Assembly (NCBI GenBank): GCA_963971425.1
Contig: OZ020521.1
Location: 4,605,519 to 4,669,518 of the forward strand
Source of the DNA: Bryoerythrophyllum caledonicum
Lineage: Eukaryota > Streptophyta > Bryopsida > Pottiales > Pottiaceae
DNA: 64,000 nucleotides
Direction: 5' to 3'
In this document: positions 1-64,000 of the stretch, piece by piece
How the letters are laid out: each line of letters begins with the position of its first letter
Position numbering within the stretch: position 1 is the stretch's first letter
Position numbers and translations under genes: made by a program
Notes under the pieces: generated by a model
Databases searched by the model: none
Told to the model about the DNA's origin: nothing
The model's input: the letters and a program-made list of their open reading frames with translations, nothing else

Positions 1-831
1 TAGAAACAGCTATGAAGATACTGTAAATCTTAATGGTTCTAGAGTTTTAATTCTAAGATAGGTATGAAAACCGAAAGATTTCTACTCTGTGTAGAGGTTT
101 GAAAGGATCAACGAGAATAAAATTCTTCCTCTAAAATCCTAGAGAAGAGAGAACATAGATAGCAATAGAAAGAAAACTAAACACAACAACGTACATGCAT
201 AGGAAAACACAAAAGTGTGTAATCTATGTAGAGTACAGTAGTGAAAAACATGGGAATAAAACTCTACACTCTCCGATAATTAATCAGGTGCTCAGCCAAA
301 TAAAAGATATGCTCCACAGGAATACGCCATGGTAAGCAGATGATCAAGAGTTTTGCAGCCGTTCAAGAATGGTGGAATCTCCAAATCCGGTAGAAAATAA
401 GAAACCCATAAAATTGTCTTTGAATCTTGTGAAAGCAATAGAAAAAGGAGAACTACTAGCCCATAACCTATGATAATTCCTACCGCTAAAATCACTCAAC
501 AATCATATACACTAAGAAACACACTAAAGAACACACTCTGCAACTACTCACTTGAATGCACAAATGCTTCTGAAGAGCTTTCTTTATTGAACTAAACCGA
601 TTGAATAAATCCAAGAGTCAATTAACTAAACATCATACCGTAGTTCAATTCACCTTGGAACCTTTCCCTACACATCTACATGCTTACATTACAAAAACTA
701 ACTACAACAATGCAGACAAAAAGCTTATATGTGGAAGACTAAAACCCTAATTAAAAGGATGAAAAACAAACACATCCAACTAATTGATGAAAAAACTAAA
801 GAACGTATTTAGAATACAACATTATTTAGAA
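1..831. other. No gene recognised
   Basis: AT-rich sequence with only short, unconvincing ORFs on both strands. I recognise no protein motif, RNA gene or complete repeat. It ends where a 48-bp fragment of the copia-like LTR repeat (832-879) begins. It may be part of another decayed retroelement, but nothing shows this directly. Confidence 0.5.
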
Positions 832-879
832 TGTAATCAAATTAAGAGGAAGAACTTTGAACTAAGCTCCGTTCAAATA
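832..879. repeat. Left fragment of the copia-like LTR repeat (copy A)
   Basis: These 48 bp match the stretch starting near 12582 and the one near 25195. The match breaks off at 879 and resumes at 4147, so the repeat was split by the 880-4146 insertion. The further-left part of this LTR copy, including its terminal TGTTGAG, is missing. Confidence 0.75.
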
Positions 880-1618
880 TGTGGGAGTCTAAAACTCCCA
901 CTTGCTGGCCCCTAACAAAAAAATTAGTTAAAATAAGGTTTTTAGTATTAGTTAATTAGAAAAGTAGTTAGTATTGTGTGAAATTAGATTAGATAGCGGA
1001 TAGAGAAAATAGGAAAATGCTTAAGTAGTTAATTAGGTTTATAGTGGTGATAAAACCGGGTCTTAAAATTACTAATTTAGGTCCCGGGAAACAATTTCAA
1101 AAGAGTCCCGGGAGAGATCCTGGGACGTAAGTTTAAAATTACCACTTAAATCTAAATAAACTAGTTAAGTTTAGGAGGTAGTTAGAAGTAGTTGAGATAC
1201 TAATTCTTGTTTCAATTAGTAGTAGTGGTAGAAAAAAAAAATAAAAAAAAAAATATATATAAAATAAAAGAATTTTTTTATAAAAAAAATGCATACCTGG
1301 ATATCACCCGGGCAGCAGCCCCAGTAGCTCCAGTAGTCTTGGCCGACCCATCTCTCCCCGAAATTTTCCCCTTCCTCTCCAGAAGTTCTTCTTCCCCCTC
1401 TAGAACTCTTCTCTCTCCCCCTCCTTGTCAAAAATCTTCCCCCCCCTCAAATTTTATCCTCTATCTCCCTCTCTAGTTCTCTCTCTCTCATAAGTTCTCC
1501 CTCTTTCTCTATTTGGTCTTTGTTTGGAGTTGGGGTTCGAAGAAGTAGTCAAAGAAATGAATGAGAGGTGGTGCAACAAAGAGGAAGAAGAAGAAGAAGA
1601 GGCTTCTCAAGTGTCTTG

Positions 1619-1740
1619 GAGGTGCGCGTAAGCTAGGGTTTGAAGAAGAGGTGCGCGCGGGCTAGGATTTGGTGAAAGAGGTGCGCGAGCTAGGGTTTGG
1701 AGGAAGAGGTGCGCGTTTTCTAGAATTTGTGGAAGTGGAG
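1619..1740 (+). repeat. Four imperfect tandem repeats of about 30 bp
   Basis: Units begin with GAGGTGCGCG followed by a GCTAGGGTTTG-like half. Four successive units are visible, the last the most diverged. They lie inside the 880-4146 insertion, just after a short GAA run near 1580. Confidence 0.7.
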
Positions 1741-2957
1741 GAGATTTGTGGCCAAAGCGAGAAGATAAAAGAGACTAAGAAAGGAGATTGCGGGTGCAAC
1801 AACAAAGGTGACTCTTGCCCATGTTGGGTTTCTTTTATTAGTGTGAATTTCTTGTTTGTGTGAATTTCTTGTTTGTGAATCTTTTCCTCTCTTTCTACCG
1901 GGGTGACTCCCCGGTAACATCCTCTCTAGTCTAGAGAAAAAGTCCCCCGGGGGACTTCATCTAGATCTTATTGTGTTGTTTACATGTGTAGTTGTTGTCG
2001 ATTGTCCTAGCCTTGTGGCAAATTGTTATTTTGAGTTGTCTCCCTCCTCCTATCATTTTAGGTCTTGCCCACAATTACTATCTTTCTCCCGGTCTTTCCG
2101 GTCAACCAGGAAGAACCTCTTTCTAAGTCCTTGTCTCCAAAGTCCTCTCCTTGTTACGATTATGTGTGACTTTGTCTTGTTAGTATGTTGCTAGATGTGT
2201 GAGACACCTATATCCACTTATTCTAGTAAAGTGGTCCGGAGTTGTTTACCGGTGGATCGGTAGACTTGTGTTTCCGGGCCGGACCGGAGTTTGTGATAAG
2301 TTAATAGAGAGATTGGTGGAAGTACAGGCATTTTGAAGATTTTGTCCACCTGAGACAACATGGCTCTCCGATGAGTCGGATGGATTCTCCATCCTCCAAG
2401 GAGTGGAGCTTGAAGGTCTATGAGAGAAAAAGAAGCCTCCCGGTAACTTCTGTCGGGAAGAAACCGGTAGTCCTCCCTTCCTCAACCCCGGAGTCCTCGG
2501 TGGAGTCCTCTGTGGCTATACTAATCGAGCTTAAAGAGACTCCGCATGTATCTATAGATACACCCAACCTTCTAGTGGATACCGCCAATCCACCGGTAGA
2601 CCTTCCGATTGAGACATCCGACCTCCGGGGGATTCTCTTGACCATGTTGGTACTTCCAGACGTAGTAACAATCCCTATACGTCTCAATCGAAAGAGTCTT
2701 CCGGTTGAGTCTTCGTTATATGTTATGTGTTGATTTACCTCGCCGGTTGGTGAGATGTTGTTTTAAGTTGCTAGAATTACACACTAGGGTGAGAGTAGTG
2801 ATGTCGATGGGGCCCCATTGCGCACCCGGTCACTACCACTTGAGTGGTTTCTCCGGCTACTTACTTTTGTTAGGGAGAGGTTCACCGGTCCCGAGACCGG
2901 GTTTACCGATCTATCGGTAATCCGCCGGTGACTAGGCTACCCTTGATTTTAGAATCT

Positions 2958-3150
2958 AGATGCCGTTTTGTCTTGTAGTGGATTTACTTTTGGAGGGTAG
3001 CTATTGACTTTAGTGCACTGCCTAGATGCCGTTTTGTCCTTTTGGGGTCTAGTTTTGGAGCGTAGCTATTGACTTTAGTGCACTCTTTAGATGCCATTTC
3101 CAACTTTTGGGGATCTAATTTTTGAGGGTAGCTAGTGGCCTTTGTGTACT
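2958..3150 (+). repeat. Three tandem repeats with a 65-bp period
   Basis: Each unit begins TAGATGCC (2958, 3023, 3088) and contains a GGGTAGCTA word followed by a TTTAGTGCACT word. Divergence rises toward the third unit. The array is internal to the 880-4146 insertion and may be regulatory sequence of the LTR. Confidence 0.75.
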
Positions 3151-5294
3151 TAAGGGCCTTGAGCTCCTGTGTTAAGTACTCTTCTCTTTGTTGATGTGCT
3201 CGTGTCTTGCGTTCATTGCTTGTGTTTAGAGTCTTTGTTGAGCTTGTGTGAGTAGACCGAGAGAGGGTTGAGTCCTCCTAGTGTATCTTTGCTAGGTGTG
3301 CAAGGTTGTGACTTGTTGTGTGTTTAGTAATTGAGTGAAAGTAGAGACATCCCGAGAGGCTAAGATATCCGGGTTAGATAGGTAGAGTGAGGTCCGGAAC
3401 TTATGCTCTAAACTTTTCATCGGTTAGACCGGGAAGAGTTGCTTTACCGGATGGGATCCGGAAAGCCCATGGCTATTTATGATAGCCTCCCTTAAGTGGG
3501 GAGTGTTCGGATTAGTGGGGAGTAGGGGGTGATATCCCCCTTCTCTCGGTACACCAGGAGACAACCCAGCTAAGCATGAGTCCGGAGAATATCGGGATTA
3601 TTACCCTTGCAGTGGATGAGTTCCAACCATCTCCGTGGAAGGTTGTTTTGCTCATATGATTTGCTTAGTACTAACTTGTTGTGAGTCTTGTATCTTCTTG
3701 CTTTAATTCATTGGGTGTGGTTGTAGTTAGAACCCGGGTTTGCGTGATCGATTTACGGGGACAAGTTCCCGGTAGATTGTGAAGATCGGTAAACCGGCTG
3801 TGACATTTTTAACTCTTTCAAGGTGTAGGGTTAGATTGTGAATATTGTGGCCTCTGGACTGTGAGAACAGAGGGCAATGACTTTCCGGGCACTGAAAAAA
3901 CTTACCGGAAATCTACTCTGACGCTCAACAGAGTTTAATTAAAACACATGTGGTTACTTGTTACCGGTGACTAAGGTACCGGGGAAGCCATCCTCCGGGA
4001 TGTGCCGAGGTATTATGTGGGAATTGTTGTTATGATTTAAAGAGTTTGATGCACGATAAAAATCCCTGGAAACGGTCTGGTAAGGTGGGCTTGCTTAAGG
4101 TTAATTTCGGTTAATTTTGAGAATAACGAACCACTAGACTACGACAAAATACACAGTGGATAACACTAAAGAAGGGTATTCATATGGTCAACCAGTAATG
4201 TGTTCCTATCTATCTATTCAACTATCAATGGATGAATCATTCTGTACATTTGGTTTCTATCAACTGTTTCAACAGCTATTTCATACACACAAGTGATTTC
4301 ATTAGGGAAAAGCCTGCTGCACCTAAAACAGATCCTCGTAAGTTTTGAGGGGGGACTACTAATCGATTCTCCTCCAAGATGATGTGTGACCGCGTTCACA
4401 CATTTCTTCTCTTTTCTTTTATGCTTACGTGCAGAGATCACTAGAACTGGATTGAAATTTTCTGGAGGAGCCAATGTCAGAGGAACATGCACAGTTGTGA
4501 CCTGTGATTCGGCGTATTGCAGCAAAGGAGACCGAGGGAAACGTTGAGGATGTTCTAGGATATATGTTAAGTATGGAAGAATGGAGGGGCAAAAGTAGAG
4601 CAAGACGAAATCAACCGGTAAGCTGGGAGGCAAAGAATAGGCTTCTCTCTCGTTTAGCAGAAATGCGGAGAAAAGTTGGCACTTTAGGAAGAAGAAAATA
4701 AAAGACTCTTCTTCACAGCACACCAAATATGTACCAAATGATACACCAAACCATCACCCAAACCAAGTCTCGACTCCTCCCTCACCAAGAACCATCTCAA
4801 CGACGTTGCATCCCGCATTACAGCTGAGGCCCTTACCAAGATGTCTGCACCACCACCGAACCCAAACCAAACACAAGGCGCGAAGCGAACGGTGAAGATG
4901 CTGCCCAAGGCTTCACAGGCAGATGCCTGCCCGAATACCGGTGCAGACATAAATGCTATTTGTACATTCATACATCGTTCATCTGTCTGGATGTGATCAT
5001 TGTGAAGAGTCTTCCAAGTGCAATTCTGGAATCTTTCCACTGGAATTTTAGAATCTTTCCACTGGTTGGCAATGGTTGGTGGTCGGTTCAAGCTTTTGGC
5101 ATTCCGTAGAAAGCACCGCCCGGCATCCTTTGGTTATGGAGGGGTTCTTGAAGGCCCATTAGTCAGCCGCACGACGGCACCCGCCAACCAAGTCCTACAG
5201 AAACGCAGATCATGAGTCCATTACCTCCAACTTTTCATGCATGGTCCTGAAGATCCAGCTCCTTTCCACTTGGATCTGTCCGACGCCGACATGA

Positions 5295-6764
<1,470 letters not shown>

Positions 6765-6805
6765 ATCATGCAACACCATAATAGTTGCTCTCATGGTTTT
6801 GCTCC

Positions 6806-6845
6806 AAACCCTGAAATTCTAAACCCTAAACCTTTAACCCTTTAA
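6806..6845 (+). promoter_or_regulatory. Telo-box-like AAACCCT words downstream of AKR copy 1
   Basis: Three AAACCCT/AACCCT words lie 40-80 bp past the AKR stop, and copy 2 has the same cluster at 18068-18105. Plant telo-boxes have this core, but here they sit 3-prime of the gene, so any function is doubtful. Confidence 0.3.
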
Positions 6846-7683
6846 GGACGAGAGGGTCACTTTTGGAGTAATCTGCAAATATGGTGGACCCACATCTCAT
6901 CTCTGTTTGATCCCCAACTCAAGTTAAGTTTTGAGGATGTGTGCTTCCGACAAATGTTTTAAGAATGTGCGCCAAATAAAAATGTGCGCCAAATAAAATA
7001 AAAATGAGATTTTAGATATGTGTACAGAGTACGTTTCTGGTGGTAATGCGTGAGATGGAATGTCGGCGTGAAACATTGACTAGGATCTATGATGTAATAT
7101 TATTACATGTGCTCTTGACTTCGCCCATTCTCTTTGTTGAGAAGGGTTGGCATGGTACCGTGAATGTATGAGTCTTTGTTTCTTTCCAAATATGTGTGTG
7201 CGTGTACATTTTCCAACAAAAGCCTCAATGGTTTGATGTGGGATCCCTTTGGTGAATTGCAAAAACTTGTCCACATATAATGCATGTGGATGGCTCGCCT
7301 ATCAAAATAGCCAATAATTTTAAATTGGGAATTCACTTTCTATGTGCAAATATGGCGGAAATACTTCTAGGCCCACATTGAATCTCCTATCCTTTGTATC
7401 TTGATTACTTCAAAATGCTAAGGGCTTGTTGTCTTTAAAGGATTAACATTCTAGCATACAAAGATAAATGAAGATTGATATGATTGCACTTCATCTCTTC
7501 TTTACAAAATTTCAACATTGAGAGCAAGAACTGTATGAATGGACACTTCATTCATGCCAGTTCTTAAAATGATCAAAGTTCTTCTTACAAAATGAAATGG
7601 GTAAGATAGAGCCACCCAGTTCCAATCACTTAAGCTAGTTGGGGACTCAAATGACATAGTATGTCAAAAACATTTATGTAGAA

Positions 7684-9942
7684 CAAGTTTTGGTACCCGT
7701 CGTTCCGACCGGGGAAGGTTTTTTATTAGTGCTCCTCAGAATAAATTGACGTATTATATTTTAGATTGCAATTAGCAATTTTAGATTACAAAGAAAAGGA
7801 GCAATACTTCAAAGAAATGCTCCCACAGAATGTCCAGAGGCACATGCCGGCGCGCAATGAACAGAAAAGACAACTTCTGCTTCGTCGTGTTGGTAGTAGC
7901 AAGAATTAGAAGCTGGCCACTGGAAACTGCAGGAGATCAGGCGAGTCACGCACAGCCAGCATTTCCAGCTTCATGAGAAAGACAAACAGGACGATGATGC
8001 AGCCTCTCCAATACTCTTCTCCTTCGTCGATTTATGGATGCACAGTCGAACATTGTGGTCTCTTCTCACGCGACCAAGGAGCTCGCTGTCATGCACACAC
8101 TCATCCCTCGCAGTTACACTGCTGGTAAACATTCGGTTAAATTGATGCAAGATTCTAGGTCCTTTTCAAAGCAAACACAACGCTAGTGCTAAGAAAAACC
8201 CTCATACTTGAGGAAAGCAAGTAGAGTTACAAAGTCCTCTGAGGCGGACTCTCTCTAAATTTGCACTTACTTGGCCTATTCTTCAATTATAGACCTTTGC
8301 AAATAACTGTTGAATTATGAGCAGATAATGAGTCCCTGAGAAGAAGAAAGAACACTGAACCTGGATATTAACATAGGCGCAAACCCTACAGCCAGTACTC
8401 TAGTAAGCATCACTTACATAAGCTCAATCGGTTTAACTGATGTATAAAGAGCTTCGAAAACTCCCACCTATCTTGCACTCAACTGCACAAATCAAAGAAA
8501 CTTTTCAGGTGATTTAGGGTATGAGACACGACATGCTTCAGTGGAAAAGAAGAAGAATATCCCCATTACCTGCAACATGATGTTTCCTGCAATGGTTAGA
8601 CGGACACCTTGATGAGAAATACTTGAAGCCGTGTCAATAACTAACACTCCATCAACCATTAACGACGGGTACCATCAACTACTGGTAAACATTCGGTTAA
8701 ATTGATGCAAAATTCTAGGCTTTCCCGATTCTCCAAGCAGGCTCTCCTCACCACCACATCAGGCTCTCTCTCTCCTCAACAATGTCCGCCCATCAGATCG
8801 GAGGCTTGACCCACGCAGTTCGCATTACTATTATTTTTCAGTGATAGCCAATAGAACACAAACACAATCGTCACATTCAACTGCTTGAGCAGCTGCCAAG
8901 CGAGCTATGGGCACCCTGCAAGTAGCATCATTCCTTAGTAAAATCATTTTAACCATCAGAGCTGGAATCACTCAGAAAGAAGTGATGAGAAACTGTACCT
9001 GAATGGAGAGCATGAGACGTAGTCCAGACCAATTGAAGCAAAGAATTCCACCGACGATGGATCACCTCCATGCTCGCCACAAACTCCAACCTGAATGCCA
9101 ATGAATAAGATACCTCCACTTTTCATTAAGTAATTAACATTGGCTCTACATCATTCTCAACATCTAAACTCAGTGTCTAAACTCAGTGTGGAGAAAGGTG
9201 GTTAATTCCTTTTTTCTAATTTTTGCTAATCGCGTCAAGAGAGCGAGAGCAAAACATTACCAAATTTCGTCCAGCGAGTCTCTTGGAGCAAATACTGCAC
9301 CGAAATGCGCGAAATCAAGCTCGCTCGAAGCCGGGCGAGGGCGCTGGCGGCGGAGACGATGGTGTGAGGCTGTCCATAGGCGTCGAGGATGCGCAGAAAC
9401 ACCAGCTGCAACGCACGGCAGAGCTTCACATCCTCTTCTTTGTCTTCTTCGTCGTCATCTTCTGCTTCACTCATATTAGCAAAAATTTAGGATTAGACGC
9501 GATTAGCTCTAAATTTTTGCAAGAGCTAATGCTAAATTTTTGTATTGTACAGAACGACGGGTACCAAAAACCTCTCAAACAGTTACCATCCATGCAAAAA
9601 CCACGACAAAAAAAAAACACAACATAGTTTCTTACCTTACAAAAACCTCTCGCTCTCTCTCCTCGACAATGTCCGCCCATCAGATCGAAGGCTCGACCCG
9701 CGCAATTCGCGTCCGACCCAACTCGGATCAACCGCGACCCAGTTATCAAAATTCTCCAAAGCTCAGTGCGCAAGGTTGACACAACATTTGAACGTCGAAC
9801 ATGTACCCTAAGCCACAATGAAGCGACGTAGTCCCTGAAGAGTCAGTAGTACGCGAGTAGTCAGTCTTCTTGGTGACGGTGCTTCTTGGTCTTCTTGGTC
9901 TGATAGGAGCGGCGGACGGACAGACTGTCGCCTGTTATAGTA
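7684..9942. mobile_element. 2.26-kb insertion carrying a host gene fragment
   Basis: Unit B has an uninterrupted site near 19270-19285 (ATGTAGAAAGATGCG). Unit A has GTAGAA on both sides (7678-7683 and 9943-9948), a 6-bp direct duplication. The first 20 or so bases (TTTTGGTACCCGTCGTTC, from 7689) reappear inverted at 9551-9572, and a shorter copy lies near 8655. Two more internal repeats share a GGTAAACATTCGGTTAAATT core (8126 and 8686). It contains the 3-prime end of a PPDK gene on the minus strand. Pack-type DNA transposon is possible, but ordinary terminal inverted repeats are not seen at the exact ends. Confidence 0.6.
8831..9090 (-). pseudogene. PPDK: Pyruvate, phosphate dikinase 3-prime fragment (two exons)
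   Basis: On the minus strand, exon 9090-8999 encodes [16 protein letters not shown] and [10 protein letters not shown], the conserved C-terminal active-site region of PPDK with its catalytic Cys. An 83-bp GT-AG intron (8998-8916) follows, then an exon with VPIARLAAAQA, the usual extreme C-terminus. It reads on for about 16 unusual residues to a TAA at 8831. The remaining roughly 850 residues of the enzyme are absent. The retained intron points to DNA-level capture rather than retroposition. Surrounding ORFs (for example the acidic minus-strand ORF 9235-9474) are not recognised. Confidence 0.85.
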
Positions 9943-11465
9943 GTAGAAGATGCGGAATTAGGAATGAAACTCAACAAATATTTTTTCAAATTTAGTCTCA
10001 AAGATTTGGAATTGATATAGAATTTAAAAGCCCATAATCAAATTGTAGAGTAGATGAGATTTAGTGCCCTCCTTTGCCCAATGCCAATAAGTGAGAGTGA
10101 GTAAAAAGAGAGAAGACATGCCATGAATAACCAACTCATGGAGGTACTCAATGCCGATCGGCCTCGTTTAACTTTCAAGGCAAGGCCACCAATGAGAGCT
10201 CAATTGAGGTGGAGCAACCCAAAATTGTACACTTCATGACCCAATGCCGATAATGACTGGTGTTTTCAGATTTTGGGTTATCGGTTTTGGATCGCTTCAT
10301 GCATTTACCATTTTCATGCACCATGCCATGCATATTCTATTGATCGGAATTGGGTGGCCAATCCGAATTGGATGCCTCTACCATATGTAGAGTGAAAACT
10401 GTTGTAATCAGCAAGTTAAAAAAATTATACAATCCACAAAATTCTGCACAAACATAACTACTTTCTGAAAGCAACACCTAAGCTCATCAATATTACATAC
10501 TCAATGATTATAACCTAGAATTTCCAGCCTCCTTCTCAATTGTAGGTAAAATCCAGCCAATTTACAGGAACAGTTGAATCATCCTTTGAAAAACCTTCTC
10601 CATGAGTACCATGGTAAAAATCCTCCTGCAATTGCCAGACAAAAGAGCATTCTTTATACCACTACTCTTGTAAACTTTGAGTGGCAAATCTAGGGCATCA
10701 TTGAATTGTTCCCACTGACTTAGAGAATGGAAAGACTAGGAGGTGGCTCATTGAACTTGGAGAAGTGAAAGACGGAGTACCGGTACTCCTACGTACTCAA
10801 CACCTCGGACTCAGGTACCTGAGTTCAATGCACCTTGTGACCCTGTTTCCTCACTCTTAATAGCTATTAAATTGATGGAAGATTCCTCACTCTTAATAGC
10901 TATTAAATTGATGGAAGAGTTTAGTGGTCTCAAAACTTAAGTTAGCAACACATTTAACCGTCATTAAGAATGAAGAGAGAGAGAGAGGTCATGTTGTTTC
11001 CGAGCTGCCTTCATTCTTGTAGAAAATTGAGCGCTATTTAGGGCTCATTTTAGGTCAAAACGCTTGGTATTGTTGCCTGACTTTACAAACAACTCCAATA
11101 TCAAAGTAAGTGTCACCATTCCAATCCATAATTTGAGCTGGTTACGGCAAATACGAGGAATGCGTTTCACTTACAATACGCTTGCTGAACTCGATTCCCG
11201 CCACCACGAACGGCGTCACTCCAGCTGCCAATCCCACACACACAATTATAAGCCCCGCTCGCAAATTACACCTCAACCCAAGGCCCGCCATAGCCCACCT
11301 TTGTGCAAACCCAACTTCAAATTCAAGGAAAAGGATGGGATAGCAAGGATTTTCTCACCGAGAGCTCCGGCCCAGATTTGCCAGGTGAGGTCAGGCGCAA
11401 CAGCTTGCACGGACTGCGAGGCCTCCACGAGCTCCGACACAACACGCACTCTGCGATGATCCCTA

Positions 11466-12110
11466 CTACGGAGCGCTACTTGTGGGCGAGCTGGTTGAGC
11501 ACACTGCAGGAACTGGACCCTCGATTTGAGCGGCGTCCTCGAGAATTTGAAGTGGAATAATTAGTTTTTTTTTTGGCGAGTGCCTCTTCTTATCATCTCT
11601 TTCCTTCTCATGTGTGCGAGTACCATCTTCGAGAAGTACCATGGATTCAAGCTCTGGATATGTGAGTTGCTCGTTCTTAGCTGCGGCAAAAGTGGCAACT
11701 AGCTGCAGAAAAAACAACCATGAAGGTGGGAGACTTGGGAGTACTCTGTCCACGACCTCATTATCTGGCACTGAAACATTGATGTTAGCAAGCTGTGCAA
11801 GTATAGAGTTGACATTTCTAAGACGATCTACAAGTTTCATCTTTTCTGACATTCTCAGATTCCAAGGTTGTTGTCTAAGATTCATTCTCTTGTTGGTTGA
11901 ACCTTCCTCAAAGAAGATATGTAACCTAGTCCACACAACCCTACAATCTCTCATGTTCATGATATGAAGCAAGATGTGTTTTTTCACTAATGCGACAATA
12001 ATTGCTACTTCCTTGTCTCATTGTTCTTCGAGGTCACCACTGTTGCTACTGGGGTGGGAAGAAGTCAATATTGCCCCTTGCCAAGCAGCTGCCGTGGTGA
12101 TAGACGTGGC
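11466..12110 (-). pseudogene. copia-type retrotransposon gag remnant (unit A)
   Basis: The minus-strand reading resembles copia gag (UBN2/Retrotran_gag type). WQGAILTS and KKHILLHIMN precede an MSEKMKLVDRLRNVNSILAQL segment, then VPDNEVVDRVLPSLPPSW, the usual region before the gag zinc knuckle. There is at least one stop in the 5-prime part (near 12030) and no zinc knuckle or pol follows. It lies directly downstream, in element orientation, of a tRNA primer-binding site and LTR at 12535-12551. Unit B carries the same remnant. Confidence 0.7.
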
Positions 12111-12535
12111 GGACAAAATATCCTACATAAAATGAAATAGGCTGCGCACTCCTAGGTAAGCCTAGATCAACTACACTAAACACTGAATATAGTGTAGAGG
12201 GATTATTGATGTAGATCATCCACACTAATTTCCATCAAAGCATGTGCATGCCAAGTTTTGATTGGGTATTTGTTCTCAAGCAAGTGTGTGTCAGTCAACA
12301 ACTGCATGTAAATTTTCAATTAGTGTAGGAAATTTCAAATAGTCTAGTCTACACTATATTCAGGGAACGGTGTACCTGCGAGAGCTTATGACGTGTCAAG
12401 ATAGTGCTAGTTTTATATGCCCACATCGCATAGTTTTCTCCACCCTGAAGCTTGGATACTTAGGGGCATCATGATTTCTCAGGCCTGACTCCATCAAACT
12501 AGACAATGCTAGTAAAAAAAATTGGTTTGAGGCAA

Positions 12536-12550
12536 CGCGCACTAATACCA
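12536..12550 (-). other. Probable tRNA-Met primer-binding site of a copia element
   Basis: On the minus strand the LTR end CTCAACA is followed at once by TGGTATTAGTGC. The third copy at 25152-25163 reads TGGTATCAGTGC, one base from the plant copia PBS TGGTATCAGAGC complementary to initiator Met tRNA. This fixes the LTR boundary at 12551 and the orientation of the element as minus. Confidence 0.65.
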
Positions 12551-13440
12551 TGTTGAGAAATCAACCGGTGATCCCAATTTCTGTAATCAAATTAAGAGGA
12601 AGAGCTTTGAACTAAGCTTGGTACAAATACACAGTGGATAACACTAAAGAAGGGTATTCATATGGTCAACCAGTAATGTGTTCCTATCTATCTATTCAAC
12701 TATCAATGGATGAATCATTCTGTACATTTGGTTTCTATCAACTGTTTCAACAGCTATTTCATACACACAAGTGATTTCATTAGGGAAAAGCCTGCTGCAC
12801 CTAAAACAGATCCTCGTAAGTTTTGAGGGGGGACTACTAATCGATTCTCCTCCAAGATGATGTGTGACCGCGTTCACACATTTCTTCTCTTTTCTTTTAT
12901 GCTTACGTGCAGAGATCACTAGAACTGGATTGAAATTTTCTGGAGGAGCCAATGTCAGAGGAACATGCACAGTTGTGACCTGTGATTCGGCGTATTGCAG
13001 CAAAGGAGACCGAGGGAAACGTTGAGGATGTTCTAGGATATATGTTAAGTATGGAAGAATGGAGGGGCAAAAGTAGAGCAAGACGAAATCAACCGGTAAG
13101 CTGGGAGGCAAAGAATAGGCTTCTCTCTCGTTTAGCAGAAATGCGGAGAAAAGTTGGCACTTTAGGAAGAAGAAAATAAAAGACTCTTCTTCACAGCACA
13201 CCAAATATGTACCAAATGATACACCAAACCATCACCCAAACCAAGTCTCGACTCCTCCCTCACCAAGAACCATCTCAACGACGTTGCATCCCGCATTACA
13301 GCTGAGGCCCTTACCAAGATGTCTGCACCACCACCGAACCCAAACCAAACACAAGGCGCGAAGCGAACGGTGAAGATGCTGCCCAAGGCTTCACAGGCAG
13401 ATGCCTGCCCGAATACCGGTGCGGACATAAATGCTATTTG
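12551..13440 (-). repeat. copia-like LTR and adjoining sequence, copy B
   Basis: Starts TGTTGAGAAATCAAC next to the PBS. 12625-13440 is nearly identical to 4147-4962. The true right LTR end is not certain, because copy C (25164-25978) stays similar to here up to the word GATGCTGCCCAAGG and then departs. A minus-strand ORF of 170 codons (12692-13204) is identical in copy A but degenerate in copy C, so I do not call it a gene. Confidence 0.55.
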
Positions 13441-13442
13441 TA

Positions 13443-14023
13443 CAATAGGTTGACATTCAAATTGGCCGTTTAGTAGTTCCAGGGATAGTGTCCTACACTG
13501 CTGCCAACTTTGACACCCTCCCCAAAGCTGAGAAATTGTTATTTTACCATGAAAATTTGGAGACAGCATCATCTTTGTGTTGAAAACATGCATACCAAAT
13601 TTCAAGTCCAGGAGACTTATACAAAAAAACTTATGCAAGATCTACCAACATGGGATAGCTGTGAGAAAAGTGTCACAACTGCCAACTTTGACACCCTCCC
13701 AAGAATTGAGGAAATTTTTTTTTGCCCATGAAATTTTTGAAGAAAAAACATTTTTATGTTTTTTGCATGTGTGGAAAATTTCAAGTCCAAAAGACCCATA
13801 AAAAAAATAATATTCCAAATCTACCAACATGTGTAGTTTTGAGAAACAAAGGGGAAAACCATTTTACTACTTCCAACTTTGGCGCCCTCCTTAGGATTGA
13901 GTTTTTGTTGATACATAGTGAAATTTTTGGCACAAGATCATCTCTGTGCTGGTAACATGTGAGATAAATTTCAAAGCCAAAAGATGTACACAAAAAAGTT
14001 ATTCCATATCTACCAACGTGTAT
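13443..14023 (+). repeat. Left terminal inverted repeat with internal 180-190-bp subrepeats
   Basis: Matches the inverse of 15641-16220. It is itself built of about three subrepeats beginning with a CCAACTTTGACACCCTCC-like word at 13502, 13680 and 13872. Each unit then has a CATGAAA..TTTTTG stretch, a GTGGAAA..TTTCAAGTCC stretch and a CTACCAAC word. Confidence 0.8.
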
Positions 14024-15020
14024 GTCTTCCATTAGCGTCAATCACTGCTAGTAACCTAGAGGGCAAAGAATGACATAGTTGAAGGAGCTTTGTACCATTG
14101 ACTAACTTCCACTCTCTTTCAAGAACTACCTTCAACACATCTAAGCTTCTAGGGCATTGTTTGCCATGTTGCACAACATCTTTTAACATCCTCCAAACGT
14201 TCTCGATTGGATTGAGATCGAGAGAGTTTGCAGGCCAGTTGAGTTTTTCGAGAAGGTGGCTTTGTCTCCATTCTTCACATATTTTGCTCCTATGGACGGG
14301 TGCCCCATCTTCCATAAGCACTCCTTGTGGAATTTGACCCATGAAATGAACCAATTTGGCATCGTAAACCACTTCTATAAAATCCTTAGCAGAACGTTGA
14401 CCTTTAGGCATAAAGACAAGTTCTGACTTTTGTCCTCCGGCAAATGCGCCCCAATTCATTAAAGAAGTCCTTCCACTTTTAAAAGTAGGAGCTAGACAAC
14501 TTGATGAATAACGCTCGTATGCACTTCTCCAAACATGAATTTGCCGAGAATTTTTTCCAATTTCAAAAGTAGATTCATCTGTCCAAACAACACGCTCCCA
14601 CTCTTTTGCACTCCATCCACGGTACTTCTGAGCAAAAGCTAATCGTTGAGACATGTGACGAGGTGTCAAAAAAGGTTTTTTGACTGCAATTCAACTAAAA
14701 ATGCCATTTTTATGTAAGACCCTTTGAATAGTACGTCTACACACTTGAGTAGGACATGCATTGGTAATCTCTGAGAGTGAAGAGCAACGATGAATTTTTG
14801 AGTAATGCACAATACTATGAACATCTCTATCACTAAGCTTTTTAGCGTGACTTCCACCGCAAGGTTTGCGCTTGTAGGTTCCATCTTCTCTAAATGTTTT
14901 TACTAACCTTGTAACTGTTCTAATAGGAACTCCAATAGTAGCTGCAATTTGAACTCCTGTAAATCCTCCCTCACTCAAACCTATAATGCGAGCACGAATT
15001 TCATCTGAAATTGCCATCAT
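14010..15020 (-). pseudogene. Tc1-family DD34E transposase, one in-frame stop
   Basis: Reading starts at 15020 and ends at 14010, about 336 codons, the usual Tc1 length. The N-terminal part has helix-turn-helix segments (GFTGVQIAATIGVPIRTVTR and LSEITNACPTQVCRRTIQRV). The DDE domain has VVWTDEST, VLMEDGAPVH and LDLNPIENVW. Counting from the second Asp to the Glu gives 34 intervening residues, so DD34E. A single TGA at 14691-14693 separates the DNA-binding and catalytic halves, and the frame continues with IAVKKPFLTPRH. CGA to TGA at a conserved Arg is a likely origin. Confidence 0.9.
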
Positions 15021-15640
15021 AAACTTATAGAGTGCGTGATGCTAGCTACAGCAGTAGAGTACGGGTTAGAGCAGAGCAAGGGGGAGAGAAGGGGGCCAAG
15101 GGGCTAGAGCAGAGCAAAGGGGGTTGTAGAATTGACACGTGACAATTGGCAGAGGAAGGAGAACAGGGCTGGAGCAGAGCAAGGAGGAGAGAAGGGAGCC
15201 AAGGCGCTGGAGCAGAGATGAAAGAGAAGGGTCGCCAAAACACAAGCCCATATGCATACATGAAAAATCGTTTTGCTCTTAATCACTCATCATGTATGCC
15301 CAATGTGAATCAACACTCATGCATCCCACAATACAACACTCTCTGTTTTGAGGATTGTCTCAACATTCAGTCTATCACAAATCACACACACCATTCCCTT
15401 TACGTAGTGTTCAATAGATATTTAGAAGAAAAAATTTGTCATGTGTCTAATGCACACTTTATGGCCAAGTGGATTCTTCTGCATGGAACACCTCTTCACT
15501 TCTTCATTTAGATGTTATTGATCTTTTTGAGAAGCATTTGTGTTTGGTGGCTTACTCACATGATTGAGTTCAATGAAAAAGCATGAGGTGTCAAAGATAT
15601 TTTGACATTTTCAATATGACCTTCAAATTGTTTATCATAG

Positions 15641-16220
15641 TTACACATGTTGATAGATATGGAATAACTTTTTTTATGTATGTCTTTTGGCTTTGAAATT
15701 TATCCCACATGTTACCAGCGTAGAGATGATTTTGTGCCAAAAATTTCATTACGTATCAACAAAAACTCAATCCTAAGGAGGGCGTCAAAGTTGGAAGTAG
15801 TAAAATGGTTTTCCCCTTTGTTTCTCAAAACTACACATGTTGGTAGATTTGGAATATTATTTTTTGTATGGGTCTTTTGGACTTGAAATTTTCCACACAT
15901 GCCAACAACATAAAAATGTTTTTGCTTCAAAAATTTCATGGGCAAAAAAATTTCCTCAATTCTTGGGAGGGTGTCAAAATTGGCAGCTGTGACACTTTTC
16001 TCACAGCTATCCCATGTTGGTAGATCTTGCATAAGTTTTTTTGTATAAGTCTCCTGGACTTGAAATTTGGTATGCATGTTTTCAACATAAAGATGATGTT
16101 GTCCCCAAATTTTCATGGTAAAATAACAATTTCTCAGCTTTGAGGAGGGTGTCAAAGTTGGCAGCAGTAGGACACTATCCCTGGAACTACTAAACGGCCA
16201 ATTTGAATGTCACCCTATTG
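15641..16220 (-). repeat. Right terminal inverted repeat of the Tc1-like element
   Basis: Inverse copy of 13443-14023 with scattered substitutions and small indels. The two arms pair almost base for base near the tips and diverge slightly toward the transposase, suggesting a moderately old insertion. Confidence 0.8.
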
Positions 16221-16738
16221 TACATTCATACATCGTTCATCTGTCTGGATGTGATCATTGTGAAGAGTCTTCCAAGTGCAATTCTGGAATCTTTCCACTG
16301 GAATTTTAGAATCTTTCCACTGGTTGGCAATGGTTGGTGGTCGGTTCAAGCTTTTGGCATTCCGTAGAAAGCACCGCCCGGCATCCTTTGGTTATGGAGG
16401 GGTTCTTGAAGGCCCATTAGTCAGCCGCACGACGGCACCCGCCAACCAAGTCCTACAGAAACGCAGATCATGAGTCCATTACCTCCAACTTTTCATGCAT
16501 GGTCCTGAAGATCCAGCTCCTTTCCACTTGGATCTGTCCGACGCCGACATGAGCCACGAACCCACACCGTACAATACGACAATTCCGAAACTCCCCTTGC
16601 GTCTTCCTCTCATCAAAACTAATAACGCAAAGCCGCTGCATGCTAGGATCTCGGCAAACCATTGCACTACAGTGCACCACAAAGCTGATTACTAGTTTTC
16701 TCTGTCAACGCTGTGCCTGCGAGCTTTCGATTGAGGCG

Positions 16739-18025
16739 ATGGCGGTGCCGCGCGTGAAGCTGGGGTCGCAGGGCCTGGAGGTCTCGCAGCAGGGCTTGGG
16801 GTGCATGGGCATGAGTTGGTTCTATGGCCCGCCCGCGCCCGAGCAGGACATGATCGACCTGATCCACCACGCGGTGGAGCGCGGCGTAACGTTCCTCGAC
16901 ACATCCGACGTGTACGGCCCCTTCACCAACGAAGTCCTCCTCGGGAAGGTGAAGATCGACTTACAACCTACTAGTAAGGTTCGTGTCAATTCTAAGGAGG
17001 AGAAGTAGGAGCTGGCCGATGATTGTTGTTGTTTTCTCTTGTACCAGGCGATCAAGGGGATTCGCAACAAGGTGCAGCTTGCGACGAAATTCGCCAACTA
17101 CATCGACGAGCAGGGCAAGTCCACCGTGCGCGGCGACCCAGAGCACGTGCACGCGGCGTTCGAGGCGAGTTTGAAGCGGTTGGACGTGGACTACATCGAC
17201 TTGTACTACCAGCACCGCGTCGACACCAAGGTCCCCATCGAAGTCACGGTCGGGGCGATGAAGGAGCTCGTGAAGCAGGGCAAGGTGAAGTACCTGGGAT
17301 TGTCGGAGGCGTGCGCGTCCGACATTCGGCGCGCGCACGCTGTGCATCCCATCACTGCTGTGCAGTTGGAGTGGTCCCTGTGGGCGCGTGATGCGGAGGA
17401 GGATATCATCCCCACTTGCAGGTACTGCTTCACATGGATAAACGTAGGGCGTCGCATCAGGTTTTCAGCAAGACTTCGCTTACAGTAGCTCACATTCTGG
17501 ATGTGTGTTGCAGAGAGCTGGGAATTGGGATTGTGTCGTACAGTCCTCTCGGTCGGGGTTTCTTCGCTGGTTTCAAGCCACACGAGGCAAGTGAGGACGA
17601 CTTCAGGAAGGTGAGTAAATCACACAACCGGCTATCTATCACACACCTACAGGCTCTTACGTTCTTCTGACTTACAGGTGCAGGAGAGATTCTCCGGGGA
17701 GAATCTGGAGAAGAACGAGCGGCTGCGGCAGCGCGTGAGCGAGATAGCTGAGAAGAAGCAGTGCTCGTCCAACCAGCTGGCGCTGGCGTGGGTGCAGCAC
17801 AAGGGGCGCGACGTGGTGCCCATCCCCGGGACCACGAAGCGGAAGAACCTGGAGTCCAACATCGACGCCGTGCGCGTGCAGCTGAGCGCGGAGGAGGTCG
17901 CGGAGCTGGAGGCGGCCGTGCCCGCGGAGGCCGTCGCCGGGGACCGCTACAACGCGAACTATATGCACACGACGTGGCGCTACGCGCAGTCGCCGCCTCT
18001 GTCGTCCTGGAAGGGTTCCTCGTGA
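16739..18025 (+). CDS. Aldo-keto reductase, plant auxin-induced/PCNT115 type, copy 2
   Basis: Paralogue of copy 1 with the same role prediction. Exons 16739-16948, 17048-17421, 17514-17610 and 17678-18025 join in frame to 342 residues; introns are 99, 92 and 67 bp, all GT-AG. The Asp/Tyr/Lys/His tetrad is conserved. Compared with copy 1 there are about 17 substitutions. They cluster at residue 27 (Trp here, Ala in copy 1 and most relatives), in the segment after Lys84 ([17 protein letters not shown] here) and at the C-terminus. There this copy keeps the family-like DRYNANYMH. The C-terminus suggests copy 2 is closer to the ancestor there, and residue 27 the reverse. The Tc1-like insertion lies 519 bp upstream of the ATG and may have separated distal promoter elements. 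Confidence 0.93.
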
Positions 18026-20772
18026 ATCATGCAACACTGTAATAGTTGCTCTCTCATGGTTTTGCTCCAAACCCTGAAATTCTAAACCCTGAACCTTTAA
18101 CCCTGGAACGTCGGAGCCCATCATCGTGGATGATGTGGAAGTTGGGAAGATGATTTTGGATGTAAAAACGTTGTCTATCGTTCAGTATCAGATCTCAAAT
18201 TCATTTTTCGGACACTTTGTGTCCGCTTCGACGTTCTAGGGTTAAGGACCAGAGGGTCACTTTTGGAGTAATCTGTGAATTTGGTGGACTCTTATTTCAT
18301 CTCTGTTTGATCCGCGACCTAAGCTAAGTTTTGAGGATGTGCGCCTCCTACGTGTGAGAATGTGGGCCTTTGACAAATGCTGTGAGAATGTGCACCTCTA
18401 ACAAATGCTGTGAGAATATGCGTAGAGTCTGAGGGGTGAACTTCAGTAATTTACGTGAAGTGCAGTTGGGATGAAATGTACCCTCTCTATAGATGATGTT
18501 CTACATGGTCTATCACACTCGTAGATTCTTCCCAGCCCTCATGAGCTCAACGGGTTATGAGAAATAAAAATGAGATTTTGGATATGTGTACAGAGTACGT
18601 TTCTGGTGGTAAAGTTTTGGCGTTTGTTTATTCAGGTGTGGGATGGAACGTCGGTGTGAAGCTCTTGATGTTGACTGTAATCTATGATGTAATATCATTA
18701 CATGAGCTCTTGACTTCTCCATTCTCTTTGTGAGAAGGGGTGGCATGGTACCATGAATGTGTGAGTCTTTTTTTCTTAAATGCAAATATGTACGTGGTGT
18801 GTGCATTTTCAAACAAAGCCTCGATGGTTTATGTGGGATCCCATCGATGGATCGCAAAACTTGTCCACACACATATTACATGTGGATGGCTCGCTTGTGA
18901 AATTAGACAACAATCTTAAATTGGGAGTAAACTTTCTATGTACAAAATATGGTGGAAATACTACTAGGCCCACATTGAATCTCCTATCATGTGTATCTAG
19001 ATTACTTCAAAATTCTAAGGGCTTGTTGTCTGAAGAATTAACTAGCAGACAAAGATATAAATGAAGATTGATATGATTGCACTTCAAACATCTCTTCTTT
19101 ACAAAATTTAGACATTGAAAGCAAGAACTATATGAATAGACACTTCATTCATGCCGGTCTTTAAAATGATCAAAATTCTTCTTTCAAAATGAAATGGGTA
19201 AGCTAGAGCCACCCAATTCTGATCACTTAAGCTAGTTGGGGACTCAAATGACATTGTCCAAATAACATTTAATATGTAGAAAGATGCGCAATTAGGAATG
19301 AAACTCAACAATTAGTCTCAAAGATTTGGAATTGATATAGAATTTAAAAGCCCAAAAACCACGGGAGCCCAAAATCAAATTGTAGAGTAAATGAGATTTG
19401 GTGCCCTCTTTTGTCCAATGCCAATAAGTGAGAGTGAATAAAAAGAAAGAAGACATGCCATGAATAACCAACTCATGGAGGTACCCAATACCGATCGGCC
19501 TTGTTTGACTTTCGAGGCAAGGCCACTAATGAGAACTCAATTGAGGTGGAGCAACCCAAAATTGCACACTTCATGACCCAATGCCGATAATGACTCGTGT
19601 TTTTAGATTTTAAGCTATCAATTTTGGATCGCTTCATGCACCATTTCATGCATTTACCATTGTCATGCACCATTCCATGCATACTCTGCTCATTGAAATT
19701 GGGGGCCGATCAAAATTGGGTGCCTCTACCTTATATAAAGTGAAAACTGTTGTAATCAGCAAGTTAAAAAATTATACAATCCACAAAATTCTGCACAAAC
19801 ATAACTACTATCTGAAAGCAACACCTAAGCTCATCAATATTACATACTCAATGATTATAACCTAGAATTTCCAACCTCCTTCTCAATTGTAGGTAAAATC
19901 CAGCCAATTTACAGGAACAGTTGAATCATCCTTTGAAAAACCTTCTCCATGAGTACCATGGTAAAAATCCTCCTGCAATTGCCAAACAAAAGAGCATTCT
20001 TTATATCACTACTCTTATAAACTGAGTGGCAAATCTAGGGCATCATTGAATTGTTCCCACTGACTTAGAGAATGGAAAAACTAGGAGGTGGCTCATTCAA
20101 CTCGGAGAAGTGAAAGAGAAGACGATTGAGCAACATTACCACAGTTGCCGCATCGGAAGTAGTATCCAGCCTTCTTAACAAGCCCTGATCCACCGCATAC
20201 TGAGCACCGTTGCTGAGCGGCCTGCAGCAATTACGCCTCATAATAGAGTTAGTTACTTGTAAAGTCACCCAATTTAGTCTCAATATGATACCAGTCTTTT
20301 GATTTTATAAAACTACTACTCTTTCCTCACAAAGTCACAGAGTATGTGTTGACGTAAGTACTCACGTACTATATATTAATACTGGAGTATGTGTACTCAA
20401 CACATATTATGCTACTGTAAACGTGTTGCCTGGTGAGGGACGGAGTACCGGTACTCCTACGTACTCAACACCTCGGACTCAGGTACGTGAGTTCAATGCA
20501 CCTTGTGACCCTGTTTAATCACTCTTAATAGCTATTAAATTGATGGAAGAGTTTGGTGGTCTCAAGAGTTAAGCTAGCAACACATTTAACCGTCATTCAG
20601 AAGGAAGAGAGAGAGGTCATGTTGTTTCCGAGCTGCCTTCTTCCTTGAAGAAAATTGAGAGCTATTTAGGGCTCATTTCAGGTCAAAATGCTTGGTATTG
20701 TTGCCTGACTTTACAAACAACTCTAATATCAAAGTAAGTGTCACCATTCCAATCTATAATTTGAGCTGGTTA
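18026..20772. other. AKR copy 2 downstream flank, no gene recognised
   Basis: Aligns with the copy 1 downstream flank (6765-7683 and 9949-11141) with many small differences. Extra material includes a roughly 130-bp stretch near 18105-18240 and a run of GTGAGAATGTG-type words near 18350-18425. A roughly 230-bp piece at 20115-20440 is also absent from unit A. No convincing ORF. Confidence 0.55.
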
Positions 20773-22144
20773 CACTATAAGAAACCCGTGTTTTTTGTGA
20801 CAGGGCAACTAACGTGCAATTATGTTTTGTGCAGCATCCGGCACGTCAACGTTGACGTCCAAAAAAATCCGTTATAATTGACATGCGAAAAACATGCCAA
20901 AATCTCAAAAAACAGGCCCACGTTTTTTAAAACATCACAAAAACTTGGAGGTTGAAGGTGTTAAAAATCTGCCATGTGGCTGCCACGTCGCGTCCACGTC
21001 ATCGCCACATGGACGGGCAGTGCCACATCCCCAACTTTTTCATCCGGGCCCTTGGTAATGTGGCCCATGATGTGGCGCATGACGTGGCATTAGATTGTGA
21101 CTAGGCTTGCATACGTGGACCCGCCATTTTATGACGTGGCACCTTTAAAATATGACGTGTCACTTTTAAAATATGACGTGGCATGTCCAATCAGCATAGT
21201 TTAATGCAATAATTAATTGTGGACAGTGTAAATTGGGACGTCATTTCTAACACGGTATGTTTTCTGTGACGTTCGTTATGACGTTTTCTGTGACGTTCGT
21301 TGAGATGGAGGTCACCAAAAGCAAGCACCAAGTCAGCAAAAGTAAGTGCCATGTCACCAAAAAGAAGTGCCATGTCATCAAAAAGTACCGTATCACTTTA
21401 AGTTTCAAGGGTAATTCAAATTCATCCAAATAGATGGATGAAAGTGAATCACTCTTGATTCAAGTGTGATGAGATAGGAGAGAAGGCCTTACATATATAT
21501 ACAATGGGATGCACAAGTGGTGACAATCCATATGGGATTATTGGATTTGTCATGGTGTTAGCCTCGTGTTAGCATAAACATTAAAATGTCACAGTAGATG
21601 TCCATCCAGACGTCTGTTCCAACATCCTCTTTGCCTACATGGCAGCTGATTTCAACCTTGCCTACGTGGCACAAACATTTTTAAAAGAATCCAATTTCTA
21701 CCTTGCCTACGTGGCTCAAACATGTTTTCTGTGATGTCAGTAAGGACATTCACGTTTTTTGTGACGTCAGTAACGACATCCACGATTTTATTTTTTTTAG
21801 GGGTCAGCCGATCTCCATTGTGTTTTAACCGTTGGGTAGTGTTTTACGGGAGGTTGCAGTAACAATCTCCAAGTTACTCACAGTAAAGTTGAAACCCCCC
21901 TGCCGACGTGGCATTGTCACCTTTCTGAGGACGTTGTCTAAAACATGACTATGTTCACTAGGACGTCCCGCAAAACAAATACGTTTATGCTAACATCTTC
22001 GCGTTTTTCCGCCAATTTTTCCATGTTTGGTGCAACATCCACCAGAATCCGAGAGCCCAAGGCTCGGCCCGTTCGCAAAAACATGTTTTGAAAAACACAC
22101 TTGATCACAGCTAACGTCATAAAAATCACGGGTTTCTTATAGTG
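20773..22144. mobile_element. Non-autonomous CACTA transposon 1
   Basis: Begins CACTATAAGAAACCCGTG and ends with the inverse, CACGGGTTTCTTATAGTG. It is flanked by the 3-bp duplication TTA (20770-20772, 22145-22147), as expected for CACTA elements. Unit A has the empty site as a single TTA at 11142-11144. It is 1372 bp with no transposase. The body is packed with ACGT-core words (GACGTGGC, CCACGTC, GACGTTC) in both orientations, presumably subterminal transposase-binding repeats. ORFs inside (for example minus 21191-21373) are repeat translations. Confidence 0.93.
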
Positions 22145-22478
22145 TTACGACAAATACTAGGAATGCGTTTTACTTACAATACGCTTGCTGAACTCGATTC
22201 CCGCCACCACGAACGGCGTCACTCCAGCTGCCAATCTCACACACACAATTATAAGCCCCGCTCGCAAATTACACCTCAACCCAATGCCCGCCATAGCCCA
22301 CCTTCGTGTAAACCCAACTTCAAATTCAAGGAAAATGATGGAATAGCAAGAATTTTCTCACCGAGAGCTCCGGCCCAGATTTGCCAGATGAGGTCAGGCG
22401 CAGCAGTCTGCACGGATTGCGAGGCCTCCACGAGCTCCGACACAGCACGCACTCTGCGATGATCCCTACTACGGAGCG

Positions 22479-23110
22479 CTATTTGTGGGCGAGCTTGTTG
22501 AGCACGCTGTAGGAACTGGACCCTCGATTTGAGTGGCGTCCTCGAGAATTTGAAGTGGAATAATTAGTTTTTTTTTTTGGCGAGTGCCTCTTCTCGATCA
22601 TCTCTTTCCTTCTCATGTGTGCGAGTACCATCTTCGAGAAGTACCATGAATTCAAGCTCTGGATATGTGAGTTGCTCGTTCTTGGTTGCGGCAAAAGTGG
22701 CAACTAGCTGCAGAAAAAACAACCATGAAGGTTGGAGACTTGGGAGTACGTTGTCCACGACCTCATTATCTGGCACTAAAACATTGATGTTAGCAAGGTG
22801 TGCAAGTATAGAGTTGACATTTCTAAGACGATCTACAAGTTTCATCTTTTCTGACATTCTCAGATTCCAAAGTTGTTGACTAAGATTTATTCTCTTGTTG
22901 GTTGAACCTTCCTCAAAGAAGGTACATAACCTAGTTCACACAACCCTACAATCTCTCATGTTCATGATATGAAGCAAGATGTGCTTTTTCACTAATGCGA
23001 CAATAATTGCTACTCCCTTGTCTCATTGTTCTTCGAGGTCACCTCTATTGCTACTGGGGTGGGAAGAAGTCAATATTGCCCCTTGCCAAACAGCTGCCGT
23101 GGTGATAGAT
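22479..23110 (-). pseudogene. copia-type gag remnant (unit B)
   Basis: Paralogue of 11466-12110 with the same MSEKMKLVDRLRNVNSIL segment and a VPDNEVVDNVLPSLQPSW variant. It has similar stops and a frameshift near its 3-prime end. It precedes the LTR/PBS junction at 25163, but the solo-LTR-like insertion now separates them. Confidence 0.7.
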
Positions 23111-23790
23111 GTGGCGGACAAAATATCCTACATAAAATGAAATAGGCTGCGCACTCCTAGGTAAGCCTAGATCAACTACACTAAACACTGAATATAGTGA
23201 AGAGGGATTATTGATGTAGATCATCCACACTAATTTCCATCAAAGCATGTGCATGCCAAGTTTTGATTGGGTATTTGTTCTCAAGCAAGTGTGTGTCAGT
23301 CAACAACTGCATGTAAATTTTCAATTAGTGTAGGAAATTTCAAATAGTCTAGTCTACACTATATTCAGGGAACGGTGTACCTGCGAGAGCTTATGACGTG
23401 TCAAGATCGTGCTAGTTTTATATGCCCACATCGCATAGTTTTCTCCACCCTGAAGCTTGGATACTTAGGGGCATCACGATTTCTCAGGACTGACTCCATC
23501 CAACTAGACAATGCTAGTAAAAAAAAATTGGTTTGAGGCAACGCGCTGTCGTGATGCGATACAGTTCATGATATAAAAAATAAGATTGAGAAGAAAAATG
23601 GGGAATTTAGTTGGTTAAGGTAATTGTGGAGAATAAACAGTTTTTTTCCTCAATTACCCTACCAGGCCAGAAGCTTATCTTAGAGGATCTTTTCTGCATC
23701 TTGTGACTAGCTCAGGGCTTTGGAGCATCCACTAGCTGGATTTGCTGCTGATTCCGGCAGTCCCTTGACCACGCCAGCGCCAGCCGCTCT

Positions 23791-23870
23791 GACAAGCCAA
23801 GGAATCGAACTCGGACCGGCGAGGTGCAACGAAAAGCTTAGCCAACCGAACTAAGCCGCGGTCGATGGCA
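23791..23870 (-). other. tRNA-like segment with RNA polymerase III A and B box words
   Basis: On the minus strand, GCTTAGTTCGGTTGGCTAAGC forms a D-arm/A-box-like hairpin. About 30 bases later CCGAGTTCGATTCCTTGG gives a paired T-arm and B box. The acceptor arms do not pair fully and no clear anticodon loop is seen. It is a tRNA-derived SINE head or tRNA relic, not a working tRNA gene. Confidence 0.5.
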
Positions 23871-24207
23871 GTACGTGGGCTCTAATGATATTTAAGCTAT
23901 TCTCTAACTCTTCTATGATCAAAAAATTTAAACAGAGTGCTATGGTATTATAGTTTGTAGTAGAAATAAGAAATGTTTAGTTTGGGGGTTAGTTTAGGGG
24001 GAGAAATATAGTGCCAACTTGTAGTAGAGTTATAGGTTAGGAAATAAAAGTCAAGCTAGGCTTATGTGGGAAGATTTGGATAAGATTTTGAGGTAAATAG
24101 ACTTTGGTGTCCAAGGGTGAGTCAAAAGGAAGGCTAGAGAAGCATGGGCTGATTTAGGCCCTTGACTTTTCTTCCCTCCTCCCTCGGCCAAAGCCTCCTC
24201 CATTTAG

Positions 24208-24215
24208 TATAAAAA
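24208..24215 (+). promoter_or_regulatory. TATA box in the solo-LTR-like insertion
   Basis: TATAAAAA within CATTTAGTATAAAAAGACGC, about 660 bp into the insertion, where a retroelement U3 promoter would be. About 30 bp downstream lies TCGAGTGTGACA, a plausible start region. Confidence 0.5.
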
Positions 24216-24249
24216 GACGCTCGGATTTTCGAGTGTGACAGGTAGAATT

Positions 24250-24960
24250 TTGTGAGTTTTGATGTCAGTTTTAAGAGTGTTGTAGAACTTGTTAATAGCT
24301 TTCCAACAAGCTATCATACACTCCAATCGGAATTATGTAGAAGCTGTGGTGTGGATTTGAATAAATGAGGGTACTGCTGCCATGAATTTTCGAGAGCAGT
24401 AACTTTGATTCCATGTAGAAACTTGTATATAAAGAGTGAGATAATGAATCTTTGTGTGTACAGTGTTGATTATATTAGCTTTCCAATGAGCTATTAGTAA
24501 GCTCAAATCCGAGTTGTTATGGAGTCGTGGCACTTGATCTATTGAAGGAGTGTTCTCGGAGGAGCGGGTTGTTTTCTACAAGTTTCAAGCAGCGACTTTG
24601 AGCAACTATAGTTCATTGCATATAGATTCAGTAGAATTGAGAATTTTATCACTTGTTGATCTTGTTGTTAGCTTTTCAAAAAGCTATTACGTAAGTGGAT
24701 TGGAGTTGGTTTGAGAGAGTTATGCTAGATTGAGTGGAAAGGAGTCAACTGTCTTGAGCAAATTAGAGCAGTGACTTTGATTCCTCATAGAAGCATTTGT
24801 ATAGATCTTTTTATATTTAAATTTTGTACGTATGAGCCTTACTATATTAGCTTTCTAGGAAGCTATTGCATGCTCATATAAAATTAAGTATGAAGTGGTA
24901 GAGCTTGATAGAATGAGAGAAGATTCTGTTGCCCCAAGTTCATTCAAACTACTTGTTTAA
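24250..24960 (+). repeat. Four imperfect 180-190-bp repeats with an AGCTTTC...AAGCT hairpin
   Basis: Each unit has an AGCTTTCC/AAGCTAT hairpin word (near 24297, 24477, 24670, 24849) and a CAG(T/C)(A/G)ACTTTGA stretch followed by TGTATA-like sequence. Related words occur in the opposite orientation at 42690-43090, suggesting a related LTR there. Confidence 0.65.
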
Positions 24961-25163
24961 ACATTTGCGAGGGTTTGTCAAGATGAGTCAAGAAATTTAC
25001 CTTTATTGAAGATCTAAGTCTTACTTTGTATTATTTCAAGTTTATCACCAATGAATATCGCCTTTATTACACCTCCTTTCTTCCTTTACTGAAATTGGTA
25101 GCAGCCAGGAACCCTGCGTTTTCCCAAGGCAAATTCTCTCTCCACGACAGCGCACTGATACCA

Positions 25164-25978
25164 TGTTGAGAAATCAACGAGTGATCTCAATTTCTGTAAT
25201 CAAATTAAAAGGAAGAGCTTTGAACTAAGCTCGGTACAAATACACAATGGATAATAGTAAAGAAGAGTATCTATCTGGTTAACCAGTAATGTGTTCCTAT
25301 CTATCTATTCAACTATCAATGGATGAATCATTTTGTACATTTGGTTTCTATCGACTGTTTCAACAGCTTTTTCATACACAAGTGATTTCATTAGGAGAAA
25401 GCCTACTGCACCTAAAACAGATCCTCGTAAGTTTTGAGTGGGACTACTGATCGATTCTCCTCCAAGATGATGTGTGACCGCGTTCACACATTTCTTCTCT
25501 TTTCTTCTATGCTTACGTGTAGAGATCACTAGAACTGGATTGAAATTTTCTGGAGTAGCCAATGTCAGAGGAACATGCACAGGTGTGACCTGTGATTCGG
25601 CGTATTACAAAGGAGACTGAGGGAAACGTTGAGGATGTTCTTGGATATATGTTAAGTACGGCAAAAGTAGAGCTTCTCTCTCGTATAGCAGAAATTCGGA
25701 CAAAAGTTGCTACTTTAGGAAGAAGAAAATAAAAGACTATTCTTCACAGCACACCAAATGATACACCAAACCATCACCCAAACCAAGTCTCGACTTCTTC
25801 ACCAAAAACCATCTCAACGACGTTGCATCCCGCATTACACATGATGAAACTCGGAACCGAGGTCATAGCAAGCTCAGGCCCTAACCGAAATGAACTACAC
25901 CACCACCGAACCCAAACCAACCACCACAACACAAACTGTTACAAAGCGCGAAGCGAACGGTGAAGATGCTGCCCAAGG
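25164..25978 (-). repeat. copia-like LTR, copy C (5-prime LTR of the unit B element)
   Basis: Starts TGTTGAGAAATCAAC next to the TGGTATCAGTGC primer site. It is similar to 12551-13392 but with deletions near 25600-25700 and an extra stretch near 25840-25900. Similarity stops at 25978. This is the third LTR copy bounding the two AKR units. Confidence 0.6.
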
Positions 25979-26797
25979 GAGAACATTATTTGTTATGTAA
26001 TGATGGTGGGCCCGCATTGCCTTGGCGCTGCCCTCCACAAGACCCGGGCCCCGTCGGGCTTGTTTTCACCAAGGCGGGGTAATTTGAGGGCGGCCCGGAC
26101 TTTGCATTCGCGCGGGTCCCGGAACCCGGGTCGAGGTTCCGCCTCAGCCCACATTCCGATCTCGGCTCCTATTGTTTCATCTCATCCCTTTCCAGTGTTC
26201 CGACATACCTAGCGCCGGCATGCACATGCCCTCCATGGCCCATTGCACCCCATGACCACCATGCACCATGCACCCTGTGTTACATTTACAGATTAGGGAT
26301 CAGGGCACGTCATGCGACATTGACATACTACAACCTCTTTTCACCACTCAACTGTATACATGTTATTTTTGACAAATAGTGTTACAAGTCTTTTTAATTT
26401 AGGTTATTGCATTTGGCAGTATTTTGTTATTTTCTCCATTTTCTACAAAATGTAAAAGAGGTAAAACTCCAAAGATACGATTCTCTACATTTAGTGTTGC
26501 AACATTAACAGCGTTTTTAACATATACTGTTAGGATTTAGGGTTACTGTCTCAGTCACTAAATACCAATTTCAGTGTAGAGATTAGGGCTTACGGCACTT
26601 GATGCGGTGCCTACAGGGTTTAGGGCCGCCGCCGCTTCGTAATCGGGCAATGCTTCAGCCGCCGGGACATCGGTTACAGTTTACTCACCAATGTTAGATG
26701 CACTGCGACCGGCCATTGTTTCAGATCTAGGGTTTATGGTGTCTGACACTGGACGCCACCGTCCAAGTTTAAGGTTCCGCAGCACTAGCAGTGCTCC
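25979..26797. other. No gene recognised; GC-rich patch
   Basis: 25998-26200 is strongly GC-rich with repeated CCCGG words, unlike its AT-rich surroundings. 26340-26800 is mixed sequence leading into the MULE gene, with several TTTAGGG-like words near 26530-26720. No coding signal. Confidence 0.45.
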
Positions 26798-29700
26798 ATG
26801 AGAAGTTCGTGTTTCCGTCGCCTGATTCAAAGGTTTAGGGTTTCAGGGTTCGTGCACTGTGGTATTCAAACTGTACGTGTTGCCATCAATAGTGCAGAGC
26901 CCAACGAGGTGAAGATGACTGCTAGGCGTTCCCCGCGCAGGCCGATGGGCTCGTACACAAACTGTAGTCCATCTAAGGTGAATGTGAAGGCGCTAGAACA
27001 CATTGAAGCTTCGGTTCAAAATCCTCCCGACGGTTTGATATTTCTAGGAGCGTTGTTTTGGGAGGTTCGCATTCAGGCCCCCCGCGGTGCACATGGGAGG
27101 GCCATAACCATGCAGCAGTGTTTTATTTCCACTGCACGTCAGGCCAATTTCGTCCATAGAGTGGAGGCGTCATCAGGAATGGGGAGATATACGTTCGTGT
27201 GTCGAGAAGTTTGTCCGTGGCGAGGTGAGCGTAAGCCCACCCCAACCACCGGACTTGTTAAGAGGAGGTTTGTTGCCTTCTTCGGCCGCCTAGTGTTACA
27301 GACTTTGTAAATATGACTCTGACTCCCCATGTTTTATCTAACTCAGTTATACGTTTCGTACGTAGATTTTGCTGCGAGTACGGATCAGAGGATTTTTCAG
27401 GATTTGTCAAAGACATTATGGAGGACTTGTTGCCCAAATCCCGTAGGAAAATTGTCTACCCTACGGTAGGTACAATCGGCGTCGCAAACTGTAGAAAGCC
27501 CATCCGTGCAAAGAGGGCCACGGTTTCCCGGAAGAAGAAAGGCTGCAAGAACGAATCCACCCAAGATCCGGCCGACGCTATGTCCCGGATCGCCAAGGAT
27601 CTGGCAGAATGTGCACTGAATTCTTCACCTGTCAAGGTTGCTCGCAAGCGCGCTCCGTGCAAGAGGAGTGTGACCACTGCGGCGTCGGGGTTCGACCTAA
27701 GTTCGGCGCCTTTTGATGCGCCACTTCGCATAAAAACAGCTCCACGCAAGAGGTGTGTCCCCGCGGTGACCAGAGGGTTTGACTTCAACGCCCCACCACC
27801 TGATGCCCCGAGTCTTTTAAAAAGATGTGCGAATGGACGAAAGAGAGGCCCATGGAAGCGTGAGATCGCATCTCGGTGCCCTGAGCCACGGTCTGTGAAG
27901 AATCCAACGTGCTTGGGATTGGAATTCCCAACAATTTCCTCGTTGGATTGCACTGTTACAGAGGCAACCAGTGTTACTATATCGCGTCCTAAGGTTGTAC
28001 GGAAATATAAACCTAGCTTAGCCATATGCAAGGAGGAGGCTAAGACTCCGCAGAAAGGAGGGGTTTTCCATTCCCTGATAGAAGATTCTCCGCCAATGCT
28101 AGATTCGGTCACTGAAAGCGGTTGCTTCCAGATGTCTTCTATGTTACAGGCAATGTCTGACTTGGGTGAGGTTTGTATTACTGCGCTCGGAGAGAAGGGA
28201 GTTTCTGGTGTGGACCCATCCGCGATGCCCGTGCGCTGCGATTGATTTCAGCAGGAGGTTGGATTTAGGGTACATGAACCCAGGCCCGGCGTCCACATCG
28301 CTTGTGCGGAAGACGTAACACTCCCGGGGGTGGTGGTCGAGGAAGGGCCGTTGCAGGACGATGTTGGTGAGGTTGTAATGTCACGTGCAAATCCCATTGT
28401 CACTCCAGAGAATGTATCGACTGGGATGGGAGATCCAGCCAAAGAACGGGAGAAGGCAAAATGAGACTCGAAAAAGCAGTGGGGTTGTTCTATCAAGAAG
28501 GGCTGTTAGGCTTCATTCTGGGTGAAGCAACTCCTTCATGCCCCACACATTACACAAGTCGCGATAATTAGTAATGACTATGTAAACCGTGACGGTCTCA
28601 GGGTCCACGGTGAGCCTAGGATAGGGGATAGATGTGCTCATTCCGTGCATCTGTATGACGAGGTTAGATTGTGGGTTGCTGACACATTGCGAGGCCGGAT
28701 GACGCCGTCCCAGATTATGGCGAAGCACTTCTGTTTTCTACACGAGGTCGTTAATAGAGGCGACGAGGTCAGCCGCGACATGATGATAACCGCCCAAGAC
28801 ATTCGTAACATTGCAAAGGAGGTAGCCATGGAGACTTACATGCTCCACCCGAACGATGCGTAGTCAGTCCGTATGTGGTGGCAGAGACACCCGAATAGTG
28901 TGTTCTACTATAGGGAGACTGGGGATCACGTTCCCGGCGAGTTGTCTGTAGACAACATGCCCTTTACCTTGGGGATTCAAATCCCATGGCAATGTAAGAT
29001 GATGGCCTTGCATGGTAACAATGGTGGTGTATTGGTGGATGCCACATTCAGAACAAATGAGAAAAAGGTACATGCACTGGCTGATGTGTTATGTGCTTAC
29101 AGAAATGTTCACTTTCTTTATATGTTTATGGAATATCGCAGTATTCTGGGCACGTATATTTTTCGAGCTGACCTAGATTTATGAACATGTTTACAGTTTC
29201 CGCTTTACACACTCATGGTGTTCAACGAGTAGAACAACGACATTCCCGTTGCGTTTGTTCTGACGGGAAGATGCTACCAAGAAGATCTCACTCCTTGGAT
29301 GAGGGCATTGAAGGAGAGGATGTGCAGCGATTGCAAAGGATGGCGACCAAACGCCTTCATTGTTGATTGTGCACAGGGAGAGATTAATTCCCTACGGTGA
29401 GCATTTCTCTGGTACCCGTATCGTCATGCTTCATCTGAATTTTTTGGCCTTGTAACACTCAACAATTCATCCTAAATTCTGTAAGACTAACTTGTAACGT
29501 TTAGGGAGGTGTGGCCTGGAGCAGAGATTTTTCTCTGCTTGTGGCATGTAAGGCGAGCGTGGCAAAAGCACGCTTGTGCCAAGGTGAAGGACGTTGCGGT
29601 GCGAGCGGACATCTTGAGAGAGCTGCAATGGGTGATGTACGCTCAAGATTTAGGTCCGACAGGCGAGGATATAGTGGCCGAATGGGCAAAGCTGGCGTTG

Positions 29701-30729
29701 GGAACTCTGCGAAGCACGTGGCCAAAAGATAAGGCTTTTTGGGACTACGTGGATACGCAATGGGGGAACAAGGTTCATATGTGGGTTGTCGGTTATCGCC
29801 AGATGAAGTACGCTAGGCAGGACACAAATGTCGCCATTGAAGGGTATCACTCACAAGTTAAGGCGATTCTGAGGTCTGAGCGCACTCGCATGGTTGGCAT
29901 GAGAGTGGATTGGTGCGTCTGGGCATTGCATGAGGAGGTGGAGCCGCACTATTGGTACACATCGTTGCGCAAAGAGGGCGGGTTTGTAGATAACAAGAAA
30001 AATTAGGACATTGTTGTCACCGTAGTGTTGCGTACGAGGAGTATTCCTGAGACAGACGTGACGTTCCTAACATTTGTCAGGGGACCAACTTTTGTTACGT
30101 CTCAAATCCATCGCCATCTATGCTACATTGTGTACAATCCGGAGATCGAAGTGTCATGCTGTAACTGCGTGCATGTCCAACGGGGAAACATTTGCAAACA
30201 TCAGGTTAAGGTGCTACTGATGCTAAATCCGCATCTCGCGGAAGGAACGATTGCTCGCTATTGCGGGCGTGAAGTGGGCAAGGCCACAGAAGGACTACAA
30301 CATTTGCTGACGCCCTCGAAAGGCATTGTGCGCAACACGGGAAATGCGGAGAATCAGTGTAACAGTGGTACTGCTGAGCCACCAGTGTTACACAGAGGTC
30401 GAGGGATGCCATCGCCGAAGGCAGTTCCCGCTAAACCCATTGTGGAAGAGTTGAGGGAGAAGATGCTGGCAGTCCTGAAGGATATTTTTGACGACATAGG
30501 TTTCGATTCGGACTTGATGCTTCATTTCATTGCGGATTTGCGTGCTACGAGGGGTCGAATTTGCTTAATGAAAGCGGAGGTGAAGGGTGAGCACATCCAC
30601 GGCGTTGTGGGATTGTCGGCGCTCCATCGGGTGGATGATGGTCACGGAATGAAATTGGCACGCGATAAGGACTTTCTGGAGCGAGGTGGAAAATCAGTCA
30701 CCAGAAAATTACAACTTGGCGGTGATTAG
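26798..30729 (+). pseudogene. Mutator-like (MULE) SWIM-type transposase gene, four exons, six stops
   Basis: Exons 26798-27224, 27347-29067, 29197-29396 and 29505-30729 join in a consistent frame across three GT-AG introns (122, 129, 108 bp). The order is a conserved N-terminal block (PPDGLIFLGALFWEVRIQAP), a basic linker with GFD..AP repeats, the transposase, then a SWIM finger (CNCVHVQRGNICKH). The DDE residues are present: Asp in GVLVDATFRTN, Asp in FIVDCAQGEI, Glu in VAIEGYHSQVK, plus CLWHVRRAW. In-frame stops lie at 28243, 28462, 28507, 28861, 29230 and 30004; the one at 29230 replaces Trp in FNE-W-NND. It is a decayed transposon gene or domesticated relative. Terminal inverted repeats were not found. 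The true start is uncertain. Confidence 0.85.
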
Positions 30730-31001
30730 CCTTTGACATGTCTAGTAGCTTTGATGGGCCTATGTTCTGAATGTCTGAAACAGTGCTCAGTGGCAGGCTT
30801 TGGTTTAGGGTCTTCGGCTTACGCTTTTAGATTGCATGTTCTATTGTCATGGACTAAGGTCTTGTAACACAGGCTGCAATCATATAACACCGGCCGCAGT
30901 CGCATAACACCAGCCGCAACCGTGTAACAGTGTTCACTGTTACATGATTATAGTATTACACTGTATCACTATTACATTGTTACACGGCTGACACATGCCT
31001 T
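30730..31001. other. MULE downstream region with clustered TGTAACAC words
   Basis: Noncoding. Between 30860 and 30990 there are at least seven TGTAACA / TGTTACA / ATAACACC words in both orientations. These could be transposase-binding repeats or simple sequence. Confidence 0.4.
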
Positions 31002-31340
31002 CACTATAAGAAAACCGCATTTTAGATGGCGTCAATGTTGCAACGTGCCGTGTTTTTTGAGACATCTGACGCTTGTCAGACACCAGCCGCAATACCTAAA
31101 AAAATTTTGACGTTGCATGAAACATGTTCCTGTTTAAGACAAAATGCGCAGATGTCACCGTGGACAGACACGTTTTGGAGGACGACAGTAACAACGTGGT
31201 CACGTCCAAGTGCAATGTCATAGAAAACGCGGGAGGTCCACATCAGCCACTACATTCATTTTTACTCTGGAATGATTGCAGACCGCTGCCCGGAAGCAAA
31301 AAACTAAGCAAAATGGGCAGCTCCTCTACATAGATAGGCA
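31002..31340 (+). mobile_element. CACTA-like terminus, remnant
   Basis: Begins CACTATAAGAAAACCGCATT, close to the ends of the two complete CACTA elements here, and continues with similar GACGTTGCA / AACATGTT / ACGTGGTCACG words. No opposite end was found, so it is truncated or from a sister family. Confidence 0.45.
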
Positions 31341-32460
31341 AAACTTGTTTCTATGAAAACATTGGCTTTGCTTACATGGGATAAATTATTCTGATGGACT
31401 TACAGAAACACATAAAACTAAAAATTTATTAGTGGCTGAACTTAAATGCACATGTTATATATATTTTGTATACATAATATTTTTAAGTTGATTAAATATG
31501 GGATTTTTTGCTCATTAATTTAAATTGGATCACAGAACATGATTGTTAATATAGCAATTGTAGTATGCATTCTTTAAATTCTTTTTTTCAGAAGAATGAG
31601 TTCAAAAAATGGCTAATGTTTGAGTGGTCTTGGGTTGTTAAATAATTATGAAAGTGGAAAAAAAAAATGGGGAAGGTGTGAGTGGTTTTGGGGTGTTTCA
31701 AACTCTAAGAGTAAATAACAAAAATTGGGATTATTTGCTCATTAATCTAAATAATGTCACAAAGCATGCTTGTTAACGTAATAGTTCCAGAAATTCATTC
31801 TTTAAGTTCATGAACTTAGTGGCAACTATTTGAGTGGTTGTTAAAAAATTGCAAAATTGGAGATAAAAATGAGGAAGATGAATGTGGTCTTTAAGTTTAG
31901 GAAAACTAGAAAGAGTGTTTTAAAAAAAATTTAAAAACAGTTGTGGATTAATTCGTCTTCGGCTTCTATGAAAATTCCAAGAGTAACTGAAATGAAAATG
32001 GATAATGAATAAGTGAACTTTGATTAAGGAAAAACTTAAAAGACTCAATAAGAAACATGAGAAAATCTTGAATTGGTCTTCAAGTGATTCTTATATCTTA
32101 AGATGGTGAAATCAATTAAAATGTGTGAGTGTTTATTGGATGTTTATTAAATTTAAACCCATTGAAGAAATTATTGGAAAACGTTGAAGTTCTTTTCATA
32201 TGTTAGGAAACTTGGAAGGTTATCAAAAGTAAAATGGGAATGCATGAGTGCTCTTGGGCTGTTAGAGAAATTGCGAAGGTGATTAGAAAAAAATTGGAAA
32301 ATTAAACAATGGTATTCGGTTTAGTCAATAGTAAAAATAGTGAATATAACAAATGAATAGTGAAAATAGCACATTAACCTAAGTCAAACATTTTCATACA
32401 TTGTCACAAATTGTCAAGCAAAGTACTAAAAAAACTTCTTCTTTTCCACATAAAATTTAG
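31341..32460. other. AT-rich region, no gene recognised
   Basis: Low-GC DNA with several loosely repeated GAGTGGT..TTGGG(T/C)TGTTA phrases (near 31622, 31680, 31835, 32245). No ORF of note and no recognisable element. Confidence 0.45.
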
Positions 32461-32499
32461 AGATCTTTATATTTTATAATTTTATTTTTTTCCACTAAA

Positions 32500-32915
32500 A
32501 GATGTGTTGTAAACCTTTTTATCAACCGTTTGGATTTTCATTCTAAAACATATTAGTTCATTAAAAAATAAAATGCAAATTGGTGATTTTTGAACCTCCA
32601 CCCCTTACACAATTGTTTTGAATATGTTACACCCTTCTTCTACCTCAAAAAATTGGTGTGTAAGGAACTAACTTCATGCTTAACAAGATGGTAAAGCATC
32701 TAGACCTTGTGTAGCAAAAAATTTCAAACCAAGTGAAGTCAAAGTTTGTTGATCCACTCAACGCAGGGAAGAAAATGAACTATTTTTCTACTTTACACAC
32801 TATAATATTTCAATCTATGCGGTCTAATTTTACGAAATCTTGTGAGAACGTTACTTAGTGAGCTTTAATTTAGATCCTACGGTTAGTTGTAGAAATAAAA
32901 TTCTTTATTTCCCTC
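32500..32915 (+). repeat. Dispersed repeat, copy 1
   Basis: About 400 bp, roughly 80 percent identical by eye to 50070-50480 in the same orientation. Shared words include TTTTTGAACCTCCAC, AAATTGGTGT and CCAAGTGAAGTCAAAGT. It lies just left of the LINE tail. Identity unknown. Confidence 0.65.
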
Positions 32916-33011
32916 TCTACTCATTGAACTTGAATGAGCAATTTTGAAGTGTTTTTGGTGTGAAAATGCCTTGGGCCTTTATATGTTAATATCATGATGA
33001 TATAAAATTTA

Positions 33012-33160
33012 GAAGAAGAAGAAGAAGAAGAAGAAGAAGAAGAAGAAGAAGAAGAAGAAGAAGAAGAAGAAGAAGAAGAAGAAGAAGAAGAAGAAGAAGA
33101 AGAAGAAGAAGAAGAAGAAGAAGAAGAAGAAGAAGAAGAAGAAGAAGAAGAAGAAGAAGA
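33012..33160 (-). repeat. (TTC)n microsatellite, about 50 units, LINE 3-prime tail
   Basis: Uninterrupted GAA on the plus strand, TTC on the minus strand. It directly follows the hairpin at 33160-33186 in the direction of the LINE, as short-repeat tails do in CR1/L2-type LINEs. Ser/Leu/Phe homopolymer ORFs here are artefacts. Confidence 0.85.
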
Positions 33161-33186
33161 ACGCCGGTCTCCAAAGGAGGCCGGCG
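33160..33186 (-). other. 3-prime hairpin next to the (TTC)n tail
   Basis: ACGCCGGTCTCC, AAA loop, GGAGGCCGGCGT: a 12-bp stem with one mismatch. It is GC-rich in AT-rich surroundings. Its position just before the repeat tail suggests a reverse-transcriptase recognition hairpin. Confidence 0.6.
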
Positions 33187-33486
33187 TGAATAGAGTGTCT
33201 GTTCGTTCCACTACTAAGACCATGCCCACAGGACAAGGAATTAGTAAGCTGGAACTACTTCCCTCTCTCGAGGGTAGACACTATGTAACAAGTAGCCAAA
33301 GAACCGCCAAACAACCAACCAACCAAACGAATCACAAGCTTAGCAACCAGTCAACAAACCGACCACGAATTAAGCAAGTAGTTAAGAGACCTCAAAACCA
33401 ACTAGTCATGATAAATCAAGGCGGGAGAAGAATTTAGGGGGGGGGTCATGTGTATCAGGGAGGGCTTGGTTGTTTTCGATTTTGCG

Positions 33487-35616
33487 TTAATGTAGTAAAA
33501 TGGAAATGGCATGTTGAGTAGCGATAGTGTTAATGTTTTTAAAGGTGTTTTTAATTGTATCAATGGGTATTTTGAAGGTATCTTCAAGAGTCTTCATAGA
33601 TGGGATAAAGGTGGTGGCCCGGGCGCCGGATGTGATTACAATAAGAGGGTCCACATTCCATCCGAGGGCAGTGATGTCGTCAATAAGGGGTTGGTATTTA
33701 TCTATTTTATTTTGGATTGTTTCCAGGGAGAATCTATCGTTGCAATATGTGAATTCAATGAATTGAACGGTGTAGTCGTGGTTGATGTTATCGGGTGGTG
33801 GGTCATTGTATGGCAATCCTTTGACACAAAGGATGTCTGGTTTGAGCCTGGCGTTGCAATGACATCTTTGGGTCATACACGAGCATGGGAGTAGCCAAGG
33901 GGGGACCGTATTTTCCTGTGGATTATTATTAAAAGTGCCAGCGTTCATTAGTATGAAACATCTCGATTTATTATATGAGGTGATTAGTTTTCGAATTTCC
34001 CATACCGCTTTATTATGTCTTTTAACAATTAGAGAATGTATGTGGTGGTTTTGGCATTTGAGTAGAACATGAAGCCATGTGTCGGGGTCCGTTGAGAGGC
34101 ATATGGGGCATGTTATGGATGGGAATCTTTCTATTCCAAAGAAGAGTTGTTTGCGAGCGTTACCCATATACTGACCAATACCGAATTTGATGAGGCATGT
34201 TATTTGTGAGTCTGAGATGATGGGGTTTTTCCAGAAGTTTGTAGAGAGTTCATTGTCTATGTTGTTATTGTTAGTCCATTTTTCTATGTTAGGAATATTT
34301 TCTGAGATTGTGTCAAGGTTGTTATGTAGGTCTTGTTTTTTGAGATATTTGTCCAAAAATCTAATTGGGCCTTTGTCGGGGGTATCTTCTTTGGAAGGCC
34401 AATCTTCTTTTTGAAAGTAGTATGGGGTAGCATGGGCATGCTCGTGTGGGTCTTTGGCATTTTTGTGTGTTTTTTCGCAACCTTCTTTTGCTAATTTGTC
34501 TGCTTGTTCGTTGCCATCAATGTTGGCAAGGGCTCTCACTTTGTGGGGGGTTGTGATTTGTGTACGGTTTTGTAACATTTGGACCATTGACGTTAGTATG
34601 GTTTGGTCGGGGTGGCTATTGTGAAGGGTAGGGTGTGTTTTTTGAGTGTTTAGTAGGTAGAGTGCATTTATACAATCGGTGAATATATGTGCGGGTTCAT
34701 CATTGTATTTTGTTGTGATGATTTGTAGTGTTTTGTGAATGGCCATGAGTTCCGCTCTGAGGATATTTTGTAGTCCATGAAGTCTTTTGACTAGTTTAAT
34801 TTCTTTGGTAGAATTATATATACCATAGCCAGCTTTTTCTCTGCGCCAGGAGCCCGGGCTAATTTGTTCTGGTGGTTTGAAGGAGCCGTCGGTGTAGTAA
34901 CTGTGTGTGGGGTTAAATTTTGGTGTGGTATGGATTTGGTAGTCTGGAAGAGGGGGAGGTATGACGGAGTAGTTTAATGTGTTGTTGACATAGTTTAATT
35001 TTGACCAGTTTTTACTTTTGTTTACGGGGGTTTGTATGGGTGTTGGTGGGGCCAGTTTTGTGTATAGTCGCTGTATGTCTAGATTGTCTGTGATGGAGGT
35101 AAATTCCGCCAGTTGTTCTAGAGAGCCAAGGGTTTGATTTCGATGATGGACGCATAGTATTTGTAATGTAGATGTCTCTATTGAGGGTTTTTTTAGCTCG
35201 GGTGGAATAGTAGGTTCTTCGTATGGTGTTGTGTCTGCTTCAAATAATGCAATGATATGGGAGTTTGGGAATGGGTTTGAATGTTGGTTGTTGTTTTGGT
35301 ACCAATTGTTGTTCGGTGAGATGATGATTGTATTTGTGTTATTTGGATCCTGTTTGGCGGCTAGTCTAGCCCAGTGTATGGCTTGTTCCATGTCCTTCTC
35401 GTTGTGGGGGTGGGCTATGCTATTACCGATCCATTTGTAGTCAAAAGCCTTTCCTAGGGATCCAAATATTTTGTCTCTTTCATACGGTGAGTAGAATTTT
35501 TTGAGTTTGGTAGGACATGTGACCGGGGAAGAAAAGTATGATTGCTCGATGTTAAAGGATGAGATTAGTGAGTCTAGAATGGGAGTGGATATTGTGTATT
35601 GGGCATTTTTGAGGGG
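33487..35616 (-). pseudogene. LINE ORF2, 3-prime part: MTase-like segment, RNase H, CCHC, restriction-like endonuclease
   Basis: Open from 35616 to a TAA at 33487. Residue numbers count from the Met at 35391. Upstream of it the frame encodes PILDSLISSFNIEQSY and RDKIFGSLGKAFDYKW, the methyltransferase-like part. RNase H: Asp168 (YYTDGS), Glu214 (RAELMAI), Asp239 (IFTDC), Asp298 (GNEQADKLA). CCHC: Cys428, Cys431, His441, Cys446. The REL part has KRHN (457-460), a CxCx4CxC cluster (503-512), Pro518-Asp519, Glu546 in FIEFTY and Lys565-Tyr566 in KIDKYQPL. After the TAA the same frame continues RKIENNQAL, as if the stop replaced a codon near the C-terminus. Confidence 0.85.
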
Positions 35617-36400
35617 TCAGTTTTTGGTATTCGGTATTTATACCTTTGGTAGAGCCATATTAGTTCGGTTTCAAAGGATTGGGTCTTTGGTTCGATGTTT
35701 GTAGGAGTTTGTAGTTTTGTATTTTATTGATTCCATAGCCATTGGAGTCGGTTAATGGGGATGGTGTGTAAATGTCGGCCGTTTTCTTCGTATAGATGTG
35801 CTTGGTTGTTAGCTATTTGAATTGTGTTTGAGGATGTAAGTATATCATTTTCGGGGTTGCATTCTGTTGTGTATATGTTTAAAAGTGGGATAATTATGAG
35901 TGGTGTTACAGATCTTGAGTCTGAGGCTTGTTCTTATGGGTGGTGGACAAGGATGATATCTGAGAATATTTTGTTTTGGATTTTTTGGTAGTATTGTTTT
36001 AATTTTTCGGTGTTATGTGTGGAGGTATTGGTGTCGTGCCGTGGAAAAAGGTCTCTTTGGAGGAGCTATTTATTGTATGTATTATCATTGTGTTGCCATT
36101 GGCATAGATATTTTGTGTAGGTATTTTGTATGTTATTTGTGTCTGTGTGTTGGATATGTTTATGGCTTGTGATGTTATTAATGGGATATGTGGTAGGGTT
36201 TTTGGGGATGTATGTAGGGGGACGGGGGTTGTATGTATGTGGAGGGTTAGGAGGGTTGGTTGGTGTGGGGATATTTCTTGGGATGATTTTATTGTTGAGG
36301 GTGATGAATGAGTCTTAAAGTATGTGAGAGTATGGGTGTATGTTACAAGGAGTGTGACATATACTGGGGCAAGTAGGGTGGCAAAATAGTTGTTTAGCAA
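35617..36400 (-). pseudogene. LINE ORF2, frameshifted linker between RT and RNase H
   Basis: Coding can be followed only by switching frames. 36400-35999 is open in one frame. 35640-35700 encodes FETELIWLYQRYKYRIPKTD, then needs a shift at about 35617 to join QYTISTPILDSLI. The latter part fits the start of the methyltransferase-like domain. The first part, rich in Thr, Ser and Pro, is not recognised. Confidence 0.55.
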
Positions 36401-37988
36401 TATTTAGGGCACTTTTTAGTAGTTTGGATGGGGTGAAATGGTAGGTTTTAAAGTCCTCATTGTTCATGATGTGTGTGCCGTTGGGTAAAGTAATTTGGGA
36501 TAGTTCAAAGACATTTTTTGAGAGGAGTTTTTGTAGAAGCTTTTGGGAGAGTTGGGCATTTAGTGTGTTGTGGTTTAGTATTTCTTGGCGCCATAATATT
36601 TCTAGTGTTGTAGGATTAGTGAGGAATTTTGGGAGTGTACTTTTAAGATGTACTTTAGCTATATGTTTTAATAAGAAGAGTGTTCGTGTTATTGGTGATC
36701 TTATGCAGTCACTTTTTTTAATTGTGGGTATGTTTTCGGCGCCACCATATTGGGCAAGGACATACTGAGTTAGACCATTATATATTTTCCCAAGCCTTCC
36801 TTTATCGTTTAAAGCATTTTGTAGTTGTTCGCCTATACATCTGAGATATGCGTTTTTGAGGAAAAAAGCTTCAAGTCCAAATAGGTTATGTGGAAGTTGG
36901 GTTATTGTATTTGACATACATTTTGGTAATCCACATATGGTTTTTTGTATGGCTATTATTTTTTTATCAAGTTTTTTGATAGCTGGCATAGAGTATGGTA
37001 CACCATAGAAACTGTATGCCACACCTGGGCGTAGTACGGTATCAACCATTTTTATTTTTTGTTTCATTGTGGCTGGACATGTTGTTAGTTCTTTGCATTG
37101 TTTGATGAGTTTTGTCGTTGTGTGGATTTGGATTTTCCATTTTAGTGAGGGAACAAGGTTTGTACCTAAGTATATGTATGGTTCATTTTGGTGTAGTATG
37201 GAGATCGGTTGATTGCCGTAATTGATGTTAGAGGCTTGCATTAGGGCTTTGAAAGTGGTAGGGTTCAGTTTGGATTTGTTTGGGCATCCTATAGCGGCAC
37301 ATTTTGGGACACCTACGTCCATACCGGCCGATTTACAATATCTATCAATTTTGTTTCGTTGTATTTGGATTGATTTGATTTTGTTAGTTATGGTGGCTAG
37401 GTCATCCGCGTATGCGGCGGAGTTTATTGTGACCTGTGATGTGCCAAAAGTGTACCCGTAATTGCCTCTTTCTAGCCATCTGAGTAGTGGTTCTAAAAAT
37501 ATAATGAATAGGTATGGGCTAAGGGTGTCCCCTTGTATAGTTCCTCTTTGGATGGGTATAGGTTTTGTTTTCCCAAAGTGTTCAGCGGTATAACAAGTAG
37601 ATGACTGAGAGTAGATGTTTCCAACAAGTGTAGTTGCCTCTTTTGGGTAACCAAGGTCCATCATTATTGCTAGGAGTCGGGAATGGTCAATTGAGCCAAA
37701 GGCATTTTTGAAGTCCACGTAAAGTATGTATATATCTTGGTTAGTAAATTTTGCGTCTTCTAGTGCGGCGATTATAGTTTGTATTTGTCGTGCAGTACTT
37801 CTCTCTGCTCTAAATCCTTCTTGACTATCGTGTAGGATTTTGAATTTCTCTCCGTATGAGGATAATATGGAGGTAAGTGTACTCGTAAAGAGTTTATATA
37901 TTGTGTTAGCTAGTGCAATTGGCCTATGGTTGGGTAGCATGGATAGGTTGCCTTTTTGTATAGTAAAATTGTTGTACTTGATTTCCAT
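36315..37988 (-). pseudogene. LINE ORF2, reverse transcriptase
   Basis: Residues from about 14 (KGNLSMLPNHRPIALANTIYK) to 230 are the RT core: DSQEGFRAERST, ILYVDFKNAFGSIDH with catalytic Asp92, QRGTIQGDTLSPYLF, and AAYADDLA with Asp195-Asp196. The thumb and a basic connector follow. The frame joins ORF 37910-39829 through a missing base in the run at 37953-37957: the upstream frame ends ILLYKK and this one resumes GNLSML. The open frame ends at 36315, and the coding sense continues in another frame. Confidence 0.9.
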
Positions 37989-39829
37989 GAGTTTGTTATT
38001 TGTTTTTGTTTATAGCAATGAGAGAAGAAAAGGAATAATAGTTTATGAAATCTTGGAGGCATGTTTTTGAGTATTGAGTTTGGTATGCGGTTTGGGCCCG
38101 GGGCTTTATTATTTCCAAGGTTTTGAAGGCATGTGTCGTATGTGGCTCTGTTTAGGTATTTATGTAGTGGAATTTCTGGTTCGCCCCGTTTGTCAAGGAT
38201 ATATCCGCCCAGGTCATGCCATGGGTATTGGCGTACTGCACATGTACATTCTATAGTATGCTGTGGCTGGTAATTACATGTTGGTACTATTGGTCTATTG
38301 GTTTTTGTTTGTTGGTTAAATATTTCATTCACAATGTCTACGGGGCTAGTTAGTATATTATTATATTGATCTGTGATACAATCCATTGGTGGGGATTCAA
38401 GGTTTTTAAAGACTTTTTTGTTAATTTTTTTTGGGCTTATTTCGTATATTTGTCTATATTTTGAGATGGCTTTTTTAATGTTTTCTTTGGTGTATTTTGT
38501 GATTATTTTCCGGGCTTGTATGTTGGCATTTTTTGCAATTAATGCGATATCTTTTATCCATGTATCGTGGGGAAGGTCCGGAGGCGGTGGGGTGGGGATT
38601 TGGATGTGTTGTAGAGTTAGTAGTTCATTGTATATGGGGTGGTTACTCCATTGAGAGTTGTTTTTTACAATTCTAATGGTTTTGCGTATGGTATGGTATG
38701 TGGTTAAATGTTGTTTCCAAGTTTTAGAAAGTTTGCGGGGTAGGTACCCGCCTTGTTGAGAAGTTTTGTTTGTAAATTGAGGCATTGGGTGTGCTCTACA
38801 AGTTTGTTCTAGTGTATCAGAGATTTTATTGATGAGTTTGTCTAGGGTGTGGCATGCTTCTTGCCATTGTGCTTGTGTTAATTGACTATTGTTTTCAAGA
38901 TTGTTTATGAGGGAGTCTATTTGTACGGAGTTTTCTTCAAAAAATTTTGTGTTGAATTTTTCTATGTTGGTTTTTGGGATGGGGTTGAGTATGCGTATAG
39001 TGTCTTTGTTTAGGATTGTGGGAGTTCTACTAATTAGTGTGTTACTTGGGATGTGCAATTGTACGGGTGAGTGGTCCGAGTTGAGAATAATATCTTTGTT
39101 TGTTGTGGAGGTGCATTGTGTATTGTTGTTTGTATTTATGTAGAATCCATCTATTAGACTCCAATCACAATAATTATAGCCACCTTGTTTAGAGAATTGT
39201 GTATCGGTATTAATGTAATTAAAGTTTAAGTTTTCTGTGAAGTGACGCCATTGGTAATCAATGTTTTGAGGGGGGGTGTGGTGATTTCCATTTTGGCGGC
39301 CAATTAGCGCTATGTCTCTGTTGAAGTCCCCGCATAGTAGGTATGTATGGTTGGGATTATTATTAATTTGGGATGTAATAGTGTTTTGTATATCTAAAAT
39401 GTATTTAGTATCTTCGGGATGGGATGGCATATATATGTGAAATATTAGCCTTGGTTGTAGTGGGCGATTAGTGATTTTGATTATTTGAATGTATGGTGAT
39501 ATGTGCATTGGGGTAGGGATTTTGTTGATGTTGCCCGGGAATGCATATTTTTTGTGTATTAGTGTAAGGAGGCCACCGCGGCCCGGTGTGTATGGTCTTC
39601 GTTGTTGGATGCATCTTGAAAGTGCATGTGTATTATTAAAGATGAGTTTATAGTTTTGAAATATATTTTGTATATATTTTGTAGATTTTGTGGCAGTGAG
39701 TTTTGTTTCTTGTATAACTATGAGGGCCGGTGGTGTATCTGTGTGTGTAACTAAAGTTTGTAAGCTAGGGAGGGCAGTGTTTAGTGAGGAGGCATTCCAT
39801 GTAATTATGTATGTATTTTCTTGATTTGA
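37910..39829 (-). pseudogene. LINE ORF2, 5-prime part: APE endonuclease and RT N-terminus
   Basis: Open from 39829. APE motifs in order: ITWNASSL, IVIQETKL (catalytic Glu), GRGGLLTLI, LLCGDFNRDI and LNSDHSPVQLHI (catalytic Asp-His). The RT N-terminal block NNKAPGPNRIPNSILKNMP follows. The first in-frame ATG (39508) lies inside the APE domain, so translation must begin upstream without AUG, by reinitiation or frameshifting from ORF1, which overlaps by about 23 nt. A one-base loss near 37953 ends this frame prematurely. Confidence 0.88.
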
Positions 39830-40680
39830 TCAATGTTTTGATTTTGAGGAGGGATGTAGGGTAGAAGTGGGGGTGGGTGGGTGTATTCTGGTATGGGGTC
39901 TAGACATTTTAGAGATTCATTTATTAGATTGTTAGGGAGGTAAGGGAATTTCAGTTTTATTGTTTCGTTTGAGGAGGGTATGGTTTGACTATGTAAGAAG
40001 TCGTATAGTCTTTTATGTATTGAGTTCTCATGGTTTATAATATTTTGGTTGTCTTCCAGGAATTTAATATAAGGGTGCGGAGTGCAAATGTGTCGTTCTG
40101 GTGGGTTTTGTAGGTTTATTAATGTTTGTAGAAGTGTATTGGTCCATGTAATTGTGTTCAAATTTTGTGGATTTAGAAGATGGTTACATTTATCTATTTT
40201 TGGATGAGTAGTGATTATTAGTGTATATAGAATATGGGGTAGTGGATGCATATTTTTTTGTTGTATGTATTGGGCAATGTTTGGGTGGGTAGTGTTGTGT
40301 ATGTGGTGTAATGTATGTGTGTTTTTTAAGAGAGGTGCGAAGGATTTCGCAATGTGTCCATATTCTGGTTGGAGTTTTATGGTATTAGGTATGAAGTATA
40401 TTTTGGCATTTTTTTTATGCTTTATGGGATGTCTTTTTAAAATATTTGGCATGGGTCCGGGGTTGGTTTCTATGTCTCCTCCTAGAAATAGTAGGAGTTT
40501 GTTATATGTATGTTTAGTGTTGTATTTTAACGTTTTTATTTTTTGTATAATTCTTTGAGGTTTTGTTATGTTATGAAGGTCTTGTTTGTTTGGGGGGAGG
40601 TGGATGTTTATATTTTGTATGATGGTTATGCGTTTTTTATTTATTTTTGTAGTGGGTGTATTTGTATTTATTTTAAACTT
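39805..40680 (-). CDS. LINE ORF1 with N-terminal 2A ribosome-skipping motif
   Basis: Open from 40680 to TAA at 39805. Around codon 70 it reads LLLFLGGDIETNPGP and then MPNILKRHPIKHKK. DIETNPGP (40476-40453) fits the 2A consensus D-(V/I)-E-x-N-P-G-P, which releases the upstream peptide between Gly and Pro. The downstream part is basic and rich in His, Asn and Pro, without a recognised RRM or zinc knuckle. No ATG precedes the 2A in frame. Several ATA codons lie there and one may be a mutated start; otherwise initiation is non-AUG. The tail overlaps ORF2. Confidence 0.8.
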   Translation of the reverse strand, partial: KFKINTNTPTTKINKKRITIIQNINIHLPPNKQDLHNITKPQRIIQKIKTLKYNTKHTYNKLLLFLGGDIETNPGPMPNILKRHPIKHKKNAKIYFIPNTIKLQPEYGHIAKSFAPLLKNTHTLHHIHNTTHPNIAQYIQQKNMHPLPHILYTLIITTHPKIDKCNHLLNPQNLNTITWTNTLLQTLINLQNPPERHICTPHPYIKFLEDNQNIINHENSIHKRLYDFLHSQTIPSSNETIKLKFPYLPNNLINESLKCLDPIPEYTHPPPLLPYIPPQNQNIDQIKKIHT

Positions 40681-40683
40681 TTA

Positions 40684-40850
40684 TTGTGTCCATGTGTTTA
40701 TTTGCTTAGTTGTTTTTGTTATGTTAATGATGTTTAGGTGTGTTTGTATGTGGGTAATGGATTTTTTGTTATTTATTTTTATAGTGGGTGTAATTGTATT
40801 TGTTAACTTTTTGTGTCCATGTGTTTACTTGTGTAGTTGTTTTTATTATT
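40684..40850 (-). repeat. Tandem repeats of about 126 bp in the LINE 5-prime region
   Basis: Plus-strand TTGTGTCCATGTGTTTA occurs at 40684 and again at 40810, followed in both cases by a similar GTAGTTGTTTTTATTA-type stretch. The intervening sequence also matches that before ORF1 (TAGTGGGTGTA...ATTTGTATT). Repeats of this kind are common in LINE promoters. Confidence 0.6.
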
Positions 40851-40859
40851 GTTTTTTTG

Positions 40860-41700
40860 ATGGTGTATAGGTGTGTGTATGTTTGTTTGTATATTTTTGT
40901 GGATGTGTTTGGCCGTGTGTGTGCGTGATTATTATGTGTAGGAGTATTTGTGTATGGATTTATCTTGGTGTTTAGGGGGGTATTTAAGTCGTTTTTATAT
41001 GTAGTTGTGTTAGTATATGTGTTGGGATCTATACTAGTGTTTGCTTTGATGTTTGTATTAGTATGTATTTCAGTATCTATATTGGTGTTTATACTTGTAT
41101 TCATATAAAGGTCGGTATTTTGATATTTTATTTTGTTCGTTTTTGGTTGTATGTATTTCTTTATGTATGTGTGTTTGTATGTGTTTCTTTGTTGGTGCGT
41201 AGTTGTTTTTATATATGTGTGTGTATGTGCCGTTGTATTTGGTTTTGAATTAGTATTTATACATATGTTTGTGGTGGTATGATCCTTAATACTTGTGTTA
41301 ATATTTATTTTTGTATTTGTTTTAGTATGCGTACCGGTATTTGTGTAGGTATTTGTACTAGTATCTTTCCCATTGTTTGTGTTAGTATTCGTATTTTATT
41401 CCGTGCCGGTATTTGTATTAGTATGTGTATAAGCTACAGTATTTGTATTAGTATCCATACAGTATTTTATATTGTATGTCATATAGTGTAGTATCAGTTC
41501 AAATTTTGTGTGGGTTTTTTGGGAGATGTGTAAAGTTTTATTTTGAATATATATACCTTTTGTATAGTTTTTTGTGTAGAATGTATTTGGGGTTGTGGAT
41601 GTAATAGTATGTATGTTTGTACACCTTTGTATGTATAAGTGTATAGTTTTGTATTTAATTTTGCAACAAATACAATGGGTGTAGGTCTTGTGTATAAAGT
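40860..41700. repeat. Low-complexity GTAT-rich tract
   Basis: Strand-biased T/G-rich sequence with recurrent GTATTTGTATTAGTAT-like words (dense at 41040-41470). It is probably LINE 5-prime UTR or flanking simple sequence. The Asn/Thr-rich minus ORF at 40769-41104 is a translation of this tract. Confidence 0.5.
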
Positions 41701-41766
41701 AGTCTAATTTGTCAAACTTATCATATACTATGATGAAAATACTTGTTACCTTGTAGTCTTTGGTCG

Positions 41767-42012
41767 TTACATGTTTGACGGGTTGCCTTCCAAGCTTGGT
41801 TTGCCAATTGAGCTCGTGATGGCTTGCATTGTTGCATATGCGGCTCCCATGGATTCTTGGATACTTAGCATTTGGACCCTAAGTTCTTCGTTCTTTGCAT
41901 CCACATACTCCTTCACTACCAACCTCATCTTCTTGTTGCTTTCTTCCACAACCTCTACTATATCCATCTTTGTCAAAGAGGGAGGTGCTTCTTTCATCTT
42001 ATATGTGACCAC
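41767..42012 (-). pseudogene. Short coiled-coil ORF, possible gag N-terminus
   Basis: Eighty-one residues with a predicted amphipathic helix (KMDIVEVVEESNKKMRLVVK and following heptads). It sits immediately downstream, in minus orientation, of a candidate LTR. A retrotransposon gag leader is plausible, but no other gag or pol sequence follows before the LINE. Confidence 0.35.
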
Positions 42013-42089
42013 CGTTGTCGAGTAGCGAGAGTTTTTCTTTGAGAAATCGCGGAGATCCTAGCTGCTGCTAGAAATGGTTTGAGAACAAA

Positions 42090-43650
42090 GGTTGTCTCCA
42101 AATAAATCTCTAGTCTTGACCACCAAATCCTCTTGTCTTCAAGTCTTCAGTCTTCATTCTTCAATCTTCATTCTTCATTCTTCAATCTTCAAACTCCTCC
42201 CGGTTGGCCTATCATGTGGTGGTTCTAAAGGGTTAAAGGTAAGGGTAGGTGATAAGAAACCACGGCCTCGGACGGGTAAAACGGGACGGCCAAACCACGA
42301 GCTGACCGTCCAAAAGATTGGCTCCTAAACTTCAAACCCACGGTGACCAGCAATCGCGTCTCACCGGTGGGAACAACATAAACACGACCGTGTGGGCCAT
42401 TAACCCCACTTCGCCGCAACAAAGTTTACGAAGCAGAATTGAAAAACAACTAGCCTCCAAAACCGGCTGGGTACAACAAATAAAGACAACGAGCCTCCAA
42501 CGCCGGCTAGGAATAAAAAAGCCACAAGCCACAACACGCGAGTCTTCTTGTCTTCTTATCTTCAAGTCTTCATGTCTTCTTATCTTCAAGTCTTTAGGTG
42601 TTCAAAAACACAAAAGACCTCCCAAAGTTCTTTACCACACTAGCTGCGAGCTTCCGATTGATGCCACAGATGGATCAAGCCGCCAAATGCCAAGTGCTAT
42701 AACCTTTTGGAAAGCTGGTGCAATAAGCTAACACCTTCCAAAATCTCAGGTTATTCTAAACTACCTTCTAAAAGTTATGGAGGTTCAAAGTTTGTGCCTT
42801 CTTATGTCGATGGCAGCAAACCCTCTCCAACTTCGGCGGCTATAACTTCTATACTACGATTTTAAATGAGCCGTATAATAGCTTTATAGAAAGCTAATTT
42901 AATAAGCTACAACTCCTCTAAATTTCACTTCAAACTAATCTACTCACCAAAAGTTGTGTAAGCTTAAAACTCACGACTCCCCACTTCCAAGACGGCAGAA
43001 CTCTCCTCTACTTAGATGGCTATAACTTTTTCATAGCGCACTTAAATGAGTCAAGTGATAGCTTTTTAGAAAGCTAGTACAATGAGGTATGCTTCTCTGA
43101 AATTTGAAGTCCGAACACAAAGTATCGAAGCCGTGGTGAAGCCCGAAGTGACTGCTCCTCTATTCAGGTGGCAGCTAACTATTTTTCACTCAAACGCTCG
43201 TAACTTTTGCATAAGAACTTCAAATTGAACAAAAACACCGCATAAAGAAGCGCAACTTCACAAGGAACAACTCCACAAACTTTCATAACATTCTCATGAA
43301 AAACGAGTACTCACCGCCCGATCTCCTTCTCGGGAATTTTCTCACAGCACTCCCTACACACCAAAAATACACACCAAGAAGAAAGGAGAGTCACCCCCCC
43401 CTTATCCTTCCACATCAACCCATGCCTAAGCCACATGGGCATCTAGAGCCTATTGGTTAATCTCCTAAAGCACTCTAAAGTCTACCAAGATAAGATAGGA
43501 AAGAAACCCCAACCATTGGGCTTCAAAAGGTGTGGTTCCAAAAGAATTCTAAAACGGTCAAACTTTTTCTTAGTTTCTTTTCTTTTTCTTTCTTGGATCT
43601 TGATCTAATATAAACATAAACACATAACAAACTCCTATATTAACAACTAA
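42090..43650 (-). repeat. Candidate LTR remnant with TCTTCA repeats and AGCTTT hairpins
   Basis: 42125-42200 and 42540-42600 are tandem TCTTCA(A/T)TCTTC-type repeats. 42690-43090 has three GAAAGCT...AGCTTT hairpin units, the inverse of the repeat type at 24250-24960. The order fits a minus-strand LTR followed by the coiled-coil ORF. Ends and target duplication were not found. Confidence 0.4.
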
Positions 43651-43667
43651 ATGGATTCTACCTTTAT

Positions 43668-44090
43668 CTAACCGTATAAAAACTTTAGAATTTGACGGAA
43701 CACCGCTGAAACATAACTTGCTCTCCGTTCATCGCTTAAAAAGGTCAGCGGCCCTCGAAGCCAAAGACGGTGGCCCATCTCATTAGAAAAGCGACTCACC
43801 ATTTGGCCTTCATTGGTATTTTCAAAACACCCTTTAAACACCATCTGACGGCCACCTGTCAATGAAGTTTTAGCCTCCAATACAATCACTAGAGCTCTCG
43901 CGTCCGGTTGTAGATTCACAAATGCAAGTTGCCGCAGACTTGGATCTGGACGTAGTTGAACACGACGCTCGGAAAGCCCCGCTTCATCTCGCACTCGCCG
44001 TCTGGAAGTTGATGGCTGAGAAGATTGAAACGGATCCTCCAGTAATTGCGATAACGACAACTCCCACTCATCTGGATCTTGAGAATTCAT
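43668..44090 (-). CDS. Unknown 140-residue protein
   Basis: Starts MNSQDPDEWELSLSQLLEDP, acidic, then a Ser/Arg-rich stretch, then a more structured second half (ALVIVLEAKTSL, GHRLWLRGPLTFLSDERRASY). I do not recognise it. A TATA-like word lies 71 bp upstream of the ATG. No neighbouring coding sequence joins it. It could be a short retroelement ORF or a chance ORF; the start context and TATA box make it worth listing. Confidence 0.35.
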   Translation of the reverse strand: MNSQDPDEWELSLSQLLEDPFQSSQPSTSRRRVRDEAGLSERRVQLRPDPSLRQLAFVNLQPDARALVIVLEAKTSLTGGRQMVFKGCFENTNEGQMVSRFSNEMGHRLWLRGPLTFLSDERRASYVSAVFRQILKFLYG

Positions 44091-44160
44091 ACTATCAACT
44101 CTAAGCTATCCAAGCTATTGGCTTGAAGCAAATCATGTGAGGCAAAGAAACTATCTTCCT

Positions 44161-44168
44161 ATTTATAT
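44161..44168 (-). promoter_or_regulatory. TATA-like element upstream of ORF 43668-44090
   Basis: Minus strand GAGATATAAATAGG, correctly placed (about 70 bp) before the ATG at 44090. Confidence 0.4.
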
Positions 44169-44339
44169 CTCTCAGTAACTTCTTTAAGAAGCTTGCCTTC
44201 ACTGAATTACTCAAATAGCCATAAATAATTCTATTTTAACTAAAAGTAGCCCGCATCAAAAGATCTGGCTAAAGGATAAGGTCGCGACATTATATAGTCC
44301 CTCAATAGTTGTATAAAGTCGCCTTGAGTCCACTAATGG

Positions 44340-44425
44340 TCGCCAAGTTGCGGACTTGGTTGGCTGTCAAGGTCCGTTGATTGTTGCCTGCCGGTTCCGG
44401 GTTCGAGCTTTATCAAACTCGTCGA
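44340..44425 (+). other. Possible tRNA-derived SINE fragment
   Basis: GACTTGGTTGGCTGTCAAGG resembles an A box region, and CCGGTTCCGGGTTCGAGC about 30 bases later contains a good B box (GGTTCGAGC). The pairing of a full tRNA is not visible. It adjoins the second CACTA element. Confidence 0.35.
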
Positions 44426-44525
44426 ATGGCCTGGATAGTTGCAACTTGGTACTTGCTAGTGAAAGCAGGAAATAAGCAGTCAACCGGCCACCTACGCTTC
44501 CCTGAGCTATTGTGACAAGATGTAG

Positions 44526-45944
44526 CACTATAAGAAACCCGTGATTTTTGTGACGTTAGCTGTGATTGAGTGTGTTTTTCAAAACATGTTTTTGCAAACG
44601 GACCAAGCCTTGGGCTCTCGGATTCTGGTGGATGTTGCACCAAACATGGAAAAATTGGCGGAAAAACGCAGAGATGTTAGCATAAACGTATTTATTTTGC
44701 GGGACGTCCTAGTGAACATAGTCATGTTTTAGACAACGTCCTCAGAAAGGTGACAATGCCACGTCGGCAGGGGGGTTTCAACTTTACTGTGAGTAACTTG
44801 GAGATTGTTACTGCAACCTCCCGTAAAACACTGCCCAACGGTTAAAACACAATGGAGATGGGCTGACCCCTACAAAAATAAAAACGTGGATGTCGTTACT
44901 GACGTCACAAAAAACGTGAATGTCCTTACTGACATTACAAAAAACATGTTTGAGCCACGTAGGCAAGGTAGAAATTGGATTCTTTTAAAAATGTTTGTGC
45001 CACGTAGGCAAGGTTGAAATCAACTGCCACGTAGGCAAAGAGGATGTTGGAACAGACGTCTGGATGGACGTCTACTGTGACATTTTAATGTTTATGCTAA
45101 CACGAGGCTAACACCATGACAAATCCAATAATCCCATATGGATTGTCACCACTTGTGCATCCCATTGTATATATATGTAAGGCCTTCTCTCCTATCTCAT
45201 CACACTTGAATCAAGAGTGATTCACTTTCATCCATCTATTTGGATGAATTTGAATTACCCTTGAAACTTAAAGTGATACGGTACTTTTTGATGACATGGC
45301 GCTTCTTTTTGGTAACATGGCACTTGCTTTTGCTGACCTGGTGCTTGCTTTTGGTGACCTCCATCTCAACGAACGCCATAGAATACGTCATAACGAACGT
45401 CACAGAAAACGTCATAACGAACGTCACAGAAAACGTCATAACGAACGTCACAGAAAACATACCGTGTTAGAAATGACGTCCCAATTTACACTGTCCACAA
45501 TTAATTATGCATTAAACTATACTGATTGGACATGCCACGTCATATTTTAAAAAGTGACACGTCATATTTTAAAGGTGCCACGTCATAAAATGGCGGGTCC
45601 ACGTATGCAAGCCTAGTCACAATCGTATGCCACGTCATGCGCCACATCATGGGCCACATTACCAAGGGCCCGGATGAAAAATTTGAGGATGTGGTACTGC
45701 CCGTCCATGTGGCGATGACGTGGACGCGACGTGGCAGCCACATGGCACATTTTTAACACCTTCAACCCCCAAGTTTTTGTGACGTTTTAAAAAACGTGGG
45801 CCTGTTTTTTGAGATTTTGGCATGTTTTTCACATGTCAATTATAACGGATTTTTTTGGACGTCAACGTTGACGTGCCGGATGCTACACAAAACATAATTG
45901 CACGTTAGTTGCCCTGTCACAAAAAACACGGGTTTCTTATAGTG
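44526..45944. mobile_element. Non-autonomous CACTA transposon 2
   Basis: Ends CACTATAAGAAACCCGTG and its inverse, flanked by TAG duplications (44523-44525, 45945-45947). It is 1419 bp and closely related to CACTA 1 but inserted in the opposite orientation. It has an extra tandem expansion of a GAACGTCA(C/T)AGAAAACGTCATAAC-type unit near 45365-45455 (one copy in element 1, three here). Dense ACGT-core words as in element 1. No transposase. Confidence 0.92.
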
Positions 45945-46055
45945 TAGGCTTCCAAGTTATGCTAACAAGCTCCGGTTATCCCTCATTGAAACAAACCGTG
46001 GATTTCTCCACGACCCCAACCTTTTGTATCCTTCTCCTCATATTCTATCCGATGT

Positions 46056-48120
46056 CTAAGGCAACATCTTTAATATTTTCACACAATATATTAATTTACA
46101 ACGCGACACCGTGTTGACCATGGCGGAGCTGATGTTGTCGAAACCAAAGTGTTTGATTTGTTCTTGTGAGGGCGGCTCTTCTCCTTCCAAGCTCCTACGA
46201 TGTGGTGCAAAGTCCACATAATTTCCTTCAATGGTGTATGTTTTTCCGACAAACTCACGGTATGCAATGGGGTTAGCACAATGTACATTTACACTACCAT
46301 TGTGTCTAGTTCCAATCACTTTGTGGAACCAAGTCTCTTTAACGTTATTTGCACCTATGATTTTATGGATTATGTTGGTAGTGTCAATGACTCTCATACG
46401 GAGAGGTAGGGGAGAGAGGGTGAAGGTTAGAGCGTCTTTCTTAGCTTTGGAGGTATGCGTGGTTCGGCCTCCGGAGATGTGCTTGGCATGGAGTACTTCA
46501 TGTTGAGTTGTAATTTGGTGGAGGTTGATCATTTTTGGCTTGCTCCGGGGTTGTGGCAATGATGAACGCGTGTGAGTCCTCTTTAAGCTTGTGTACTCCC
46601 GTGACTTCGATCTCTTGCTCTCTTGTGAAGCTATTGTGTAGAATGTCCTTGAAGAGTGCTTGTGCTGAAATTCCTACAATGGAGTCACTCTTCACCTTCA
46701 CGGAGAGGTTAGAACTTGCAATGTGATGGAAACTCTTGCAAACCTTGCCTATGGTATTATGACCATCAATTTTGAGTATAAAGGGTCTAATACCTTTGAG
46801 CATCATAAGACCATCAATTTCAGGTTTTAATAGGTGCAATTTAACGATACCCGCCCAAACTCCCTTCTTTCCACCTTTTTTAATACTAAGGCATTGTATA
46901 GAAATTGGATCAAAAAGGTCCTAACCAAGTTCGATTTCCATAGATTCAAGTCTTTTAACAACCATGCTTCTAACTTCATCATGCATCATGTGGGAGGTAG
47001 GAGGCTCAAAATATATAGCAACTTGGAAATCTAGTGCCAAACCTGAGGCATTATTGACAACAATGTCACATGGAACCTGGGTTATGTTGAAGTGTTGTCC
47101 TTCCACGCCGTTTCTTGTACTTGAGTATAGTTGCTGGGGGATCCTTGGGAAGGCGACTTTGGAACTACTTGCTTCTTCTGCCTCCTCCTTCTAGAGGCCC
47201 CTGACCATCAAGTTTTGGGTTGTCTCCTTTCTGGGAAGTTCCTCCATGCCCTCCTCTTGTGCAAGAGTCTCCATCACCTCAAAACCAAACCAAAAGTTAA
47301 AGCCCATGTTCAAGGGTTCGAGTGTGAAGGACTTACCTCTTCCTTCAGGGATGTTCTTATATTTCTTGAAGCTGCTGGTCGCTTCCTCCGGTTTTCTTGC
47401 AAGCTTATCCTTCATGGATGAGGTGAAGATTGTTGTAGGGGACTCAACTTCCATGTCTTCCTCAGAGAATAAGTTTCTTTTGGGGTCCCCGTTGGACATT
47501 TTTGAAAAGGAGGAGGTGTTTTGATGGGAAAGACTATTAAGGAGGTTGCTACTGGTGATGTATGGGGTTGTTGTGGGTTCAGTGGGGTCACTAAGGTGGG
47601 TGAGGAGGTCGCTATTGGAGGAGAAGGGGGACGCTACTGGTTTAGGGGGGTCACTATTGGTGTGAGGAGGGTCGTTTTTGGTTAGTTGGAGGGTCTCTGA
47701 AGTTTTGAGAAGGTCGCTAAGGGTGTGAAGGAGGTCGCTATGAGTTTGTGGAAGGGTCGCTACTGGTTTGGGTGGATTACTGTGGCGAAGAAGGGGGTTG
47801 CTATGGGTTTTTTCTAGTGTCGCTACGGGTTTGGGAGGGTTTTGAGGGGGGTTGCTGTGGGACGTTGGGGAGGGGAGCTGGGGCGCTGGGAAGGCTGGGT
47901 AGGTGGGGTCGTAGCTGGTCTGCCTGGGGTTGTTACGCACAAGGAAGGGAGTTGAAACCCCTGGTTCTTGCGGGGGGAGGTGGGTCTTGATTCCAGCTAT
48001 CTGCGGGGAGTGCGTTTGGGGTTCGGGAGTTCTCCTTGCGCCGAGGTTCTTCTCTTTGTGTGCTGTATGTTCTTGTCTAATTGTGTCTCCAGGATTCAGC
48101 GTAGGATTGCGCTGGTACAA
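46056..48120 (-). pseudogene. Decayed retroelement ORF1-like region
   Basis: Three minus-strand segments read as one broken protein. 48120-47191 is Pro/Ser/Thr-rich with a repeated SNPPKPVATL-like unit, ending in MGFNFWFGFEVMETLAQEE. 46839-46498 contains MMLKGIRPFILKIDGHNTIGK. 46559-46056 contains TLSPLPLRMRVIDTTNIIHK, GSVNVHCANPIAYREFVGKT and APHRRSLEGEEPPSQEQ. The order and the absence of RT suggest the ORF1 of a LINE-type element cut off before ORF2. I base this on general character, not a recognised domain. Several frameshifts. Confidence 0.4.
47560..47880 (-). repeat. Imperfect tandem repeats encoding SNPPKPVATL-like units
   Basis: A GAGGTCGCTA / GGGTCGCTACTGGTTTGGG word recurs at roughly 30-36-bp intervals, about eight times. 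It encodes the low-complexity N-terminal part of the ORF1-like region. Confidence 0.6.
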
Positions 48121-50060
48121 GTTTTGATCTGTGTGTTCTAGGAGTTTGTGTCTGATTTCGTCATCAAGGTGCTGTGCAGGTTTCCGTTGGTACAGGTATT
48201 GTTCTTTGTGCTCTACTGGTTCTAGAGTGTATTGTGGTGAGGATTCGGGGGTGTTCTTGTGTGTTTGATCTAGGTTCAGGGGTTTAGTGTCGGAGTTTTT
48301 AAGGGCGTGGAGGGGGTGGGGCTGTGGGGAGAAGGATGAGTAGTCAGTGGGGAAGGGGGAGATGCTATTGAGAGGCTAGGAGGGTCTGCTGGGGTGGGGG
48401 TAGGGGTTGTGTATACGTGGGCTTGGCGGAGTATGTCCTGGGTAGGGAGCTGAGAATGAGAAGGGGAGGTCGTAAGGTGAGAGGATGTGGCGATAGAGCT
48501 GGAGAGGGAGGAGGGAGGTTTGGGAATGTTTTCTGTTTCAAAGTTCTGTACTATGCTTTCCTGGTTCGGGTGGATTTTTGTGTGTGCTAGGAGTTCTGGG
48601 TTGTGGTAGGGTGAGGTTTCGGGAGGAGTTTCCTATGTAGGATCCGGGTTCAGGGGTTCCGGGTCGTGGTTTTTGAGGGCGGAGAGTAGGGGGGCCTGTA
48701 TTGGGAAGGGGAGGGAGGCTGTGGGGGAGGGGGGAGCTACTTTTGAGATCCGAGGGAGGGCAGCTAGAGGGGGGTGGGAGTTGTGGGGGTGTGCGGTTGA
48801 GGTTTGGGAGGGGCTGTGGGAATGTGTAGCAGGGGGTGCGGGGCTGGTTTAATGAGCTGGGGTAGGAGGTGAGGGGGCGTGGGGGGAGAAGAAGAGAAAT
48901 TGGGGGTGGAGGGGAGAGAGAGGTGGTGGAAGGAGGGATAGTGGGATTGTGAAGATGTGGGATATAGTGGTGAGAGCTGTGAGGAGGAGCTGTGTGGGTG
49001 TAAAAATGAAGTTGCAGAAAGAATTGAAGGTGTTATATGAGTTCTTACCTTCTTACTTGATCTTGATCTTACACGTCCGTGGGGCCTTTGCTCCTGGGTA
49101 GTTGTCTCTTGTCTGTTGGACTTCTGCTGCTGGCTGCCTCTGGGTCTCTTACAGCTGCTGATGGTGTGTGGGGTTGGGATGTTGTTGCAGATCGCAGGTG
49201 GACGGGCGTGTTGGGTCCGCGCTCCTATATGTGAGTTGACGCCTCTGTGTATTCCTTATGCTCGTTGAGTGGATCTGTGTTGATTTTGCCAGCGCTTCCG
49301 CGTGTAGTGTGTAGATACAATTTTCCTAGTGCTATGTTTAAGAGTTGTGGTGTGCCTAAGTGCTTGAGATGTGGTGTTTAGTGAGAAAGGTTTAAAGACT
49401 TGTGCTTTGAATATGACTATGTTGCTGTAACAAAGAGAAGAATGGTGATGAGGGTTAGTGAGGCACGTACCTAGATTCGGGAGAGTTGATCTTCTTGGTT
49501 GCTTGTGCAGATTTGGTACTGCGCGTGCTAGGGTCTCTGTCAACTCTGTGGGCGATGTGTTTTCCCGCGCACTTGGATCTGTTGCGGTGCCTTTGCTGCA
49601 GGCAGCTCTTCTGCTTCTGCAGTTGGATTGCACGCTTCTGCTGGATTTCTCACTGCAGCCCAATACTGAATATGCAAATCTATATGTTGTGTTAGTAGGA
49701 TCTAGTGTAAGTAGTAATACATAATCGCAAAAGAAAAAGGGGGGTGAGGGGTAGCCTGTAGTGGTAAATGGCAGCTACGTCGCAGTAGTATTTGATGATG
49801 TCCAAAGAGTGTTGAGTGCTTGTGACTTAGTGATGAAGTTGGCTCCTTGTGTTGCTCAATTTCTTGTATGGTGTGGTTGTGGATCAAGGAGGATCAAGGA
49901 CTAAGTGGTGGGCGCAGATCTCGATCTAACTACACTCAATCTGAACAGATCTAAGGTTAAGGAGGGTCTTTGAGTTCAGATCTATGCACAATACTATTTT
50001 CCCACGCTTCAGATAAAACTTGCAACAATCTCCCTCAAAAATTGTCCATAACCTCTCAAA
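48121..50060. other. G-rich region, no gene recognised
   Basis: Strongly strand-asymmetric: plus strand G/T-rich to about 49000, with GGGGAGG and GGTTTGGGAGG words. It is probably the 5-prime region of the ORF1-like element. Short ORFs at 49256-49724 on both strands are not convincing. Confidence 0.4.
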
Positions 50061-50069
50061 AAGTTATCC

Positions 50070-50485
50070 ACGGCATTATTTGGTGTAAACCTTCGTATTG
50101 ACCATATGGATTCTCATTCTAAAACATGAACTTATGTTCACAAAAAAATTAAACAGGAATTGACAATTTTTGAACCTCCACTCCTTGCACAATTTTTTAC
50201 ATATATGCTATACCCAATTTTTACCTCTAAAAATTGGTGTACAAGGAACTAATATCATGCTTAAGATGATGGTAATGAATTTAGACCTTCTGTAGTGCAA
50301 ACATTTGACACCAAGTGAAGTCAAAGTCTAGTGCTCCACTAAACGCGGGAAGAAAATGAATCCTTTTCTCTACTTTTAAACACTATAATCTTTCAATCCG
50401 TGCCATCAAAGTTTATGAAATTTTGTGAATGTGTCACTTAATAAGTCTTCATTGTAATCCTATGGTTTAAACTAGAAATAGAAGT
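50070..50485 (+). repeat. Dispersed repeat, copy 2
   Basis: Matches 32500-32915 in the same orientation at roughly 80 percent by eye. Together the two copies bracket the LINE, the LTR debris and CACTA 2 (about 17 kb). Confidence 0.65.
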
Positions 50486-50499
50486 TTTGGGTGTGAAAT

Positions 50500-51195
50500 T
50501 GTCATGGTCGTTTAGGAGGAAGGGTGTCGTGGCGGAGTGAGGTACTGCACGTAAGTGCCTCACTCCGCGCGGTACGCAGAGGTTGTAGACTACGTACGGA
50601 AAGGGTTGTAGACGCCGCGAGGCTCGACGTAACCGGACCGGTAGGCGCTGTCGATGTAGGGCGAGCTGTAAGCGCGCGAGTAGGAGCTGGAAGGGTGCCG
50701 TCTAGGAGTGAGATACTGCGCATAAACTCCGTATGGTACGCAGAGGTGTGGTAGCCTGGCGCGCGATCTGGAGAGGTGCGATTGACTAGCGCGCGGTACT
50801 CGGTTGTGAGAGATTTGGACTGGACGTGGCTGCGTTGCCCCCACCTCGCTCCGCATTGCCCGCGCATCGCTCACCGAACCAACCAGCTCCCTACATTGTC
50901 GCATCGCTCCATCGCTCTCGAATCACGCCCCGGACGATTCTAAATCTGGGTCTAAGAGAACGACACTAGTCTATCTGCACACGTTTTTTCGGGAGGCTCA
51001 TTGCATTCCAACGAATTTGCTGTCTACGTTGCTTGAAATTTCTTGCCCAGGTAGCACAAACAACATCTGATTGGTTGACCAAACGTTACTTGTGTGCGAA
51101 ATCTGGGTTGGAAAGCGTTTTTTCCCCGCATTGCTTCAGCGACTAATCTTGTTCCTCCGAAAGGGTAATTGTCTCATGTTTTTGGCACTACCTGT
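50500..51195. other. No gene recognised; local direct repeat
   Basis: 50528-50590 (GGAGTGAGGTACTGCAC ... GGTACGCAGAGGT) recurs in diverged form at 50705-50760. The first copy also has an inverted GCGGAGTGAGG/CCTCACTCCGC arm. ORFs on both strands are unrecognised. Confidence 0.4.
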
Positions 51196-51463
<268 letters not shown>

Positions 51464-51546
51464 TAGGTTGGACCACGAATTTGCCCAAGAATTCTGTAAC
51501 GTAGATTGGTGGTTGTATTATTTCATTACTTTATATTATTTTGATG

Positions 51547-51590
51547 GATCTACATCTCCGCTGACCTTCAAACTGTCCAATCCAATTAAT
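51547..51590 (-). pseudogene. Inverted UGPase scrap
   Basis: The minus strand encodes GLDSLKVSGDV, which matches the conserved ELDSLKVSGDV of plant UGPase, about 90 residues past the preceding fragment. Its inverted orientation shows local rearrangement. Confidence 0.65.
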
Positions 51591-51657
51591 GCTGTATCGT
51601 TTGAAGCTGGATCTAAGTGATGAATTTTGATGGAGTCTTGCCAGTTTTGTATGCTTA

Positions 51658-51782
51658 TATCTCCTCCTCGGCAAAGTTTGTGCATCCTTTGTATCGTTTG
51701 CAGATGGTTGATGATCCACAAGGTCGATTCCAGGAACTCACTATTGAACTCAATATCTCCTCCTCGGCAAAGTTTGTGCATC
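51658..51782 (+). repeat. Two perfect 30-bp direct repeats, 95 bp apart
   Basis: ATATCTCCTCCTCGGCAAAG followed by TTTGTGCATC-like sequence occurs at 51658-51687 and 51753-51782. A second pair sharing TCGGAGGGTAAGAGGT lies at 52068 and 52126. Only two units each, so not a satellite. Confidence 0.75.
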
Positions 51783-52638
51783 AACGACCTTGATATGTCT
51801 TGCCCGACTCCTTGCTGCATCTTATCACTTCTAACAACGTTGGGTGCCATCTGTTCTATCTCTTTCAGCTGTTTTCAAATAGACATGCCTCTTAAGGAAC
51901 TTTCTCCTTAGTTTTTAATTTGAATTGTTACTAGTGAATTGGTTTCTTAACTGTTTTCAAGAATTTTTCACAAGATACTTCTTATTTCACCGAAATGCTC
52001 AATTGCAGATCTTTATTACAATGCAGAGCCACCTGCCTTTGAAGTTCTACCAACATTGAAAGCATTGAATCGGAGGGTAAGAGGTATAGTGTACAGGGAG
52101 TTCATTCTTGAGTACCTTGCACAATATCGGAGGGTAAGAGGTGCTAACATTCTGTTTTGCAGGTCGCATTTCGGAGCGTTTGCAGAACTGTGCTTTGCAG
52201 AATATGGAGACCGTGTGAAACGTTGTGGTACGTTGAACGAGATCCATTATGTCACGTTTTTGTATCGAAGCTCCTTCTTCTGGAGGCCGAACTATCTGAA
52301 TACGAGTTTGTGTTCCATTGGTTAAAGTATGACAAACTCAAAAGCACCATAGTGAGTGTTTTGAAAGTAACCAATGGAAGAAGTAAAGTTAGATATACGA
52401 GTGAGCCTGAGATATTAAATTCAAAAGGTGTACATGAAAAGTGGGATTCTGGCCACCATTCTTGTTACCTTTTGGATTTAGTGTAAACTCTAAATTGTAA
52501 TTTTTGAAATTGATGTACTTTAGCTTGGTAATGGGCAATTATTTTTTTTCTCACTTTAGTTTATAGTTTATATATAAGATTATTTATAAGTTACTATGTA
52601 CTATATTGTAGGTATTAACCAATATTATTGTTTTCATT

Positions 52639-53312
52639 ATGGAGGTTATCATTGGGATTTTCATGCTTTCAGTCTTATTGTTGACAATGGAGAAGAGGAA
52701 TGTCACCAAAAATATGAGGTATGTATTTTTTAATTGTACTTATTTATTTATGTATAATAAAACAATAAAAATGCAAATGACGAAATGTATTGATTTAATA
52801 TTGATTTTTTTTATTATAGGTTAAAAAAGAGAAAAAAAACTGATGAGAAGTTTAAACTTGTGGAGCAGAAGAATCTTGATTCTGTAAGAAGTTATGTGGA
52901 AGGAAGTAGTAAAGTAGTATTTTGGAAAAGAATAGAAAAGTGAGATATTCTAAATCTAATGGAAGGAGCAATGATTTTTGATCATGGAACTGTTATAGTT
53001 GTAGATAAAGATTCTATGGAGGTAGTTCATGTGGTGAGATTTAACCTTTTTTACATGATAAACACTATTGAACTTAAAGATTTCCAAAGATTAACTATGG
53101 ATTTCTTACGAATCCATAAACATGTTGGACAGATTAAATATAATGGTGCTCATAAAGGAGGAAAAAGTAAAATATTTGCTATGGGATGGTGCCTGGAACA
53201 TGGCATTGCTGGAAAAATATTGTTATTTGATAAATACGTTCCGAGTAGGTCTTTACAACAAAAAGTAGATGGGATTTCTGAGTGGGTGCGGGATCAAGAA
53301 GAGATTGACTGA
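52639..53312 (+). pseudogene. Unknown two-exon gene, one in-frame TGA
   Basis: Exon 52639-52718, a 101-bp AT-rich GT-AG intron, then exon 52820-53312. The frame is continuous except for a TGA at 52941. The N-terminus (IGIFMLSVLLLTM) is hydrophobic, followed by a very basic stretch. The C-terminal part has VIVVDKDSMEVVHVVRFNLF, RIHKHVGQIKYNGAHKGG and IFAMGWCLEHG. This reads like a real domain but I cannot name it. It vaguely recalls uncharacterised plant, algal and fungal proteins with an IHKHxG..NGA..GG..FAIGW pattern. Possibly part of a mobile element. Confidence 0.45.
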
Positions 53313-53646
53313 ATTTCTGGTTTTTATCAAAAGCAATATACAATGGCAAGCATAAATAGTCGTACAATAGAAGTTTCTTTAGAAAATTAGCTACCACATC
53401 CACATGAATTGTCATAAAATGGCAAGAATATAACCATCAGAGTATATAGATGCAACAAGCATTAAATACATAGTTTTCAATAAAAATATGAACTAGAAAA
53501 ACACACAATAATTCATATGTGCAACAAGCTTGTCCAACTCTTTATGCACGAATTCATTTTATTGTATATCAGCTATAGAAAACAATATATTAAGCCACAA
53601 TATAACTATATAACTCAATGATTTAGCTCTTAACCACTCACAAGAG

Positions 53647-54672
53647 CTACCACCGTGTATATCCACCTTTTGCATGGTAGACATCAAGAGCTCTTTGAGG
53701 CATAGAGCGTATCAACTTCCTGACAACATCAACCTCTATGTTGTACCAAATCTCTTGAATCTTCTCCCACTAGTCACTTTTTCTGGTAGGTTTCCTCTCA
53801 AACCTCCTCATACGATGATCTACTTCATTCCAAAGATGTTCTATTGGATTGAGGTCAGGTGATTGTGGAGGATGCCCAATAATAATAAACTTTTGAGCAC
53901 ACAACCAATCTACAACATAATGTGCAGTGTGCTTTGGGTCATTGTCGTGTTGAAATAAAACATGATCTTCTTCTAAACCTTGCACTTGTATAGTGCCCAT
54001 AAGTTTCGTCTCTAAAATATTGCGATATACATATTTATCCATCTGCCCTTCAATCAAATGAAGCTTGCCAACTCCTTCCCAACTCATACAACCTCAAACC
54101 ATTATGCTTCCTCCCCCATATTTGACTGTAGGTTGCACGTGCTGATCCAAAAGACGCTCTCCACTCTTTCTCCAACAATATTGACGTCCATCCGAGCCAA
54201 AAAGATTGAACTTGGATTCATCAGAAAAAATGACATGACTCCGAAATTCCCAAGTTGCATGTTTGCACTTCTTTGCCCACTGCAAACGACGAGCTCGATG
54301 CTTCTTTGTCAAAAATGGCTTCTTGGTCTTCACACATGCTCTTAGCCCTTGCCTCCGAAGATTTTTTTTCACCATATCATCACTCAATCGCATACCCTCA
54401 CATCGTAATGCACGTCCTACAGCTGCAGCTGTACTAGTATGTGGATCATTTAACCTCCTCACAATGTCACGGTCACCACGTTCATCAAGAATTCTAGGTC
54501 TACCAGGTGAAGCTTTGTCTTTCAAGGTCTCTCTTTCACGAAACCGCCGCACTATGTCAGAACAAGTGCTTCGAGGAATGCCTAAAAGTGCTGAAATCTC
54601 TCTATATGAGTTCCCTCGCTCATACATTTCAAGAACTGTTCTGCGATCATTCTCAGATCTTCTAGGAGCCAT
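53647..54672 (-). pseudogene. Second Tc1-family DD34E transposase, two in-frame stops
   Basis: Starts MAPRRSENDRRTVLEMYERG at 54672 and ends YHAKGGYTRW-stop at 53647; 341 codons, full Tc1 length. It has paired helix-turn-helix parts (YREISALLGIPRSTCSDIVR, then PHTSTAAAVGRAL), then VIFSDESKF, VLFQHDNDPKHTA and SPDLNPIEHLW with 34 residues between second Asp and Glu. TGA at 54094-54096 replaces Trp in IMV-W-GCMSW. TAG at 53770-53772 precedes WEKIQEIWYNIEV. It is a different family from the element at 13.4-16.2 kb. I did not find its terminal inverted repeats; a weak direct similarity (AGCATAA..AGTCGTACA at 53350 and 54775) is the only flanking repeat seen. Confidence 0.9.
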
Positions 54673-54729
54673 GGCTACTCTCCAAGGGCCTCTCCAAATC
54701 TTACAAAAAAAATTCACAACAAAAAGCTT

Positions 54730-55660
54730 TACAATGGATATGTAATGAGAAGATTATGGTGTGCACAACTTGTGAGCATAATAAGTCGTACACACCTCTT
54801 CATGATCTTTGCATGTATAATCTCTACAAGTGTCAAATTCTAAAGGAGTCAATGTTAATAAGGTGCCATGTGGTGTGTTGACTAAAGCAATCCCCAAAAA
54901 TATCTTACGAACTCATTAATTATGCTACAGTGGGCATATTAATGAGAGATGCTTCTCTGTCCGATTACTTGTGCTTGCCACTCTAAAGGCTTATCGCAAC
55001 ATCTACTTCAGAAAATAGTAGATGAAGCAAATGAGGCTAAAGTTTCAAATTTCGGAGATTTTGAATACAACGATGCAAAAGAAGGAGGACTTGGTAGCAA
55101 CCTTACCTTTACGTTTGATGATTTTGATAATGTTTTGGATCGAGATAATGACTTTGGTACGTATAGCTTTGGAATATGGGCTCCTACCATTAGGGATTCC
55201 GGGAAATTAACATCTTTACAGAGGGGGGTTTGATTGTGAGGGAGGAGAGTTTTTTATAGCCCCTTACAAAATATGTATCAATTTTTGCGATGGGATTACA
55301 GAGTAAATCTGGAGGGCTAGCATTGATGACCATAAAACTTTCTAGTCTAACACTAGTTCTCAAATATACTCGCATAGGTAGTTCAGTGCAAATTAGTAAT
55401 AGATTAGTGTCTCAAATTAAAAAGTATCAGGAATTAAAATCGAAGTGCATTGATAATAGTAATCTAGTTTGAGGGGTAAAGATAATGAAACTTGATTATC
55501 AGTAGATGAGAGGTAGTAGAAAATTAGATCTTACTGTGAAGGACGAGTTCTTTTGGCATAGGCCGTGATGGCGGAAAATTTGTGCAGACTCACCTTGAAT
55601 GGAAAAAGAGAGGTGTAGGGCGATGAGACGAGGGCTCTGCGGTGGTGTTCATGTGGCTAT
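54730..55660. other. No gene recognised
   Basis: Mixed AT-rich DNA. Short plus-strand ORFs (54949-55233) with an Asp-rich stretch are not recognised. A pseudogene exon is possible, but no motif supports it. Confidence 0.4.
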
Positions 55661-55669
55661 GGGGGCAGC

Positions 55670-56047
55670 TTGGCAGTACTATCATCGTTGTTAGTTGCAT
55701 TGGAAGAGTGGCAACTTGAGGGAGGGGGAGCCATGCTGTGCAAGTGTGGCAACCAATTCAGGTTGGATGCAAATGGGAGCCCGGCTCCTGAGCTTCGGGT
55801 TGCGATAGTTTCCCGGGAGCTTTCTGCCAAGCTCATGGAGGGCGAGGTGAAGATTTTGCAAGGGAGCATCCAGGAAGCCGAAGTCTCGCTTCGGGAAGCG
55901 CTCTCTACCAACAACGAGGTTTCTGCTTTGGATCATGAACAAGGAGCAAGGCTACTTCGACTTCACCGTCTTCGAGCATCTCTCGTTTGCATTGCACAGC
56001 TAAAACTGACGACCCTTGAAATATTTCTAGTCTCAAAATTTGCATGA
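55670..56047 (+). pseudogene. NO POLLEN GERMINATION-RELATED (NPGR)-like exon fragment
   Basis: The ORF contains LMEGEVKILQGSIQEAEVSL then REALSTNNE, which matches the first TPR-like region of plant NPG1/NPGR calmodulin-binding proteins (an EAE-SLRE-LS-N-EEARALLG pattern). After NNE the match decays: a small deletion and frame change leave VFEH-like codons in another frame near 55965. The upstream part (MLCKCGNQFRLDANGSPAPE) fits the family start only loosely. Only about 35 of roughly 700 residues are clear. Confidence 0.55.
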
Positions 56048-58860
56048 TTTTAGAGTCTCGGCGACGTGGCCCGTGGTCCCCGCAGTTACTTTTGGTCATC
56101 CTCGGTCGTCGCTCCATCGCCTCTCCCCCAAAAATATTTCCAATCTTTAAATGAGAGGTTTTCAAGTCGTGCCCGCAGTGGCTGGCCTTGCCGAGCTAGC
56201 TCAAATAAGAGAGAGGCGACCTACTACCCCCTTCCGGCATTCTCGCTCCGTGCTGACCAAGTTCAGCAGTGCATTGCAAGCTCCCGCAACCTTTCGCAAC
56301 CTTTCGCAATCTTTCTCAAGCTCTTGCAGGCTTTCGCAGACACTGCTTTCCTTCACTGCTCTAGAAGCCGAGCTCGCAAACTCAGTCCACATGATCCCCC
56401 TCCCCATCGACTTCGTTTGCACTCACGTATTAAATCGCCATATACTCTTTCTTTGCTCCCAACCCTAGCTCTCTCCATTTCTTAACCCTAGCTCTCTTTA
56501 TTTCCTAACCCTAGGTTCGAATATTGGCCGCTTTTCTCTTCTTTGAGCTCAGTTCATATAAATATAGAACTATCTTGAGGTGCTTTCAAAGGGGTAAAAA
56601 GAGGGTATACCGTATTGTATTAACCTCACAAATACATGAGGTTGGTTTATTCTCAGCTCACATGCAGTAGCTCCGAATTGCGATTAATAGACAGAAAATG
56701 TGACTGATGTGTTTCTGTGTATATTGTGTGTCATGTGCTCTCCTTGTTTTGATATATACTTTCAGTATTAAAAGCACTTCTTGTATTCTCTGTAGAGTGG
56801 ACTCGCTTTTGTATCGGTGGGAAAGGGTTCCAACATCAAATTCTTCTCATGATTCTCTAAAGGAGCAGATACCTGAGGAACAAGTCACCTCAGTCAACTT
56901 CTCGCTCAGGGCAGCAACCGATGATTGAGCACCCTGATGATGATGTTAGACTAGGTTTGTGTTTCGTCCCATCTATTTTTGGCAGTATGTATGAAGTTCT
57001 CTAAAGACTCCGTAGAGTGCTTTACTCCGCGGCCAGGCATATGGGTCCGGGCTTAATGAGTCTTCCCCACTATTATTTTTTTTTTTTGTCTTCAAGCATC
57101 TTTCTTGTCGTCAGATATTTATCCAGCAACATGCTTGCTACTTACATGTTCGAGGAAGCTTGACTGTTAGAATATGTTATGTGGGTAAGGTAATAGAGGA
57201 AAGTTTCAAGAAAAGGACTCTTCATTCTGCCATGAACTAAAACGCGTTTCGAGAGGACTTCGTGTGAAGGTACAGATATGCATTTTTTTGTCGCCACTTG
57301 AAGTGGTGCTTGCAAGTCAGTATTTCGTTTATAATATAGCTTCGTGGATTGTGCTGAACTTCTAGTCATATGACACTTCAGGAGTCGACTGTTGACGATG
57401 TGTTTTTTCCCCTTCTTGGTGACTTTCACAGCCTACTTTGTGGGGAGATTGGAAGTTTATTGCATTTTGCTCCTTTGCCAAGATCGGCATTCTGTTCTTC
57501 GAGGTGGCCAACATCATATGTCCGGGGGTGTAACTTCACAGACTTGCTCAAGGAAGAGAAGTGGACGGTGTGCAGCTCCTTATTTCCTGATTTCCACTGA
57601 TTATGGACATGCGCATGCATGTGATAAGCCATGTGAGCTCAAAGGGCTTAAGGGACTAGGTCTGTCAAGTTCTTTACTTGAAATGATTTGTGTGGGCCGT
57701 GTGGGGCGACCATGTGCATGTTGAGGACCTCAGTGTAGGTAGAGAAGTTAGATGGTAGAGCTCAGTGTAGGTTGAGAAGGTAGATGGTGATGCGACATTG
57801 TGTTCTGCAGAAACAATAAACCACTATATATTGAACCAAGCCCAACCTGGTGCTTATACCTCTTCTGAGACCTTGAACCAACACCGATCATTGTATATTA
57901 GACATTTAAGGCAGCTGAGACTTGATACTGAACCTGTAGAATATTAAAAATATAGTACAGACTCGCTGAATCCATTTTTCCTCTACAATATGTGACTGCT
58001 GGACCTAGTTAGATTTTTATACTTCGAGTCAATCTTGAATACTAGATAGTAAAGGTACTACACTATCAACAGGATAACAAGATTGCCCAGTTTAATTTGG
58101 ATGGATAACACTGAGTTGTTGGTGAGTTTTGGATTTTTGTCACTCTTCCCCAGGAAAGAGTGACCATGTCAATTGAAGGGAAAATAATTGCTACTGTGTA
58201 CAAGTTAGGATGCCCCTCGCTCCTCTACGAGTCAAATTAATCGAAATGACATCCTGCCGCTAAGAAACTTCAGCTATGCTTGACAGGACAGCCCACAATC
58301 TTACTTCGGGTTAAGACTCTCTACAAGTGTAGCATGTCCGTTTAACCTTCACCAAGTTGTAAACCACATTTTCTAAGCCAAACACCTGAGAGTCCTGGTG
58401 GAGTCAAATCAATTGAAGGTATTTTTTTTAAGTAAAAAGTATTGTTCGAATCCAACATTTGATACCCCTGTTGTATAACACTAATAGAAATAACACTTGT
58501 AGAAATTTAAATATGAAACATGACCTCCTTAGAAATAAAGGACAAAAGTACAAAGGAGCCTTCATGTTCGATTGAGGGTATTGGAGGAAATACACTATGA
58601 TGAACTAGTTTGATTGGAGAGTATCTAGTTACTTAGGATCGTGCTTTTTAAATTTTTTCAAGTAACAAGTTTTATTCAAATCCAACATTTGATACCAGTG
58701 TTATATAACACTAATAGAAATAATACTTGCATCACTATAAACTTCCGTGAAAAAACTTTAGTTTTGTGTAGTTGTTTCAAGAATTTTTTTACCTTACAAA
58801 GCTATTTCTTGAACAAGTGTTTGATAAAACATTGCCATAAAGCATCATCTAATTTGAACT
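56048..58860. other. No gene recognised
   Basis: 56455-56520 has three AACCCTAG words in a leader-like context (CTAGCTCTCTCCATTTC repeated with variation). 56707-56928 and 57370-57724 are open but unrecognised. 58440-58520 and 58660-58740 share a roughly 60-bp direct repeat with the word CAACATTTGATACC. Otherwise featureless. Confidence 0.4.
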
Positions 58861-58869
58861 GTAATCCCA

Positions 58870-60118
58870 TTGCAGAGACCTCCAAATATTCCTCTCTCGG
58901 CTCTATTCAGAGCGCGACATTTTTCCCAAACTAGCGACTGTTTTCGAGAAGTGGGGGGAGGGGGGCGCGGGAAGGGGGGGTTGAGGGCTGTCTCCAACGA
59001 GGAGTGCAAAAACCCCGGAGCGATTGATGGTGGGTGTCGACGGGAAGAGAGGCCGAGGGCCTGAAATTTCAGTATTACGTATCGCACACATAGATTAGGG
59101 TTTAGTAGGTGGCGTGATTCAGTTCTTGGGAAGTGGCCGCATGTAAGTAGTATGAAGTTTTTTGCAGGACGGAGTCGATCAGTATTGTGAACATTGTGTT
59201 ATAAAGGGTTTAGCCGCAATGTCGTTAAAGAGGGTGCCGTACGTGGTGCAAGACTTCACAATTGACGGTGCGAAGTACACAATTACGTATCCCAACAAGG
59301 AGAGGTTCGAATTACTCGCACTGGAGCTGGCAAAAGACACGCGGGCGCCACTCGCACCAAGATAAATGCGGCGCAAGTTCATCTACGTGCATTGCGGGGA
59401 CGCGACTTTCACAAGTAAAAATCACCTAAACAATCACAGGTACGTGATGGGTTGTGGACACGGGTTGTGGATGTGCGCTGTTGCCGGACGAGCGTCAGGC
59501 ACATATCCTTCCATACCCCCAGTTCCGGGGTGGGAAGGGAAAGGCGATTGAGTTGCTCGCGAAGGACAGGGTTGTCGACTTTGGGGTTGTCGCGAAGCTA
59601 GGTGAGGTAGGAGAGGGCAGTGTTTCAGATGCCGCCGAGGGTGATGAAGGTGCGCGGCAGTGCGAGCCACGCTGCCCACTCTTACAGCGGGCGAAGTGGG
59701 GCTTCTTCTCGTCCCCCCGAACATCATCGTGGGTCCACTATTACAGCCGGGGAAAAAGGGCAGTACGGCGATTGGACGGCGGATCAGAAAGGGGATGGAG
59801 TTGGGCATGGATGCTGCGGGGAGCGATAGTGACGAGGAGGGGCCTAGTGTTTTGGCGCGTTTCCGCGACGTGCCTGCGGCAAATGCGGTTGTGCTCGGTG
59901 GAGACGACAGCGGTAGTGCATTCCAGATTCACGTGAGGGATTACGCCATTGGAAAGTTGTCCGACGTGGGCGATGTAACACTGAGACATGGACGTGACTC
60001 CTCCAGCGTGAAGCGTCATAGTACTCATTTCATTCGAGGAGGAAAAAGAAGGATACGCGGAGAGATCATCGAGGAGCAACCTGTAAGTAAAACTGCGTTC
60101 CGAATGTCCTGCACCTAG
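58870..60118 (+). pseudogene. Unknown decayed multi-exon gene with a zinc-finger-like exon
   Basis: Plus-strand pieces read as exons: 59162-59365 (VPYVVQDFTIDGAKYTITYP), 59366-59440 (FIYVHCGDATFTSKNHLNNH, C2H2-like but lacking the first Cys pair) with a GT donor at 59441, and 59660-60081 with a donor at 60082. Phases are not fully consistent and stops intervene. The GC-rich codon use resembles the MULE gene at 26.8-30.7 kb, and both regions share TGTAACACT words. Function unknown; an accessory transposon gene is one possibility. Confidence 0.35.
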
Positions 60119-60225
60119 GATTGAATCCTCTTTTCCTTCAAAGTCGTGTTATAATGTCTTTGTTACGAGGGTATATTCTCAGCCTCGACGTTGCTCTGCC
60201 GCAGACAACGGTAGTGTCACAAGTG

Positions 60226-61549
60226 TTACAAGAGCACGGCAAAGACGAGGCTCGTCAACCCGTCGAGTAGAAACTCGCTTTCCGGATACACGTGACCACC
60301 ATGCGACAAGCGCCGCACCTGTGTCATTGTGAGAGCACATTCCATTATATCCAAGTCCTCTTCATCCGTCGGGGGCATTGGTACAGATTGAACGCAGAGA
60401 TCCTGTAACACTCGCTCGGTATCGTCTCCTCTATTTCGGGAATCATAGCTGAAACCCACATTGCCATGGTCCCCGCCCGCCATGAGCGCAGTACTTCGAC
60501 CCGCGTCCAACATCTCACACACCGCAGTGTTACACCTCTCACTTCCGCCGCCTAGTGTTGACGCATGAACCTCCAGGACTACATCCGCTTTCGTCGCTAA
60601 ACTTGGAGAAGGTAGAACTCGCACAGCCGGAATGACTCCAGGAGCCCCGCCACCAGACATGGATGGCTCCAGTGTTACACGCTGAGTTTCCGGAACCGAG
60701 AGGCCCTCCTGTAACACGTGAGGACCATCTTCATCACCATGTGACACTGATCCCCCAACTGGTACAGGTTCCGGCTCGGCCATGCGCACGGGACTATGGC
60801 GTTCTTCATCCTTGAACTGTAACACTATCGGAATAGTGTTTAACCCCAACGCCCCTCTAATCGCTATAACACTGCCGATCGGCCGCAGGTATTGGCGTCC
60901 ATTCCTCAAGAACTGCCCTCGAGGTTCCCCCGATCGTCGCATGATTGAGGGGGCTTTCCACTCGCGCTACTCTGTGGCCGGCATTCCACATGGCGTCGTC
61001 GTCATCACGAATCGCCGCCCTAGTGTCACAGATGAGACCTCGCAGTGCACGAATCTTCTCTGCAACGGCGACGCTCCACTGTGGGACGTCAGTACGAAAC
61101 ACGCATCCCAGGTCACAATCCTCGCGGAACGATAACCGACGGGCCCACCCGAACAATTGGAATTCCGCCCAATGCTCCTAGTGTTTGGTGCACCACATCC
61201 CTACAAATCTCTGCGGCTCGTGCCGGGCAACATCTTGCATGGCTCGCAGCTGCACAACTTGGATCCATTGCATGATTACGTCGATGATCTCCTCTCTTCG
61301 TCCGCTTCTGATAGCGTCGATATTGTCCTTGAGCGTACACCCCATGACTTCTAAATTGTCTGCCCACCCTCCTGCAAATCGAAAAGGTCCAAACCATATG
61401 AAGTTCGACAACGCCCGGTTCACCTGGTGGCCGTGCTCACATAATTCTTTTACCAAGCTTCGCGCTAAACCGAACATGGGACATGTTAACAGCCTGAACC
61501 CGCCGTAGTAGCTTTTGAACAGGACTTTGAACACGCGTAGGAGGAGCAA
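60226..61549 (-). pseudogene. Unknown minus-strand gene pieces
   Basis: ORFs 61549-61178 (VNRALSNFIWFGPFRFAGGW and DNLEVMGCTLKDNIDAIRSG), 61156-60857 (AVAEKIRALRGLICDTRAAI) and 60942-60226 (acidic, EEDLDIMECALTMTQVRRL) look coding by composition. They could be exons of one gene read right to left. No domain recognised. Confidence 0.35.
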
Positions 61550-61574
61550 CGGCTAAACACTGAGTACTCGACTG

Positions 61575-62902
61575 CTAAGTACCTCGATCCGCACGCATTT
61601 TGCCTCGCGCTCTGCAAAGTATAATCACGAGGAGTTTTTGCACAGTCAGGACGGACACATATAACACTAACTCCCTACATCCGTTACAGAGCACCGTAAA
61701 GACTATCAGAGAGGAAGACCACAGAACGACGGATACAAAATATCGTTCCGCGGCGTTACGGATGCTCACCATCGTGAAACCATGGATACTTGGGTAACCC
61801 CGGTATGCGGCGAGTTGTCCCAAAGAGTGCGTGCCGAAACGGACACCAATCCCATTCCGCAGCCTCGATCTTGTCAGCATTTCTTTCCCTGAACTCCAGC
61901 CTTGCTTGACGCTCTTCTACTCTAGCAGATTGCGCCAGATTTCTCCGACACTCGCAGATTGCGCCGGATTTCTCCGACACTGGCAGCTTGCTTTCTCCCA
62001 AGCAGTGAAATCAATACGCCACTGGATATACTCCACCAAGTCCTGTAATCCTTCCCATGGCTTCTATTCGACAAAACTAACACACAACGATTCCAACGAG
62101 GTCGTGATCAACCTTGCGATGGAATTTATTGTAACCCCGTCGCTCATCTGTGTAGGCATTACAAAAGGGTACAAAGAACATCAATAGAAAGCCAACCAGC
62201 AAACAGTGTATTCACAAAAGGGAAACATCAACCCAATCATACGGCCTTATAGTGTCACATTGACGTAGTGTTACAAACCTGATCGTCAACACAGTCACCT
62301 TATTAACAGCCACGCACCTTTATAGAGAACCTCCACCAGACATAGAGAGTGTCACATCCCCTTTTGAACTCTTCGGTAGACGAAGTACTATCCCAGACTC
62401 TTCTAAACTCTTCCCCGCTGGTCGTCTCCCAATTCCACGGGCAAAGGGCCCATGTCATCCCTCTCAAGCGATGCAGACCTGGCTGCACAGGCTCGGGCGG
62501 ACAAGACGGAAGATCTTTTGGCGGCAGAAAACTGTGATCGGTCCGCTGCTTCCACTGTGCAACAGCCAATTCCTCCCTCCTCCGAATGCCCTCCTTTCTA
62601 CCGACGTTGAAGTCTTCAAGTCCCGGGTAGAAAGCTACCTTCTTCGATGACCCTTTACCTTCCGCCCAATACCTCATGAGGTCCGCATTGTTGGCGAATT
62701 TCTCTTTCCACACAACACACGCATCCAACGTTGCGGGGTGGGCCTCCAATGGTGGATCATCAGAGGTGACTTTGATTTTCAGATTTGCCACCGTCGTCGA
62801 TGGTCTGTTTTCATCCGCAAAAGCATATGGGATTGGAGGGTGTGTTACTGGTGGAGCATCGTGTGACACTGCGGATGGTGCACCCACCTGCAAACAATCC
62901 AC
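61575..62902 (-). pseudogene. Unknown minus-strand gene pieces, continued
   Basis: 62902-62303 encodes 199 residues with VVWKEKFANNADLMRYWAEG, KEGIRRREELAVAQWKQRTD and ALCPWNWETTSGEEFRRVWD. 62001-61756 has an Arg/Glu helical part (RVEERQARLEFRERNADKIE). Trp-spaced helices suggest a DNA-binding (Myb/trihelix-like) protein, but this is a guess. Confidence 0.35.
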
Positions 62903-62944
62903 AGAGTCGTTCTAAATCCTGAAGTACAGAACGTGACCGGTATA

Positions 62945-63545
62945 CCCCATCCACTGTTAAAAAAATTCATTGAAGGACAATGACATTTGGGAAATTAGTG
63001 TTTAGTGTTATAAGGTAGCCATTAAAGGTCAAGGACGGATGGAAATTAAAATTCAGTGTTTTAAACAAGCCGTATAAGGATTCTGACGCACAGAATTCAT
63101 GATTCAGTGTTTTTAAAAAGCAGACAGAGGACAAGGTCGTGGAGGAAATGCAATTATAGTGTTATATAAAAGCAATTAAAAGACAGCGGCATGTATGAAT
63201 TAAGAGTCAGTGTTTCAGAAAGGCCATGTAAGGATTGGAATGCACAAAAATCAGAATTCAGTGTTTTAAAAAAAGCCATGAAAGGACTTCGACGCATCAG
63301 CACAAAGATTTGGCGTTTAAAAAAAGCGTTAATGATGGTCTAAGCACGTCGAAGAAAAGTTTCACTGTTTTAAATAAGCCACTATGGCACTGTGTGGCAC
63401 AGAAATTACGCAGCAGTGTTTTTAAATAGCACTTACAGGATCTGGACCCGTCCAAATAAGGATTCCATGTTTGACCTAAACCATTATAGGACTTGGACGC
63501 ACAGAAATTAAGATGAAGTGTAATTAAAAATTTATTAAAGAGCGA
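62945..63545 (+). repeat. Degenerate minisatellite, about 12 units with a 51-bp period
   Basis: An AGTGTTTTAAA-like word recurs at 62952, 63003, 63053, 63104, 63157, 63208, 63259, 63312, 63363, 63413, 63464 and 63516. The spacing is 50-53 bp throughout. Each unit continues with AAGCCAT..AAGGACTTGGACGCACAGAAATTAAGAT in varying form. Units are quite diverged but the period is strict. Confidence 0.85.
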
Positions 63546-63626
63546 GGACAAAATAATAATCTGTGTTGCCAATGTTACACGTAACGTGTACCTTCTTGGC
63601 GACACACTGTCTCTTTTCTCTACAGT

Positions 63627-64000
63627 TTACATCTCTCGAAGCCGAAGTGCGTTTCCGAGGCTCCAGGGCCTCTTCACACGTGTCAGTAAGGGTCGTACAT
63701 CCTCCACGTTTCTTACCCAACATTCGGGCTTCGCAGCAATGTCAGGATCAAATCCCTCCGCAAGAGAGCCAGCAACAACATTGTTCAAGACGCGTCGTAG
63801 TGTCCGACGGTTGCCGTCGTTTCCGACAGATCCTTGTAAAACACTAGCGGAAGCGCGAGATGTCCTTCTCACTCCTGATGAAGTGCGTGTTCTACCCCCT
63901 TTCGGCGACCTTCATGTGTATTCACGTAGGACGGGCAACGAAGTAAATGCTATCGACGCTGCTCGGTCAGAAGCCTGCCCGCCACCTGTAGCACTAGGAG
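63627..64000 (-). pseudogene. Unknown gene, exon running off the window
   Basis: The minus frame is open from 64000 apart from one TGA near 63935 (YT-stop-RSPKGG, CGA to TGA likely). It includes SIAFTSLPVLREYT, NRRTLRRVLNNVVAGSLAEG and PECWVRNVEDVRPLLTRVKR. It may be the 5-prime part of the minus-strand gene at 60.2-62.9 kb, with the minisatellite in an intron. Unrecognised. Confidence 0.35.

Follow-up and report, generated by a model that had tools for sequence, protein, structure and literature searches.

A LINE with two endonuclease regions and additional modules in the genome of the moss Bryoerythrophyllum caledonicum

Layout of the element and its host

We analysed a window of 64,000 nucleotides from the moss Bryoerythrophyllum caledonicum (contig OZ020521.1), in which a preliminary description had placed a LINE at positions 33,487–39,829. 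All the motifs that it named are there, but the ends of this interval are frame ends rather than element ends: the interval covers the 3′ half of a minus-strand element that begins near 50.06 kb and ends with a (TTC)50 tail at 33,012. Part of a long ORF2, this half encodes, in order, an APE endonuclease, a reverse transcriptase (RT), a PCIF1-like domain, an RNase H, a CCHC finger and the signature of a restriction-like endonuclease (RLE). Beyond 39,829, moving 5′-ward, come a 2A peptide at about 40.5 kb, ORF1 at 46.1–47.4 kb and then 5′ sequence up to the limit near 50.06 kb. The window copy is broken, its reading frame being interrupted at several places. Its features are as follows.

33012..50059, minus strand: whole element, recognisable extent; 5′ end approximate, at least one later insertion inside
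49801..50059, minus strand: 5′ sequence, 78% identity with the 5′ region of one full-length copy
46092..47364, minus strand: ORF1 remnant, 55–70% amino acid identity to ORF1 of other copies
44522..45946, no strand assigned: foreign repeat within the element, 96–100% inverted match to 20,771–22,148
40453..40500, minus strand: StopGo/2A-like peptide KLLLFLGGDIETNPGP (sequence and substitution pattern)
39830..40452, minus strand: conserved segment MPNILKRHP... between 2A and APE, without Pfam match
38984..39826, minus strand: APE endonuclease (motifs, PF03372 and selection)
37038..37958, minus strand: reverse transcriptase with YADD (PF00078, 1.5e-26)
35308..35607, minus strand: PCIF1-like domain, NPPF replaced by HPH (PF12237 match)
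34477..34899, minus strand: RNase H (PF00075)
34054..34110, minus strand: CCHC finger (C503, C506, H516 and C521 of frame 33,487–35,616; sequence)
33490..34053, minus strand: RLE region with KRHN, KPD594, E621 and KxxKY (signature and selection)
33158..33291, minus strand: structured 3′ RNA with a hairpin at its end (covariation; L009:1169–1302)
33012..33161, minus strand: (TTC)50 tail forming the 3′ terminus of the element itself (sequence)

The host genome (437 Mb) contains 18 NAC loci and is therefore that of a land plant; plant L1-type zf-RVT elements are also present, in agreement with the land-plant context proposed earlier. From 9,030 candidate matches to the RLE end, 133 were scored, the window copy included and the rest at 94–95%. 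Open frames of 3,000–3,764 codons occur at 14 of these 133 matches, and both copies measured end to end have a full length of about 14.7 kb.

Enzymatic domains and the two endonuclease regions

The APE motifs ITWNASSL, QETK, GDFN and SDH, all four named in the preliminary description, lie at offsets 7, 38, 165 and 249 in the minus-strand translation of 38,984–39,826. Profile scores are 4.4e-6 for PF03372 and 2.4e-4 for PF14529, the latter under its cut-off, and the PF03372 domain is N-terminal of the RT both in the window and in intact frames. The RT matches an R2 chain with an E-value of 1.5e-30. Bit scores are 93–110 for R2 chains, 76–78 for human L1 and 60–65 for two further chains, which we take to be Bombyx R2; because the score ranges overlap, they give no clear side between R2 and L1. 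A chromodomain match in the post-RT linker stays under its cut-off (E 0.015). The RNase H lies, as previously read, between the APE and RLE parts (PF00075, 1.5e-10 in the window and also 1.3e-13).

At the C-terminus, the CCHC finger, KRHN, Pro-Asp, Glu and KxxKY were all recovered on the minus strand with the spacings originally given, but the residue numbers were off by a constant 75 (C428, D519 and E546 are C503, D594 and E621). Among 386 window frames of at least 60 amino acids, a single one carries the combined signature (C-x2-C-x9-H-x4-C, KRHN, KPD, E, KxxKY), and composition shuffling of the 327-amino acid segment, repeated 200,000 times, never produced it. No Pfam model covers the RLE region and RLE profiles run against the PDB matched no R2 chain or structure. 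The signature is kept in other copies, and its P-D, E and lysines persist through the aligned subfamilies, deep ones included. Individual residues have been lost in some copies (the first lysine of KxxKY in L054, a finger cysteine in L066).

Selection was contrasted between L061 plus L052 and L040, with a between-subfamily dS of about 0.8–0.95. The dN/dS values are 0.08 for APE, 0.06 for RT, 0.16 for the PCIF1-like domain, 0.05 for RNase H and 0.08 for the zinc finger plus RLE, so that all these parts are under purifying selection; RLE values remain at 0.06–0.09 over five diverged comparisons. As APE and RLE each stand at 0.08, both are maintained, and the original reading of one LINE with an APE, an RNase H and an RLE signature is upheld, with both endonucleases under purifying selection.

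2A peptide, PCIF1-like domain and 3′ RNA

The core (D/G/C/N)(V/I)ExNPGP of the StopGo/2A motif, as defined in PMC12846837, is present with a selected upstream context. Between L039 and L041 (site 455), the 2A 16-mer shows synonymous changes of 11/12.8 and nonsynonymous changes of 3/35.2, and directly upstream of it nonsynonymous changes reach 19.5/34.8. This pattern shows that the 2A before the APE is under selection as a peptide. The region upstream of the 2A is weakly constrained, with dN/dS of 0.27–0.91. Plant viruses are described as without natural StopGo use (PMC12846837); the element provides a StopGo peptide encoded in a plant's own genome. The peptide had been missed in the preliminary description.

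The PCIF1-like domain, which lies after the RT and ahead of the RNase H, had likewise gone unnoticed. The PCIF1_WW domain scores 34.8 bits in the window (curated cut-off 31.1), and noise is an improbable source of the match, given that PF12237 matches 15 of 15 members scanned and that 150 scored genome matches lie above the cut-off. PCIF1 structures were matched weakly (E 0.034 and 0.24). The catalytic NPPF is absent: human ANPPF aligns with AHPH, and HPH stands in 14 of the 15 rows of alignment A2, with YPH in L060. Without the methyltransferase motif, the domain most likely would bind RNA or a capped 5′ end. At title and abstract level, the literature searched makes no mention of a PCIF1-fold domain within a retrotransposon.

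In the 3′ RNA, 99.0% of 1,477 cells are paired and 45 are double-changed, against a shuffle mean of 15.6, a count reached in 0 of 500 shuffles; further pair types show no excess (26 versus 26.8 in shuffles). By eye, a hairpin stands ahead of the tail in 29 of the 30 retrieved 3′ ends (L020 is without it), and the 3′ end of L022 runs into poly-T. Six of seven full-length copies have target-site duplications (TSDs) of 11–13 nt, and one has none. The first base is T in all six, and otherwise the seven copies have no evident shared target. The (TTC)n as a target microsatellite is not favoured, as the hairpin precedes it and the TSDs come after the tail. Leaders of 17–36 nt are copy-specific; both that were tested have a single genome occurrence, the copy itself, which speaks against derivation from another copy or from one contiguous host locus. 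The covarying 3′ RNA, with its hairpin and (TTC)n, had not been picked up before.

Proposed mechanism and comparison with known systems

The best reading of these data is a dual-endonuclease LINE with new modules, unreported from land plants in the literature searched. Judged by described features, the window probably holds a disrupted copy of a giant Dualen/RandI-type LINE that has been active recently. The group known to combine both cutters is Dualen/RandI, which the literature searched reports mainly from algae, with LINE/Dualen also annotated in cryptophytes (PMC12747079). In the accessible parts of the sources, RNase H is listed for Dualen/RandI (PMC4640811) and non-A 3′ repeats are given for 8 of 8 RandI families of green algae (PMC3747384); the (TTC)n non-A microsatellite tail is compatible with RandI. 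Scans found no relatives in viral contigs.

We propose that the 2A would, as translation proceeds, separate a rapidly evolving N-terminal extension from the enzyme polyprotein and that the enzyme would bind the 3′ RNA fold. One endonuclease would nick the first strand and prime the synthesis of cDNA at the (TTC)n end, the other may position the complex or cut the second strand 11–13 nt away, and RNase H would remove the template. It is possible, if somewhat unlikely, that the RLE and CCHC finger are kept for target binding only and that APE makes the cuts. TSDs of 11–13 nt resemble those of APE-type LINEs, and the lack of an evident shared target beyond the first T fits such a role, but the conserved P-D, E and lysines would be unneeded for binding alone.

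An origin of the dual layout independent of Dualen, by an L1- or R2-like LINE that gained a second endonuclease and so works alike without being a member, is unlikely. Dualen carries a cysteine protease, and no protease family appeared at E 0.1 in eight segments of intact frames; the RT scores do not discriminate; and the accessible parts of the sources name neither a PCIF1-like domain nor a 2A as a Dualen feature. Yet the same set of APE, RNase H and RLE signature is present, with non-A 3′ repeats as in RandI. That the element is an ordinary plant L1-type LINE, with RLE-like motifs as chance or dead remnant, is highly improbable: such zf-RVT elements do share the genome and RLE profiles reached no R2 structure in the PDB, but the shuffles, the low RLE dN/dS in five diverged comparisons and the conservation of the RLE into deep subfamilies all argue against it.

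The Dualen/RandI-type reading can be extended to a bolder and decidedly unlikely proposal. The element would be the first land-plant two-endonuclease LINE and the first natural plant StopGo user; each endonuclease would cut one strand, so that a single protein would solve second-strand cleavage; and a cap-methyltransferase fold, captured and catalytically dead, would read the capped 5′ end of the element's own RNA, select full-length transcripts and promote template jumping that yields the 17–36-nt leaders.

How LINEs made the transition from an RLE to an APE, and by which enzyme the second strand is cut, are old questions. The question becomes testable with a land-plant family that has many near-identical copies and keeps both cutters under selection.

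The element resembles Dualen/RandI, as described in the accessible parts of PMC3636483, PMC4640811 and PMC3747384, in joining an APE with the signature of a PD-(D/E)xK endonuclease and in its RNase H and non-A 3′ repeats; it differs in its land-plant host, its length of about 14.7 kb, its 2A peptide and its PCIF1-like domain. With R2-type RLE LINEs it shares the C-terminal CCHC, KRHN and PD..E..K signature, but it has an N-terminal APE, an RNase H, 11–13-nt TSDs and dispersed sites. Like those APE LINEs that carry a 2A in trypanosomes and animals (accessible part of PMC4981915), it has DxExNPGP upstream of the enzyme part, and unlike them it has a land-plant host and an RLE signature. Finally, its PF12237 match links it to the cap-adenosine methyltransferase PCIF1/CAPAM, whereas the element's domain has HPH for NPPF and lies inside a retrotransposon protein.

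APE and a restriction-like endonuclease signature in one interrupted element

Translation of the window gives broken, overlapping frames on the minus strand at 33,487–40,680. In Pfam searches, these frames match the N-terminal endonuclease APE (PF03372, 4.4e-6; PF14529, 2.4e-4, the latter below its cut-off), reverse transcriptase (RT; PF00078, 1.5e-26), PCIF1_WW (PF12237, 1.5e-8, above cut-off) and RNase H (PF00075, 1.5e-10). Their C-terminal end carries a CCHC finger and the KRHN/KPD/IEF/KIDKY signature of the restriction-like endonuclease (RLE) region. Of 386 window frames of at least 60 aa, only 1 has this signature, and none of 200,000 shuffled versions of the 327-aa segment reproduced it; 2 of 50,000 gave its second half by itself. 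The APE, CCHC, KRHN, KPD, E and KxxKY motifs and the RNase H named in the preliminary description are present, with its residue numbers shifted by a constant 75. It had also looked to profiles for all the enzymatic domains: APE, RT and RNase H matched, the RLE segment matched no Pfam model, and RLE profile searches against known structures did not reach R2. Upstream parts of the element, and a foreign repeat, are recognisable as follows.

50,059–49,801, minus strand: 5′ sequence
47,364–46,092, minus strand: ORF1
44,522–45,946: foreign repeat inside the element, from repeat comparison

The foreign repeat forms an inverted pair with 20771–22148 (96–100% identity) and, because it sits inside the LINE, was inserted after it. 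The copy in the window belongs to a large family and is itself interrupted. Elsewhere in the window, 4147–6951 and 12625–18351 contain direct repeats (85–100% identity, roughly 8.5 and 11.3 kb apart) that include an aldo-keto reductase gene (PF00248, 7.2e-33) and represent a local duplication. Two Tc1/mariner-type transposase frames (14010–14690 and 54094–54753, both minus strand; DDE_3 1.9e-14, HTH_Tnp_Tc3_2 2.1e-12) are, to our knowledge, unexpected in a land plant. The host genome holds 18 NAC loci (PF02365; 31 exon matches) and plant-type zf-RVT elements (at least 150 scored among 428 candidates), a content that we take to mark it as a land plant.

Family, anatomy and ends

We searched the 437-Mb assembly (894 contigs); every match count should be read as a minimum. 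With the 294-aa RLE end as query, at least 133 matches were scored among 9,030 first-look candidates: the window copy's own sequence plus 132 more with 94–95% identity. Of these, 132 of the 133 are free of stops in this end, and 14 sit in open frames of 3,000–3,764 codons. At least 150 PF12237 matches were scored among 2,614 candidates, all above cut-off, 33 of them within a 3,087-codon frame (hand count). A query from a deeper subfamily (L058) gave at least 150 among 7,345 (66–100% identity), and the 5′ end sequence lies at no fewer than 40 places (40 scored, 165 candidates). The family is large and in part young.

The anatomy was read from five copies picked for long frames, each covered by two overlapping stretches. 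Copies comprise a 5′ part with a boundary that is sharp where two copies diverge, ORF1, ORF2, a 3′ UTR of about 300 nt, a hairpin and (TTC)n; two of them, C6 and C4, span about 14.7 kb each. ORF2 consists of a variable N-terminal region with 123-nt (41-aa) tandem repeats and Thr/Asn/Tyr-rich runs, a 2A peptide, a conserved segment, APE, a linker, RT, a post-RT region, a PCIF1-like domain, RNase H, CCHC, RLE and stop. The interval from RT to the PCIF1-like domain has a weak chromodomain-like match (L040:2877–4400, residues 310–353; E 0.015, below cut-off).

In the window, KLLLLLGGDIETNPGP agrees with the StopGo core as defined in the accessible part of PMC12846837. Between two copies (L039 and L041, site 455), 11 of 12.8 synonymous and 3 of 35.2 nonsynonymous sites changed in the 2A 16-mer, compared with 19.5 of 34.8 nonsynonymous sites in the 15 codons upstream, a pattern showing that 2A is constrained as a peptide and that its translation comes from upstream. 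The region before 2A is weakly constrained (dN/dS 0.27–0.91; ten pairs, three bins). Stretches L039, L041, L043, L045 and L047 have unlike ORF1 and ORF2 N-termini despite 90–97% identical 3′ parts; together with the tandem repeats and further, partly decayed 2A-like sites upstream (NPRP, IPGP), this suggests that 5′ modules were repeatedly swapped in front of 2A.

The last ~134 nt share a common fold in 37 distinct copies, selected from 40 stretches by excluding two coding-sequence matches and one hairpin-less end. Pairing holds in 99.0% of 1,477 cells, against 36–47% when the structure is slid along. Double changes affect 6 pairs (shuffle 4.1, equalled in 3/500) and 45 cells (15.6, 0/500), and covariation is 0.134 (0.094, 0/500); further pair types show no excess (26 against 26.8, reached in 494/500). 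Of seven full-length copies, six have target-site duplications (TSDs) of 11–13 nt 3′ of the tail, each starting with T; C3 has none. A leader of ~17–36 nt, different in each of six copies (L064, L065, L071, L073, L075 and L077), separates the 5′ TSD from the common start; both leaders tested are unique in the assembly. By eye, a related 3′ end in inverted orientation, bearing a hairpin and a TTC-type tail of its own, lies next to L017 in its 3′ flank, hinting at more families with this sort of end.

Selection and possible roles

We estimated dN/dS (Nei–Gojobori) against the reference copy L040. For the diverged L061+L052 (dS 0.79–0.95 over compared domains), values are 0.08 for APE, 0.06 for RT, 0.16 for the PCIF1-like domain, 0.05 for RNase H and 0.08 for finger plus RLE; in L062+L059, aligned without APE, RLE gives 0.06. 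The window copy gives 0.15, 0.08, 0.22 and 0.06 for APE, RT, PCIF1-like domain and RLE. Synonymous sites are saturated in L063+L058, where identity is 64% for APE (201/262 codons), 77% for RT, 56% for the PCIF1-like domain and 69% for RLE. L048 gives 0.38 for APE, 0.04 for RLE and 1.44 for the variable region, values made noisy by very close copies. P-D, E and KxxKY are retained in the covering rows of two family alignments, A1 (14 rows, 13 copies) and A5; outside A1, L054 lacks the first lysine of KxxKY and L066 one finger cysteine. APE and RLE are both maintained.

Target-primed reverse transcription, established for LINEs, is proposed here because of the TSDs, the 3′ RNA fold and the variable 3′ repeat. 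One endonuclease would prime, and the other would position the complex or cut the second strand. The RLE may instead serve targeting only; the conservation of both active sites leads us to favour the division of labour between two endonucleases.

PF12237 matches all 15 members scanned (best 9.9e-14), and in two rounds of profile searching PCIF1 structures came up as weak hits (E 0.43 and 1.5 in one, 0.034 and 0.24 in the other). The human PCIF1 ANPPF aligns opposite AHPH, with HPH in 14 of 15 aligned rows and YPH in L060. As NPPF is replaced, methylation by the known mechanism seems unlikely, and we infer that the domain might bind RNA or cap. PCIF1 in retroelements is absent from titles and abstracts of the literature searched.

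Comparison with known LINEs

RT scores, at 93–110 bits for R2 chains, 76–78 for L1 and 60–65 for two further chains, which we take to be Bombyx R2, place the element on neither the R2 nor the L1 side. No paper title in the 2A/StopGo literature concerns a plant element; the accessible parts of PMC4981915 name non-LTR elements of trypanosomes and animals for 2A, and those of PMC12846837 report that no natural StopGo was found in plant viruses. Flowering plants have only L1 and RTE in the PMC3747384 tables. Land plants are not among Dualen hosts in the portions of openly available papers searched; the hosts are green algae only in the PMC4438587 table, Chlamydomonas relatives in the relevant part of PMC8226300 and cryptophytes in that of PMC12747079. 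As far as the consulted sections report, Dualen/RandI elements encode both APE and a PD-(D/E)xK endonuclease (PMC3636483, PMC4640811), RNase H is listed for them (PMC4640811), and non-A 3′ repeats occur in 8 of 8 RandI families (PMC3747384 table).
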